DNA of 64,000 nucleotides from Moniliophthora roreri (taxonomy: Eukaryota > Basidiomycota > Agaricomycetes > Agaricales > Marasmiaceae). The stretch covers positions 1,736,001 to 1,800,000 of the forward strand of contig LATX02000211.1 in assembly GCA_001466705.2 (NCBI GenBank), read 5' to 3'. A program made the position numbers and the translations under genes. The notes below the pieces were generated by a model. It ran no database searches and had not been told where the DNA came from. It worked only from the letters and a program-made list of their open reading frames with translations. This document shows positions 1 to 64,000 of this stretch, in pieces (position 1 is the first letter of the stretch; the number at the start of each line of letters is the position of its first letter).

Positions 1-620
1 ATGCGCTCGAAGCTCATTCAGCAGTCAATTAATATCCAAGTTTGGACTCGACGAATGGGGTAACGGGAGCCGACTTTTCTTTTGCCACCGAAGGATGGCT
101 GGAAATCGTTGACACTTGCACTTGATGGTTGATGGATGGAGCTTCCATAATTATGGGGATGGGGATGGGGAGCAGTCACACGCGCGAACCTCACGCCAAG
201 CTTGAATCCATCATTTTTGAACCATACGGAATGGCGCGATTTGGGCGCAATACCAAATCCTAGAGCCGTTCCTATTCTTTGAGCTTTGGTGCGTTTACTT
301 TATCGAGTATCAGACTTTCGAAGAATAATGAAATGGTTCCAAGTATAGTGCCGACGATAGGAAACAAAAATATTTGACTTATCGGCACACCGTTTAACCA
401 AATTCGATCCGACGTTTGAAAGCCTTATCATTCAGGAACATGTGGCCAGACCTCCCCCCCCCTCCAAGTATCCATACGGGTGGATCGGGAAGAATTCAAT
501 CATGAGTCCGGCATAAAAAGCCATACTACCTCATCCGAGCTTCTTCGAAGCCCGTCGAGTAGGCCTCAAGCTCTACGACCGACTCTTGCTTCGTGCCCAA
601 CGTATTCTTTCAAGTACGCT
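1..620. other. Intergenic region upstream of the oligopeptide transporter
   Basis: No credible coding exon was seen here. The only local structure is a run of three ATGGGG-type repeats around 153-171 and a short C-tract near 455. The stretch presumably holds the promoter of the transporter that starts at 621, but no clear TATA box could be pinned to it. Confidence 0.4.
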
Positions 621-3600
621 ATGGCAACTCTACCGACACTTCAACACGAGGCCAAGCCTCCAGTGTACGACGAGAAGGATGCCAAGGGGCCAAGACACTC
701 AGACTCCTTCACTGACGAGAAGGTCCAGCAAACTGGTCCCTTGGATGAGGTCGAAGAAGTCTACGCGGATGGGCCACGTCTTATCGATCTTGGAGAGGAC
801 GGGAAAGAGAGGCCTATTGGTGCGTTGTGCAACTGCTTTTGTCGACCCCCAATCTCATTTCATTCCCTATAGTATCCGACGCCGACTATGCCACCCGTCT
901 GGTCTCCCTAGACGACGACCCTAATATGCCAATTTTCACTTTCAGATTATGGTTATTGGGTCTTGGCCTATCATGTTTCGGTGCTGTGCTGGGGCAGATC
1001 TTTGTAGGTCTTATCTCCTTGACGTCGTTGACATCCACTCATACCGGTTCTAGTATTTCCGTCCTCAAACGGTACGCTAAACCCTCCGCTCTAGCCCACT
1101 TGCTCTCCTGACACGTGGTACAGATCGACGTCAGTATTTTGTTCCTTCAGGTTAGTTTCAGTTTCTCTGAGAAAGTGGTTCCCATCCTGATAAGACCTGT
1201 AGATCATCTCGTGGATCCTTGGAAGGGTAAGCCTCGGCAAAATGTCTGTAAAACACACAGTCTGACACCACCTCTAGGCGCTCGAGGAAGTGCTACCAGG
1301 ACCAAATCCTTCCGCAAGGTTTAGAACATCCGACAACGCATTCTGGCGATTCTTGAATCCTGGCCCGTTCAGTAAGAACATCTCTTTAAATCCGAGCTTA
1401 ATTTAACGTCGTCTAATCTTCATGTACAGGCCTCAAAGAGCATGTCGGAATTACAATCATGTCTTCAACGGCGTCTGCGTCAGCAAAAGCTATCAGCATC
1501 TTTGCTGCTCAAGATTTGTACTATAACGTACGACCGAATGCTGGCGTTGGAATTTTCACGTAAGTTGGCGTTGACATGACACGTAGATTACGTCACTGAG
1601 ACATCGACAGTTTGATTTCAACACAGCTGATTGGTTATGGCATGGCTGGTGAGATTTCCTTAAAAGATCTCGAAATTCAATTGTGCCTGACCCCATATTC
1701 TATCTCAGGTATTTTGCGCAAGTGGCTTGTGTACCCAACCTTTGCAGTGTACCCACAAGTCATTCCCACTGTCCAGCTTTTCGACGCTCTGCACAGAGGT
1801 CATGAAGCGATAGGCCAGAAGAAGCGTCTCAAGTTCTTCTGGATAGTATTCATTGCTATATTCATTTGGGAATGGTTCCCCGTAAGTCATATTACCTCTT
1901 GGTTTTAATTCCAGGGCACTCATAACCTCAGTACAGGAATACATTGCACCGTAAGTACAACCAGAGCCGTAATTAGTGGGACTTCTCTCAATACCTTCCA
2001 GAACTCTTACCGGCATTAGCATCTTCTGTCTGGCGAACCAGAAGAATGCATGGTTCACCAGAATATTCGGTGGTGCCGCTGGTAACGAAGGTCTCGGTAC
2101 TTTTTCCATCTGCTTGGATTGGGCCTACGTCGGATCTGGCGGTGGCTCCCTGGGAGCACTGTTCACTCCTCTTTCGACTCAGCTGTCCCTGTACGCTGGA
2201 TGTGCGGTTTGCATGTGAGTATCATCATACAGCTTTCCATGCATCAGGGCTCACCTCCGTTTAGGATCGCTTTCTGCGCCACTTACGCCTCCAACACATG
2301 GAACGCTCAGAACTTCCCCTTCTTGACTCAATTACTCTTCTTCGAGAATGGTAATGTCGCCCACGCAAATGCCGCTCGCTCCCTATCTGACCGACCATTT
2401 GTTTCTTACCACAGGTACTGAGTACGACCAACTCGCCATCCTCAATGATAAGCTCGAGGTTGATTATGAGAAGCTGGAGAGAGTGGTACGTCTGTCCTGT
2501 TAGGTTCGTACTCGTATGGCAACTGACGGCAGATTACATGAAAGGGTCTTCCTTGGTACGCAGCCTCGCAGTTGCTCTTCAAGATTAGCCGTACGATGTA
2601 CATTGGCGGTGGGTATCACGGCTTCCTACCATGATCCATAAAGGACTGATCGTCCTCTTAGCCGCCATCACACACTTCATCATTTGGCATGGACCGACCA
2701 TGTGGGCTATCCTGAAGGATCGTACTGTATGGGTGTCATGATTACTCGTGATTTCGCTTAACGACTAAGATCTTGCCCCTGCAGGAATGCACTGATCCTC
2801 ACTACTTGAAGATGAAGGTAAGCACTTTTGGATCTGGCATACTCGTGAATAGTTTTGACCGTTTGATTTTAGGTTTACAAAGAAGTCAATCACTGGATCT
2901 ATATTGGTCTTTTTGTCGTCTGTGCTTGTATTGGTATTGGTACATCATATGCTGCGTCATCTGGCCTACCATGGTGGGCGTTGATTGTCGCTCTCATCTT
3001 TGCCTGGGTCTTCGTTCCTGTTATTGGCACTGTGAGTATTTTTTGCTTTTTTCCGGGATTGACAGACGCTGAATGATAGTATCATAGCTCAACGCTACCG
3101 TCGGATATGCACCTAGTGTTGAGATTATGATTCAGGTATGGTTTTCAAGCAGCCGCCTGTCCCCAGCTGGTTCCTGAGATGACCCTTACAGATGATCGGT
3201 GGTGCTGTTGTCCCAGGAAAGCCGGTCGCCAACATGTATTTCTCTGCCTATGGATACAACCCAGTCATACAGTCGTACAAGTTAATGCAGGATCTGAAGA
3301 TTGTGAGCAAACAGTATTGCTAACATCCGCCGCCGGTACTGAATGTCGTTCCCTATAGGGTCAATACACCAAGCTGCCACCCCGGGCCACCTTCGCGATG
3401 CAGATGATTGGTACTATCATTGTCAGTGCTTTTTTCTCAGGCTGATCCACGTTCGCCGCTGATGCCTTTCATTTTGCAGGGTATGTTATCTCGTTCTCAG
3501 GCGTCAGACCTTTGTTTATCATCGACCCATAGGCGGATTATTGAACTATGTTATCATGGCTGTTCGTAACCTCGTCAAGCGCATCATCTCATCTCGTTGA

Positions 3601-4535
3601 CTCTGATGTTCTCGTGCAGACTGTCGTTTCAAGCCACCGTGAAATTCTCCGAGCTGTTCAGGGATCAAACGTCTGGTCTGGTCAACAGGTTGGCTTTTCC
3701 ACTGCCTTTAGCCCCTAGTCGAGGTCTGAATCGCATTGCAGGTACAATCTTTCAACAGTGCAGCTGTTGCTTGGGGTGCATTAGGCAAGCCTTTGTACGC
3801 TACAGGAACACGATACGGCGTAGGTCGGTTTGAACTTTCATAAGATCATTTGCTGATTCACTCGTCGCAGTTTGTTCCCTACATGTTACTCGCCGGTCTC
3901 GGGTTCCCGCTTCCCTTTTGGTTACTTCACAAGATGTACCCCAAGTTTGGATTCAACCTAGTCTTCACCCCCATTCTCGTTGGTATGTCGTTCAACGATT
4001 TGAATATGATCACTTGAAGCTGATCGCTTCACCACGTAGCCGAACTGGGTTATCTCTCCGTCGGCATCAACTCCAGTATCTTCTCTACGTTCCTGTTGGC
4101 AGTATTCTCTCAATACTACCTGCGGAAGTGAGTGTCTATTCCCGTTCACAACCGATGAATACTAAAGACATTGCGACTAGGTACCGCGCTACCTGGTTCC
4201 GTAAATACAAGTGAGATCTGATTGTTAACTTCTCTTGGAGTGGACATGTTCTGACGATTCTTCTAGTTTCCTGATGAGTGCTGCTCTTGACGGCGGTACC
4301 TCTGTAAGTGTTCCTCCTGACAACGAACCTGGCGTCCATTGACCAAAGATTGAAATTATAGATCATGATTTTCATCTGGACGTTCGCTGTGGGAGGTGCA
4401 AGCGGCGTTGAACGACCATTCCCCCATTGGGCACTGGTAAGATTCATTCATGTTGGTTTGGTTGAGTTTTTGCTCACTATTGGGTTTCAGAACCCCAAAG
4501 GTAACCCAGATTACTGTCTGCGTCTGGAGGATTGA
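621..4535 (+). CDS. Oligopeptide transporter, OPT family
   Basis: Proton-coupled multi-pass plasma-membrane transporter of small peptides (role known from the OPT family). The chosen start opens MATLPTLQHEAKPP, an acidic hydrophilic N-terminus, followed by a membrane segment LWLLGLGLSCFGAVLGQIF. Spliced reading then gives family landmarks in order: LNPGPFSLKEHVGITIMSS, SAKAISIFAAQDLYYN, the PTLTGISIFCLANQKNAWF stretch, a GGAVVPGKPVANMYFSAYG loop, and LMQDLKIGQYTKLPPR, which is the hallmark KxGxYxKxPPR motif. The end matches the usual OPT C-terminus (GASGVERPFPHWA, then GNPDYC). Coding sequence is spread over many short exons separated by introns of about 50-60 nt with GT..AG ends. No frame break was noticed. 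The neighbour downstream is transcribed in the same direction about 1 kb away with no visible functional link. Exact exon borders were read by eye and a few may be off. Confidence 0.9.
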
Positions 4536-5562
4536 TTCATGAAAGTACTTGACACCCAACGTTTTGTATAATGATTTCCTTGCCATCGGGATATTGTGTA
4601 TTTTAGGGTAGTAATGAGATGCCAGCGTGAGCTGGTTTTGGATGAAAGATGGGATGGTTGCTCTGCGTGTGAAAATAATAGGCGCGTCTCTTGGATTCCT
4701 ACGGTCAACACGTGGACAACACTTCGACTGAAGCGAATTTTTCCAGAGAAGTCAAGTGGTCTATCGCACAGGACCCTGACATCACCCAATACACCGAAAT
4801 ACAGCGCTCGTAAGGCCGGTGATGGGTGGACTTGGGAATTGATTTGTTGCGCTCGGGAGCCCACGCGACCATAATATTCGGAGTTACTTGAGGTGTGGTG
4901 CGTGTACAGCAACACCAGCGCGAGCTAGGACTAACCAAGATGGATATCAGTACTGGCTTCCTTCTACAACAAGAGACTGGCAGTCACACCTCGGACGTAT
5001 ATTGGCAAACAGGATAAAGCAATCTCTCATGAAAAAAAGGTCTGCAAAGAGCAGACAGCGCCCCGACTTCGCAATGCGGGCTGTTCACCTTATCCTTATC
5101 AGTCGGATGACTATTGATGTCAATCTGGACCTGAAATCCCGCTCATCGTGCCAAGGCTGGGCTATCTAAAGGTTGCATATATTTATTAATGCTCTTATGA
5201 ATTGGTGAGGCTTTTCACTCAATGTGAGAGCGAAAGTCTCATTTCGTTTATCCAGCGGGTATCAGTGAAAAAGTCCGGTCATCGGACTAAGTGTGTATCC
5301 AGCTGCTCGCCATGTACAAAACTCCTTGCCATCGGAGGGCACTAGTGCTAGTTATTTTATTGATTGCCGTCCGCAGCAAGGGGATGGAGTGTTTTGAAAA
5401 ATTTCGGCATGATGGCTGGCACTGATGAACATATCTGTTCTGCATTACTTATAGCTCTCGTTCAAGTATTTTCGGTCTCTGGAATTTTCCTTTTCGTCCG
5501 CGGCTGTCCCGGCGCTACTACCTGTCCTCCCAAACCCGCATCCTTGTCTATACTTGGGCAGC
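4536..5562. other. Intergenic region between transporter and ASST-like gene
   Basis: About 1 kb with only short overlapping reading frames on both strands and no recognisable domain. An AT-rich patch lies near 5170-5190, but it is about 380 bp from the next start codon, so it was not called a promoter. Confidence 0.4.
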
Positions 5563-7663
5563 ATGATGCTACTTCGTTCATGGAAGCGTTCACTCGCATT
5601 ATCGCTGCTCTTCAATTCGTTCGTCAACGCAGACTCGGTCCTCTTTGAGAGTAACGAATACCTTTCCGGAACATTAGGAGCTGCACCATTCCAGAGTTAC
5701 TTCTCGAGCGACTATACTCCGTATGTCACCTGTGTCTTCCGTATAACACGCTTGCTCAGCACCCCTTCTAGTCCTGCATGGAATATCGTCGTTCCTCGGA
5801 ATCGCACTCGAAGAGTTACACCAGGATATCTGTTCGTGGCTCCTCGAGGTATGCTGTAACTCATTAAGGAACCCTTTCACAATTAAATCTCTTCATTAGG
5901 GACGGCAATAGCTCAGTTTGGTGCCGTCATTTATGCAGACGACGGTACTATGATATGGAACGGCAACGAATATGGTGAAGCAATGGCATTCCAAGTTGTG
6001 ACGTACATGGGGCAGCCTCACATATCGCTGTGGCAAGGAAACTGGACTGGAGAAGGTATAGGCAGTGGCTTCCATATCTTACTCAACCAGCATTACGAAG
6101 TGGTGGCCAACTAGTATGTTTCCCGTCAATGTATACTGCAAGCTAGGATGCTGACGCCGATCCTCGATAGTACAACCGACCTGGAGGGGGAACTGGGACA
6201 TACATATGCTGATTTTCATGAGGTGAGACAAACGTTTTATCTTCGTACTTTGATACCTTGATGGTGATCACTATTCAGACTGGCATCACTACCAACAACA
6301 CTGGACTATTAGCAGCATACGAGACCAAGTCAAGGGATCTTAGCCCTTATAACGGCCCGTCATCCGGTTGGATTAGAAACTCCGTTATACAAGAGCTCAA
6401 TATTACCAGTGGTTTGTACCCCTTTGCGTAAGATTATTCGGATATTCACTATCTCTACCCGGTTAGGCAAGGCTCTCTTCACTTGGAGTTTTCTTGATCA
6501 TGTCGACCCGGGAGACTGCTATTTCCCAGTGGCAAGCTACGGAACGGAAACCAGCAATGCGTGGGACTACTTCGTGGGTATACTGCGACGCATTCTTCAA
6601 CAAAGGGGTATTTATTCACACATTATAGCACGTCAACTCCATAGAGAAAGATGATTTTGGGAACTATCTCATTTCCTCGCGCCACTGTAGTACCCTCTAC
6701 TACCTCGATGGAACCAATGGCAATATCATTTGGAGGCTGGGGGGCCACGACTCCTCCTTCACAATGGGAACGGGAACGGAGTTCAGCTTTCAGCATGACG
6801 CCCGGTGGATATCATTAAATGATACTGCAGGCAGGCTCAGGTCAGTTTCCGGCGAGAACGGATCTATTCATAGCGCTGATGACTTTAAATATAGTTTGTT
6901 CGATAACGCAGGGATGTACGGTGTTTATAATGAAGAGAGTGCGAGAGGGCTAGTGATAGATCTCGATTTCTCAGCAATGGCGGCCAATCTCGTTCAGGAT
7001 TATATCCCATACATTCACGTTGTTTCTGAAAGTCAGGGCAGTGTGCAGCTGCAACCCAATGGAGACGTCTTGATTGGGTATGTAGATTCTTCCAAGAAAT
7101 GAGAGTATCCTCACGCTTCTTGTTCTCAGGTGGGGCTCGATGCCATGGTTAGCAGAATATTCGTCTACAGGAGATCTTGTTTGGTGTACGCAATTCGGAG
7201 CAACCACCGATGTATCAGGATGTAGGTACCGTCACACGGTCGTCCCGGTTCATGTATTGACAGCTCCTCAGACAGAACACTACGCTACAACTGGACCGGA
7301 TATCCTACCACAACACCTTCGATTCAACTTGTGGGTGGCGGAGCGTCTGCTCTGCTTAGCATCCACGCATCCTGGAACGGCGCAACAGAAATTAACAAGT
7401 GGGAACTTCTTGGCGCTTCGGACGAAAGTGGTTCGGGCGCCATGTCACTGTATAACCGGACTAGAACCGGATACGAAACCACGATAACAGTGTCCACAAA
7501 GAACAACGCCTACTCGCACTTTGCGATGAGGGCCATTGATAGGAATAACCAGCCATTAGGAAGGAGTAACTTTGTTTCCGGAGCTGCGACGTATTCGCTG
7601 CGTGCATCTGTTAGTGGCCTTGCTGTTCTACTCGTAATGGTATTGCAGTGGGAGGCTCGATAA
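5563..7663 (+). CDS. Secreted or membrane-anchored arylsulfotransferase-like (ASST-family) protein
   Basis: Spliced translation resembles the fungal ASST-like family (Arylsulfotransferase / Arylsulfotran_2 type, predicted beta-propeller). The first two ATGs (5563, 5566) precede a hydrophobic signal peptide ending near VNADS, then the FESNEYLSG start of the mature protein. Later landmarks are RVTPGYLFVAPRGTA, AVIYADDGTMIW, YADFHETGITTNNT, SGWIRNSVIQELNI, NYLISSRHCSTLYYLDG, IIWRLGG, FSFQHDARW and GDVLIGWGSMPW, all typical of the repeated propeller blades. The C-terminus ends in a hydrophobic tail (GLAVLLVMVLQW) after small residues, which suggests a GPI or membrane anchor. Introns are short; the first removes about 5723-5770. 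Many N-x-S/T sites fit an extracellular protein. Enzymatic activity is unproven for the fungal members. A broken paralogue lies at 32.3-34.1 kb. Confidence 0.8.
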
Positions 7664-7972
7664 TCTCGGTCTGGATGGATGGGCGAGCCCATTACCTGCG
7701 CATTCTCAAATCACGTTGCGTCTTGGCCGGTGTGATTTTTTTGTATATCAGTGACCATCAATGGAATTCGAACTCGTGTCCGTTCACTTGTCTCTGACTC
7801 CCGAGGTTCCATTACCAAAATCACGATGTCGTCACTTCTGTCAACAACCAATACAATCATTTTCGCCGTCTCTTTGGGTTCTTTCCAGATTTCTGGCTCG
7901 ACGTACACAGCCTAAGTGGAGGTTAGCGCTCATCCCTCAATATATAAAGGTCTTATCAGTCTGGTTCATCCC
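7664..7972. promoter_or_regulatory. Short intergenic region with TATA box for the F-box gene
   Basis: This 309-bp gap carries TATATAAAG at 7941-7949, about 24-32 bp upstream of the first ATG of the following gene. That is a good core-promoter candidate, although it implies a very short 5' leader. Nothing else was recognised. Confidence 0.45.
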
Positions 7973-10043
7973 ATGATGGACATCACAGCTCAGATCACCC
8001 AAATACGCAGAATTGTGGATTCGCTCGGGGCATCACTCAAATCATGGAGTTGCGATGGGAACGCGAGGTACGTCTTCGATCCTCATAGGAGCTTATCTGA
8101 GACTGATTTTTCGCTGGCGATGGATTTCCAGAATTATGAGCCCTGTTGCGGAGGTAAGTCTCTTCCAGTTTCCTACATAGTATGTGCGGACTAAGGTGCG
8201 TGCAATGTGTGCGTAGATCGAAAAATTGGAGCACAAACTGCACAAGGCGGTCGCACTACTTCGTGGTCTTCGAAATGACCTGCAACCGATTCATCGATTG
8301 CCGCCTGAGACTCTGGTGGCGATATTCGAGCACACAAGGACTACATTGCCGCCTTTTTTACCGATGGCAAATCGATCCGGCTCTATGTTCATGTTTCTCG
8401 ACAGCCAATTGATGCTTATCAAAGTCTGCCGTCGGTGGAGAGGGATGGTAGCGACGAGCCCTTCCATGTGGAATGTCGTAGGAAACATCGGTTCGGTTGT
8501 AGAATCGCCGACTAAGTTCCTGAAACGCTCCCGATCACTACCTCTCGACGTATTCTTCAACGTCTTCCCTATCGGCCATGAGCCAGTTTTATCTAAACAA
8601 CTGGTTAAAGCAATCATGCAACGCATGGAAAGGGTCAGACAGTTCCACATTCAAACTTTCCTATGGAAAGAGGACAGAGAAATTTGGCAGAGTCTCAATC
8701 GTCCCGCCCCAATGCTGGAGAGCTTAAGCATAGAGGCTCTACCAGCCCACGCTAGGGACGGTGTGCTTCCTTCAATTTTTCAGGACAAGATGCCACATCT
8801 CCGCTACCTCAATCTTCACCAATTCACATCATGGCCCACGCCCTATTTCCATGGACTAACAAGTCTCTGTTTGTGCTGTCAATTGAACGATACACCGACC
8901 AGACGGCTTTCCACATCCGAATTTCTGAATTTCTTAGAGTTTTCTCCAGCCCTCGAGGATCTCGTTCTGATTGACGCTGGGCCGACGCGGAACGATGACG
9001 ACGATCTCCCTCAGGTAGCGGCGGAACGTATCTTGACATTAAAGCACCTTCGCGAGCTGACCATCGTAGAATGGCCATCCAATCGCCACATTTCACGCTT
9101 TCTATCCCACATATCCCTTCCTTTATTCACCAAAGTGTACGTGTGCGGGCGATCCTTCCCACTTCCACACGCATGGAGGATGGCAGTGGACGACAGCCCC
9201 ACAATTACGTCCTTCTTGCCATCCGCATCAGCTGCTTCTGTCAGTATACAGAATCTCAGCGACGCTGTGGAGCTCTGGTTAACTCGTTTTCCCGAGGAAT
9301 ACCCACTCCCAAATGCCAAGTTTCGTGCATGGCCCTATTTCTATTTAACCGAGCGTAAATTGTACTTTTGGGGACATTTCACACTTGCGCAGTTACGACC
9401 TCTCACGACTCTTCAGCTGCCATTTCTACAAACTCTGGTAGTGGGAGACGATTTTAATCTACCAGAGAGGCCGTCTTCGGAGATGTGGCGGGATATATTG
9501 CGATGCATGCCTCAGCTGACGACGCTGCATTTGATAGCATTTGGAGAATATTCATTACCGGTGCGCTGCATTCTTGCCGCCTTACACCCCTTTGGACGAG
9601 GTCACGGTGCAGGTCCTTCCGGAGATAAACAGGCTGGACCTGTGACGTCCGAGGCGCAGGTGACAGATCTGCTGTGCCCTTTACTTCAAACCGTGCGATT
9701 GGAAGGGATGCCGCTGCATTTTCCATTGTTCCTCGTCTCTTTGGCATCAGCCCGTCGGGAATGCGGCAGTCCCATTAAAAGATTTGAGGTTTTATATCTC
9801 GATGACCTTCCTACGCCCCTCGAGGAGAGTGAAAGTGTAAGCGAAACGATGGACCACTGGCAGGGTGGGGATGAGGAGTTGGAGGAATTCCTTAATTTCC
9901 GTGATACAGAGACTGAAGTCTTGACTAAATTTGTAGATGAAGTTGTGGTTCACGGTGATATCGACGAGTCCAAACAAACTTCACTTCATCCCCCTGATTG
10001 GCCCACTCCTGCTTATCGGTGGGCAACCCAGTGGCGTTGGTAG
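7973..10043 (+). CDS. F-box protein with leucine-rich C-terminal region
   Basis: Predicted substrate adaptor of an SCF-type ubiquitin ligase. Splicing is clear: exons 7973-8067, 8132-8153 and 8217-10043 join in frame (63-64-nt introns) to give 647 residues. The N-terminal 63 residues form a heptad-like helix (QITQIRRIVDSLGASL, then IEKLEHKLHKAVALLRGL). It is followed directly by the F-box, from about residue 64 (IHRLPPETLVAIFEH), with the usual later LIKVCRRWRGMVATSPSMW segment. The rest is a long region of irregular LRR-like repeats, as in most Agaricomycete F-box proteins. The acidic end (EESESVSETMDHW, GGDEELEEF) is not a known domain. The start could equally be the second ATG at 7976. The target is unknown; such genes occur in large, fast-evolving families in mushrooms. 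Confidence 0.88.
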
Positions 10044-10142
10044 GTTTATGGGCATTCATCGGTCATAAAAACACAGTTGATCACATGGTACTTGTACATA
10101 CATGTATACGTGGACGCCTGAAACCAAGGAACAATAAAGAAA

Positions 10143-12986
10143 CTACTCTGAAACCATCCTCACATTCTCAAATTCCTTCGTAAACTCCTCCATGGCATCC
10201 AAAGTCTCAGCAAAGTGCCTAAATACCAGTTTCTCACCCTTCCCTACGGCGAGTGACTGTGCAGTCCTCGCTGCATTTTTGATCTGCCTTCCGTTGATAT
10301 CGCGTTCAGCCAGCACCCTGATCTGTTCCGGTGTGATCTCGCCCAAAGCGCCAAGCTTTTTGATGAACGCCTCCCAGATCTGCACTTTGGATTCAACAGG
10401 TAGGTGGGTGAAGCGCAGAGCAACATGAATACGGGAAAGGAATGCCTCGTCGAATGCTTTGACCCGGTTTGTAGTCAGGAACAGGATACCGCGATAGTAC
10501 TCGACATGTCGGAGGCTAGAAAGAAATGCCCAGGTAGTAAGTGACGGGAAAGAAAGAAATCGAGATCGGGGTGCCCTATGAACACTCACAAAACAGCAAC
10601 CATGGCGTTCCGGTGTAAATCATGAAGTGAACGCTGTTCCAAGAAAACGTCGGCCTACGAACGAACAATTTAGAATTCGGGTATTCACATCTTTCATCAT
10701 GTGGGCATACCTCGTCGATGAGTACAATTGCCTTCCATGTCGTCGCTACTTCAAAGACACGTTCCAGCGTTGCGTCTAGCGTACCCGAGTCTGTACCAAG
10801 ATCGCCAGCTCCGACGAGATACAAAGGGCGTCTAACATGTTCGCTAGTAGCCTCCGCTGAAAACGTTTTGCCTGTAAAGCTTCGTTAATGACATGCATGT
10901 GCCCCATCATCAAGCAAAGGATACGTACCAACGCCAGGAGGCCCAAAGAAATTGACGACCAGACCGTGTCCTTTACCCTTGATGAAATCATCGAAACCGA
11001 GCTCTTTATGATGTGCTTCAACTAGAGATTGTAACAGGTGCTTTCGGTCGTCTGGTAGTACGAGATTTGCAAAGGCCTCATTGTTCCAATCGACATCTGA
11101 GATCTTGTCAACGTCAAATTCCACTGTTTGAGAAAATGGGGGCAGGGTGAGCACAAAGGATTACATATCAAAGGGTGGAACAAACGTACACCACAATTTG
11201 TCGGAAAGACTGAACCCGTACACAACGGTTGATGTTAAAAGTAATTCCTCTTCTGTCGGCTCGGGCTTATTTGCATTACTATCGGCCTTGTTCGAGCGAT
11301 TGTTTTGCACGAGCGATCCTACAGTAGTGCATTGGCGTGAGTACCCAGTGACGATTGAGAACGTCTGGACACATACCGTTCCCAAATTGATTGAGAGTCA
11401 TTGGTACAGGAAGTGGAAGGAAATTCCCACATTCATCCGCGGGAATAGTGGCAGGTATTGGGATAGCTGCAGCTATCTGCTGCATAGCAGAGACAGGAAA
11501 CCGATAGTTGGCGTTGAAGCGCTTGAAGCTGGCTGCAAAAAGAACATGTCCATCAGTTACGGCTGAACAAAACCAGATATGTGGCCGGTATAATTACCTC
11601 GATCGATCATAATTCTTCCCTTCACGGTATGCTTCAAGAACCCAGAATTATCCTTCTTGAACGCAGCAATCCCGTCAAACTCTTTATGGTGTACTCCGAT
11701 TAGCTCTACCCACTTTTGTCCTCTCCTCATGACGCTCTCCTTCAACCTTTCCGGCTCGACATGGAACTTTACAGGATAGACATCTAGTTCCTCGATTGGA
11801 ACAGTTCCCCGGAATTGCTTGACAAGGATTGTCGCCACCACTCGACCTACACCGGTAGTCCCTGTTGCTTGGTTGTCCACCAAATTGACCGACTCGCAAT
11901 TGAGCTGGTAGCAAGAAGTATTCTCCACTACGACTCGTGTCCAAGATGCTAATTTAAACATACGAAGGGATCCAGTGATGGCACAGCGGGCGACAAGAAG
12001 AGTACGAGGGACTAAAAGGGCGTATAGGTGGTCAAACGTGGTCTCTCGGTGGGTTTTGTGCTGGTTGATAATACGAATGGTGGCCTGGTAATCGGTATGG
12101 AGGAACGAAAGTAGGAGCTCGACGGAGGAGAGGATGTAGGTTTGCGCGGATGTCTTCTTGGCTGTGGTTTTGAGTTTGTCTCGGTATTCAGTGAATTCAT
12201 CGAGGAAAGTCAAGAATAACTCAGGGTCGAGCTGATGAAAAGGTGCTAAATAAGTGCATGATAGACATGAGCGCTCAGAGTCCATACCTCGAGGGGATCG
12301 GAATTCCATGAGATACCCGGCCATGATCCAATAACATCTTTGCATGCTTTCAAAACATATTCGCTCTTGATGATCATCTTGAATGTGGGTTCCTTTCCCT
12401 CGACCTGGGACAGTCTTCGTACGAAACTGGTACATAGAGATAGTCAAGGTAAGTATGCCAGAAATGTTTGGTAACCCACATGAAGCTAAAGTCTTTCCAT
12501 GGATCGTTTGCACCTCGGCTGGGGACAGGAATGGACTCTGCAGTTACATTTGAGCTGGTGATCTGAATGCGAGAGAAATAGGCATCAGCATTCCACCGCA
12601 AGAGAGGGAACACATACCCGATACCTCCAGTCCTTATACCACTTGCTGTAGTAATGATCGACCCTCTTGATCTTCAAGGAAGGCGGTGCCAGCACTTCAC
12701 TTTGAGCGGCAATTGCGTCCGATTCCTGGTCTTCTTGATTGACATTGCCGTCCGTAGGATACGAAGACCCATGCCACAATGTTCCTTCCATGGTCGTAGC
12801 GGATCTACTCTTAGAGGATACGAGGGACGAAAAGCGGCGATGCATTATGATGATAGGGCAAACTGGGAAGGATGGTAGCGTCTCTCTGACAGAGGATTTA
12901 TAGGCTGTAGAAGATTGTTTAGTAATGGAACCGTACAATCCATTGAACGTCGCTTCTAGAAAGACGTCAGGTTTGGCACCAGACAT
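10143..12986 (-). CDS. AAA+ ATPase, fungal DUF7025-type
   Basis: Predicted ATP-driven remodelling protein. The N-terminal half has the pattern of fungal DUF7025 proteins (LDPELFLTFLDEFTEYRDKL, DHLYALLVPRTLLV, then GVVATILVKQF-like and IEELDVYPVKFH segments). The C-terminal half is one AAA module. Walker A reads GPPGVGKT, interrupted by an intron after the second G of GVG. Walker B reads IVLIDEADVFLEQR, also split by an intron after IDE. Sensor 1 and the arginine-finger region follow (GILFLTTNRVKAFDEAFLSRIH). The protein ends NVRMVSE at 10143. The start at 12986 opens MSGAKPDVFLEA, but an internal start is possible because the first about 70 residues are not conserved-looking. It converges on the F-box gene with about 100 bp between stop codons. 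The substrate is unknown. Many family members sit beside heterokaryon or self-recognition loci, but nothing here shows that. Confidence 0.82.
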
Positions 12987-13902
12987 ATCGCGCCTATAAC
13001 CCCCCGCTATAGGGTCGGCCGATTTGGCTATAACATTACACGCGACATGGGCAACTTCGGTATCATCGTCAAAAGTTTAAGGTGATTTGAATATAGGTTC
13101 TGCGCAGAACCTCGTCCGCACAACCAATGCGAACGTAACGTGAGGACCTAGACGAGCCCGATGAGGGATCGGGGGCGCTGCTGGAAATAGACACTCGTGC
13201 CAACGCACAGATACATTTTTTTTCGGGTATTTCGGTACTCCAGAACTCACGGAAACAGGTCACAGCTCATCAAAGATCCTCAAAGCTCATGTATCCTGGC
13301 GTCCGCTAAAGCGGCATTATAATCGGATTTCATAGCTTCTCATAGCAATGGGGCCTGGCAGATATTGCAAAATCAGTGAAGATCGAAGATTTCAACAGAT
13401 TCAGAACACACCAGGACTTCTCCCGTCCCCAAGGTGTACGATGTCGTCAAAAAAAAAACCCAAAAGTTACCAGACATCTAAATGATACGAAGATCATAAT
13501 CAGTCTCATTGAACGGCTTGACACAGCATATCCCTCGCCTTAACTACAGCCTAAATTGTTCACAGGACGTCAGCTCCGTGATTTCATTAAACACTAGAAA
13601 GCCAAACCAGATTTGAGGATGATAAAATGTAATTCAATATTTTGGGGTACACGGTAAGCGACCATACCTTGAACCCAGAAGCTTTTCGGACAAGAAAGCA
13701 CAGTGGAGAGTAGAGGTGCACCCCAGAACATGGCAACATGGAGGAACATTTTGCGGCGGCCACGTGAGTGAATTATTCAGCTGACTGGGTCAATCTTTTC
13801 TCTCTGCACCGTCATCCAAGTCTGAGATTTATGCTCATCGGTTCACTACTTTGAACTTGAACAGGTGAAAATATGTCGTGTAAAAAATCGACGTATTTCT
13901 AT
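12987..13902. other. Intergenic region upstream of the AAA ATPase
   Basis: No gene was recognised. The AAA gene's promoter should lie at the left end. A small hairpin CCGCTAAAGCGG sits near 13303 and an A-tract near 13448. The right end borders an inverted-repeat element. Confidence 0.35.
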
Positions 13903-14333
13903 AGGCCCCCTGAAAGCCCGGCAGGGGGTCGTTCGCGGTGTCGGACAAATTGGGTCCACTGGCGGCCGATGAGAGCCGTTCGTAATGTCGGACAAAAAGG
14001 TGGCACCAGTAGGTTGATGGTCGCTGACTGTTATGTTGTTTCTCGGTGCAGTGGACCTTGCAAGTACTCTAGGAAAGACTTCTTGCCATCTGTAATGAAA
14101 TTCAATGTTCAATAACGTTCAATTCCAGCTGAGCACCTCTGCTACATGCGTGTGACGGTCGGGTGAATGACAATACTATCTCGAGCGCCGCAGGCCGCAA
14201 AAAAAAAAAAAAAAAAAAGAAAACCAGGGGCCGTTTGAGAGTCGGACATTTATGGGCAAATTTCGACCTACAGGATGTCGGACAAAAAGGATGGTCTGGA
14301 CGAACGGCCTCTGCCGGGGCTTTCAGGGGACCT
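13903..14333. mobile_element. Small non-autonomous inverted-repeat element (MITE-like)
   Basis: The two ends are imperfect inverted repeats of about 33 bp. The left end begins AGGCCCCCTGAAAGCCC at 13903, and the complement of the right end begins AGGTCCCCTGAAAGCCC at 14333. Both then continue through a GGCAGRGG-type stretch into CGTTCG. The target duplication could be just TA (13902-13903 and 14333-14334); no longer duplication was seen. The interior has no reading frame of note, contains an A-tract (14200-14218), and carries four direct copies of GTCGGACA near 13940, 13988, 14242 and 14277, which may be subterminal binding sites. The superfamily cannot be assigned safely. Confidence 0.65.
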
Positions 14334-14982
14334 ATCTCTATCCATCTCGCCCTTTTTGCTGGTCTTGTCGGTGGGCCCCAGTCTAGCCTCGGGGAAAGCT
14401 TCTCCAGCCGTTTTACGAATCCCGTAGAGCTCCACCCTCTGATGGCCGTTTACAACACTTAAAATATACAGTATGACACACTAGCTCCACAGCACTCGGC
14501 CATCGCAAGCGAGTCTCTTGCACAACGAACGCAGTGTTTAGACTCTTCCAGCACATCATCAACGATTTCGGAGACACTCGGGCACCCGGATCGTACGAAG
14601 GCACCCTCGAAGGTACTCTGGATTCTGATGAACTTGGAGAGAGCCACATGGAAACCGTTATTGACTCAAATCATTCAGGCTCTTTGAGCATGTCTCTGGG
14701 GAAAGCTACTACGAAGTTGAAGCACTCCTTGTACTACGTGGATCGAGTCTACGAAAGTCATGCTAGGGATTCGTAAACGGCTGTCAGATTTGAAAACAGC
14801 GCGGCCAAAAGAAACAAGTCCCACGACAGAGTTCCTAGGCGCTTTTGATAACATACTATGCAATGCTTCGTATTTCAAGATTTTGGTAAGATAGCACGAA
14901 TTACACGGTCTGTATAAGTACATCGCAACATTGCATAGAATGCTCTTCAAAATCATAGCAAAGGTGCACGAGAACTAATACC
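14334..14982. other. Intergenic region, no recognised gene
   Basis: An 80-codon open frame (14534-14776, +) and its antisense shadows occur here, but none shows a recognisable motif. Nothing else was supported. Confidence 0.35.
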
Positions 14983-15940
14983 CTAATCATCATAAAAAAC
15001 CAGAGCTCTAAGCTCGATAGACTCCCTGAACGGACTGCCTTCGGGAGTCGCAAGATCCTCGAACGCGGTGTGAGGTGTAAGCACCGCAACGCTTCCGTCC
15101 TCGATAGAGTCATAGCTACAATTACATCAGCCCAGATGCCTCACGAGATAGAAACAAGCAACATTACCACTTGATCAGGATAACCTCCTCCGGTGTCATA
15201 CCCCTCAGATACTTCCACTTGTGGTTAGGGTTATGCTTGACACCAAATGTCTCTCCCACTCTATCAGGATACACCAAATCCACCGGTACCAGATCCTCCT
15301 TTGGATTAACCGAACGGTAATCACAGACCGCAAGCGGCCAGTCTAACGCAGGATGCGAGATGGGACGCCAGAGGTTGATGATTTGGAAGCGGTGCTTCAA
15401 GCGCTCTGCGGCTTCGTCTTCAGGGAGATGTCGGCGTACACGGTTGTGGGCCGCTTGGGAGGTCTGATCGACGTGTACACGGGGTACGGGTGCGCGTTTC
15501 TTCGGGTCCATGCCGTCTTCTCCTTCACGGCGGCGGCGAATGGCTAGACCGTACGAGGTGCGATTAGCGTCATCGTAGCCGGGAATGAGGGGAGTATATC
15601 ACGTACTGTGATCGAACAGCACAACCTTCGTTGCACCTGTGAGTTTCTTGATCAACTCAATACTTTCTGGGTAATACTCCTTCTCGATCTCGGCATCATC
15701 GTTGAACGCCTTATGGTCCGAGGCGTGTTTTGCGAACAGGAAACCAGCATTGTCAAGGTTGACTGTATCTTCCTTTCCACGGACGTTCTCGATTTGAACA
15801 GCATGTTTGATAGTTTCGTAGTTGATCGCGGGTACACCTTCAGGAGGCGGATAAATGTAGGTACGAGGCTTGCTGCCGTCGGTCGGAGGGGAAAAGTAGA
15901 AGAGTGACGCAGTTGCTGTATCGTTGTGAATGGCTGGCAT
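14983..15940 (-). CDS. AsaB/CmcJ-like hydroxylase or desaturase family protein (copy A)
   Basis: Three exons (15607-15940, 15168-15543, 14983-15115) join cleanly through introns of 63 and 52 nt into 280 residues. The product matches the fungal AsaB/CmcJ-like family, described as GA4 desaturase or hydroxylase-desaturase proteins, which occur in secondary-metabolite loci. Landmarks are ASLFYFSPPTDGSKPRTYIY near the N-terminus, HDHK-like KHASDHKAFNDDAEI, VVLFDHTIRRR across the first splice, PRVHVDQT (the likely metal or cosubstrate HxDxT region), INLWRPISHPALDWPLAVCD, and the C-terminal FRESIELRALVFYDD signature. All are present, so the gene looks functional. A TATA-like TATAAAT lies about 70 bp upstream. 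It forms a pair with copy B (19500-20459), which has identical exon lengths. The substrate is unknown. Confidence 0.85.
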
Positions 15941-16010
15941 GGTGTGAGATGCAGGAGCCGTTTGGTGTGAAAAGGAATGCTTGATGAACGAGAAGGACTG
16001 GCCTGAGCGT

Positions 16011-16017
16011 ATTTATA
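16011..16017 (-). promoter_or_regulatory. TATA-like box upstream of AsaB-like copy A
   Basis: TATAAAT on the minus strand, 71-77 bp before the start codon at 15940, within the region that is also duplicated upstream of copy B. Position and sequence suit a core promoter; there is no direct proof. Confidence 0.4.
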
Positions 16018-17654
16018 AGACTATGATGTCGTCATAAGTGCCTAGAATGATGAGATCGTTCTGGGAGTTGCTCACCAAGACAGGTCTTTGTAAGATTAGT
16101 TCGGGTAGGACCTGTCGATGGTAAGCACTAGTAAGCTTTGATCTCTCTAGAGCTCGTAAAGGTAAGTATTTCAGCATTTGCCGATAGCTGTTGGACGAGC
16201 GCGACATTTGTCAGCATCCGAGTCAATTGCTGTACCAGCAAGGTAGCGAGTTATCAATATCAGTATCATTCTGTAAAGTATCATGGGGCAAGACTTACAG
16301 GTACCGAGTCATTCGAGTCATTTTAGGTAACGTTTTCTGGGCGCCAGTACGCGCGGGGACCGGAAGTCCACCTGAAAAGGTGAGGAAACGTATGTGCTAT
16401 TGGCCGACACTGCTTGTTCATCCTCTTCTTGCACGATTCAAGAAGTCTTCCTGGGGTGTAGCACTCTACCAGCTGCTCTAGATTTCGGGATAGATTCCTG
16501 TAGGAAGACGCTGCATCGAGATCACCAAGATGACGAGGTGTGGATTACCATGATATCTTCGCGGGCCTCGTCTTCTCCAGAACACGTATTGGTGAAAAAG
16601 CACCCTTGACTAACACGATGTACCGACATAGCACTCCTGGATCGGGGTGAAGAGGGCATCACCGAATTGTAGGGTGTACGGGTTTTCTAGCAGCCTGAGG
16701 AAGGTTATCGTTCATGGTTGTACACTGACAGAATATCCGGAATACACATACCATGAAAAGCAGCCGAACCATCTATTTTTTCTTTCACTTCCCTGCTCCC
16801 TACAATTCCGGTCGATTCGCGTAACCTATACAACGGGCCGAGCAAAAAATTTAGCCTAAGAGGAATTGCTTGAACGGTTTGCCTGCCGACATCGGGACTA
16901 TCAACGCAATGATGAAAGACCTCGGTAATTGGGGACGTGCGGAGTATGAACTCGATGAAGTAGCATTGGAAGACAACCCGTGTCACCCCGAGCTCCAATC
17001 AATTGTAGCTAGGGAGATGGTATCTTGTTCAGTGAGACACTTTTTTCCCCAACGTCGACAAGCATTCCGGGACCGAGGATGTCGAGAGCTTCCACGCCGA
17101 TAGAAGCGACGTCTTAAACAGCCGGGCCAAAACCGAATAAAGAAGGGTATCTTGAGGCGAGATTGGTGCCAGAGCGATAGCCTGTGAGGAGCCTTAGAGA
17201 AGGTGGGCCGGTCAACGAAAATAAAACAAAAGGTAGAAATCCAGGGATTTCACTCACCTCAATGACCGCTACCTCCTTTGCCCTCTCTCACAATTTCTCT
17301 GACAGGTTCTACTTCAGGTAATTCAATTTCCCAGTAACTTCATCATTTCACAAAGCAAACCCCTCACGAGTCATGGCGGTTCATCAGACCTTGAAAATGG
17401 ATATGAGCTTCAGACAAAATATTCACCTGCTGAAGGGCTCACCTGGCGGATTAAACCATTATTGTATCACTTTTCTACGTTTCTCGAGGGAGGCTGAAAT
17501 CAGAAATGGGAGATGAGACCAGCGGACGGTGGTGGTCAGGAAGAAAGGACTGAAGCCGCGCCGGAAAAGACCTTGACGCCTCACACACAGACCGACATCG
17601 TTCTTATAGCTTCCCCTCAAGGAACCTCATTCATTTTATCTCTAATTCGAATAT
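16018..17654. other. Intergenic region between AsaB-like copy A and the UstYa-like relic
   Basis: The first few hundred bases are recognisably related to the sequence upstream of copy B (20500-20590). The remainder contains only short overlapping frames without motifs. An earlier gene may have decayed here, but none can be named. Confidence 0.35.
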
Positions 17655-18620
17655 TTACTCGTCATCGGTAGGAGGTTCTATATTCAACTCGAAATCACCA
17701 AAATGAAGCCAGTTTTCTGGTCGTCTCGCCCATTCGCTTGTCTTGTTGAAATTCCTACATATATGAGGAATATCAAGGATACCCACGTTCTCATTTCATC
17801 CTGGGACTCATGTCCATACAATAGTGCTAACATCTAGTTCCAAAGTATCTGGACATCGCATACCAACATCAGGAAATCACCATCTTGCTCCCCACTTTCC
17901 ACAACTTTTCTAGCTTTTCACTAGATTGAATTGATGTCTTCTGTGCATTAGGACACTGGTAGAACAATTTTCAGTGGCTCGCTTTTAGGGGTCTGGAACC
18001 CTCCTTCCCACTTTCCACTTTGCCGAGCTTTTTCATCAAAAATCACAAGTTGTGGGAGTCCACACAGTAGCCACCAAAAATTAATGTGATATAGTTTTAT
18101 TGTATGACCAAATGATTATATTGAAAAGATTAGAATGGCCAGAATTGAGTGTGGAAGTGGACGAAAGTGAGTGGAAAGTGCCGTGGGGAAATCCTGATGA
18201 AGGAACAGGTAGGGGCCGTTTCATACCTGATGCACAATTGGTAAATGACATCCTGTCGGAGATGCTCTTATTCTTCATTCTCTATTTGCGAATATCCCAA
18301 GCATGTGCGTGAAGCTCCTGGTAATAGTCCCGATAAAGTGTTTTTCAAATCGTGTTCTACGAATGGGTCGGTCAGCAGAGATGTCGGCGGCTTCCAGACC
18401 CACTTACCACGCAATGCAATTGATGAAACGCGTGTAGCTCGATGATATAATGACTTTGATCACTTGGGATGCGGATAGTCTTGAGAGATATATAGCTGGT
18501 CCGCGTTTCGACTCTGGCTGCCGATGCCGAGTCCATCGGACGCGACGATGAAGATCCCCATACTGGTTTACCAGCTTGACGGAGCAGCATTGAGCGATAA
18601 CCCGTGTCGGCTGAGCTCTG
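17655..18620 (-). pseudogene. UstYa-like (DUF3328) oxidase pseudogene
   Basis: UstYa-type proteins are fungal oxidases with HxxHC motifs that act in peptide and other secondary-metabolite pathways. Here one exon ends in YIIELHAFHQLHCV (HQLHC at about 18411-18425), followed by a good GTAAGT splice donor at the usual place. The next exon reads NTI-stop-KTLYRDYYQEL, where the family has an IRK segment, so the stop TGA stands where CGA (Arg) is expected. Further down, EHLRQDVIYQLC resembles the LRQ-IMC motif, but with another stop just before it. The C-terminal exon (about 17655-17850) reads HICRNFNKTSEWARRPENW, the usual CRxWxxxxxWA end. An AT-rich stretch between about 17890 and 18200 may be inserted. 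Several lesions together argue for a dead gene. The true 5' limit is uncertain and could reach about 18900. Confidence 0.6.
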
Positions 18621-19499
18621 AGCGAAAGATTCCTAATGTCAGATAGACCTCGAGGCTGGCGTTGCTCAAGGTGTATGGATCGTGTTTCTTCTACAGTGTT
18701 CCGGGACTTGAAAAGTCATGAGCTGTCGAGCCAGTTGATGCAGCCAGTCTTGCAGAGGGGTGCCATAAACGAACAGAAAGTCATAACTTGAGATGATATA
18801 TCGATGCCAAAACGATAACCTCCAGGTGAAAGGCCATATAAATTTGGGCACTTGACTCACCCAGACGACGGCTCATAAACTTCTCTCAAAAAGTTCTACG
18901 ACTGATCCAGGTTTTGTGTAGGTTCCTCGCTTCAAAATGCGTGTCGTTCACCTGGCGATGAATCCCCAAAAAGACTGAAAACGAGTGAGCTTCAGAGGAA
19001 CTTTCGGTGAATAAAGGACTCATCTGAGGTATCGAAACTCTTATTGCATCATTTTACCCACACTGTAAGCTGCCCAAGGGAGGTTGAAGCACGGACTGGG
19101 GATAGGGTGAGTGAGCAGATGGGAGTCGGGGAGAGAGGCCTGGAGCGCCCGACCGCCCGGAGCGTCGATTTCTCTCAGGCAAACCATCATATTCGATGTC
19201 ATTCTTTTCCTCTTATACCAAGTAAATTGATTTAGTCGATTTATCGGCCTGACGTCCGAGTCGGCTCACCTATTTGCTAACTGATTTTGTCGACAGGGCA
19301 CAACGCCGTGGCCATCATGACTCGCGGCTCGGATTTGTATCAATTACATCGTATGACGAAGAACGTAAGCAGCACAAGATTGATTCAACAGTGTATTCAT
19401 TGGATTTTGATTATGTTCCTAATTTCGATAACATGAATTGGCATGGGTCCAAACCACAGTAGCGAGTACGAATTAATTCACAAAGAAAAGCGGAAGAGC
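18621..19499. repeat. Diverged duplicated segment (5' side of UstYa-like relic)
   Basis: Roughly 18480-19230 matches 24690-25250 by eye. Shared features in the same order include an ATCGGACGC stretch, CCTAATGTCAGA/CCGAATGTCAGA, a CATATAA segment, a TTCACCTRGCGA stretch, GAATAAAGGA, and a GAGCAGATGGGAG block followed by a GCGCC-rich patch and ACCATCAT. The segment therefore covers the 5' part and promoter of an ancestral UstYa-like gene. The last about 270 bp up to the AsaB-like copy B stop codon hold nothing recognised. Confidence 0.5.
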
Positions 19500-20459
19500 C
19501 TAATCGTCATAGAAGACCAGAGCCCTGAGCTCAATGGACTCTCTGAAAGGGCTTCCCTTGGGAGTACTCGGATCCTCAAAAGCGGTGTGAGGCGTAAGTA
19601 CCGCAACGCTTCCGTCCTCGATAGAGTCATAGCTATAAGTTACATCAGCCCAGATGCCTCACGAGATAGAAACAACCAACATACCACTTGATCAGGATAA
19701 CCTCCTCTGGCGTAATCCCTCGCAAATACTTCCACTTGTGGTCAGGATTGTACCTGACACCATATATCTCTCCCACTTTATCAGGATACACCAAATCCAT
19801 CGGTACCAAATCCTCCTTTGGATTAACCGAACGGTAATCGCATACTGCAAGCGGCCAGTCTAACGCAGGATGGGAGATGGGACGCCATAGGTTGATGATT
19901 TGGAAGCGGTGCTTCAAGCGCTCGGCGGCTTCATCTTCAGGGAGATGTCGGCGTACGCGGTTGTGGGCCCCAAGGGGTGTCTGGTCGACGTGTACACGGG
20001 GTACAGGTCCACGTTTCTTTGGGTCCGTGCTGTCTTCTCCTTCACGGCGGCGGCGAACGGCTAACGATGCGAGGTGGGATCAGTATCGTTGTAGCTAAGA
20101 ATGAGGGCGGGAATATATCACGTACTGTGATCGAACAGCACGACCTTCGTTGCGCCTGTGAGCTTCTTGATCACTTCGATACTCTCTGGATAATACTCCT
20201 TCTCGATCTCGGCATCGTCATTGAATTCCTTATGGTTCGAGGCGTGTTTGGCGAATAGGAACCCGGCATTGTCAAGAGTCAGTGTATCTTCTTTTCCACG
20301 GACGTTCTCGATCTGAACAACATGTTCAACAGCCCCGTAGTTGACTCGGGGTACACCATCGGGGGGCGGGTAATTGTAGGTACGGGGCTTGCTGCCGTCA
20401 GTTGGAGGGACGAAATAGAACAGAGAGGCAGGAACTGTATCGTTGTGAATAGCTGGCAT
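19500..20459 (-). CDS. AsaB/CmcJ-like hydroxylase or desaturase family protein (copy B)
   Basis: Close paralogue of copy A with the same architecture: exons 20126-20459, 19685-20060 and 19500-19632 (334, 376 and 133 nt), introns of 65 and 52 nt, 280 residues. The hallmark segments are kept: ASLFYFVPPTDGSKPRTYNY, KHASNHKEFNDDAEI, VVLFDHTVRRR, PRVHVDQT, INLWRPISHPALDWPLAVCD and the FRESIELRALVFYDD end. Differences from copy A are mostly conservative (for example PEGVPAINYETIKH versus PDGVPRVNYGAVEH), so both copies seem to be under constraint. An upstream methionine in the open frame exists at 20519, but the shared MPAIHND start at 20459 is preferred because copy A begins there. A TATATTTAAA-like element lies about 46-56 bp upstream on the minus strand. 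Confidence 0.85.
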
Positions 20460-20504
20460 GATGCGAGGTGTAGAGCTTGCTTGCCCTGGCTGCTCTGAGT
20501 CTGG

Positions 20505-20515
20505 TTTAAATATAA
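20505..20515 (-). promoter_or_regulatory. TATA-like element upstream of AsaB-like copy B
   Basis: An AT-rich TATATTTAAA stretch on the minus strand, roughly 50 bp before the start codon, in the same relative position as the TATAAAT of copy A. Weakly supported. Confidence 0.3.
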
Positions 20516-21685
20516 GCAAGACATGATATCGCCATAAGCGCTTGAATGATGCAATTATTGTGGGAGTAACTCACCAGTCCTTTGTAATCCGGTCATCGGT
20601 GAAGGCTCTAATTTGATAGAATTCTTGAATTGAAGGTATTATTCATCTCTCCCTCGAGTTTGTAATTAACTTCTGAGTGTTTGCCGACTGCCTCGGCGAA
20701 CCCATAAGTCAACAGCGAAAATGAGTATGTTATATAACTAAAGCCAAAAAGAATCAAATGTCAGCGATATTACTTTAGAGTGAGAAGAGTCGGACGAGAA
20801 TCACTAACTACGTCAATCGCTTGACGTTTTTCTTCGAATTCATGACTGCCATCCTTGTCGCTCGTCCATAGGACAACTGCCATCCATGATCCTCAGAGAA
20901 GATACGAATCCGCCTCAGAATGGAGTTCCTCAGGTCTTCCTGCCGGTGAAGCCTTTGAACGGTCCGTGCATGATAACATCAGCTTGGGCTGAGCGAGAAA
21001 AAGCGTTGCATTGCGTGTCGTTCAGGTTTCGAAAACCCTTCAGACGTTCCGGTGTGGGTAGCATTGACCAGGGGAAGCTCAGGGACCTATAGGCTACTCT
21101 GTAGTCCGAAGAATGTGCAAGGTGTGAGGTGCCCATACGAAGAAGGTATACGTGTTTGACGAATTTTTCCAGGTCAGACTTGCGGGATACCCATCTTGAT
21201 ACCACGACGTTCCTCTAATCACAACAAGAACTCGAATTGCGAGGACGGATACATCTCCGAAAGGGTATGCGACAAGGTGGAGTATTCTTCAAGGAGAAAC
21301 TTTGTAAACTGACAAGATGTAGTCAATAAACCAAATGTATGGCGAATCAATTTTTTGCTCACCTTAACGGGCAGTCCCATCTACAACCTCTCTGCCCTAG
21401 TTAGACAGACCCATTTCACCACGAGCCTTGCCTCCTGCAGCAGCCAAAGCTATAATGAGATGGAGTTTTAGTTCACAGCCAGCATGTCTGACGCCGACTG
21501 GCAGATCAAGACCTGAGAAAGAGATTCTGAAGTTGGATTTGGCTGGTCAAGCAGCCAGGGTGGATGGCAGCCGGCAGCCGGCTTTGAATTTGAAAAGGGC
21601 GCCGTCACGCCGGAAAAATCACACGTGTGCAGGTCTCGACCTCTCCCACGAGCCGCCACGATTTCTACTCGATGGCGAAAACCTT
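20516..21685. other. Intergenic region between AsaB-like copy B and UstYa-like fragment
   Basis: The left part is homologous to the upstream region of copy A. The stretch 21430-21660 resembles 17400-17640 in composition and order of short blocks (for example CGCCGGAAAA). No intact gene was recognised. Confidence 0.35.
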
Positions 21686-21870
21686 TTAGTTTGATTTATC
21701 GTCATCAAGAGGCTTTACATGCAAGTCAAGGTCACGCCAATAAAACCGATTTTCTGGCTGGTTCGCCCACTCGCTGATCCTATGAGGAACACCTAACGGC
21801 CTGTAGTCATGTTTTCTCCGTTCCAATGCCATACAATAGTGCTGACGCCCGTAACAGGTAATAGTAGCGT
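21686..21870 (-). pseudogene. C-terminal fragment of a UstYa-like gene
   Basis: The last frame reads VPHRISEWANQPENRFYW and ends DLHVKPLDDDKSN. It aligns with the C-terminal exon of the UstYa-like relic at 17655-17850 (TSEWARRPENWLHF, ending LNIEPPTDDE), and the DNA on both sides is also alike (the CACTATTGTATGG block). The HQLHC exon expected upstream is absent; the intervening 2.8 kb instead holds a membrane-protein gene. It is best read as the 3' piece of a split gene whose 5' piece is at 24690-24900. Confidence 0.5.
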
Positions 21871-22194
21871 CGTCTACCTGTGCGGACCAATTCAAGCCAG
21901 GACATTTGGAAGTGACGTTACTCCGAAAGACGAATTGGTAGTCGATGAGGGACACATATCACTTGTGTTGGTTTACGCGGCTCGAGAATGGATCGGGTTA
22001 AAAGTTGATGTCAAAATCGTTCCCTACTCCATAACTCCATAAAAGCTGAATTTTTCTACACAGTACATATTGGATATCATAATGTGGCTGTGAAACTAGT
22101 CATTCCCGGCTCTCGCCGCCACACTGCCGATACTGACTTATGCATTCATCGAGTCTTGGTACGTATCACTCACTGGAAAGGTTAACTATAAATA

Positions 22195-24141
22195 CTACAA
22201 GCGGTGCTCAACCTCAGAATCTAATCCACGGCTGGCAGCATGGAACGTTTCAACCGTGTGATCCTTTGTTTCATTGTACGCGCTCATTGTTTTCCCCAGT
22301 CCCAGACGCACCGTGATCACTGTCGGCGCGATTCCCTACCAAGTCCTAAGTATAGTTCATCAAGGATTCCCAAGTTGGACTGACGTACAGCAAATTGATT
22401 CACGTTATACTGCATTACTTTCATGAAGAGATGCATCCCATTGTACGACGTGGACTCCATGGAAGATCTGATTGCAGCCGTGATATCCGGGAGTAGATCA
22501 TGCATCAAGATACCGGATCCGTAGAGGAGGAGCGCGATAGGGTACAGCATTCCGGATTCCAGGCTATTCAATATATTGTGATGGGTTAGCGGTTAGCTGG
22601 GGTTCGTTGGGAATTTGAAGACATACGTTATGGGAATGACTGTTCTATAGAGCCTGTTGGGGTTGGAATCATGTGGCAGGGAGAGTGTGGCTTGTCGACT
22701 TTGATAGAAAAGTCGACCGGCTGGGCATCAAGCTTAATACTCGAGGTTGACTTTAGGAAAGGGAAGTGTGACTTACCTATCATACCAGTCAATAAAACAT
22801 TGGTGATGACAGTGATCACGACGAAGATTAAGAATAAATTGGAGTTTCTCTCGCCGAAAGGAAAGTCCCATATGGCAGAAATGGAAAGGTTGGAAAGGTA
22901 TTGTATGAGGTTGACGATAGCTATGACTGAAAACAGGATGAGTCTTGCAAATTATGCTAGTTAAAAGCTTACTATTGTTTGCAAGACAGAGAATAACCGG
23001 CAAAATTATCACTCTGATGCGTCCGCCCCAGACAATATAGCATCGCCAAACCTAGGAACGTGTTCCACTCGTTTCTGAGCCGAAGAATCTACTGCTCACC
23101 ATGACAATGTCTGTGATCATGCTAACAGTGCGTCGGAATAGTGGAAATTGGGATGGCATTCATGAGGCCCTGTGTTTGTATAACGAAGGGTCAGGCTTAC
23201 TGACTTTCCTAGGAACAGCAGTGCTAATCTTGCGATAGAAAGTTTTCGTAAGCTGAAAATCAAATCAGAAAAAGTAGTTCAAAAGTCGTACAGTATCGCA
23301 CTCACTCGTATGAGGATGTCACAGTGAGTCCTACAGATCCAAATCCGGAGATGACAACATCAACAGTATTTATAGCGACGCTTGCAGTGGCCAGGATGAA
23401 GAGAGCCGTGACAGAAAGGCAGTGAAAGCGATACCACGGCCGTTTGATTTTGGCCTTGGTCAGAACTAGGATGCATACACCGAAGAGAATGGTGTAGACA
23501 CCATACAGTAGAAATACAATCTGTGAGGTAGGGACATTTAAAACACTTCTCACTGGAGTGACCTTTGAATTATCGTACCGCGATAACAATAATTGGAGTT
23601 TGGATCGTCCAACGAGTGATAAAGGGAGCGCACTGTAGGAAGAAAAGGTAATTTAGTACTGAGTGAATATGAGAAAATGTACACTTACGCAGACGGAAAT
23701 AACATTTTCTCCGCAACTCTCCGTCGCAGTATCTCTGCTGCAAAGATACCTGGAAAAGAGATTCTATGAGAAGGAAAAACAGAGTTCAAGTACAACCCAC
23801 CGAACGCCGGTCTGCATATTAGTGTACCCGCTAAAAATGATGGGTTCAGGACTGCATGCAAATATCCCGTGTTGCGAACTGCAGGCGTTCTCGTTGGTAG
23901 TCAAGCCATCAACGACGCGACAGGTATTGTCGTAGACATTCCCTAAAACTCCCAGTGAGCCTGAAATCTGATGAATCCAGTAAAAGGGTGAGCACTTACA
24001 ATGACTGAAGCCTCCACCTATATCAATGACATTCCCAATCCCGAATTGGAAACCATAGCAAATGCTTTGAGCTAGAGCTAATCTAGCTCCGACGAGAAGG
24101 AATAAGATGATACGGATGATCTCGCGAGTACGCGCTGGCAT
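22195..24141 (-). CDS. Seven-helix membrane protein with N-terminal secreted Cys-rich domain
   Basis: Exons read by eye join into one long frame. It starts at 24141 with a signal peptide (IILFLLVGARLALAQS) and a Cys-rich ectodomain of about 100 residues (GNVYDNTCRVVDGL, ACSSQHGIFACSPEP, RYLCSRDTATESCGENVISVC). The chain then runs into membrane helices: IIVIAIVFLLYGVYTILFGV, LSVTALFILATASVAI, LARLALLFLG, then MVWRCYIVWGGR, VIILPVILCLANN, a LIFVVITVITNVLLTGMIAG helix, and LYPIALLLYGSG. The YRCYxxWG-like loop and AGRLFY are typical of a large basidiomycete family of integral membrane proteins of unknown function. The C-terminus (GIAPTVITVRLGLGKTMS, ending EVEHRL) is also typical. About ten introns of 39-95 nt are needed. 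The fusion of the two halves could instead be two genes; no internal start was seen for the second half. Confidence 0.65.
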
Positions 24142-24176
24142 TGTGGTTTCGAGAGCCAAGACGTCAATGTTCAACG

Positions 24177-24186
24177 TATATATATA
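24177..24186 (-). promoter_or_regulatory. TATA box of the membrane protein gene
   Basis: TATATATATA lies 36-45 bp upstream of the proposed start codon at 24141. It supports the Cys-rich methionine as the true start and so the one-gene model. Confidence 0.45.
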
Positions 24187-24689
24187 CAGCAATAAACGAT
24201 CACAATGCCGAACTGAGCGTTGATTGCATCTGGGTCTGAGCATCTTCGAACTATTTTCGAGTGATATAGTGCTCCAGTGGAGTAAACTTAAGGTTTGATG
24301 TGGCTAAATCCTAAGATTTCACCACCCAGCCGACGACGTACGATAAGCATTGTCGTCATTCCGAATCCAGCTCCAGCGTCAAGGTTCGAGCTTGAATACC
24401 GTCGCCCTATAGGAGAAACTTTCGGTATGAGATTCGAAGTTCTGACTTTTAGACCACCAATGAAGGATGAAACTCTAGAATTGGACTGCAAGAAGACGGT
24501 AAGTTGTCTAATGAGCTCGATGATTTTGTGCCACATAGAAACTCGAACGGACCCGAACAGAATATCGTTAGTAATGATACCTTGATAGCGAAGCCAGGTG
24601 ACACAAGAAGCGACCGGGCCATTGATTCTTCCACCTTCCAGCTTCTTTCAGCCATCATGCCCTACGGTAACCTGACCGTTTGGACACTT

Positions 24690-25250
24690 ATGGACTGTCG
24701 ATACCGTACCCATCGGACGCAACGAAGATCCTCTGTCACTCACTGAGATTGCGGTTGAGAGAGAATACCGGTTTGGCGATGTGCAGTATTAGCCTGACAA
24801 AGCAATGTTCAGCGACAACCTGTGTCAGCGGTGCTCCGAGATTTCCGAATGTCAGAATGGACCTTGCGAAGTCGGTATTGCCTAAGGACCATATAAGTTA
24901 GGCTTCGGCGAGCGCTACTCCCATCACCCCTAAGTCTTGCGCAGAAGTTCTCCGACTGCTCCAAATTTTGCATAAGTTTCTTGCTCCAAAACACGTTTTG
25001 TTCACCTAGCGACGACTTTTTATGCCAAGAATTTGAAAATGATTATAAGCCCTAGAGGAAATTTTAACGAATAAAGGATAGAAACTCTCGTTTCGTCATT
25101 TTTTTACGTGTTCGCCGGCTCGAGGCACAGAATGGAGATAAGGCAAGTGAGCAGATGGGAGATGGGAGTCGGGAAAAAAGGATGAAGCGCCGGACGGGCG
25201 CGGCTTCTCTCACGAACCATCATGACCAATTTCGTTCTTCGTCTTATTCT
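24690..25250 (-). pseudogene. 5' fragment of a UstYa-like gene with its promoter region
   Basis: The DNA resembles 18480-19230. On the minus strand a reading frame gives RIFVASDGYGIDSP, matching GIFIVASDGLGIGSQS in the other relic, but it is broken by stops and lacks the HQLHC exon. The upstream part keeps the GAATAAAGGA and GAGCAGATGGGAG blocks. Together with 21686-21870 it would make one ancestral gene in the correct order and orientation. Confidence 0.4.
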
Positions 25251-25700
25251 GTCTATTCACTAAAACATTCAGGAATTCATCATGAATAGTCGTAATCGCG
25301 TTCAAGAGAGTCGGATTGGGGATGGTCAGGCTGGCGGGTCTAGCGACTCGGGCCATCATTCATTCAGGGTCTGGAAATAAGAGAGAAGGGAAGAAGAGGT
25401 ATGTAATTGGGCTCGGAGAAGATCCTTGCGGCATTGATTTTCAAGGACGATGAGGGCCTGGATTTTGTGTGGCGACTAGCATCCGAGAAGAAGCACCCAT
25501 TGACTAAGGCCAAGGCGAAAAAGTTAGAGTTGAAAACTGAAAACGGGGAGTTGCAAGTTCTATTACAAGCTAGTAGGCCGTGGGAGCGTCGCCATGAGGC
25601 AAGTGTGAATCTACGCCTCCGTGGACGCCTTCGACGCTGGCTATCCATGTCATTCGTAATACCAGCTTGCACAGGTATGGTATTCCAACAGCATCCACAA
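25251..25700. other. Region upstream of the BTB gene
   Basis: An open frame (25407-25742, +, lysine-rich, LDFVWRLASEKKHPLTKAK) is present but shows no known domain. It may include a first exon of the BTB gene that follows; a plausible acceptor lies at 25718 or 25747. Confidence 0.3.
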
Positions 25701-25741
25701 TTTTTGGTTGATTTACAGGCTCCTAGCTGTAGAAAATTGTA

Positions 25742-26678
25742 GTCAACCCGTTGATGTTATCTTCAAGTCTCGAGACGGCAAACTCCTCGCTGGTCACCTC
25801 GCCACTCTGCACAAATTGAACAAGGGGAGGTTTCCCGAGACCAGAAGATGTACCTTCACACCAAGTTCAAGATATTGTTCGAATGGAGGAGAAAGCGGAC
25901 GTATTGGAGCTTTTGCTTATCTACAGTCATGACGATGAGCACTTGGTGAAGACTCTCCGACAAATCGACCCTAGTGTTGGGATCGACGCGGTTCTTGGAC
26001 TTGTGGATACGGCGCACAAATATATGAACTTCTTCGCTGAGAATGCTGCAAGAGTAGTCATTAAGTGCGTATTTTTGCAATAACCCTGCCAAAATCTCAG
26101 AATTCACGTGACAGGGAAATGGCACTAAAGTCGGACAGTAACGCACTGAAAGTATTGATGTGGAAGCTCGGGGAGAATGAGTTGGAGGGAATCGACCCTA
26201 TAGTTTGGCATCCTCTGCATTTTTCTCTTGCCAAGATGTCACCACATTTGAATGATCGGAACTTTCGCATTTCTGTGAGTGGCATTCATCATTTGCTTCG
26301 GAGCGACAACTTACTGACCGCACCTTCTATTAGGCCCTTTACCAAGAGAAGTGGCAAGTTGCACTCGCAAAGTACCAGGAAACGGTCGAGAATTATCATC
26401 CGAACTGGAGGAGCCCGGAGAATGGATACGAAAAGACATTCATCCGAGCTGTGCAAGCACTTCTTCCATCGGCAGCGGCAGTCAGAGTCCCGTCGGAGGA
26501 CGATGTAAGGAAGGCATACCGCATCGCTCGACGTGCTCATCCTTTACCTGATGAATATATCAATGACGGTGATGTCGAGCATGAGTGGTGGATAAGGAGC
26601 GTTTACCAAGCCATCGACGACTTTCCAAAGTGGCAAGATTTTGCGCAGACAACGAGTAGTTTGAACCATGGATCGTAA
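25742..26678 (+). pseudogene. BTB/POZ domain gene with frameshift
   Basis: The frame QPVDVIFKSRDGKLLAGHLATLHKLNKG, followed in the next frame by GFPRPEDVPSHQVQDIVRM, KADVLELLLIYSH and VDTAHKYMNFFAENAARVV, is a fungal BTB domain (the P-DVVFKSSDG start and GFPPxE are usual). The change of frame occurs at a run of four G (about 25824-25827) and cannot be an intron. A second discontinuity sits near 26060. After that the frame is open: LGENELEGIDPIVWHPLHF, a normal intron (about 26276-26334), then LYQEKWQVALAKYQ through to a stop at 26678. BTB proteins mediate dimerisation or bind cullin-3; this type has no known function. One lesion could be a sequencing error, so a live gene is not excluded. The 5' exon is unresolved. 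Confidence 0.55.
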
Positions 26679-27168
26679 AATGTACCTACCTGTTCAGAAA
26701 CAAGTCGTCAAGAGTCTTTGTTCGTGCACCCTTCTCCGAGGGTACGCGTGGGATGCCTAGGAGAAATGCAATCAGCTCTGAGCACGTCATTGGTCACGTA
26801 TTCAGTATGTGTAGTACATTACCTCGGAGAAATTCCCAGAATGTCACAACCTGCCAATCATCAAAAGAATAAACTTCCTTGGGAGAACGTTAACCTGGGG
26901 CACCAAGTTGAGGATAAGAACGGGGCCGGTGGGAAAACCTGAGGACCGGCAGGGGCAAGTTACAAGTGAGGCCTCGGCCGGCAATTGCAGTCTGGACCCA
27001 TTTTATCATCAAACTCCGCCCGAAACTTGATGCTGGTTGACCGGCATCGGGCTATAGATATGTTCCCTCGGGTAATGGTCTGGCTTCTTGACGGCCATAT
27101 TAAAGCCCCACCAATAATGTCGTTGACTTCATCGAATTCCTCATTGTTTCCCCCGGTTTTACCTCGAC
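26679..27168. other. Intergenic region upstream of acetyl-CoA hydrolase
   Basis: 490 bp without a credible exon. It presumably carries the promoter of the next gene; no clear TATA box was seen. Confidence 0.35.
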
Positions 27169-29708
<2,540 letters not shown>

Positions 29709-31248
29709 GGGGTTCGCCCGTGTAGCTACTTTGGTGAGTATCTCGATCTCGATAAGTACACCATGGAGACTTATGTATGAGTTAGAATTAATGGATTTGT
29801 ATACTAAGATAAGCCCAATATACCTGTTTATCCCAGGATCCATATATTCGTCCTTCCACTTCGATCCACCTAGAGCCCTATAACCAAGTTGGGTACCTTG
29901 GAGACCCCTCTTTGACAGTGACGAGAGGTCGGTTTAGTGGGAATGCAGTCTCATTGATGATGATAAGGATCCTTATCATCATGCATTGTCCCTTTACCGC
30001 CGATCTATAGTACCAACAGATACGACTTCTCATCACTATTGGGAAGACATCATTGAGACATACACTTTGTGTTCAGGCAGCAAGCGTCAAGCGGTGTCAG
30101 TTGAGAGCTCCTCAAGTCCAGGCACAGCGCCAAGTGCAATGACGTTACTACCTTCAACAGGTCGCACCCCGAGCGAAGGTTCGGAGGTTTTCGATTGACG
30201 ATGTTCACTTGTTTTATAGATTTTTTTCATTCAACGCGCCATCTCTTCTGCATGAGGAGCATCAGAAATTTGCATTTCCTTCGGATTTGTCTGCTTTCTC
30301 TTTTTGTCTTTGATGGTGAAGCCGCCGCGCGGGACGCCAGATAAATGGTGGACACTGACAGTTCTTCCCTCCTGTCGCCAGGGGCATATGACCCTATCAT
30401 TCAAGTCCATTCAGGTTTATTGTAGGGATTTGAAAGGACTGCAACCCTTTCCAGTCAATTTCAACCCACGAACTTCACTTCGGAAGCTGCCTGTTGCTGC
30501 CCAGAATCAAAACAGATCAATAACAGCCCGCAGAGGCGTGGCGTGGCGATGGAGGCAACGGGAACTGCCGATAGGACGATTCTCCGGGTTCCGCAGCACT
30601 CTTTAGAGCGGCTACCACGGGCATAATGATGGTCTTCTGTGCATTGCAACTGATGCTGTAATGATGGGATTCCGAATTTTTTGACTGTTATTTCTTTGAT
30701 ACAACCCGCGTTCGTTCCATCAGGAAATTTACTTCGCTACTCTTACTGTTACAGACGTGGAGCTAATATCTTTACTGCACATGTATGATCAATTCAAAGC
30801 ATTGGTCCTTGCAATGGAAGTTTTAGGTTCTAGGATACACAGGAATGCCCACTGACGATGCAGGAGGTTTCGATCGTCGATGACGAGACGCGTGTGAAAA
30901 ATGTCGGACCCGCTTTTTTGCTTCGCACCTTCATTACCATTTCGTGAACTCACTAACCTCCTTCAAGAAATGTGCGATTGAATCATGGTCATGCTCGGCT
31001 AAGGGCTATGGGGAGATCAACGTGCATTTATTCCTTGAGGCGCAGAATCAAAATGATTATTAGGCTTAGATCCGATGGGAATGCATCTAGGTGTGTTGAA
31101 ATTGGCCCTGTGTTATTGGCATTTACACTAACCGGCATCGTATGTTCGCTGTTTCAGAAGATCCGAGGCCTTTGCCACATGTGGACAACGAGGGACTTGT
31201 GAAGGCTTGGGTGTGCTTGACCCAGAATACGATGCTTCGCTAGATGCA
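29709..31248. other. Intergenic region with a 26-bp perfect palindrome
   Basis: No gene was recognised. Positions 29957-29982 form a perfect palindrome centred on GGATCC (ATGATGATAAGG and its complement). Otherwise only short shadow frames. Confidence 0.4.
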
Positions 31249-31256
31249 CTTGGTTC
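31249..31256. repeat. Target site duplication, left copy
   Basis: CTTGGTTC immediately left of the hAT terminus, identical to 32027-32034. Confidence 0.85.
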
Positions 31257-32026
31257 TAGGGCTGTGAACCGTCGCCGTACAGACGGGTGATACGGTAACG
31301 GCTTTACGGTTACGGTTACCGTACCGTCGCAATAATTTTGGCACCTTTGTACGGTACGGTGTCGAGGGTGAAGGAGACCGTAAAGTGCCGTACCGTGGAC
31401 GGCCGGCACGGCCGTATATACGGGTAGTGCATTCCCACGATCCCTGACGCGTCATTCCTCGTTGTGGTCAGCCTTTTCGTTGCGTGTCTTCCGGTCCTGG
31501 ACCCTCTGCAAAGCTTCGTTCATGGGAAGGGTGCAAATGATCTATGCTTGGAGATAATTTGAGGGACTCTCAACTCTGAAAGGTGCATATCTCATCCTTA
31601 GCCTATCTTGACATGCTGCATACACTACATACTAACTACGAAGCCTTCTTCAGGCCAAAATTCATGCATTCTCACGTGAACTTCCGACCCCATGGGATCC
31701 GTGCTACTTAATATCACGTGAATTATATGCCTCGAAGGACACTCAAAATCGACCTTATCCGCAAGCAAACCACATACATTTGCCATCACCCCCTCCGACT
31801 AAATCACTACCATGTACGAACACTAGGCACGCCGAGCTTATGCCAAATAATATCATTTTTTCCACCATACACACCGTATCACCGTATACGGCCGTCTGTA
31901 CTACCGTACCGTACCGTCAAAGGTTCAGACTAACCATGATACGGTACGGGAACGGTCTGCTGAACACCGTCAAATTACCGTCAAGTTGACGGCCGTTACC
32001 GTATACGGTAACGGCTCACAGCCCTA
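31257..32026. mobile_element. Non-autonomous hAT-type transposon
   Basis: The element is 770 bp long. Its left end is TAGGGCTGTGAACCGT and the complement of its right end is TAGGGCTGTGAGCCGT. It is flanked by the perfect 8-bp duplication CTTGGTTC (31249-31256 and 32027-32034). An 8-bp duplication with a YAGGG-type terminus is diagnostic of the hAT superfamily. Both subterminal regions are packed with short palindromic ACGGTA/TACCGT motifs, likely transposase-binding repeats. There is no transposase frame, so it must be mobilised in trans. The perfect duplication suggests a fairly recent insertion. It lies about 310 bp upstream of the ASST-like pseudogene. Confidence 0.88.
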
Positions 32027-32034
32027 CTTGGTTC
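32027..32034. repeat. Target site duplication, right copy
   Basis: CTTGGTTC immediately right of the hAT terminus, identical to 31249-31256. Confidence 0.85.
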
Positions 32035-32339
32035 GAGGCCTAATGCTGGTCATTCCTCGTAGCAGAGTAGACTGAAGACTCTGTGCAGCTCCTTTTATCC
32101 TCAGTGAGCGATGCCACGGAAGATTTTTGGTCGGAAGCATGTGCTCTTGTCCGCAACAGCCGGCCTTTTGATGTGAAGAAAACATCAATCCTTGGTGACA
32201 GGTCGCTCTCGGGACGTTGTTGTACATATACATGGTCATACTTGGGCATTCCTCTAATATCTTTCCTTTACAACTTTGGCATAGCATCGTATACATACAA
32301 TCGCGCCTCCCTCTCCAATCACCTGCTTTCTCGAGATGC

Positions 32340-34128
32340 ATGCACATTCGCTTAGCTACACTTCTATTAATGTTGCTTATTTCTGCGTCCGTGAATGCGG
32401 ATTTTGTTCTGTTCGAAAGCAACGAATAGGTATTTTGGGATCAACTCCGTCCCAAAGCTACTATTCAAGCGATTCAACACCGTGAGTCACATCTCTTCTT
32501 ACAATACCTCTCTGAGCCACCTTGTTCCTCTGTAGTGCCAAGGAGAATTCTTCGGCCTTGGATTGGACATACGATCTTGCTCAACCAGAAATATGAGGTG
32601 GCTGCGAGCTAGTGAGTAGTACTTCGGGCCTTGAATTTAGCTGTACGACTACCTTAGAAGGATCTTCGATCGCCCTCCCTACCACAAAAAGGGGAGGAGA
32701 CTACCTTGAACTCGGAGAAACTGGTCGGGCGTATGCCGAGTTTCATGAGGCAAGTCACTGAACTGAAGAAACCAACAGTCAATAACACTGCTCTGTCGGC
32801 CACCTATCGGCTGAGGACAACGGACCTGACTGCACACGGTGGCTCTTCGTCTGGATGGATTTACGACAGCGTGGTACAAGAGCTCAACGTTACTAGTGGT
32901 CGGTTTATAGTATCCATACACAATACTTATTGACTGGAGCTGACCTACACATATGCAGGACATGCTATCCGGACCCGGAAAGCCAGTAATCGTATCGATC
33001 CTGAAGAATGCATGAACGCCTATGCTTGGCGTACTTATAACCAAACCGGAGATGATCATGACACTGCCTGGGACTACTTCGTACGTGGCAAGCCCTTCGT
33101 CTCCTACAAACTTGGCATTGACGTACCGACGTATTCAGCATATCAACTCGACTGAGAAGGATAACTCAGAGAACTATCCCGTCTCTTCGCGGCATTGTAG
33201 CACGATATACTATCTTGACGGTTCGGATGAACATGTTATCTGGAGGCTCGGGGATCGTGAATTTTCGTTCATTGTTTTCCATGGGAATATTAACGTAGTT
33301 CGCCTATCAACGTGACTCCCGCTGGTTAACTGGCAATGAAACCATAGGGAGAATCAGGTATGGTTAGAACCTCTCTCCGTCGCACCGGTACTGAGGCACT
33401 TCTTCACTACAGTCTTGTTTAACAACGCAGGTCTCATAGCTGGCGTATACAGCGAAGACTGTTCAAGATTAGTTTTCATTGGCTCTGGCGGTCTCTGAAA
33501 TGCAAGGTAGTATCCAAGCCCAGCAGATGGAGACGTCCATAGGGTGAGCATTCCACATGAACTCGTCGGGAGTTAGTGCTCACTCTATGTTCTGTCATAG
33601 GTGGGGTTCGATGCCTTGGGTCTCGGAGCAGTTTCCATCCGGTCAAGTACTATGAGCGGGCCAGTTCGCCATTGATACCATGGAGGGATGTAAGCAATCT
33701 GTTTTCCTGTGCATTTTGTCTCATTACATATCTGGTTTGTAGACCGTGCACCGCGATACAATTGGACTGGACGCCCCATCATAAATCCATCAATTGAACT
33801 CATACATGGAAAATCCTCGACACTCAGTGTCCTCGCCTCCTGGAACAGCACCACGGAGATCCAGAGGCGGGAACTTCTCGGTGCATCGGATGCAGAAGGG
33901 ACAAATGCAGTGTCCTTGTACAATCGAACAACACCGGGTATAAAACGATACCAACCAATCTGGAGAGGTATGACGAGTAGGCATTTTGCTATGAGGACTC
34001 TGGACAGCGGGAATCAACCATTGAGAAGAAGTGACTTTCTTTCGCTGAATAGTGCCATGAACACTAGGCTGTCATCCGAGTCGAGCTTTGTTGGAGATAG
34101 CGTAGTAGCTTTGTTATGGGAAGTATAA
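32340..34128 (+). pseudogene. ASST-like (arylsulfotransferase family) pseudogene
   Basis: A broken paralogue of the gene at 5563-7663. It begins with a good signal peptide (MHIRLATLLLMLLISASVNA) followed by DFVLFESNE, then meets an in-frame TAG where the intact gene continues with Tyr. The reading continues in another frame as LGSTPSQSYYSSDST. Later matches, scattered over frames, are GGSSSGWIYDSVVQELNVTSG, NYPVSSRHCSTIYYLDGSDE, IWRLGDREFS, GSMPW- and YNWTG-like segments, then REIQRRELLGASDAEGTNAVSLYNRT and a final hydrophobic VVALLWEV. The blade between FVAPRG and YADFHE of the intact gene is largely missing. Stops, frameshifts and deletion make it non-functional. Confidence 0.85.
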
Positions 34129-35728
34129 TCTCTGACAAGTTAGTGCTCACGGCTGTTCGTATTGTAAACTCCTATAACATGTCCAATCGTAGCTGTGCAA
34201 TGCAGCCGGGTTCCTGCCTATCGGCGGGAAGACTGGCTGTACATCAAAAGCCGGAGGGTTATCGCAGAGACTATTTAATCTTAGTAAACGCCACAAGGAA
34301 CGAACGGGGGGACGAACATCATCAACAGATGGCTTGAATAGGTATATCTATTATCCGGTCTTCCCGGACGACAGAGCGCAAATAGTCTAATATGTGATAG
34401 TCAAGGAGCTTGATGATGCACACATATGAATGGTGCCCTCGTTCCCTCGACGACCTGAAACCAAACCCAAGGTTAAGGAATGACTACAGCTGAGGCGGCG
34501 AATAGCACCTCCATCACGATGAATAGACCCTTGTCTGTCCCAGAAGTCAAAGCCTACTATAGAAAACTAGAATTTACCAAGGATTTCCAACACGATCACG
34601 ACAAAAACCATTGACAGAAACATCATCTACCATAGATTCTCCGACGAAAGGTCTGGCCGCAGTTGTCATTTAGATGTTGGTTGGATGAACGCTTGACTCA
34701 AGGGCAGAGGAAGACATGAATGTTGATCAGGTTCTCCAAGCACTTTTCCGGTTGATGAAAGCCCAATCCTGGAAAGCTGCATGCATTTTCATTGGATTTC
34801 TCGATGCGTCAAACATGGGTTAACTTGTAGTAGAGATTCTTCTCGGGGCACTGATGACAAACTGATGACGGGACTTTACTGTGGGAAATTGCATCCTATT
34901 CGGGTAACCCCCTTTGACGTTATTCCAGCTCGAATGACCAGCTTTTTCTCTTTCACCGCATGCATCTCGAGGAACCTTCAGAGCAAACTACCAATCAATG
35001 ACCCGCAATATTCTCCGTCTACTCAATGGATATCTATCTCCTTGACTCAAGAAATCTGGCTCACATCGTTTATTGAAGATGTACCTGACTGATCCTCGCA
35101 CCATCATGATGCGCCGTGCATCACAATACGGGGGACTTTCGGCGAATCAGCAAAGTCTAACTAAATGCTCGAGGAGTTATCAAATCAAGCGTCATATGAT
35201 CAGGATGGTGTCAGGTTACGGGTCTGAAGCTGTGATGTTTGAAATGGTGAGATGGTGAGTAGATTTGCACGGTAAATTCACCGCATTATGTTGAACACGA
35301 AGTGCTGGTAGTAGGTAGCCTTAGGAGAATGCACTTCAATGATCCATCACGCCACGGGAAGGCTTTCTCTTACCATTAAGAGCTACTATTCACCCATGCG
35401 TGGTCACCGCACCCATATCATGATGAACGCAAAGAATCAGTGATGGTCCTAGGATAGGAAAATCTCCACCACAGGTTGTATGCCTTGCGGTCACGGATTT
35501 ATCAGCTCTATGATATAGGCTACCAATAAAACGACCATGTAGGTTGATGTTATTGATCTCTTCCGCTACCCGTCTCATCTTTGCTCCCCCCCATAATATT
35601 AGTCTCTCACGGACGCCACGGTGCTTTAAATCCCATTCTTCACTATACCCTTTTATCTACCCACAACTTGAAGCATCGCATTCCGTAGGCATCAAAACGA
35701 CGAGTCTCAAAATACTATAGCCCCGGGA
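34129..35728. other. Intergenic region, no recognised gene
   Basis: 1.6 kb with only short frames, such as a 103-codon frame at 34781-35092 (+) without motifs. Nothing supported. Confidence 0.35.
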
Positions 35729-37429
35729 ATGACCAATGCTTCCACCAGCGCTCGTATGTTGGAAATGACGGGCGATACTGAGCTTTCGGTATTGGACAGG
35801 ACAAAGTTGACATCCACTGGTATGTTTCGCGGTCTTCCGATTGTAATTGATCTCATTATAACTCGTTTTATTAGGCGGGAGCGGAAGTACCTCCCCACGG
35901 TGCGTGTTTTCGGCAGAGGAGGCCAAGGATCTAAAACACGATGGACGAAGGCGCATTCTGTTTCCGTCCCAATTACAGTTAACTCTTCCGATAGCAAATT
36001 AGTGCACCGGAGGCATGCAGGGCCAGATCAAAGTAATACAATTCGGGTAAAGGGACGGGTAGGCGCTGGTTCCAAATTCAGACCATCTGTGCCCACGAAT
36101 TCAACGATAAGGAGGCGTGACACATTTGCATCAGGACCAGGCCTGTCATCGCCCCGTCTTACCGCGGGTTTGACGCCCTTGTCTACTGAAACAAGTCGGA
36201 TTGATGAGGCGATGATGGCGCCGCGTTCTCGCATGCTATCAGACATTCATATTATTACTCCTTCTTCTCCTACGTCCACTTCCACCTTGTCGACTTCGGA
36301 GCTTGACCTCTCGACAAAGAAGACAATCAGAGTTGGTGGCGGACGCGGAGGTGCCGGCTCGCGTCTTAAAGTATCTCCTTCGTCTCCCACTTCAACATCT
36401 ACATCCCAAATATCCGAGCCTATGCCGCTCACCGCTATCAAATGGGTCGTAAAACGAAAATCCAAGTCCAAACTGAAGAAGCTCGACGTTGACTCGGCCA
36501 ATCTCCACCCGAACCTCCATCCATTGCCTCAAGTGTCAGAAACGCATGCACCAAACGCAGTAGAATCCGCTGTTACGTTTTCGCCCGCTCTATCTGTTGC
36601 GTCACCGGCGCTGTCTACCGAGTCCACGCTACCGAAGGCCTCTGTTATCGACATAGTCGACGACGAGGCACCCATATCTCCCATTAGCCCTATCATCCCC
36701 ACGTCAAAACGGAGGAAGAACAAACTCCAATCATTGTTACTCGCTTCACCCACTCCACCTCCTATAAGCAAGACTACGGCACAGCATCATCATTCGCCGT
36801 CTATTACCTCTCTTTCTTCCACCAAAGCCCTAGGTCGCCGGATATTATTTTGCCGTTTGAAGAGACCTGCTACAGCACCTACACCTCAATTAGAGATGGA
36901 TAACGAGTGGTGGATCGAGGATCGGTATGATGAAGGGCCTGGGGAAAGAGATGATGTTTCCGAGATCATATTCGGTGAGAGGCCGAGTACCCCAAAGCCA
37001 CCCAAGGCGAAGAGAAAAGAGGAGGTGGAGGAAGAGCGGGAAGGAAATATATCACCGTTGTCCCCGCCCGCAGGAGAGGAAGCCAGAACGCCTAATACTG
37101 AAGTGGAGCAAGAGACCCCACAGCAGTGCTCACAGAAAGTCGATTCTTCCTACGCGTCAAGCATACATTCCCCAACCTCTAGCGTCGTTAGCGCGACGCG
37201 TTTCCGTTCCAATGACTCTGCCAGCTCGAATCATTCTGTTCGCAGCTCAAGCCAGCATTCCACTCCATCTGACTTTACCCGGGACTCTTCGTTTGATGCC
37301 CCGTTCACATCAGTTGGTCGGGAAGAACAAGGCGAGGGTATTGTGGTATACCAGAGAGAAAACTGGGTTGGTCAGTGGAACCGGAGTGACATAGGGCAGG
37401 TGTTGAGCGCGTTGAGAGCATTACGATGA
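35729..37429 (+). CDS. Disordered Ser/Thr/Pro-rich protein with GRGGAG-type repeats (DUF3602/PAR32-like)
   Basis: A single-exon frame of 566 residues. Three copies of a basic motif stand out: VRVFGRGGQGSK (residues 58-69), IRVKGRVGAGSK (105-116) and IRVGGGRGGAGSR (200-212). GRGGAGN-like repeats define the fungal DUF3602 family, which includes yeast PAR32, a regulator of ammonium transporters. The fit here is partial because Ser replaces Asn, so the call is tentative. The remainder is low-complexity and probably disordered, with stretches such as SPTSTSTLSTSEL, a SPISPIIPTSKRRKNK basic patch and an acidic KRKEEVEEEREG patch. No transmembrane segment or signal peptide is evident. A GTATGT..TTAG pair near the 5' end could act as an intron, but removing it breaks the frame, so an unspliced model is preferred. 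Confidence 0.6.
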   Translation: MTNASTSARMLEMTGDTELSVLDRTKLTSTGMFRGLPIVIDLIITRFIRRERKYLPTVRVFGRGGQGSKTRWTKAHSVSVPITVNSSDSKLVHRRHAGPDQSNTIRVKGRVGAGSKFRPSVPTNSTIRRRDTFASGPGLSSPRLTAGLTPLSTETSRIDEAMMAPRSRMLSDIHIITPSSPTSTSTLSTSELDLSTKKTIRVGGGRGGAGSRLKVSPSSPTSTSTSQISEPMPLTAIKWVVKRKSKSKLKKLDVDSANLHPNLHPLPQVSETHAPNAVESAVTFSPALSVASPALSTESTLPKASVIDIVDDEAPISPISPIIPTSKRRKNKLQSLLLASPTPPPISKTTAQHHHSPSITSLSSTKALGRRILFCRLKRPATAPTPQLEMDNEWWIEDRYDEGPGERDDVSEIIFGERPSTPKPPKAKRKEEVEEEREGNISPLSPPAGEEARTPNTEVEQETPQQCSQKVDSSYASSIHSPTSSVVSATRFRSNDSASSNHSVRSSSQHSTPSDFTRDSSFDAPFTSVGREEQGEGIVVYQRENWVGQWNRSDIGQVLSALRALR

Positions 37430-39298
37430 TTTCCTTGGGTTATATGGTTTCCCATCTAATTCCTAGGCTACTTTCTCCCAACACAGTCACTTCACATTCA
37501 TTTCTTATCCTTATCCTCTTCGTTTTACTAGCTATTCTATCTGGAACTCGCATGCATGTTCTGTACCATCGCATTGCCTGCCTAACTACATATGTTGTAT
37601 CGATATACTCAAATTCCGTGTTTACTGTATCTACATCATAATCCAATTGGTATATACAGTACATCAGGACCCCCGGCTGAGAGGTCCGAGCCCGGACCCC
37701 CATTTTTCATCCGGCCATCCGGGTATCTATATATCACCTCAGGCCTCCGAAGGTCCCTATTTTGACGACAAACACCGAAAAAGCCACAAAATACATTCTC
37801 TTCGCGCTCCGCGCGGGTGGTTGTCCTCGACCCAGTTCCGTAACCGTGTCCCTGAAGTTGGCTCCGACACCAGCAATTTCCATCCGGACTGTCACCTCAT
37901 AGATTTTCAAATTTCCATCCGGAATCGCCCCAGACTTGTCCTGAGAACAGCGCTGAACGTGGAATACCGAGCCAGGGTCGTCATCGGCCGAGGACCGAGG
38001 TAAGTAACGCATCGGCGTTGTCCGTTATCCCGACGGCAAGTTAGCCGATGCTCACGTGGGCTATCGGGCAACCGGACAACTTGCTCCCATCGACCGCTTC
38101 ACAAACCGCTTTGAAATTTCGTCCGTATGGTTTTTTCTTATCTCCTTGGAGTTGCTTTCTGATACTTACAGATTTCTTAGTATTGCAGACTGCACCAAAG
38201 CTAACAAGGCCTCAATGCCGTGGTAGACGCTGTGAATGTCAGATGGTGGGCCACGGGGATCTGGAGTCTTGAACGAGTGGGAGGCTGGGAAGCACTGACT
38301 GGAAGGCAAAACTCAGATAATAGAAGGAGTGATAATTAGGTGGAGGTACGTTTTTATATCAGCTTGCCTGACGACCAGTAGTACCCAACCTTGACCCAAC
38401 CAGTATCCTGATTTTTTCAACGGCCCGCCAACGAATGTTGGGAAACCTGATTCCTTTGGAGCATCATTTTCAGTCATAGGTCCGTTAGTCAGTTGCCTCG
38501 GACAAGTAGCGTGTGGTGACCAACAATTGTAGGGTATCTGGTGCGTCTTTATTGAACTCTGAGAAGCGTTGGAACTGAAATTTCTAGTCCGTAGTCTCCC
38601 GGTACGGTCGGCTATGCAACGTCACCCGAGGAGTGTTCGTGGCCAGTTTTAGACGGAAAACGATACAAGCAGTTCACCACTCAAACGCCGCTGAGAAGGT
38701 TGTACTTGTCACTGTTGTACGGCCTCTTCCAATGACTTGTATCTAGAGCTCGGAGGTATGACGGTGTCTGCTAAACTTCGGTCCTCAAGTCAGTTCCAGG
38801 GCAACCCCATGGACCAGATTTTGTATTATAACGCGATTCCATCGGCCAATAAGAGTTGATGGATTACGGGGCGGCTCGAGAGTGGACAATGTAGAATCGA
38901 ATTTGTGGTCGATTTCGGATGGCGTGAGGTCTTCTAGCCATATAGTAGGGTCCATCGAGCCCAGTCTGTCACTGACAAGCGTAGTGTTAGTCATCCTAGG
39001 CTGACATTTCACTTCATGTGAAAACGCCACTCAGTTACCATCTCTTTATCTGCATGTTCGAGGCTACGTGCCCCTGATCTGCTGAATTGGCAAAGCTGCC
39101 GGTTGGTAGGTACGCGTTTGTCAATCAACATGGTTATGAACAACTGAGTCGGTCATTAAATATGTTATGTTTTAGGGCAGCATCTCCCGCATAACGTGCA
39201 TAATATGTCGTACATTACATGTCAAATCCAATTCATATACAATCCCTCGTCAGGGCAGGCGTTCGTTAATCCAGAACTGTTACCAGCGGTGATCCTTT
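37430..39298. other. Intergenic region, no recognised gene
   Basis: Short frames only. Two direct copies of AATTTCCATCCGGA (near 37876 and 37910) and a small GC-rich palindrome near 37803 (CGCGCTCCGCGCG) are the only structures noted. Confidence 0.35.
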
Positions 39299-39783
39299 TT
39301 AGACGGTCGAGTTGGGATTCTGGTGTTCTTGACCGATACTAATTGCTGTTGGGTCGTTCGAGATGGCATCGTCTCGATGATGCTGCGGGTATTCTGCACT
39401 GCGAGAAGTATTGGGTGATGGAGCGTGATTTCTGGGCCCCATGCCATCAAGCCCCAAACCCCCCTTGTGCCTGTCTGTGCCTAGAACTCCCGACTCGCGG
39501 TAAGCTTCTGCACCATATGCTCCCGTTGTGGTGTCAGCGGAAGTAGGCTGGCCCCTTATCCGTGCGAGACCGTTTGCCCATTCATTCCTGCCTGTTGCGG
39601 CAATCTCGTCGTTCTTCGCGCTCTGATCGTGTGCCACCGTGTCGGCGGCACCAAGGGCGGTTCCTCGAATGTTCTCTCCTGCACCTAGGAAGGAGTAGCA
39701 TCAGATCCGGGGTCTCAAAATCTAGGAGCGCACGTCGTACCATGCACAGCATCTACAGCACCTCTAGAGCGTTGATGGTTCAT
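39299..39783 (-). CDS. Small hydrophilic protein, LEA-like fungal family
   Basis: Two exons (39741-39783 and 39299-39684) join across a 56-nt GTACG..CTAG intron to read MNHQRSRGAVDAVHGAGEN, then IRGTALGAADTVAHDQSAK, NDEIAATGRNEWANGLARIRG and a long polar tail ending QEHQNPNSTV. The pattern (GxGENIRGTxLGAxDTV, then KNDEIAxxGRxExxxGxxxxxG) resembles small stress-associated, LEA-like proteins common in filamentous fungi. Their function is not settled; a protective role is an inference. The product, 142 residues, is Gly/Ala/Asp-rich, with no Cys and no membrane segment. The phase-correct splice that completes a conserved-looking motif is the best evidence that this is a real gene. No neighbour gives functional context. 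Confidence 0.65.
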
Positions 39784-42700
39784 GTCATTGACCAAGATCT
39801 ATTAACTGAATGGGTACGTGCCTGATTTTGCTTGCAACCGAGCTCATGATAGTGAAAAGACAAAAAACTTCTGAGATGTGGGTGTGGGGTTTCCGTCTAG
39901 TGAGCTCCGTTGTCTTTTATGTGTCCTGCCTCCTTGGTTATATCACTCGTGACGCTATTGGGGGGCGGAGCAACTCCACATCTAGCCAAGATAAGATTAG
40001 CGGGATGACAAAATGTTCAGGCGGCTAAAAGGGGTCTCGGCTGGCCTACGGCTTGACATCCGAATACTTGTGGTGCAATCTCGCATCGCTCTTGCCTGTA
40101 GTGGGCTCATATCTGACACACGTAAGCCCTACGGATCCAGTATAAAAGCCAGGCCATTCTCGCAGTATGTCCTCCAATCCCAATGTCCTTTCTACCCAGC
40201 TCATATCTTTCGTACCAGTCCCCTCTGCAGGGTATGCTGTTCATCAACGGTACATCCAAGCGAGTACCACACACTCAGGTTCTTCATTGCAATCGCCATT
40301 GTGGTGAGGGTAAGGAGCTCTGAGTCGTGGCGGCCGCAAGGATTACCGTTCGTGTTCTCAGCGCTCGCAAAGTAAGGGGTCTTGACGATCATGGTATAGA
40401 CAATTCCGAGTCTGCGTGACCAACCGGGAGACATCAATGATGCTGCCATACAACAAAGGCGGCGTCCCGATTCACCTATCCCTCTCACGTTTCTCTTACT
40501 ATGGCTCATATATCATCCCGCGCTAAGTAGGTTTTGTTAACTCCGATTTTCGCCGGACACCAGTACTATTTTCCCAGCTGTCTCCAGCCTAAACCATTCA
40601 TTCATTCCATTGCACCCGCGTCCGTATCCTACCGTTCTCAATCCATCGTCTCAGTATCTATTTAAAAATACCATTCGGACCCGGTTGTAGCAGGGTTTTC
40701 ACATATGTTCTCAGACCTTCCCCATGAATTTGATGGGCGAATAAATAAACTTCGAGAATTCTGGTTCTATCATTCACAATCCATCACGGTGCTCACAAAC
40801 GGAAGTTAGCCCCGTAGTATTGGCTCGCCAAGCGTTTTAGAAGGCTCAAAGATCATTCGTCGTCCAATGATAATTTTTCCCAAGCGATTTGATTGGTTGG
40901 ACCCAGGAGGTCGGCGTATGAACGGGATCCATTCGATATAGCGCGAAGTAAGAAGGCTCAGACTTGGACGGACGATATGGAACATGGAAGCCTCAGTTAT
41001 GTGAGCTGGCAGTTGTACTACCTGTATTATTACATGAAATGGAGCCACGAGCGAGTAGGCAGACAGGCAGGCGAGCGAGCACCAAACGCCACATAGGAGA
41101 TGTTGCCGCCATGATGCTGCGTAGTAGATGTATCTCAGACTACTCCAGCGTGGAGAGCGAGGTTATCTTGCGCTGAAGGCCGCTAATATGGCGACAATCA
41201 CTGCTTCTTCAACCCAGGACCGATGACGAAAACTGACGCAAAATAGTACGATAGAATACTAGATGTTGAAGCGAATATGAGAAAAAAGCGCCTAAGCTGA
41301 TATACATTCCGACTGCTAGGAAGCCGCCAGAATGGTGCCATTTGGCGACAGCGGGAAGTACGTCTTATTCAAACTTTCGATGGTGGCAATGTTCATTGCC
41401 GTTGACTAGCGACTGAGCGGCAGTTCCATAGGGGATACGTACGAAGTACCCTCCTTCCCTACTTACTACTGGATTTGTTATGCTGCCGCTGTCCCAACTG
41501 GGTAAACAGCATGCCTTGGAGCGATGTCTACGGTCAAAGATCCGACTTGTTTAGGCAGGATCTCTTTTTATGAGTTTAAGAGGGAAATCTATAAGTAGCT
41601 AGGCGCGCTCGGTTCTCGGGTTGATGTCCACCTACTATACCAATTGAATCGAAGTGATCAATGTTGTGAGAAGACCATCATTGCCAAAAAGGCTGAGGTC
41701 ATGATGAGCCGGATCTAAAACAAAAGTGAAAATACCACTCCCTGTTGACTTATCGAGAAAAAAAACTAGCTCAGGGTTCGTTCGTCATTGAGATATCGAT
41801 GTGATAGAGCTTGTGGCGTAGAAGCCAGGCCTCCGTGATCTATGGAATGCAGTGGATACTGGCATTTGGCCGTATACCCACACTGACGCGGCCAACACGG
41901 CGACAATTCCAACCCTTCATGATATTCGAGCGATTGTCGCCTCCCACCGCTGAGTACTGGACTCGGCGTCCGGGGTCGGTATCCCGAAGGCCTAGCAACC
42001 AAGGGAAAATCAAGTGCGCGTAACTGAATTCAAGGGATACTTTCATCATGATTCTGCTTATCTTCAAGTCGTAGCATATCACTGGCCAGAATCACGGGTT
42101 CATGATGGTGTGAGGAGTCCCAGAAGCATTATGGTGGAGGTACTATGAATAGGGAGGAGGCGGGAAATTCCCCTCTGATGAAAGTCGCCTGTAAGTTCTT
42201 GTTAAAGAAGCACTCGGAGTCAGGGTGACAACAGCAGATTCTGCTTCCTTTCACATACCAAATACCTTGGTATATCCGGCTGACTTTACCTCATGGCCAT
42301 TGGCGCCGCGGCTGAATGATGAGTTCTTCAGTCCCACTCGTATCTGACTAGGCTATACCTATACACGCTCGGGCGCAAAACTACTCACTCATTTGGTGCA
42401 GGTTTTGTACGACGTGTTTGTCGTGTGGGTACTGACGCAATACCTATCAGATTATTAGGATGGTGGGGCCGTGGCGGAAAAGGTCAGGTACAAGCGGAGT
42501 GGATGACCCCTTGGTGACGCAGCAGTATCCACCAAGTGGCTCTTGTGTCGAGTTAAGTTTGAGAAAGTCACGGTGGTATTGATATTCCGCGACATCTAAA
42601 TTGTTTTCCAGGAATCCATCAGAAAAGACGTTCGAAAGTTCCATGTTGAGCAAGGAGAACGTACTCTTGAGAAGATGGTCGTCCTTTCCCCTGGTTTCGG

Positions 42701-45700
42701 TAAAGTCTCGGTTCAGGACGCTATTGCGCTGAATGTGAGACCAAAGATAAGGGTAATCAAGTCCGCTATTGGTCGAGGAGGTTTCCGAGTTCTCTGAGAC
42801 CGCTCACCCAGCGTCTATGACGGTGGTGATATACTGTGGCCAATTAGGGAGTGTAGCAGTTGGCGCTATTGTAACTGTAGGACAAGGCCTTGAGTCAAGG
42901 AAAGCAGAGAATATGGCGCAATTACTTTATCGTGCTATTCCAAGAGCCTCTTGATTATTGTCACTATCAATAGAGCGGCAGGGTTTACTACCGCCGACCT
43001 ATTGTATCGGGTTCCACGCGTACAGGGACTGTGAGTACGTCGACCCTGGTATTTGCGATGTTCAGAGTCTATTCACCCGGGACGAGCCAAGAATCTGAGC
43101 CGGTGACCTAAGTAGTTCAATCAAGAGTGGATTTTCTCATGATATCAAAAAAAAAAAAGCTTACTGTTAAGGCGACTTCTTCCAAACAAAGGAGAGTTGA
43201 TCGGATTAACTCCAGGCTATACACCGAATCCAACCTTTGGAATTAACGAAGCGCCGGAGAGGTTTGTCATGTTCGATTAAGGACGTCATCCACAGTCGCC
43301 GAAGCGTTGAACCTTCCTTAGGTGGTATGATCCACGTTCCGATGCTTCAGTGACGTCCCTTGATCCGGAATCTACTGTGCTGGGTGAGATTCTTGCATCA
43401 GAAGCTGGTGTGATGGGGCGACTGTTTGTTTATCCGAATGACAAATTCAGAAGCGCTCATTGACGCTCACATTCTCAACGTCAGCGCAAAATGCAATAAA
43501 CATGATAAAGGATGAAGGGTATATGTCAAACACATTACAAATTGCAAGTGTACCGTTCTGACAGTGAACAGCGCTAATACACCTCTATCCAAAACTCCCA
43601 AATTCAACCCGCGATAGTACAAGCCAGGACTCTGAGGTAGAAAATGTCAGAGAGGTGCAAACGAATGCGATGGTCAGTCACTCACATGGAGCCGAACGCT
43701 ATGCCGGAACCTTTCGGTGATGACTCAGTACACGTTGGAGCCACCGTTTCTCGCCTCGGCGAGGACATTGATATCAACCTTTTCGCTTCGGCGGTGGAGG
43801 CGATGAGGCACGTGGTCACGCAGGCTCCCTGCTACGAGCTCGTCTTTGAGTTCAGCTTGTAGGTGACATGGTAGCGATGTCAGGCGCGGATATTGGGTAC
43901 AAGCGACAAGCATGGATTCAAGCCGCCGAGGGAACGATATACGTAACATGCCATCGTCCTTTTGGCGATATGAGCGACCATTCCGAGGAAAGTGCGTGGG
44001 TTGGTAGAGGAACGAACGAGGGGGATGTAAACAAAGACCCGTCTCTTGGCCCTTATCTGCCCCCAATCCAACTTCCATACCAAGGTAGAGATTGTGCTCG
44101 AGGAATCAAAGCTGACATCAGTCCTATTGTAGTTGGTACGTCACTTATCTCGCCACATGAACGAGGAATAGGGTACGTACATGATGTTGATCTTCTGTCT
44201 CTCAAATATCGGGGCGGCCCTTCTTTGGACTGATGATCTCAATTGCCTCGAAGCCAACGTATCGGCATGCTTGGGAATAGGACAGATATAATTGTTCAGC
44301 TTCTGAGACGCCCACAGCTGTGAGAGTCAGCTGAGGTGCAGGATTGTAGGCGTGCCAGCTCCCAGAGTGGGATTACAGAAGCTACCTCCACGAACAGTCA
44401 ATACAAGTGTTCCAAGTACTCGGTAAAGGTATAGCTAACTTACCATAGTCTAACACCTATTGAATCCCGATGATCTACGCAGAAGACCGTGTGAATGCCC
44501 TCAATAAATCTGTTCCAATCCCGTGCCAAGGATAACTGAATATCTGCAACTACTAAGAGACATGAGATAGAACATTTAACCATACTTGAATGTGAACGTA
44601 CTTACCATGCTTAACCTTCAAAACTGTCCTCCTCAGATACTATTGCTCCTGAAGCCCACGCTCACGAGGTAGAAAGCCCTCTCCTACGTCTTGGTATTGT
44701 CGCTGGAGAACATGTCGCCTATCGAAATTCGCATAGCCTTGAGCACGAGTAAGCGCTTGTGACCCAAGAGAAGCTCGACCATGGCGGCCAGATATCTTTG
44801 CCGATCACACAGCTTCCTGGACCTCGCGGCATGGTAGTCCGGCTTTCAATGGACTACAGCTTGGAATGAGTAATGATGTTCATATGGCGGGGGTAAAAGT
44901 AGCCCGACATACCCTGTCCCCGTGGTAGGTGTTCCTGGTGATCATGGGGCATAAATCATAGAGGGAAACTGTAGAAGCGCAATGACCGGTAGTTCTGCAA
45001 GAAACATGGTGGTTCAGGTTCGGATCATTGATGTAAACATTGTTCGTTTAGACACACCAGTCTTTTTCTTCACAAAGGAGGTTTCGAGGTGTTAGATCCA
45101 AGTTAGGTCCAGGTATGTGCGAAACGGTTTTCATGACGGGATGAAGTTGAAGGAAGGCGACGAGCTCTTCATATCAAAATCTCTGAATTCAGGAGCGTTT
45201 GTTTGTATTGACGTTCTGGATGGATTTGCGGGTTTTGATGAAGTCTGGGATACGCTTAAGTATGTCATGTTTCCTCAGATGAAAGAAATCCTTGTCATAC
45301 CCCGGAATGTTGAGGACGTTAGCAGTTGCCATTCTGGACCAAATATCGAAACTTGAAGGCGTCAGAGTCATACTGGTCCGAAATATCCCAACGACGCACC
45401 CCTAAACACGTTTCGCTTTTCGTCCTCCTACCTCACTTCCAGCGCACAAACTTGAGAAAAAAAATCTAATCGCCTTGTGAACCAGCTCGGATATGAGGTG
45501 ATGATGCAGCCTTTACGCCCGGCAAAAATAGCCGCCTGATCCATACGTTACTTGGGGAGTATGGCAGTACGGTGTGCTTTGGCTATGGTGACGGTGGTTG
45601 TGGGCGAACACCCCGGGGTTTGCATTGATGACATGGGGCCATGTTTCTCACGATCCATGGTGCTCTTCCTCACCGTGATCACAGTTACAGACAAGACCCA

Positions 45701-46492
45701 TTAACCTCTCTTCAAGCACTCCTTCAACTCGGTTTTTAAATATAATCTATACAGACCTAAGTATTTTTTTCGAGTACCTTCTGGCAGGAACGAACGTTGT
45801 GGCTCAGTGCATGGAAAATCGGAAGCTCGGAAGCCTGAAGTAATGGAATTCGATATTAGGTACGTCTTCTAATGAACCTCATGGTAATCGTGTAACGTGT
45901 GCCCGGCAGCTAATCGCGTAACCCCGGTAGCGCTGCCAGCGCTTGAACGAGCACTTGAAATGACGTCCACCTCTACTCACCCTGAATCTTCCCAACTTGG
46001 AAAGCCACTTCTCCCCATATCGTACTTTCGAAGTGCGCAAATGTGAGTGAAACAGTGTACCTTTCCCGTTGCACTATTTTAATCCCCAAGAGACCTTTGA
46101 AGGACCTTGTATTCTGTCGTTGCTAACTGCAACGCCTCTTATTGTACTATGCTCTGGATACTACTTATGCCCCGCTCTACCTTCTGGAATTGTTCCACTT
46201 TTAGAAATGCTGTTTATTACCTCGTTGCTTCGTTGCTATGAGTCAACCGTGATATTGATTTGCACAGCACCCAGATGGACCCATAAATACTACTGGCTTA
46301 TCAGATCAATAGTTCCCTAGGCTCTCCTCGAGTTCTCCCAACTCCTACTGTTCGCACCCTTCATCGACCGTGAATCCGAAACTCTATTTTCGGACGTGCA
46401 AAAAGGACCCGTGATCAATCTTTCAACTGCACAGGGCTCTCCCGAACATGTTGGTTTCCCTCTTTCTGCGCTGCTACTAACCGCAAACGCTA
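39784..46492. other. Long gene-poor stretch
   Basis: 6.7 kb without a gene that can be defended. A patchwork of coding-looking pieces occurs on the plus strand between about 42.6 and 45.36 kb, for example VEQGERTLEKMVVLSPGFG near 42640, GGQISLPITQLPGPRGMVV near 44800, and EGDELFISKSLNSGAFVC followed by VWDTLKYVMFPQMKEI near 45160-45280. Stops separate them and no family was recognised. This may be a decayed gene. Confidence 0.35.
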
Positions 46493-48238
46493 ATGCACTT
46501 GTTTTTACGTAGGACCAAAGACGTATTTGCAGCCTACAGCAGTGGCATCACTCAAGCTATCGAATGCCCTCATTGCGGTGGCAACATCGCAAGCAAACGC
46601 CCACACGGCTTTGACCATTACACGCTCGGAGTAGTTGGCCGCCTACACGAAACCAACGATCCGCTCGGCTCGGAACAGGAAGCGTCGATTCGTCAGGAGA
46701 TTAAGCGAATGGACGCTGCAGTGCGTAGTTGCGACAGCGAAATCAGTCTTCTTCGTGCTCGCATTCAGGGAATAATGAGCGAGCGGAAGAGGCTATTGCA
46801 TACTCGACCGAACTACGACTTCGTCCTTCACCCTATCCGTCGTATGCCTCGAGAATTGCTTTTGGAAATATTTCATCTTTGTGTCCAAAATGAGGTCGAA
46901 ACGCTGCTCGACATGAGCCCCAACGATGGAAGGTTATTCCCTGGGACGCTTGATACGCGGAGAGCACCTTGGACTCTTGCGCAGGTCTGCAGAACATGGA
47001 GGTCGCTGGCGTTAAAGGATAAGAAGCTTTGGCGTAACTTTGTGGTGACGTGGGGAGGCTCAGAAATGACTCGATACCAAACCAGTCCGAATGCTCTAGC
47101 TTCGCTGTTGTCTCTGCAGATGCTGCGATGTCGGAGAGCAAGAATGCACGTCACATACCTGGGGGATTCACATGAGGCTAAAGATGTGTTGCTCCAGCCT
47201 CTGTGTGCAATGGGTCATAACTGGTCTACAGCCTCTATCAGAGGGGATGCAGCAGGTCTTCGACAGTTCAACAATTATCGGGGCCGCTTCACGAACCTCG
47301 AAAATCTCGATCTACATTTCAATGTGGACTTTGACTGGGGTGACGACCCAAACACGCTGTTCACTCCTTTCTCCGAGGCTCCAGAGCTTCGCAAGCTCTC
47401 TCTCTCCGGCGATCTAGATGCTATCCGTGCCAATGCAGACCAGTTCCCGTGGAAACAGATCGAACATTTTACGCACAAGGTTTCTGCAGATTACCTCGCC
47501 TTCCAATCTGGAAGGTTTTTACTTATCCCCAAGATGAAAAACCTCCGGATTTGCGAGTTAGACTGTGTACCGCCAGATGGAATAGCATCACCCCGCCAAA
47601 ATTTACACCTCGAAGCTCTTCACACCCTAACCTTGCGGAAGATTCCTGGCAGCATCGAATCGGGCCCGGAACAATACCTTCAATGGTTCAGGTTGCCTGC
47701 TTTGGTCGTTCTGCACTTCCCTTCTGGATTCGGTTGTCCTAGCACTCTGAAGGCCTTCCTCGATCGTTCGGAATGCGAGCTTCAGGAACTCACGCTCATT
47801 GAACACGAGCTAGACGAGCGCGAAATCGAAGATCTGCTACGTGAGCGCCGTCTCCAGAAGCTGCGAACACTTAATCTCGGTGGATATCTGACAATGTTCC
47901 GACAATACATGTCGGAGGGTGTGTTTTCCGCTCTGACGATCATTCCCAATGGAATCGAAGGTGGTAATATTGTTCTTCCTAGACTGCAGTGCTTCACGTT
48001 GCATGGATATAATCGCAAGCGACTCAGTGCAGCCCTTGTTGACATGATCGAGTCGAGATGGTCGAACCCTGACATTGCCCAGCTCCCACCTGGGATGCGG
48101 GTTGACCGACTAGAACATGTGGAGCTTTGGAATCCGTTCCCTGACGGGTCACCTCGTCTACAAAACTACGACCCAAAGGCTGAGGCTTTGCTTCGGGAGC
48201 TATGCAGGCAAGGACTTGTTGTCGTGTGTGTGGAGTGA
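46493..48238 (+). CDS. F-box protein with LRR-like C-terminal region
   Basis: An uninterrupted frame of 581 residues. The N-terminus contains ECPHCGG at residues 23-29, a single CxxC that is not a full zinc finger. A helical stretch follows (residues 62-102, IRQEIKRMDAAVRSCDSEI, SLLRARIQGIMSERKRLL), typical of the coiled-coil that precedes the F-box in Agaricomycete proteins. The F-box starts near residue 114 (IRRMPRELLLEIFHLC) and continues to LAQVCRTWRSLALKDKKLW. The rest carries irregular LRR-like repeats (NLENLDLHFNVDF, APELRKLSLSGDL, KNLRICELDCVP, LHTLTLRKIPGS). It would be an SCF ubiquitin-ligase adaptor of unknown target. An upstream exon ending near 46452 is possible, but its frame does not supply a better start. 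Confidence 0.85.
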   Translation: MHLFLRRTKDVFAAYSSGITQAIECPHCGGNIASKRPHGFDHYTLGVVGRLHETNDPLGSEQEASIRQEIKRMDAAVRSCDSEISLLRARIQGIMSERKRLLHTRPNYDFVLHPIRRMPRELLLEIFHLCVQNEVETLLDMSPNDGRLFPGTLDTRRAPWTLAQVCRTWRSLALKDKKLWRNFVVTWGGSEMTRYQTSPNALASLLSLQMLRCRRARMHVTYLGDSHEAKDVLLQPLCAMGHNWSTASIRGDAAGLRQFNNYRGRFTNLENLDLHFNVDFDWGDDPNTLFTPFSEAPELRKLSLSGDLDAIRANADQFPWKQIEHFTHKVSADYLAFQSGRFLLIPKMKNLRICELDCVPPDGIASPRQNLHLEALHTLTLRKIPGSIESGPEQYLQWFRLPALVVLHFPSGFGCPSTLKAFLDRSECELQELTLIEHELDEREIEDLLRERRLQKLRTLNLGGYLTMFRQYMSEGVFSALTIIPNGIEGGNIVLPRLQCFTLHGYNRKRLSAALVDMIESRWSNPDIAQLPPGMRVDRLEHVELWNPFPDGSPRLQNYDPKAEALLRELCRQGLVVVCVE

Positions 48239-48593
48239 GGATACGAGTCCAACCCACGATGGTTTCTGGATAATTTTTGTTATGGTGTAACTTGTTAAGC
48301 GATCGTCACAGTGAATTTGACTTGATTACTCATGTGTCCGTACTGAGTACTTCACATATTGATATAACCCAAGAGACTCTGTAACCCACAGTACCAGCAC
48401 TTAACACTTAGATGAGTGCACAGATAGCTGGCACAAGGCAGGACCTATCTGTTTTGACTGCAGCCATCTTGCAGTGAATGACATGATTCGCATGATTCGA
48501 CGATGCAGTTTTTATTCAGAACGCTTCAGTAGAACTAGGTGTCCAAAGGAACAAAGACCATGTAGTTCAAGAAACACGGAACAACCCTTCCCC

Positions 48594-49331
48594 TCATCTA
48601 TCCGAGTCCTTCTTGACAACAACTAACCCATTAGATCGAAGGGCGTTAACCCTTACGTCTTCAGTAATCAACCGGTCTACCTGCACCAGCCGTAAGCGGC
48701 TAATCAGCTGCTCGTTCGTGCATCGATATTTGAGGATATCGAGAAGGACGGTATCACTGTACAAGTCCGTATGCCCCGGATATGCGAAGATAGAAAGGGT
48801 CTCTAAACGTGGTACCAGGGATGGCATCGCAGAGAATATGAGTAGATCCTCATCCGTTATACACGCGAACCTGAGCTCGAGGTACGTGAGCTCTGGTACA
48901 AGAGCTAACAGCCCAGAAAGTCCGGCGGTAGAGACTGGCATCGCACTGTGAATGACCAGACTAGACAATCCACAGGAAGATCGTCGAATGAACTCGATGA
49001 TGTTGGAGCATTCTTCGCTGAGCGAAATCCGAAGGAAAAGGTGGGTTAATTTCGGTGCGGTAACTCGTTCAATGAACCGGTCTAGTCCAATTAAGCAGAT
49101 ACGATGGGAGGACAATTCGAGTGATTGAAGTTGCGGATAAATTAACGCTGGTAGCTCAGGGCGAAGTTGGCGGACACACCCATCAGTCGAAAATTCCAGA
49201 GTGACAGATTCGACATTTCGGAGTGAGCTGAGCATCGGCCAGAGGCCTAGCTCGATGAATCTCGGGCTCTTCGTTATGTCACTCTCCACCCAATGGAAGC
49301 GAAGCAGTCGGTGTAAAGGTAGCTTCGTCAT
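48594..49331 (-). pseudogene. LRR part of an F-box-type gene, 5'-truncated
   Basis: An open frame of 245 residues with regular leucine-rich repeats: SSLRNVESVTLEFSTDG, YPQLQSLELSSHRICLIGL, APKLTHLFLRISLSEEC, VPELTYLELRFACITDEDL, VPRLETLSIFAYPG. It ends VNALRSNGLVVVKKDSDR, a tail much like that of the neighbouring F-box protein (LRELCRQGLVVVCVE). No F-box or preceding helix exists. The frame is closed by a stop just upstream of its first Met, exactly where the 393-bp inverted-repeat arm begins (49336). The 5' half was therefore probably lost when that segment was inserted. A short expressed protein cannot be excluded. Confidence 0.65.
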
Positions 49332-49335
49332 CCCT

Positions 49336-49728
49336 CACCTATGGTGCCCGAGGAATACCACGGGTTTGATGGCAAGCTACGCCTATCTCGGCATCAAATA
49401 TGAAGAGTTTTTGGGCTGAGAGGGCGCCCGTCGTTAAAACCCATCATTAATTCTGGTAATTTGAATTTTGCACCGAGAGCTCACTCCAAGGTCGAAATTC
49501 TCGCTGAACTTCCTGACCTCTCAGTCCGGCACTTCCCGTTCTATCGATATCGTCATCATTTCCTTTTCGTCGCCGTCGCCATCACCGCATGTTCCCGTCG
49601 CCGAGTCCCAACCATTAATTGCATAAATATAGATCAACATCCACCTCTTGACATCAAACTGCTATGATGCCGCCGCCTCAGGCCCATGATGCCCATCCAG
49701 TGTCCCCTTCCCTTTCCAGATTTATCGC
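49336..49728 (+). repeat. 393-bp inverted repeat, left arm (includes tail of an LRR-type gene)
   Basis: Matches the complement of 53363-53755 over the whole 393 bp with only point differences, nearly all CpG to TpG or CpA. The first 80 bp encode the end of a reading frame (HLWCPRNTTGLMASYAYLG, stop near 49419) that is also seen, in longer form, at the right arm. The remainder is non-coding. Confidence 0.88.
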
Positions 49729-49888
49729 CGAAGTATCAAATGTGCCATATATTTTGTCCTAGGTAAGTCATTTCTCTATGTACTGACCCTTATTTTCTTT
49801 CACACATCTCATTCAGGAGGCATGCCACACTATTACAACTCCACTTTCATTGTAGCTTCTGTTAGGCAGATAGCAGTTGGATGGGTCC

Positions 49889-51306
49889 TGTAAAGGACAT
49901 CTTACTCATGGATGTATGGGAACTTGGATGAGGTGAGTTTTCACCTGATATTTTATCTCACCTCTTGCATTGACCTCCATGACAAGGCGGGTTCATGTAT
50001 AGACTTGTGGAAACTAATGCCCAGCTTCAACACTGTTCAATCAATGGCTTACCACCGAGCTTTTGATGTCATCTGAGACATTTCTCATGTCGCCTACAGT
50101 CAAGGTGACCTGCACTGGTCCCTACATCCCATCATGTCGGCTTTGCAGGGGGAATTTCCAAGCCGTCAAGACTAAATTTCAGCATACTAGTTTGGATACA
50201 AACCATTGCTGAACACTTAGTACAAATCATGCTGGTGAGCATTCTGAATTGAGATGATCTTGCTTCTCAGATTATTGATTACATTTTCTTGCATCTGGAA
50301 ATCATCTGGCCCTATCAAAACTGCAGATACACATCTCTCCAGGCTCATTCGACCCTGCACCTGTAGCAAATCCTCAAGTTCTACAAGAGGTGATCATGTC
50401 CTATTGATTCCAGAATGCAGTAGTAAAAGACCAATCAACAGTGTTTTGGAGCCCTTTCAGCTCCCATAATTAGCGATACCTTGTACAGACACCTGCCTGA
50501 GCAACTGTAACCTGCTAGCTGACATTTAATTCCTAGATGTGGGAGCTCGTGATGTGTTCCAGTGTACTCAGATATTCATAACAAAGATAGCTGTGGAGGT
50601 GTTGAGTTGAGCACCAATATCGACCATAAGAATAACAGATATATGATAATGGTAGAGAAAATCATAAATGCCATTACTGAAGGTGTGTATCTTCCTAACT
50701 TAAGCCTCGTTGAGCGAGGGATTACCGAGAAAGCGCTGCAGACCATTGCCTCGGACATCTCGGGATCACACTCAAGACCCAAAGAAGTATTCACGTACTG
50801 TCTTGTTTTCATTGCAACATCTTCAAACTGTGAATATAAGCTCAGTGAGTGCCAACAATTATTTAACAATAACATCTTGCTGACCGAAAAGGTGAGAATT
50901 TTTGGCACTATAGATGGGCAGCTGCGTTAGCAGATCAACGTCCGGCAATAAGGTGTCTTACTTACCATTCAACTGAAATAAATTTGAGGTGGACAAAAGT
51001 GATAAGAACTATCAGATACTGGTCATAGTGGCTTTATGAAGCAGTTCGGCCCCATCCCAAAGGATGTGGGGTGAGTAATCGGTAAGTTGTCGACTGTGGT
51101 GATGTGTGGTGATCACAGCATGGTGATCATCTAGAAAAGTTTCTCCTACTTTGTTCCATCAACGCGCTATCCTAAACACTTAGAGAAATCACAAGGCTCT
51201 TCAAATTGTATTAACAGCATTGATGAATATAGACTAGTTGTGATATTTAAAGGTAGATTCACGGAGATTGAGTAAAAGCTTCGTGTTTGTTCATACAACT
51301 TTAAAT
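49889..51306. repeat. 1,418-bp direct repeat, copy 1 (ends at single N)
   Basis: Nearly identical to 51308-52725 (offset 1,419), with only a handful of substitutions seen, for example at 50968/52387 and 51055/52474 positions. The copy ends exactly at the N at 51307. It contains an open frame of 122 codons (50562-50930, +, VEKIINAITEGVYLPNLSL) that is unrecognised and identical in the other copy. This arrangement is what overlapping contig ends from two haplotypes would give. Confidence 0.9.
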
Positions 51307-51307
51307 N

Positions 51308-52725
51308 TGTAAAGGACATCTTACTCATGGATGTATGGGAACTTGGATGAGGTGAGTTTTCACCTGATATTTTATCTCACCTCTTGCATTGACCTCCATG
51401 ACAAGGCGGGTTCATGTATAGACTTGTGGAAACTAATGCCCAGCTTCAACACTGTTCAATCAATGGCTTACCACCGAGCTTTTGATGTCATCTGAGACAT
51501 TTCTCATGTCGCCTACAGTCAAGGTGACCTGCACTGGTCCCTACATCCCATCATGTCGGCTTTGCAGGGGGAATTTCCAAGCCGTCAAGACTAAATTTCA
51601 GCATACTAGTTTGGATACAAACCATTGCTGAACACTTAGTACAAATCATGCTGGTGAGCATTCTGAATTGAGATGATCTTGCTTCTCAGATTATTGATTA
51701 CATTTTCTTGCATCTGGAAATCATCTGGCCCTATCAAAACTGCAGATACACATCTCTCCAGGCTCATTCGACCCTGCACCTGTAGCAAATCCTCAAGTTC
51801 TACAAGAGGTGATCATGTCCTATTGATTCCAGAATGCAGTAGTAAAAGACCAATCAACAGTGTTTTGGAGCCCTTTCAGCTCCCATAATTAGCGATACCT
51901 TGTACAGACACCTGCCTGAGCAACTGTAACCTGCTAGCTGACATTTAATTCCTAGATGTGGGAGCTCGTGATGTGTTCCAGTGTACTCAGATATTCATAA
52001 CAAAGATAGCTGTGGAGGTGTTGAGTTGAGCACCAATATCGACCATAAGAATAACAGATATATGATAATGGTAGAGAAAATCATAAATGCCATTACTGAA
52101 GGTGTGTATCTTCCTAACTTAAGCCTCGTTGAGCGAGGGATTACCGAGAAAGCGCTGCAGACCATTGCCTCGGACATCTCGGGATCACACTCAAGACCCA
52201 AAGAAGTATTCACGTACTGTCTTGTTTTCATTGCAACATCTTCAAACTGTGAATATAAGCTCAGTGAGTGCCAACAATTATTTAACAATAACATCTTGCT
52301 GACCGAAAAGGTGAGAATTTTTGGCACTATAGATGGGCAGCTGCGTTAGCAGATCAACGTCCGGCAATAAGGTGTCTTACTTACCATTCAACCGAAATAA
52401 ATTTGAGGTGGACAAAAGTGATAAGAACTATCAGATACTGGTCATGGTGGCTTTATGAAGCAGTTCGGCCCCATCCCAAAGGATGTGGGGTGAGTAATCG
52501 GTAAGTTGTCGACTGTGGTGATGTGTGGTGATCACAGCATGGTGATCATCTAGAAAAGTTTCTCCTACTTTGTTCCATCAACGCGCTATCCTAAACACTT
52601 AGAGAAATCACAAGGCTCTTCAAATTGTATTAACAGCATTGATGAATATAGACTAGTTGTGATATTTAAAGGTAGATTCACAGAGATTGAGTAAAAGCTT
52701 TGTGTTTGTTCGTACAACTTTAAAT
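51308..52725. repeat. 1,418-bp direct repeat, copy 2
   Basis: Begins right after the N at 51307 with TGTAAAGGACATC, the same sequence as at 49889, and runs to 52725 where copy 1 would meet the N. The sequence then continues uniquely (ACAGAAAGTGC). The 122-codon frame recurs at 51981-52349. Confidence 0.9.
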
Positions 52726-53362
52726 ACAGAAAGTGCTATTGAAAAACAATCTGGAAATCAAGGCAATCAACTCGCTATGCTGGATAACAGTCATTTGGAT
52801 CCAAAGCGAAATGTACATTGTGAACATATACAACCTACATATAGGATGTGAAGTACTATTGCGGAGACATGGAATGATTTACCATGCCCAAAACTGTGGC
52901 CAGCAGTCCTGACAGAGATGTTGCCGTAAATGAGAACTAGAACTATGAAAAGATCGGAAATCAGGAAAAAAAAACACCTACCATTCTCTATCACAGCATA
53001 TGGTCAAACTCACTGAGGGAGGATTCTCTGAGCGAGAACATGAGTGCGTATCCATGACATCATAGAAATTGACCTGGGATCAATGCCCTGGAGGAGTCTG
53101 GCATACTTAATGGTAAGATTTCAAGATGAGGAGACGAAACAGCTATCTGGATACGTACCATATACGTTCCAGTCTTCGGACGGCTCTAGGAAACAGCTTG
53201 ATCCACCTCTTGTTATGCTCGGCATCTATTCCCAGCTGAAACAGTATTAGTCCAATCAGAAGATAAGCTTAAGAGTATTCTATTTGATAGTTGCTTTAGA
53301 ACAGCACTTGAGGGACTCACTTCTAGTCCAGACAGTACATGGACATTCCACCTAACACCTCA
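52726..53362. other. Unique spacer between the direct repeat and right inverted arm
   Basis: 637 bp with short frames only (for example 53044-53250, +). No recognised gene. Confidence 0.4.
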
Positions 53363-53755
53363 GCGATAAATCTGGAAAGGGGAGGGGACACTGGATGGGC
53401 ATCATGGGCCCGAGGTAGCGGCATCATGGCGGTTTGATGTCAAGAGGCGGATGTTGATCTATATTTATGCAATTAATGGTCAGGACTCGGCGACAGGAAC
53501 ATGCAGTGATGGTGACGGCGACAAAAAGGAAATGATGACGATATCGATAGAACAGGAAGTGCTGGACTGAGAGGTCAGGAAGTTCAGTGAGAATTTCAAC
53601 CTTGGAGTGAGCTCTCGGTGCAAAATTCAAATTACCAGAATTAATGATGGGTTTTAACAACAGGCACCCTCTCAGCCCAAAAACTCTTTATATTTGATGC
53701 CGAGATAGGTGTAGCTTGCCATCAAACCCATGGTATTTCTTGGGCACCATAGGTG
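53363..53755 (-). repeat. 393-bp inverted repeat, right arm
   Basis: Complement of 49336-49728. Compared with the left arm it has lost many CpG sites: GCCCGTCG has become GCCTGTTG and CCACGGG has become CCATGGG. This marks it as the older-methylated or more decayed copy. Confidence 0.88.
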
Positions 53756-53941
53756 CATCCCTATGGTCCTGTTTAGGATCAAGGATTTGAGGCAAGGCAG
53801 TTTATCAAAGCATGCTACCTCATGGACAGTCGGGGAGACACCAATGTACAGGTGTTCCAGCACTGGTAAAAAGATGTCTCCCTCTCCTTCCAGGTGTGGG
53901 GACCGCCATTGCTGTGACCAAGTGCAGAGAATGGCGATCAA
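53672..53941 (-). pseudogene. Fragment of an F-box/LRR-type gene
   Basis: An 89-codon frame reads LEGEGDIFLPVLEHLYIGV, VACFDKLPCLKSLILNRT, then HLWCPRNTMGLMASYTYLG and a stop. The first part looks like two leucine-rich repeats; the second part is shared with the left inverted arm at 49340-49419. No F-box lies upstream. It is probably a captured or decayed gene end. Confidence 0.45.
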
Positions 53942-53969
53942 TGGGTGCAGAGAGGCATGATCAAATTCC

Positions 53970-55530
53970 CGTAACGGTGTAAGTAACGCTATTTCCGTTA
54001 CTTACTGTTACTAACATTTACTTCCCTGTTACTTTCATTTACTTCCTGTCACCATTCCCTCAATTCCTTCCATATCCTTTGTCTGTTATCACTTAGGAAT
54101 TCATTTGTGGCTTTCAAACCTGTTTTTTGCAGTTGCTTCACTGGAGTGGTCAATATGTTTCCCACGGTGGAAAAGTACACAACTTGCCGGTGTTTTTAAT
54201 CATGACCACTTCTATTGTTGCTGAGGGCATGTAATCACTCCTATACCCCCTTACTCTATGACATTCTTACATTTTACAACATTACTAGACTTTCAGTTCA
54301 ATAGTCATTGTGTCTATTATTTATGCTGGTTTCTTGAAAACAAATCATACTTTTGAACATAAGAATTTAAGAGATGGAGACTCTTCTCCAGTGCCAGTGT
54401 ACTTATAGGATGATTGTAGCCTGCAGTTGTGAAGCTATTCTGTGTCATTTAACCTGTGTGTGATCTATTGAGCTTATTATTACTTACAGTAACTGATAAT
54501 TCACTTTGGAGTCACTGACAGTTGCTTACAGGTCTCTGACTGTTATCAGCATGTTTCTAACATAGTATGTGCAGTTACTTACATGTTATGCACCATTACA
54601 TACATGTTGTGCACCGTTACTTACATGTTACGCACTGTTACTGACATGTTACTTACACAGCACTGACTGTTACTTACATGTTACTTACAGTTGCTGGCAC
54701 ATTACAGAAATATACTTGGTCATTGCAGGCTGTTACTTGCATGTCCTGTTCAATGGTCAACACTTTGTGAACTTTAGCAATATCATTCCAATGACTAGCA
54801 CTACCATCATCTAACAATGAGGCTAGAAGTGTGGAACCTCAGTTATAAATTAGTGAAGTGTGATAGACAAGTTCAGCACAGCACATAGACAGCTATTTTG
54901 AGTGACAATAGACTAATTTAGCACACAAGATAGTGAAGAAAGCTGAAAGAGTCACTAGGATGCTTTGGGGATGGGCATTAGTGTTGGTAGGCACTTACAT
55001 TTTCTCTTTCAGTTCTCAATTCCTTTCTTAATGATTTCTGCTGATAGCTGTTTTCTTACCTATAGACGCTTCTACGTATGAAAAGTAACTTCCATACTTC
55101 GAACATCATCCATGTTATCTTAGCAGAGATCACAGCCACAATCTTATCTCAATTCTCTGCTTTTATAGTTTCAGTTCCTTTCTCTACAGTACAATGTACT
55201 GCATACCAGAGACAATTTTCCCAAGTACTACTTCTTCACTGATTCTGGCTTGGGCCGAGGAGCCTCACGACGTGTTCTTTCTGCTTCATCTTGACGTACT
55301 AAGCCTGGGAACTGATCCGATAAGATCAATATCATCAATCACGTCATGGGTTTTGGGAACTAGCGACGACAGGAGCAAGTTGAACAGCAACGGCGATGAC
55401 TCACCTGAAATGTTACTTACAAGGTACGTCCATTGATTGTCATCCTCTCACATTTCTATGACATACTGCTACTTTATGTTCTAAGGTATGTTACTGTAAT
55501 GTTACTTGACCGTTACTTACATGCGTTACG
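53970..55530. mobile_element. Possible inverted-repeat element with GTTACTTAC-rich ends
   Basis: The left end CGTAACGGTGTAAGTAACG (53970) and the complement of the right end CGTAACGCATGTAAGTAACG (55530) are near-matching inverted repeats of about 20 bp. The interior near both ends is filled with degenerate GTTACTTAC/ACATGTTAC units, densest at about 54540-54720. No target duplication was found and no transposase frame is present, so the call is tentative. Confidence 0.35.
54540..54720. repeat. Degenerate tandem repeat of TTACTTACATGTTACGCAC-like units
   Basis: About eight imperfect units of roughly 20 bp built from GTTACTTACATGTTA and GCACTGTTAC. No coding meaning was recognised. Confidence 0.6.
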
Positions 55531-55722
55531 TGAAAATGTTGTGGCCCGGTGCAGAGTACGGCCACACTGCAATGATAACCAAATGTCCATGGGATGATTC
55601 TGTGAATGGCTCATTTGAAGTCCCAAACGCAAAGCATGGGAAGATATGTTTGGTTCAATTTCTGGGATGCTAGAGACACGGAGAGCAATCGTTGACCACA
55701 AAATGGGTGTAGAGTGCAAGCG

Positions 55723-55723
55723 N
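55723..55723. other. Single N, probable assembly join
   Basis: One undetermined base. Other single Ns at 51307, 56320 and 57803 all sit at repeat borders, so this is likely also a contig join rather than one ambiguous base. Confidence 0.6.
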
Positions 55724-55795
55724 TTGAAGCAATCTACTTCAAAGTGTTCACCTCCAGAGGAGTATAGATGGGTTTTAAAAGGGTTTATTTCACAA

Positions 55796-55835
55796 ACACA
55801 CACACACAAAACACAAAAACACAGTGCACAAAGCA
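55796..55835. repeat. CA-rich microsatellite
   Basis: A run of ACACAC followed by CACAAAAACACAG units, about 40 bp. Confidence 0.7.
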
Positions 55836-56320
55836 CAAACACAAGAGCTACAGTCCTGTACAAAGACTCAATAGCCAATATAGTCTGACCCTATGGAGCT
55901 CAAGACTTCTTTAAGACAACTACAGCACACAGTGTACTGGAAAAGGTCCTAGACCAATTTCTACAAAGAGTTCAGTGCAGGCACACCTCTTGCTAAGACT
56001 CTAAGTGTGTCAAAACCTGATACCCAACACAGGCCACACTCCAAGTGCCCAAGGCTCCTTCTTAGTGTAAAGTGTCTCTTAGAAAAGTGCTATGACGCAC
56101 TCAAGATGTTACTCTTATCTCTTATAATGCAAGTTCATTATCAGATTTCTATCTCTCTGGAGTCACTCAGGACCAATCTCCAGGGCCTGAAGTGAAGAAG
56201 CAAAACTGGAATGGCACACACAATTATACACCAAACAAACTCTTCATGTATTCACAATCAGAGGGGGCAGAGTTACTTGAGTATGTACAAATATCTAGCT
56301 GTCCTTATATATGGTCCATN

Positions 56321-57802
56321 TTCTCTATTGAAAGCATACCAAAGGGAATATTTTCACTTTTAACAATATTTCCAATCTATACCCAACTTGAAGGAAGAAT
56401 AAAAGCCTTCAATGATACACATACGAGAATATTATCGAGAAACAGATATGAAACAGAGGATGACAAATTATTGGCGAGGGATACTCGAGATACCAACTGT
56501 CAAATTGAAGAATGAAATAGATGATCGGCTACCAGAAGTGTACCTGTATCATGGAAGAACAGAAGACAAAGCTGTATGACGAGAAGGCAGCATGGCTGAG
56601 CCTATGTGTATGCTTTAGACACAAAAAAGGAAGCATATTGTGTGTCCATAGAGCAGATGATAGAAGACAGAGAAGGAAGGAACCATGTGGAGTGGCATGG
56701 AAGTATAATATTTTCAAATGGAGTCGGAAGGAGAGCTGTTTGATAGAGAGAATTGCAAATGGTTAGTGTCAGAAGACAGCACAATTGTCAAAGAAAAAGA
56801 ATAAAAGAGATTATGGCTATGAAGCCTGACTACAATCAGACACTGTGACAGAGAAATTACCAAACACAGTTCAGTTTATATAATATTTATCACCCGACTC
56901 AGTTTTATTTGTATTTGTGACAGATATATTAGATTATTTATGTTGTAGGGTATATAAGGGGACATGTTTTGTAGGTGGAAAGCAGGAGAGATACTGCCCA
57001 CTGATTACCAGAGTGTATGACATTGTTGTTCAGGTAGAAGAGCTACCAGCAATCAGTATTTTTCAACCACTTTGGGCCCTAGCTTATTTAGTTGTGCAAG
57101 AGGCACAGGCTAGTTGAGACCTGAAATTGTAACCCAAACCAGAGATATAAATAAAAGCTAGGAAGAGCTTAGTTTTTAATGCAAGAGGTGTGTTTTCAGA
57201 TAAGAGAAACATTGTATCAGTCTACTAAGAGGGTAGCTGATGTGCATCAGTATAGTCTGGTGTTTCAACATGAATCAGAGAGGGTTTCAGGCTAGCAGTG
57301 TCTAGAAGATTTGTCCTCTTGAGAATTGTTGCAGAACATAGCTAAGAGGGCTATATTCAGGTACAAGAGGTACCTTTGTTCTCACTTAGAAGAAGTTTAA
57401 TCTTTGGGCAGTTTCTGGTCAAAATCTATACCAGTATTTGCTTTCGAAGTGATTAATAAAACCACAAAACTGATAAATATTATATAAAATGAACACTCAA
57501 TTTCAATCTGAGAAGTTGTTTTGAAGGCAATCATCTCTGAACTACTGAGCAAGACATTGAGAATTATTCTTGACATTGTGGTAACAGTGAATCATGCTGA
57601 ACCAACTCACAAACAAAACTGAGAATCAAGAACTTATATATATACCTTTTTTGAGGGTATTTTGGCACCACAGGCCTCATGTTTTCATAGTAGAGGCATA
57701 GGTTTTTGAGCATCTTCACCACTTTGGATCTGATACATAGATAAGTCAGAAAGTACAGCTTAGACATCTCTGTAAAGTGTATCATATAGCTCTTTGTACT
57801 TT
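56321..57802 (+). repeat. 1.48-kb repeat unit, copy 1, bounded by single Ns
   Basis: Lies exactly between the Ns at 56320 and 57803 and matches 58031-59512 (offset 1,710 at both ends checked), with scattered, mostly transition, differences. It contains TATATAAGGGG near 56951 and a short frame (DILDYLCCRVYKGTCFVGG) found in all copies. No transposase or reverse transcriptase motif was seen. It could be an assembly duplicate of the palindrome arm or a genuine further copy. Confidence 0.85.
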
Positions 57803-57803
57803 N

Positions 57804-59700
57804 TTGCACTTTTATGGTTGAAAATGACATAAACAAGGGAATTGAGGACTAGTGTGAGCCCTGAGCAGCTAGTCAAAGCGAGTAGTAGAGAAGAATATAA
57901 AATATTAGCAGAGTAATGGTTGATGGTAGGCCATACAAGGGTACCCAACCACTGCTAGTATGAAAATAAACAGTGAATCTGAACACAGAGGAGCATTCTG
58001 AAACCTGTAGGGAACCACACCACATAATACTTCTCTATTGAAAGCATACCAAAGGGAATATTTTCACTTTTAACGATATTTTCAATCTATACCCAACTTG
58101 AAGGAAGAATAAAAGCCTTCAATGATACACATATGAGAATATTATCAAGAAACAGATATGAAACAGAGGATGACAAATTATCGGCGAGGGATCCTCAAGA
58201 TACTGAATGTCAAATTGAAGAATGAAATAGATGATTGGCTACTAGAAGGGTGCCTGTATCATGGAAAAATGGAAGACAAAGCTGTATGACAAGAAACCAG
58301 CATGGCTGAGCTTACATGTACACTTTAAACATAGAGATGGAAGCATATTACACATCCATAGGGCAGATGATAGTAGATGGAGAAGGAAGGAACCATGTGG
58401 AGCAGCATGGAAGTATAATATTTTCAAATAGAGTCAGAAGGAGAGCTGTTTGATAGAGAAAATTGCAAATGGTTAGTGTCAGAAGACAGCACAATTGTCA
58501 AAGAAAAAGAATAAAAGAGATTATGGCTATGAAGCCTGACTACAATTGGACACTGTGACAGAGAAATTACCAAACACAGCTCAGTTTATATAATATTTAT
58601 CACCCGACTCAGTTTTATTTGTATTTGTGACAGATATATTAGATTATTTATATTGTAGGGTATATAAGGGGACATGTTTTGTAGGTGGAAAGCAGGAGAG
58701 ATACTGCCCACTGATTACCAGAGTGTATGACATTGTTGTTCAGGTAGAAGAGCTACTGGCAATCAGTATTTTTTCAACCACTTCAGGCTCTAGCTTATTT
58801 AGTTGTGCAAGAGGCATAGCTAGTTGAGACCTGAAATTGTAACCCAAACCAGAGATATAAATAAAAGCTAGGAAGAGCTTAGTTTTTAATGCAAGAGGCG
58901 TGTTTTCCGATAAGAGAAACATTGTATCAGTCTACTAAGAGAGTAGCTGATGTGCATCAGTATAGTCTGGTGTTTCGATGTGAATCAGAGAGGGTTTCAG
59001 GCTAGCAGTGTCTAGGAGATTTGTCCTCTTGAGAATTGTTGCAGAACATAGCTAAGAGGGCTATATTCAGGTACAAGAGGTACCTTTGTTCTCTATTAGG
59101 AGAAGTTTATTCTTTGGGCAGTTTCTGGTTGAAATCTATACCAGTATTTGCTTTTGAAGTGATTAATAAAACCACAAAACCAATAAATATTATACAAAAC
59201 AAACACCCAATTTTGATCTGAGAAGTTGTTTTGAAGGCAATCATCTCTGAACTACTGAGCAAGACATTGAGAATTATTCTTGATGTTGCAGTAACAGTGA
59301 ACCACACTGAACCAACCCACAAACAAAACTGAGAATCAAGAACTTATATATATACCTTTTTTGAGGGTATTTTGGCACCACAGGCCTCATGTTTTCATAG
59401 TAGAGGCATAGGTTTTTGAGCATCTTCACCACTTTGGATCTGATACATAGATAAGTCAGAAAGTACAGCTTAGACATCTCTGTAAAGTGTATCATATAGC
59501 TCTTTGTACTTTCCAATGCACCATAGCTTCTCTAAAGCAATGACTAGCAGACTGGGCTCACTCTAGTCCTTATTACCCATTATCTTGTGTCATATTAAAG
59601 TGTTCCAATTCAAAAGTAGTGTAAAATGAATAAAAGTGGGTCTTTTCTAGGTTCAACATATTAGTGATACATCACACAAAACTGCAAAAGGTTATAACAC
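57804..59700 (+). repeat. Large palindrome, left arm (includes repeat unit copy 2)
   Basis: Complementary to about 59785-61684. The outer ends pair: TTGCACTTTTATGG at 57804 with CCATAAAAGTGCAA ending 61684. The inner ends pair too: ATCACACAAAACTGC at 59671 with GCAGTTTTGTGTGAT ending near 59811. Divergence is moderate and transition-rich. The left border coincides with the N at 57803. Confidence 0.85.
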
Positions 59701-59780
59701 ATCTCCAGGGGGTTATAACCCAGGTCCCCAGTGGTTATAACTGGTTCCAGCAGTTATAACCCACCAAAACCAGTTATAAC
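59691..59780. repeat. Five GTTATAAC palindromes at the centre of the large inverted repeat
   Basis: The octamer GTTATAAC, itself a perfect palindrome, occurs at 59691, 59712, 59734, 59753 and 59773, spaced 19-22 bp apart. Flanks are often extended to GGTTATAACC-like. The regular two-helical-turn spacing would place the sites on one face of the DNA. Confidence 0.8.
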
Positions 59781-59784
59781 TGAG

Positions 59785-61684
59785 TTATGACCTTTTGCAG
59801 TTTTGTGTGATGTATCACTAATATGTTGAACCTAGAAAAGACCCACTTTTATTCATTTTACACTACTTTTGAATTGGAACACTTTAATATGACACAAGAT
59901 AAAGGGTAATATGGACTAGAGTGAGCCCAGTCTGCTAGTCATTGCCTTAGAGAAGCTATAGTGCATTGGAAAGTATGAAGAGCTATATGATACACTATAC
60001 AGAGGTGTCTAAGCTGTACTTTCTGACTTATCTATGTATCAGATCCAAAGTGGTGAAGATGCTCAAAAACCTATGCCTCTACTATGAAAACATGAGGCCT
60101 GTGGTGCCAAAATACCCCTGAAAAAGGTATATATATAGTTCTTGATTCTCAGTTTTGTTTGCAAGTTGGTTCGGCATGGTTCACTGTTACTGCAGCATTA
60201 AGAATAATTCTCAATGTCTCGCTTGGTAGTTCAGAGATAATTGCCTTCAAAACAACTTCTCAGATTGAAATTAGTGTTCATTTTATATAATATTTATCAG
60301 TTTTGTGGTTTTATTAATCACTTTGAAAGCAAATACTGGTATAGATTTTGACCAGAAACTGCCCAAAGAATAAACTTCTTCTAAGTGAGAACAAAGGTAC
60401 CTCTTGTACCTAAATATAGCCCTCTTAGCTATGTTCTGCAACAATTCTCAAGAGGACAAATCTTCTAGACACTGCTAGCCTGAAACCCTCTCTGATTCAT
60501 GTTGAAACACCAGAACCAGACTATACTAATGTACATCAGCTGCCCTCTTAGTAGACTGATACAATGTTTCTCTTATCAGAAAACATGCCTCTTGTGTTAA
60601 ATACTAAGCTCTTCCTAGCTTTTATTTATATCTCTGGTTTGGGTTACAATTTCAGGTCTCAACTAGCCTGTGCCTCTTGCACAACTAAATAAGCTAGGGC
60701 CCAAAGTGGTTGAAAAAATACTGATTGCTGGTAGCTCTTCTACCTGAACAACAACATTATACACTCTGGTAATCAGTGGGCAGTATCTCTCCTGCCTTCC
60801 ACCTACAAAACACGTCCCCTTATATACTCTACAACATAAATAATCTAATATATCTGTCACAAATACAAATAAAACAAGGTAGAGTGATAAATATTATATA
60901 AACTGAGCTGTGTTTGGTAACTTCTCTGTCACAGTGTCCAATTGTAGTCAGGCTTTATAGCCATAAACTCTTTTATTCTTTTTCTATAACAATTGTGCAG
61001 TCTTCTGACACTAACTGTTTGCAATTTTCTCTATCAAATGGCTCTCCTTCCAACTCCATTTGAAAATATTATACTTCCATGCTGCTCCACATGGTTCCTT
61101 CCTTCTCTGTCTACTATCATCTGCTCTATAGACACCTAATATGCTTCCATCTCTATGTTTAAAGTGTATATGTAAGCTCAGCCATGCTGGTTTCTCATCA
61201 TACAGCTTTGTCTTCTGTTTTTCCATGATACAGACACCCTTCTAGTAGCCAATCATCTATTTCATTCCTCTAATTTGATATTCAGTATCTCAAGTATCCC
61301 TTGCCAATAATTTGTCATCCTCTGTTTCATATCCATTTCTTGATAATATTCTCATATGTGTATCATTGAAGGCTTTTATTCTTCCTTCAAGCTGGGTATG
61401 GATTGAAAATATTGTTAAAAGTGAAAATATTCCCTTTGGTATGCTTTTGATAGAGAAGTATTATGTGGTATGGTTCTCTACAGGTTTTGGAATGCTTCTC
61501 TGTGTTCAGATTCACTGTTTATTTTCATACTAGCAGTGGTTGGGTACTCTTGTATGGCCTACCATCAACCATTACTCTGCTAATATTTTGTATCCTTCTC
61601 TACTACTCACTTTGACTAGCTGCTCAGGGCTCACACTAGTCCTCAATTCCCTTATATATTTCATTTTCAACCATAAAAGTGCAA
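59785..61684 (-). repeat. Large palindrome, right arm (includes repeat unit copy 3, inverted)
   Basis: Reverse complement of the left arm. It carries the same TATATAAGGGG region and the DILDYLCCRVYKG frame on the minus strand (60663-60860). Copies differ mainly by C/T and G/A changes. Confidence 0.85.
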
Positions 61685-62480
61685 AATATTCTCTATTTGT
61701 GTGTGAAACAAAAGGTAAAAGTTATGCATATCACCACCTCAACAAGGCCCAATCTCATGTGATTTTTATTGCTGAACCTGAAGGTTCGGCTGTATATGCT
61801 CACTTCTGATTGAGGTGATTTGTCAATAGATGTAAATACTCTTTTTTGGCTGAATTCACATGCATCTTTCCCACACAGAACTCTTAGGGCCTTTTACAAT
61901 GATATTTGCTTCCTGTGTGGAACTCTTGGTTGTCGCTCTTTGTTCACCACCTTTTAGTGTTGATCCTTGTTGATCCTTCTCCAAGGTGACAAGCTGTTGC
62001 TTCCCTCCCTGCATTGGTAGCTACTTCACCAAATGCTCAGCTTCATTTGACTGTCACATTGGTGACCATTCAGTTCATGAACTTGCCTCTTGTGCACTCC
62101 AATCAGGATGTTGTATTCAGGGTGGACTTTGTAGCTTTTGTTTGTGGGAATAGGGGTAATGGCATTCTTTGGGGTTTATGTTCAATTGATGGTATGTCAA
62201 TAATTTTACATTTTATGCTGCTTTTTTAATGGGTTTAGTAGGTGTGAATTTGATTGGCTTTTCATGTTTGTTTGACACCAGATACTCTCAAACTTTTCTT
62301 TTCCAAGCCATCTTTTCTTTGTACAATTCTAATGAATCCTGATAGAAGGCTTCAAAGAACAAATGCTCATGCTATCATCCTTTGAAATTGACTGAAACCA
62401 GCAGCATTACAAGCCACAGAATGGCTCAAAACTGTCTTTGAGCCATTCTAGCCTTTTGACAAGCTAAGTTTGAATATCCA
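61685..62480. other. CpG-poor region with a 13-bp-arm hairpin
   Basis: No recognised gene, though short Val/Leu-rich frames exist. A clean stem-loop lies at 62418-62449 (AGAATGGCTCAAA, 6-nt loop, complementary arm). Confidence 0.4.
62418..62449. repeat. Perfect stem-loop, 13-bp arms
   Basis: AGAATGGCTCAAA (62418-62430) and its exact complement (62437-62449) separated by ACTGTC. It has no U-tract and no obvious role. Confidence 0.75.
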
Positions 62481-62503
62481 CTCTCACCCAGGGTCTCAAT
62501 GAA

Positions 62504-63500
62504 TTGACAGCACACAAGCAAGCAAAGAAAGGTGTCTGTGCCTTTTACATGTCAGAGCCAGTTGCTACATGCAGGTATGATTCTTATGTTTCCTACAATT
62601 ACTTGCTGAACAAGATTCAGGTCATGCTGGCTGACAACTCAGAGCTCCTTGTGCAATTATCAGACACTGAATTTGATTTGATGAAATCCACACTGACTTA
62701 CAGCATCCTGGGATCAGTAGTACAAATCCCAAAGACAACCAGAGCCATGGATGCATACTTCACCTATATGAGCTCAACCAGTTGAGGTAGAATGTGGTAT
62801 TAAAAGAGGCCTGAACTGTCTCAAGAGCAGGAAATACAAGTCTTATCTTGAGTTACTCTTCTTCTGGCCAGGTGTTCTTTAGACATTGACTCCTCTGGGA
62901 TTGTAGATCTATACATTCTACCCTGCTTGCAGGGGATACATGAGAAGCAGGCTTTGCTGAGTGACAAAATTCAAGCATGTATTGAGGATTTGTATACTGA
63001 CACCAATCAACTCAAACAGCTATCTTTGGCTGTTTGTCATGGCAATATTGACACCAAGCAGGTATGTGCTATTAGAACCCATTCAGTTTCATGCTCAGTA
63101 TTCTCCAGGTCTTATTCGATGAAAATGTGGACACAATAGCATTGCTCAGCTGGGAGAAAGGAGGCCTCCTACCTCTGGGTATGGATACTTGCTGTGTAGA
63201 CCTCCTATGCTCCTCCAGCAATGATGGTATTGCATCCTCTGATTGCATGCAGTTTATAGCAGAAGTATTCTGGAAATCATTCACTTGGTATGCTGGAAGA
63301 GACCCAATGTGCAGTGATCATAGCAATACAAGTTGGTTTTGTGCTTTTACATGTCTCTCCCAAAGGATGGCCACTGGTATTCAAAAAACTCAATCTACTT
63401 AGTAGAGAAATTAGATTGGCTCAAGAGAACTTTTGGTCTGCTCTGCAATACATTTCACCTTCGCTTTTTCCTCATACAGGCATTCCTTTTATATAACCCA
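62504..63500 (+). pseudogene. APH-like phosphotransferase gene, probably decayed or pseudoenzyme
   Basis: Exons can be joined by ordinary GT..AG introns. One ends SLAVCHGNIDTKQ (near 63060) and splices to VLFDENVDTIALLSWEKGG, LLPLGMDTC and AEVFWKSFTW. This follows the aminoglycoside-phosphotransferase fold pattern (HGDxHxGNVLxD, then IDWExAGxxPxGxD). The key residues differ, however: Asp and Asn of HGDxxxxN are Asn and Gln here, and the Asp of IDWE is Ser. An upstream frame (62504-62785, ACRYDSYVSYNYLLNKI-like) may be an earlier exon, but stops follow it. Downstream, GFVLLHVSPKGWPLVFKKL continues to about 63496. CpG is very rare throughout, which is consistent with decay of methylated DNA. 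Function cannot be stated. Confidence 0.4.
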
Positions 63501-64000
63501 AGTCTGAATGGAAAAATGTATTTCTTGATACAATTGAATCAAATTGATGTTAGAGTGAGCATGTAAAGAGCATGTGCACAAAGAAAAAGGCAGTGGGTGG
63601 AATAGATTGATAGATATGCATACCCTGAACTCAACCTCCATCTTGATTTGCAGGACACTATTCCTGTTAGTCCACACTACTACATTTCAGTCAAGACTCA
63701 AAAGCCTTCCAAGGTTGTTCAAGGAGCTTAAACTCTGTGAAGAAGGTTGAAACAGGATGATTAAGGAATAAGGCTACAAGTGCATGTTAGAAAGATTTAA
63801 CAAGAACTGGTTGCATCCAACCTAATATCAGGATATCAATGTCTAACAGATCAACCCTGCTACAATATGAATGTTCAAACATATTTTCCTGAGTGAAACT
63901 TTCATGTTTCAACAACTTTGGTCTTCTTGACTGATGAGCTCAAAAACTTCATCAATACTCCAACTCAACAGTGCCAAATGAATTGGTTGGAGTGATTCTC
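63501..64000. other. Right end of window, no recognised gene
   Basis: AT-rich and CpG-poor, short frames only. A further exon of the phosphotransferase-like gene may lie near 63655-63730 (a CAG acceptor, then PVSPHYYISVKTQKPSK), but this is weak. Confidence 0.3.

What the first reader, a model, noticed from the sequence alone, without database searches (positions are those of the whole stretch)
14983..25250. Tandemly duplicated AsaB-like + UstYa-like oxidase module
On the minus strand the order reads AsaB-like A, UstYa-like relic, AsaB-like B, then UstYa-like fragments. Both AsaB-like genes are 280 codons with identical exon lengths, and similarity extends into their upstream regions and into the UstYa flanks. 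Each family is known from fungal secondary-metabolite loci (UstYa as an oxidase in peptide cyclisation, AsaB-like as hydroxylase or desaturase). A two-oxidase module of this composition in a basidiomycete is not one I recognise. Whether it had a core peptide or other core gene is unknown.
Basis: partly seen in the sequence, partly recalled or inferred. Interest (0 to 1): 0.75.

Follow-up and report, generated by a model that had tools for sequence, protein, structure and literature searches.

The report
Decayed fungal peptide-oxidase gene pair
In what is very probably a cacao-pathogen fungus, the window holds a decayed, duplicated piece of a peptide-making gene cluster whose intact-looking version, nearby on the same contig, appears to include a hidden peptide precursor gene cut into tiny exons.

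Summary
Two 280-codon minus-strand AsaB-like genes with identical exon lengths (334/376/133) are open and 88% identical, pairwise dN/dS about 0.11; they belong to the CmcJ/NvfI Fe(II)/2-oxoglutarate oxidoreductases. Each is preceded by a UstYa remnant. Transcription order is UstYa-B, AsaB-B, UstYa-A, AsaB-A. The genome is very probably Moniliophthora roreri.

The window is a decayed copy. On the same contig, 66 kb away, a UstYa-UstYa-AsaB locus that looks intact aligns to the window (77% over 2,664 columns). Repeat precursors lie beside UstYa genes at 5 of 10 UstYa places outside the window, each divergent from and 5' of UstYa. None was found in the window.

Best reading: remnant of a dikaritin-type RiPP cluster with an added CmcJ/NvfI-type dioxygenase. 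No transcript, product or enzyme activity is shown here.

The parts
14983..15940 (-). AsaB-like gene A (CmcJ/NvfI family), exons 15940-15607, 15543-15168, 15115-14983, 280 aa, open throughout
   Evidence: splice, length; family by its 88% identical paralogue B (P0002), NF041278 306.6 bits
19500..20459 (-). AsaB-like gene B, exons 20459-20126, 20060-19685, 19632-19500, 280 aa, open throughout; identical to public M. roreri protein P0002
17658..18491 (-). UstYa A remnant: HQLHC exon (itself open), a stop in the exon after it, two stops in the last exon (17658-17834); exon with the second HxxHC not found
17867..18199 (.). 333-bp dispersed repeat with imperfect inverted ends inside UstYa A; 44 further match rows in the genome
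18504..19216 (-). 5' flank of UstYa A shared with the 5' flank of UstYa B
20800..21690 (-). UstYa-AsaB spacer; its 5 other matches in the genome all lie beside AsaB genes or remnants (C110, C83 three times, C76)
21695..21864 (-). UstYa B remnant: last exon only, with a frame break and a missing stretch that held the conserved Cys after GVPH
22317..24143 (-). ORFs of an apparent multi-exon gene with hydrophobic stretches (read by eye) lying between the two parts of UstYa B; no other DNA match in the genome; no Pfam hit over cut-off; intactness not tested
24677..25247 (-). 5' flank of UstYa B
621..4538 (+). OPT oligopeptide transporter gene (exon pieces), paralogue of one beside the other C110 locus (C110:1671.9-1675.0 kb)

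Best explanation
The window holds a tandemly duplicated, decayed part of a dikaritin-type RiPP gene cluster. In the intact-looking version a secreted precursor with core repeats ending in Lys-Arg or Arg-Arg enters the secretory path, Kex2 frees the repeats, membrane-bound UstYa oxidases modify the aromatic (here mainly Trp) core, and an AsaB-like Fe(II)/2-oxoglutarate dioxygenase may hydroxylate or desaturate the product. In the window no precursor is found and both UstYa genes are broken (stops, a dispersed repeat, missing exons, an intervening gene), while the two dioxygenases stay open and conserved, presumably acting in trans on the product of the nearby cluster or on a new substrate. Shown: gene identities, decay, duplication, conservation of AsaB, and coding-type precursor arrays divergent from UstYa. 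Inferred: Kex2 cleavage, core modification, AsaB's substrate.
For: P0002 (= AsaB B) is a CmcJ/NvfI member at 306.6 bits (cut-off 80); the HxD pair (135/137) and distal His (252), present in A and B, align with two solved dioxygenases. dN 0.062, dS 0.55 between A and B. UstYa1, UstYa2 and AsaB stand in order on the plus strand at C110:1679.3-1684.8 kb, and UstYa2's last exon through AsaB aligns with window 21897-19380 at 77% over 2,664 columns. C110 precursor: leader exon plus 6 repeat exons, all multiples of 3, six GT-AG introns of 51-64 nt; among 4 repeats 52 synonymous against 13 non-synonymous codon differences in frame, 2/56 and 4/51 in the other frames, and 16 of 20 variable sites at codon position 3. 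Repeat arrays before KR/RR at 5 of 10 UstYa places outside the window, all divergent from UstYa. No ketosynthase or condensation-domain match on C110 or C83. Three AsaB genes and a UstYa gene of P. palmivorus on contigs of one recorded length (749,645), with locus numbers 006755-006770.
Against: No transcript, peptide or product evidence. Cores here are mostly Trp-bearing, whereas known UstYa substrates are chiefly Tyr (and recalled). The first C110 repeat ends in IRE, without a dibasic site. AsaB genes also occur without UstYa (C76, C1), and 8 of 10 UstYa places show no AsaB in the fetched DNA, so AsaB's part in the pathway is the weakest link. The three AsaB copies at C83 are truncated (no exon 1, a stop in exon 2 of each). 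The three M. roreri UstYa-AsaB places share DNA and are not independent. No array was found at 5 of 10 UstYa places, and one precursor-like gene (C83:553.2 kb) lies 36 kb from the nearest UstYa match. On C131 two ketosynthase matches lie 9 and 16 kb from UstYa genes, so some UstYa genes of this genome may serve polyketide clusters.
Confidence: 0.72

Rival explanations
1. AsaB-like genes are general dioxygenases that merely hitch-hike with UstYa in one duplicated DNA segment; the pairing has no biochemical meaning.
For: AsaB genes without UstYa at C76 and C1; spacer DNA is shared among the M. roreri AsaB places, pointing to a few duplications of one segment; the family is large, 5268 proteins at E <= 0.001.
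Against: The pairing also appears in Paramarasmius palmivorus (VNI00_006755, 006767, 006768, 006770, same recorded contig length); pairwise dN/dS of the window AsaB genes is about 0.11.
Confidence: 0.3
2. The repeat arrays are ordinary secreted Kex2 repeat proteins (hyphal-wall or signalling peptides) next to UstYa by chance, and UstYa acts on something else.
For: Most basidiomycete Kex2-repeat proteins lack a DUF3328 neighbour (103 of 1680 have one within 15 genes; passages of PMC7329392). One precursor-like gene at C83:553.2 kb is 36 kb from the nearest UstYa match.
Against: The 5 array places found by one rule in 264.7 kb all lie within about 3.2 kb of UstYa, divergent and 5' of it, and none lies in the 64-kb window or at the C76 and C1 AsaB loci; a leader paralogue with one truncated repeat lies in the same divergent position before UstYa2. 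Caution: the loci were chosen because they hold UstYa or AsaB, and about a third of the sample or more is UstYa-near by design.
Confidence: 0.12
3. The window belonged to a cluster with another kind of core enzyme (NRPS, PKS or terpene synthase), now lost or outside the window.
For: UstYa proteins also act in non-ribosomal pathways (cyclochlorotine; recalled); on C131 ketosynthase matches lie 9 and 16 kb from UstYa genes.
Against: Genome-wide there are 3 condensation-domain matches, on C56, C23 and C100, and no ketosynthase match on C110 or C83. Terpene synthases and P450s were not searched.
Confidence: 0.06

Closest known systems
Dikaritin / ustiloxin-type RiPP clusters (UstA precursor + UstYa)
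   Same: Secreted precursor with repeated cores closed by dibasic sites, next to UstYa (PF11807) genes.
   Different: Basidiomycete; in the C110 and C83 precursors each repeat has its own phase-0 micro-exon(s); cores are mostly Trp- rather than Tyr-bearing; a CmcJ/NvfI dioxygenase gene is attached at C110 (remnants at C83 and, without working UstYa, in the window).
Kex2-processed repeat proteins (KEPs) of Umemura 2020 and Le Marquer 2019
   Same: Signal peptide, repeats, KR/RR sites; C72b is a conventional repeat array within one exon.
   Different: Umemura mined annotated proteins and Le Marquer protein catalogues; the words intron and exon occur 0 times in the main text of both. The C110 precursor matched none of the 7992 candidates scored in the protein collection.
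CmcJ/NvfI family oxidoreductases (NvfI; AsaB of aspergillic acid, recalled)
   Same: Family model NF041278 and metal-ligand positions met.
   Different: Known members that I recall act on meroterpenoids, cephems or pyrazines; a UstYa peptide cluster would be a new setting.

Membership tests
CmcJ/NvfI oxidoreductase (AsaB-like) | Score over the NF041278 cut-off | tested here: met
   306.6 and 296.2 bits against 80 for P0002 (= AsaB B) and P0006; AsaB A itself was not scanned there but is 88% identical to B
CmcJ/NvfI oxidoreductase (AsaB-like) | HxD...H iron ligands | tested here: met
   His135, Asp137, His252 in A and B; B aligned with 7eus and 7emz; that these are the ligands is recalled
CmcJ/NvfI oxidoreductase (AsaB-like) | Fe(II)/2-oxoglutarate-dependent activity | not testable with these tools
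   needs an assay
UstYa (PF11807), window remnants | Intact domain with two HxxHC motifs | tested here: not met
   A: first motif only, stops in later exons; B: last exon only
UstYa (PF11807), C110 and C83 genes | Domain over cut-off with two HxxHC motifs | tested here: met
   167.8, 169.6 and 171.7 bits against 25; both motifs invariant in 7 of 7 aligned proteins
Dikaritin RiPP cluster (C110 locus) | Precursor with signal peptide and dibasic-bounded repeated cores | tested here: met
   the signal peptide was judged by a simple rule, not SignalP; splicing is predicted, not observed
Dikaritin RiPP cluster (C110 locus) | Core cyclised by UstYa | not testable with these tools
   no product data
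Dikaritin RiPP cluster (window) | Precursor gene present | tested here: not met
   no repeat array before KR/RR and no credible match in the window

The most novel reading that the evidence does not exclude
Moniliophthora and allied mushrooms make a hidden class of UstYa-tailored, Trp-centred cyclic peptides from precursors whose core repeats each sit on their own micro-exons, which would hide them from annotation-based mining, and a CmcJ/NvfI dioxygenase further oxidises some of them; the window shows such a cluster dying with its dioxygenases kept.
Probability: 0.4. Interest if true: 0.8.

Novelty: new variant of a known kind. Interest (0 to 1): 0.62.

Why it matters
UstYa genes are common in mushrooms (16 in Pleurotus ostreatus, passage of PMC8893723), yet few basidiomycete repeat precursors are known beside them (103 of 1680, passages of PMC7329392). 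If cores lie on separate micro-exons, gene predictors can miss them, and part of that gap would be an annotation artefact that public RNA-seq can test at once. Exon-per-repeat structure would also let core number change by exon duplication or skipping. The window adds a case of a cluster decaying while its dioxygenases stay conserved.

Tried and rejected
Precursor in the window: tblastn of 8 leader and core pieces gave only short chance-level hits (best E 0.026 at 53.1 kb; those within 18-25 kb were 4-13 residues long with E 0.22 or worse). Local alignments of 3 window stretches with 3 precursor regions in both orientations (18 comparisons) gave none above the best of 100 shuffles. Scans for tandem repeats of period 40 or more and for repeats before KR/RR gave none in the window.

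Spacer between UstYa and AsaB as a gene: intron-like boundaries are conserved, but start codons and frames are not (read by eye); left as unexplained conserved non-coding sequence or a lost exon.

First candidate precursor, a 43-aa two-exon ORF before UstYa2: at DNA level related to the C110 precursor region (score 60, best of 100 shuffles 46) but with one truncated repeat; taken as a reduced copy.

NRPS or PKS core: none on C110 or C83, though ketosynthase matches lie near UstYa genes on C131. Codon-usage gene finding in the window was too insensitive. Two other tandem arrays found by TRF (period 59 at C110 about 1705.6 kb, period 102 at C76) showed no repeats before KR/RR. A tree of 28 AsaB proteins does not join the two window copies to each other or to another clade with support. 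Gene conversion between AsaB A and B is suspected (A-B genes more alike than their flanks, B-C110 flanks better conserved) but not tested. The splice between leader and repeats was not resolved for C72b and C148, nor the 3' ends of the C110 and C83 precursors.
Full report
WHERE IT IS. The window is G000:C110:1736001-1800000 of a 59.4-Mb genome in 154 contigs. AsaB B is identical to Moniliophthora roreri protein P0002, and the lengths of C110 (2,138,362) and C83 (794,281) equal the contig lengths recorded for M. roreri proteins P0006 and P0122, so the genome is very probably M. roreri, the frosty-pod fungus of cacao.

THE OBSERVATION. The two AsaB genes are as described: same exon lengths, 280 codons, 245 of 280 residues identical, pairwise dN/dS about 0.11. 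The UstYa calls hold as remnants. UstYa A keeps the HQLHC exon, which is itself open, with a stop in the exon after it and two in the last exon; the exon with the second HxxHC is not found. A 333-bp repeat with imperfect inverted ends (17867-18199) lies between its parts and has 44 other match rows in the genome. UstYa B keeps only its last exon (21695-21864), with a frame break and without the conserved Cys after GVPH; its shared 5' flank (24677-25247) lies on the far side of another gene at about 22.3-24.1 kb, which I read by eye as a membrane protein. Upstream similarity of the AsaB genes is only about 64 bp.

WHAT AsaB IS. P0002 (= AsaB B) and the C110 paralogue P0006 score 306.6 and 296.2 bits against the CmcJ/NvfI family model (cut-off 80). 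phmmer finds three solved sequences at E of about 1e-35 to 1e-36, NvfI, an NvfI mutant and a 2-oxoglutarate dioxygenase; in the two alignments shown, HxD and the distal His line up. Activity is inferred.

THE INTACT-LOOKING COPY. PF11807 gives 23 exon-level matches in the genome, which I group into 15 UstYa genes at 10 places plus the window remnant; I did not test all 15 for intactness. AsaB relatives lie at five places: window, C110:1683.9-1684.8 kb, C83, C76 and C1. On C110, 66 kb before AsaB A, stand two UstYa genes (public models 167.8 and 171.7 bits) and an AsaB gene, all on the plus strand. This stretch aligns with window 21897-19380 at 77% over 2,664 columns. The spacer DNA of window copy B has 5 other matches in the genome, all beside AsaB genes or remnants. 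C83 has one UstYa gene (169.6 bits) and three truncated AsaB copies. The pairing also appears in Paramarasmius palmivorus: three AsaB genes and a UstYa gene whose contigs have one recorded length, 749,645. An OPT oligopeptide transporter gene lies 10 kb from AsaB A in the window, and a paralogue beside the C110 locus; OPT genes are numerous (54 exon-level matches), so this is suggestive only.

THE CORE GENE. A rule-based scan for short ORFs with signal peptides in 264 kb gave 12 hits, several beside UstYa genes. Reading on from them showed repeat precursors. C110 (minus, about 0.6 kb upstream of UstYa1 and divergent): leader MRFSNLVPVLTLVVACAAAPTVDSIAAKRE, then six exons with one repeat each, four of the form xDVDAADRITQWADDFKIWIKRx (one with L for I), one longer variant and a short first one that ends in IRE without a dibasic site. 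Every exon is a multiple of three, with GT-AG introns of 51-64 nt. Between the four alike repeats the frame shows 52 synonymous and 13 non-synonymous codon differences, against 2/56 and 4/51 in the other frames; variable sites by codon position are 3, 1, 16. C83 (divergent from UstYa): leader MNLKTTVILAAITLVFGSPVDVSDLPPH, then three pairs of micro-exons of 18 and 33 nt, such as DGKLIE + TDEFIWGRRAE, with a paralogue of the same design 34 kb away, which is 36 kb from the nearest UstYa match. C23: two repeats ending in AWKR. C148: two repeats with DRFDWRAADWKRE. C72b: an array of DVSLDGAAYVYTDNERR type in one exon. The five beside UstYa are all divergent from it and 5' to it (UstYa places). A systematic search for repeated sequence before KR or RR in 264.7 kb, the whole window included, found arrays at these five places and otherwise only one short pair half a kilobase past the C110 precursor and antisense or out-of-frame echoes of the arrays; it missed the diverged C83 paralogue. 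Caution: the sample was chosen around UstYa and AsaB genes. No array was found at the other five UstYa places; on C131 two ketosynthase matches lie 9 and 16 kb from UstYa genes.

PRINT AND DATABASES. The C110 precursor matched none of the 7992 candidates scored in the protein collection. Umemura 2020 (PMC7329392; passages) mined annotated proteins and found 103 of 1680 basidiomycete repeat proteins near DUF3328 genes; Le Marquer 2019 (PMC6339444; passages) used protein catalogues. Neither main text contains the words intron or exon. The M. roreri genome paper PMC10468315 used antiSMASH and its main text does not contain UstYa (passages). In the capped listings of searches on UstYa with AsaB/CmcJ, dioxygenase, Moniliophthora, precursor peptide or exon, on dikaritin with Basidiomycota, on M. 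roreri with RiPP, and on P. palmivorus clusters, I saw no title or abstract start reporting this combination; the library lacks most subscription papers.

MECHANISM. Shown: gene content, decay, duplication, conservation of AsaB, coding-type precursor arrays. Inferred: splicing of the micro-exons, Kex2 cleavage at KR/RR, oxidation of Trp-bearing cores by UstYa, further oxidation by AsaB. For the window itself, the AsaB pair survives without its partners; action in trans with the C110 cluster or a new substrate are both open.

VERDICT. A real, decayed member of a known kind of cluster (dikaritin-like RiPP), in a variant with two unusual features: a CmcJ/NvfI dioxygenase and exon-per-repeat precursors.

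Noticed in passing
window 57804-61684, 56321-59512, 49889-52725: Large inverted and direct repeats of 92-99.6% identity in an AT-rich stretch; probably transposons.
   Followed up: no
window 20800-21690 and C110/C83/C76 equivalents: Conserved UstYa-AsaB spacer with intron-like GT...AG boundaries but no conserved frame.
   Followed up: partly
L036 5480-6520, L037 6220-7230, L033 7590-8780: A related multi-exon gene with hydrophobic stretches beside UstYa genes at C131 (twice) and C72; a gene of that look also splits the window's UstYa B.
   Followed up: partly
L037 5278 (+), L035 6259 (+): Short secreted ORFs with a QRR or VRR site beside UstYa genes; possible single-core precursors.
   Followed up: no
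G000 C131 173-174 kb and 203 kb: Ketosynthase matches 16 and 9 kb from UstYa genes: possibly a polyketide cluster with UstYa.
   Followed up: no
window 11560-12543 (-) and 46481-48235 (+): DUF7025 domain protein (58.7 bits) and F-box-like protein (26.5 bits).
   Followed up: no
window 14983-15940 and 19500-20459: AsaB A and B are more alike than their flanks, while B's flanks match the C110 locus better: possible gene conversion.
   Followed up: partly
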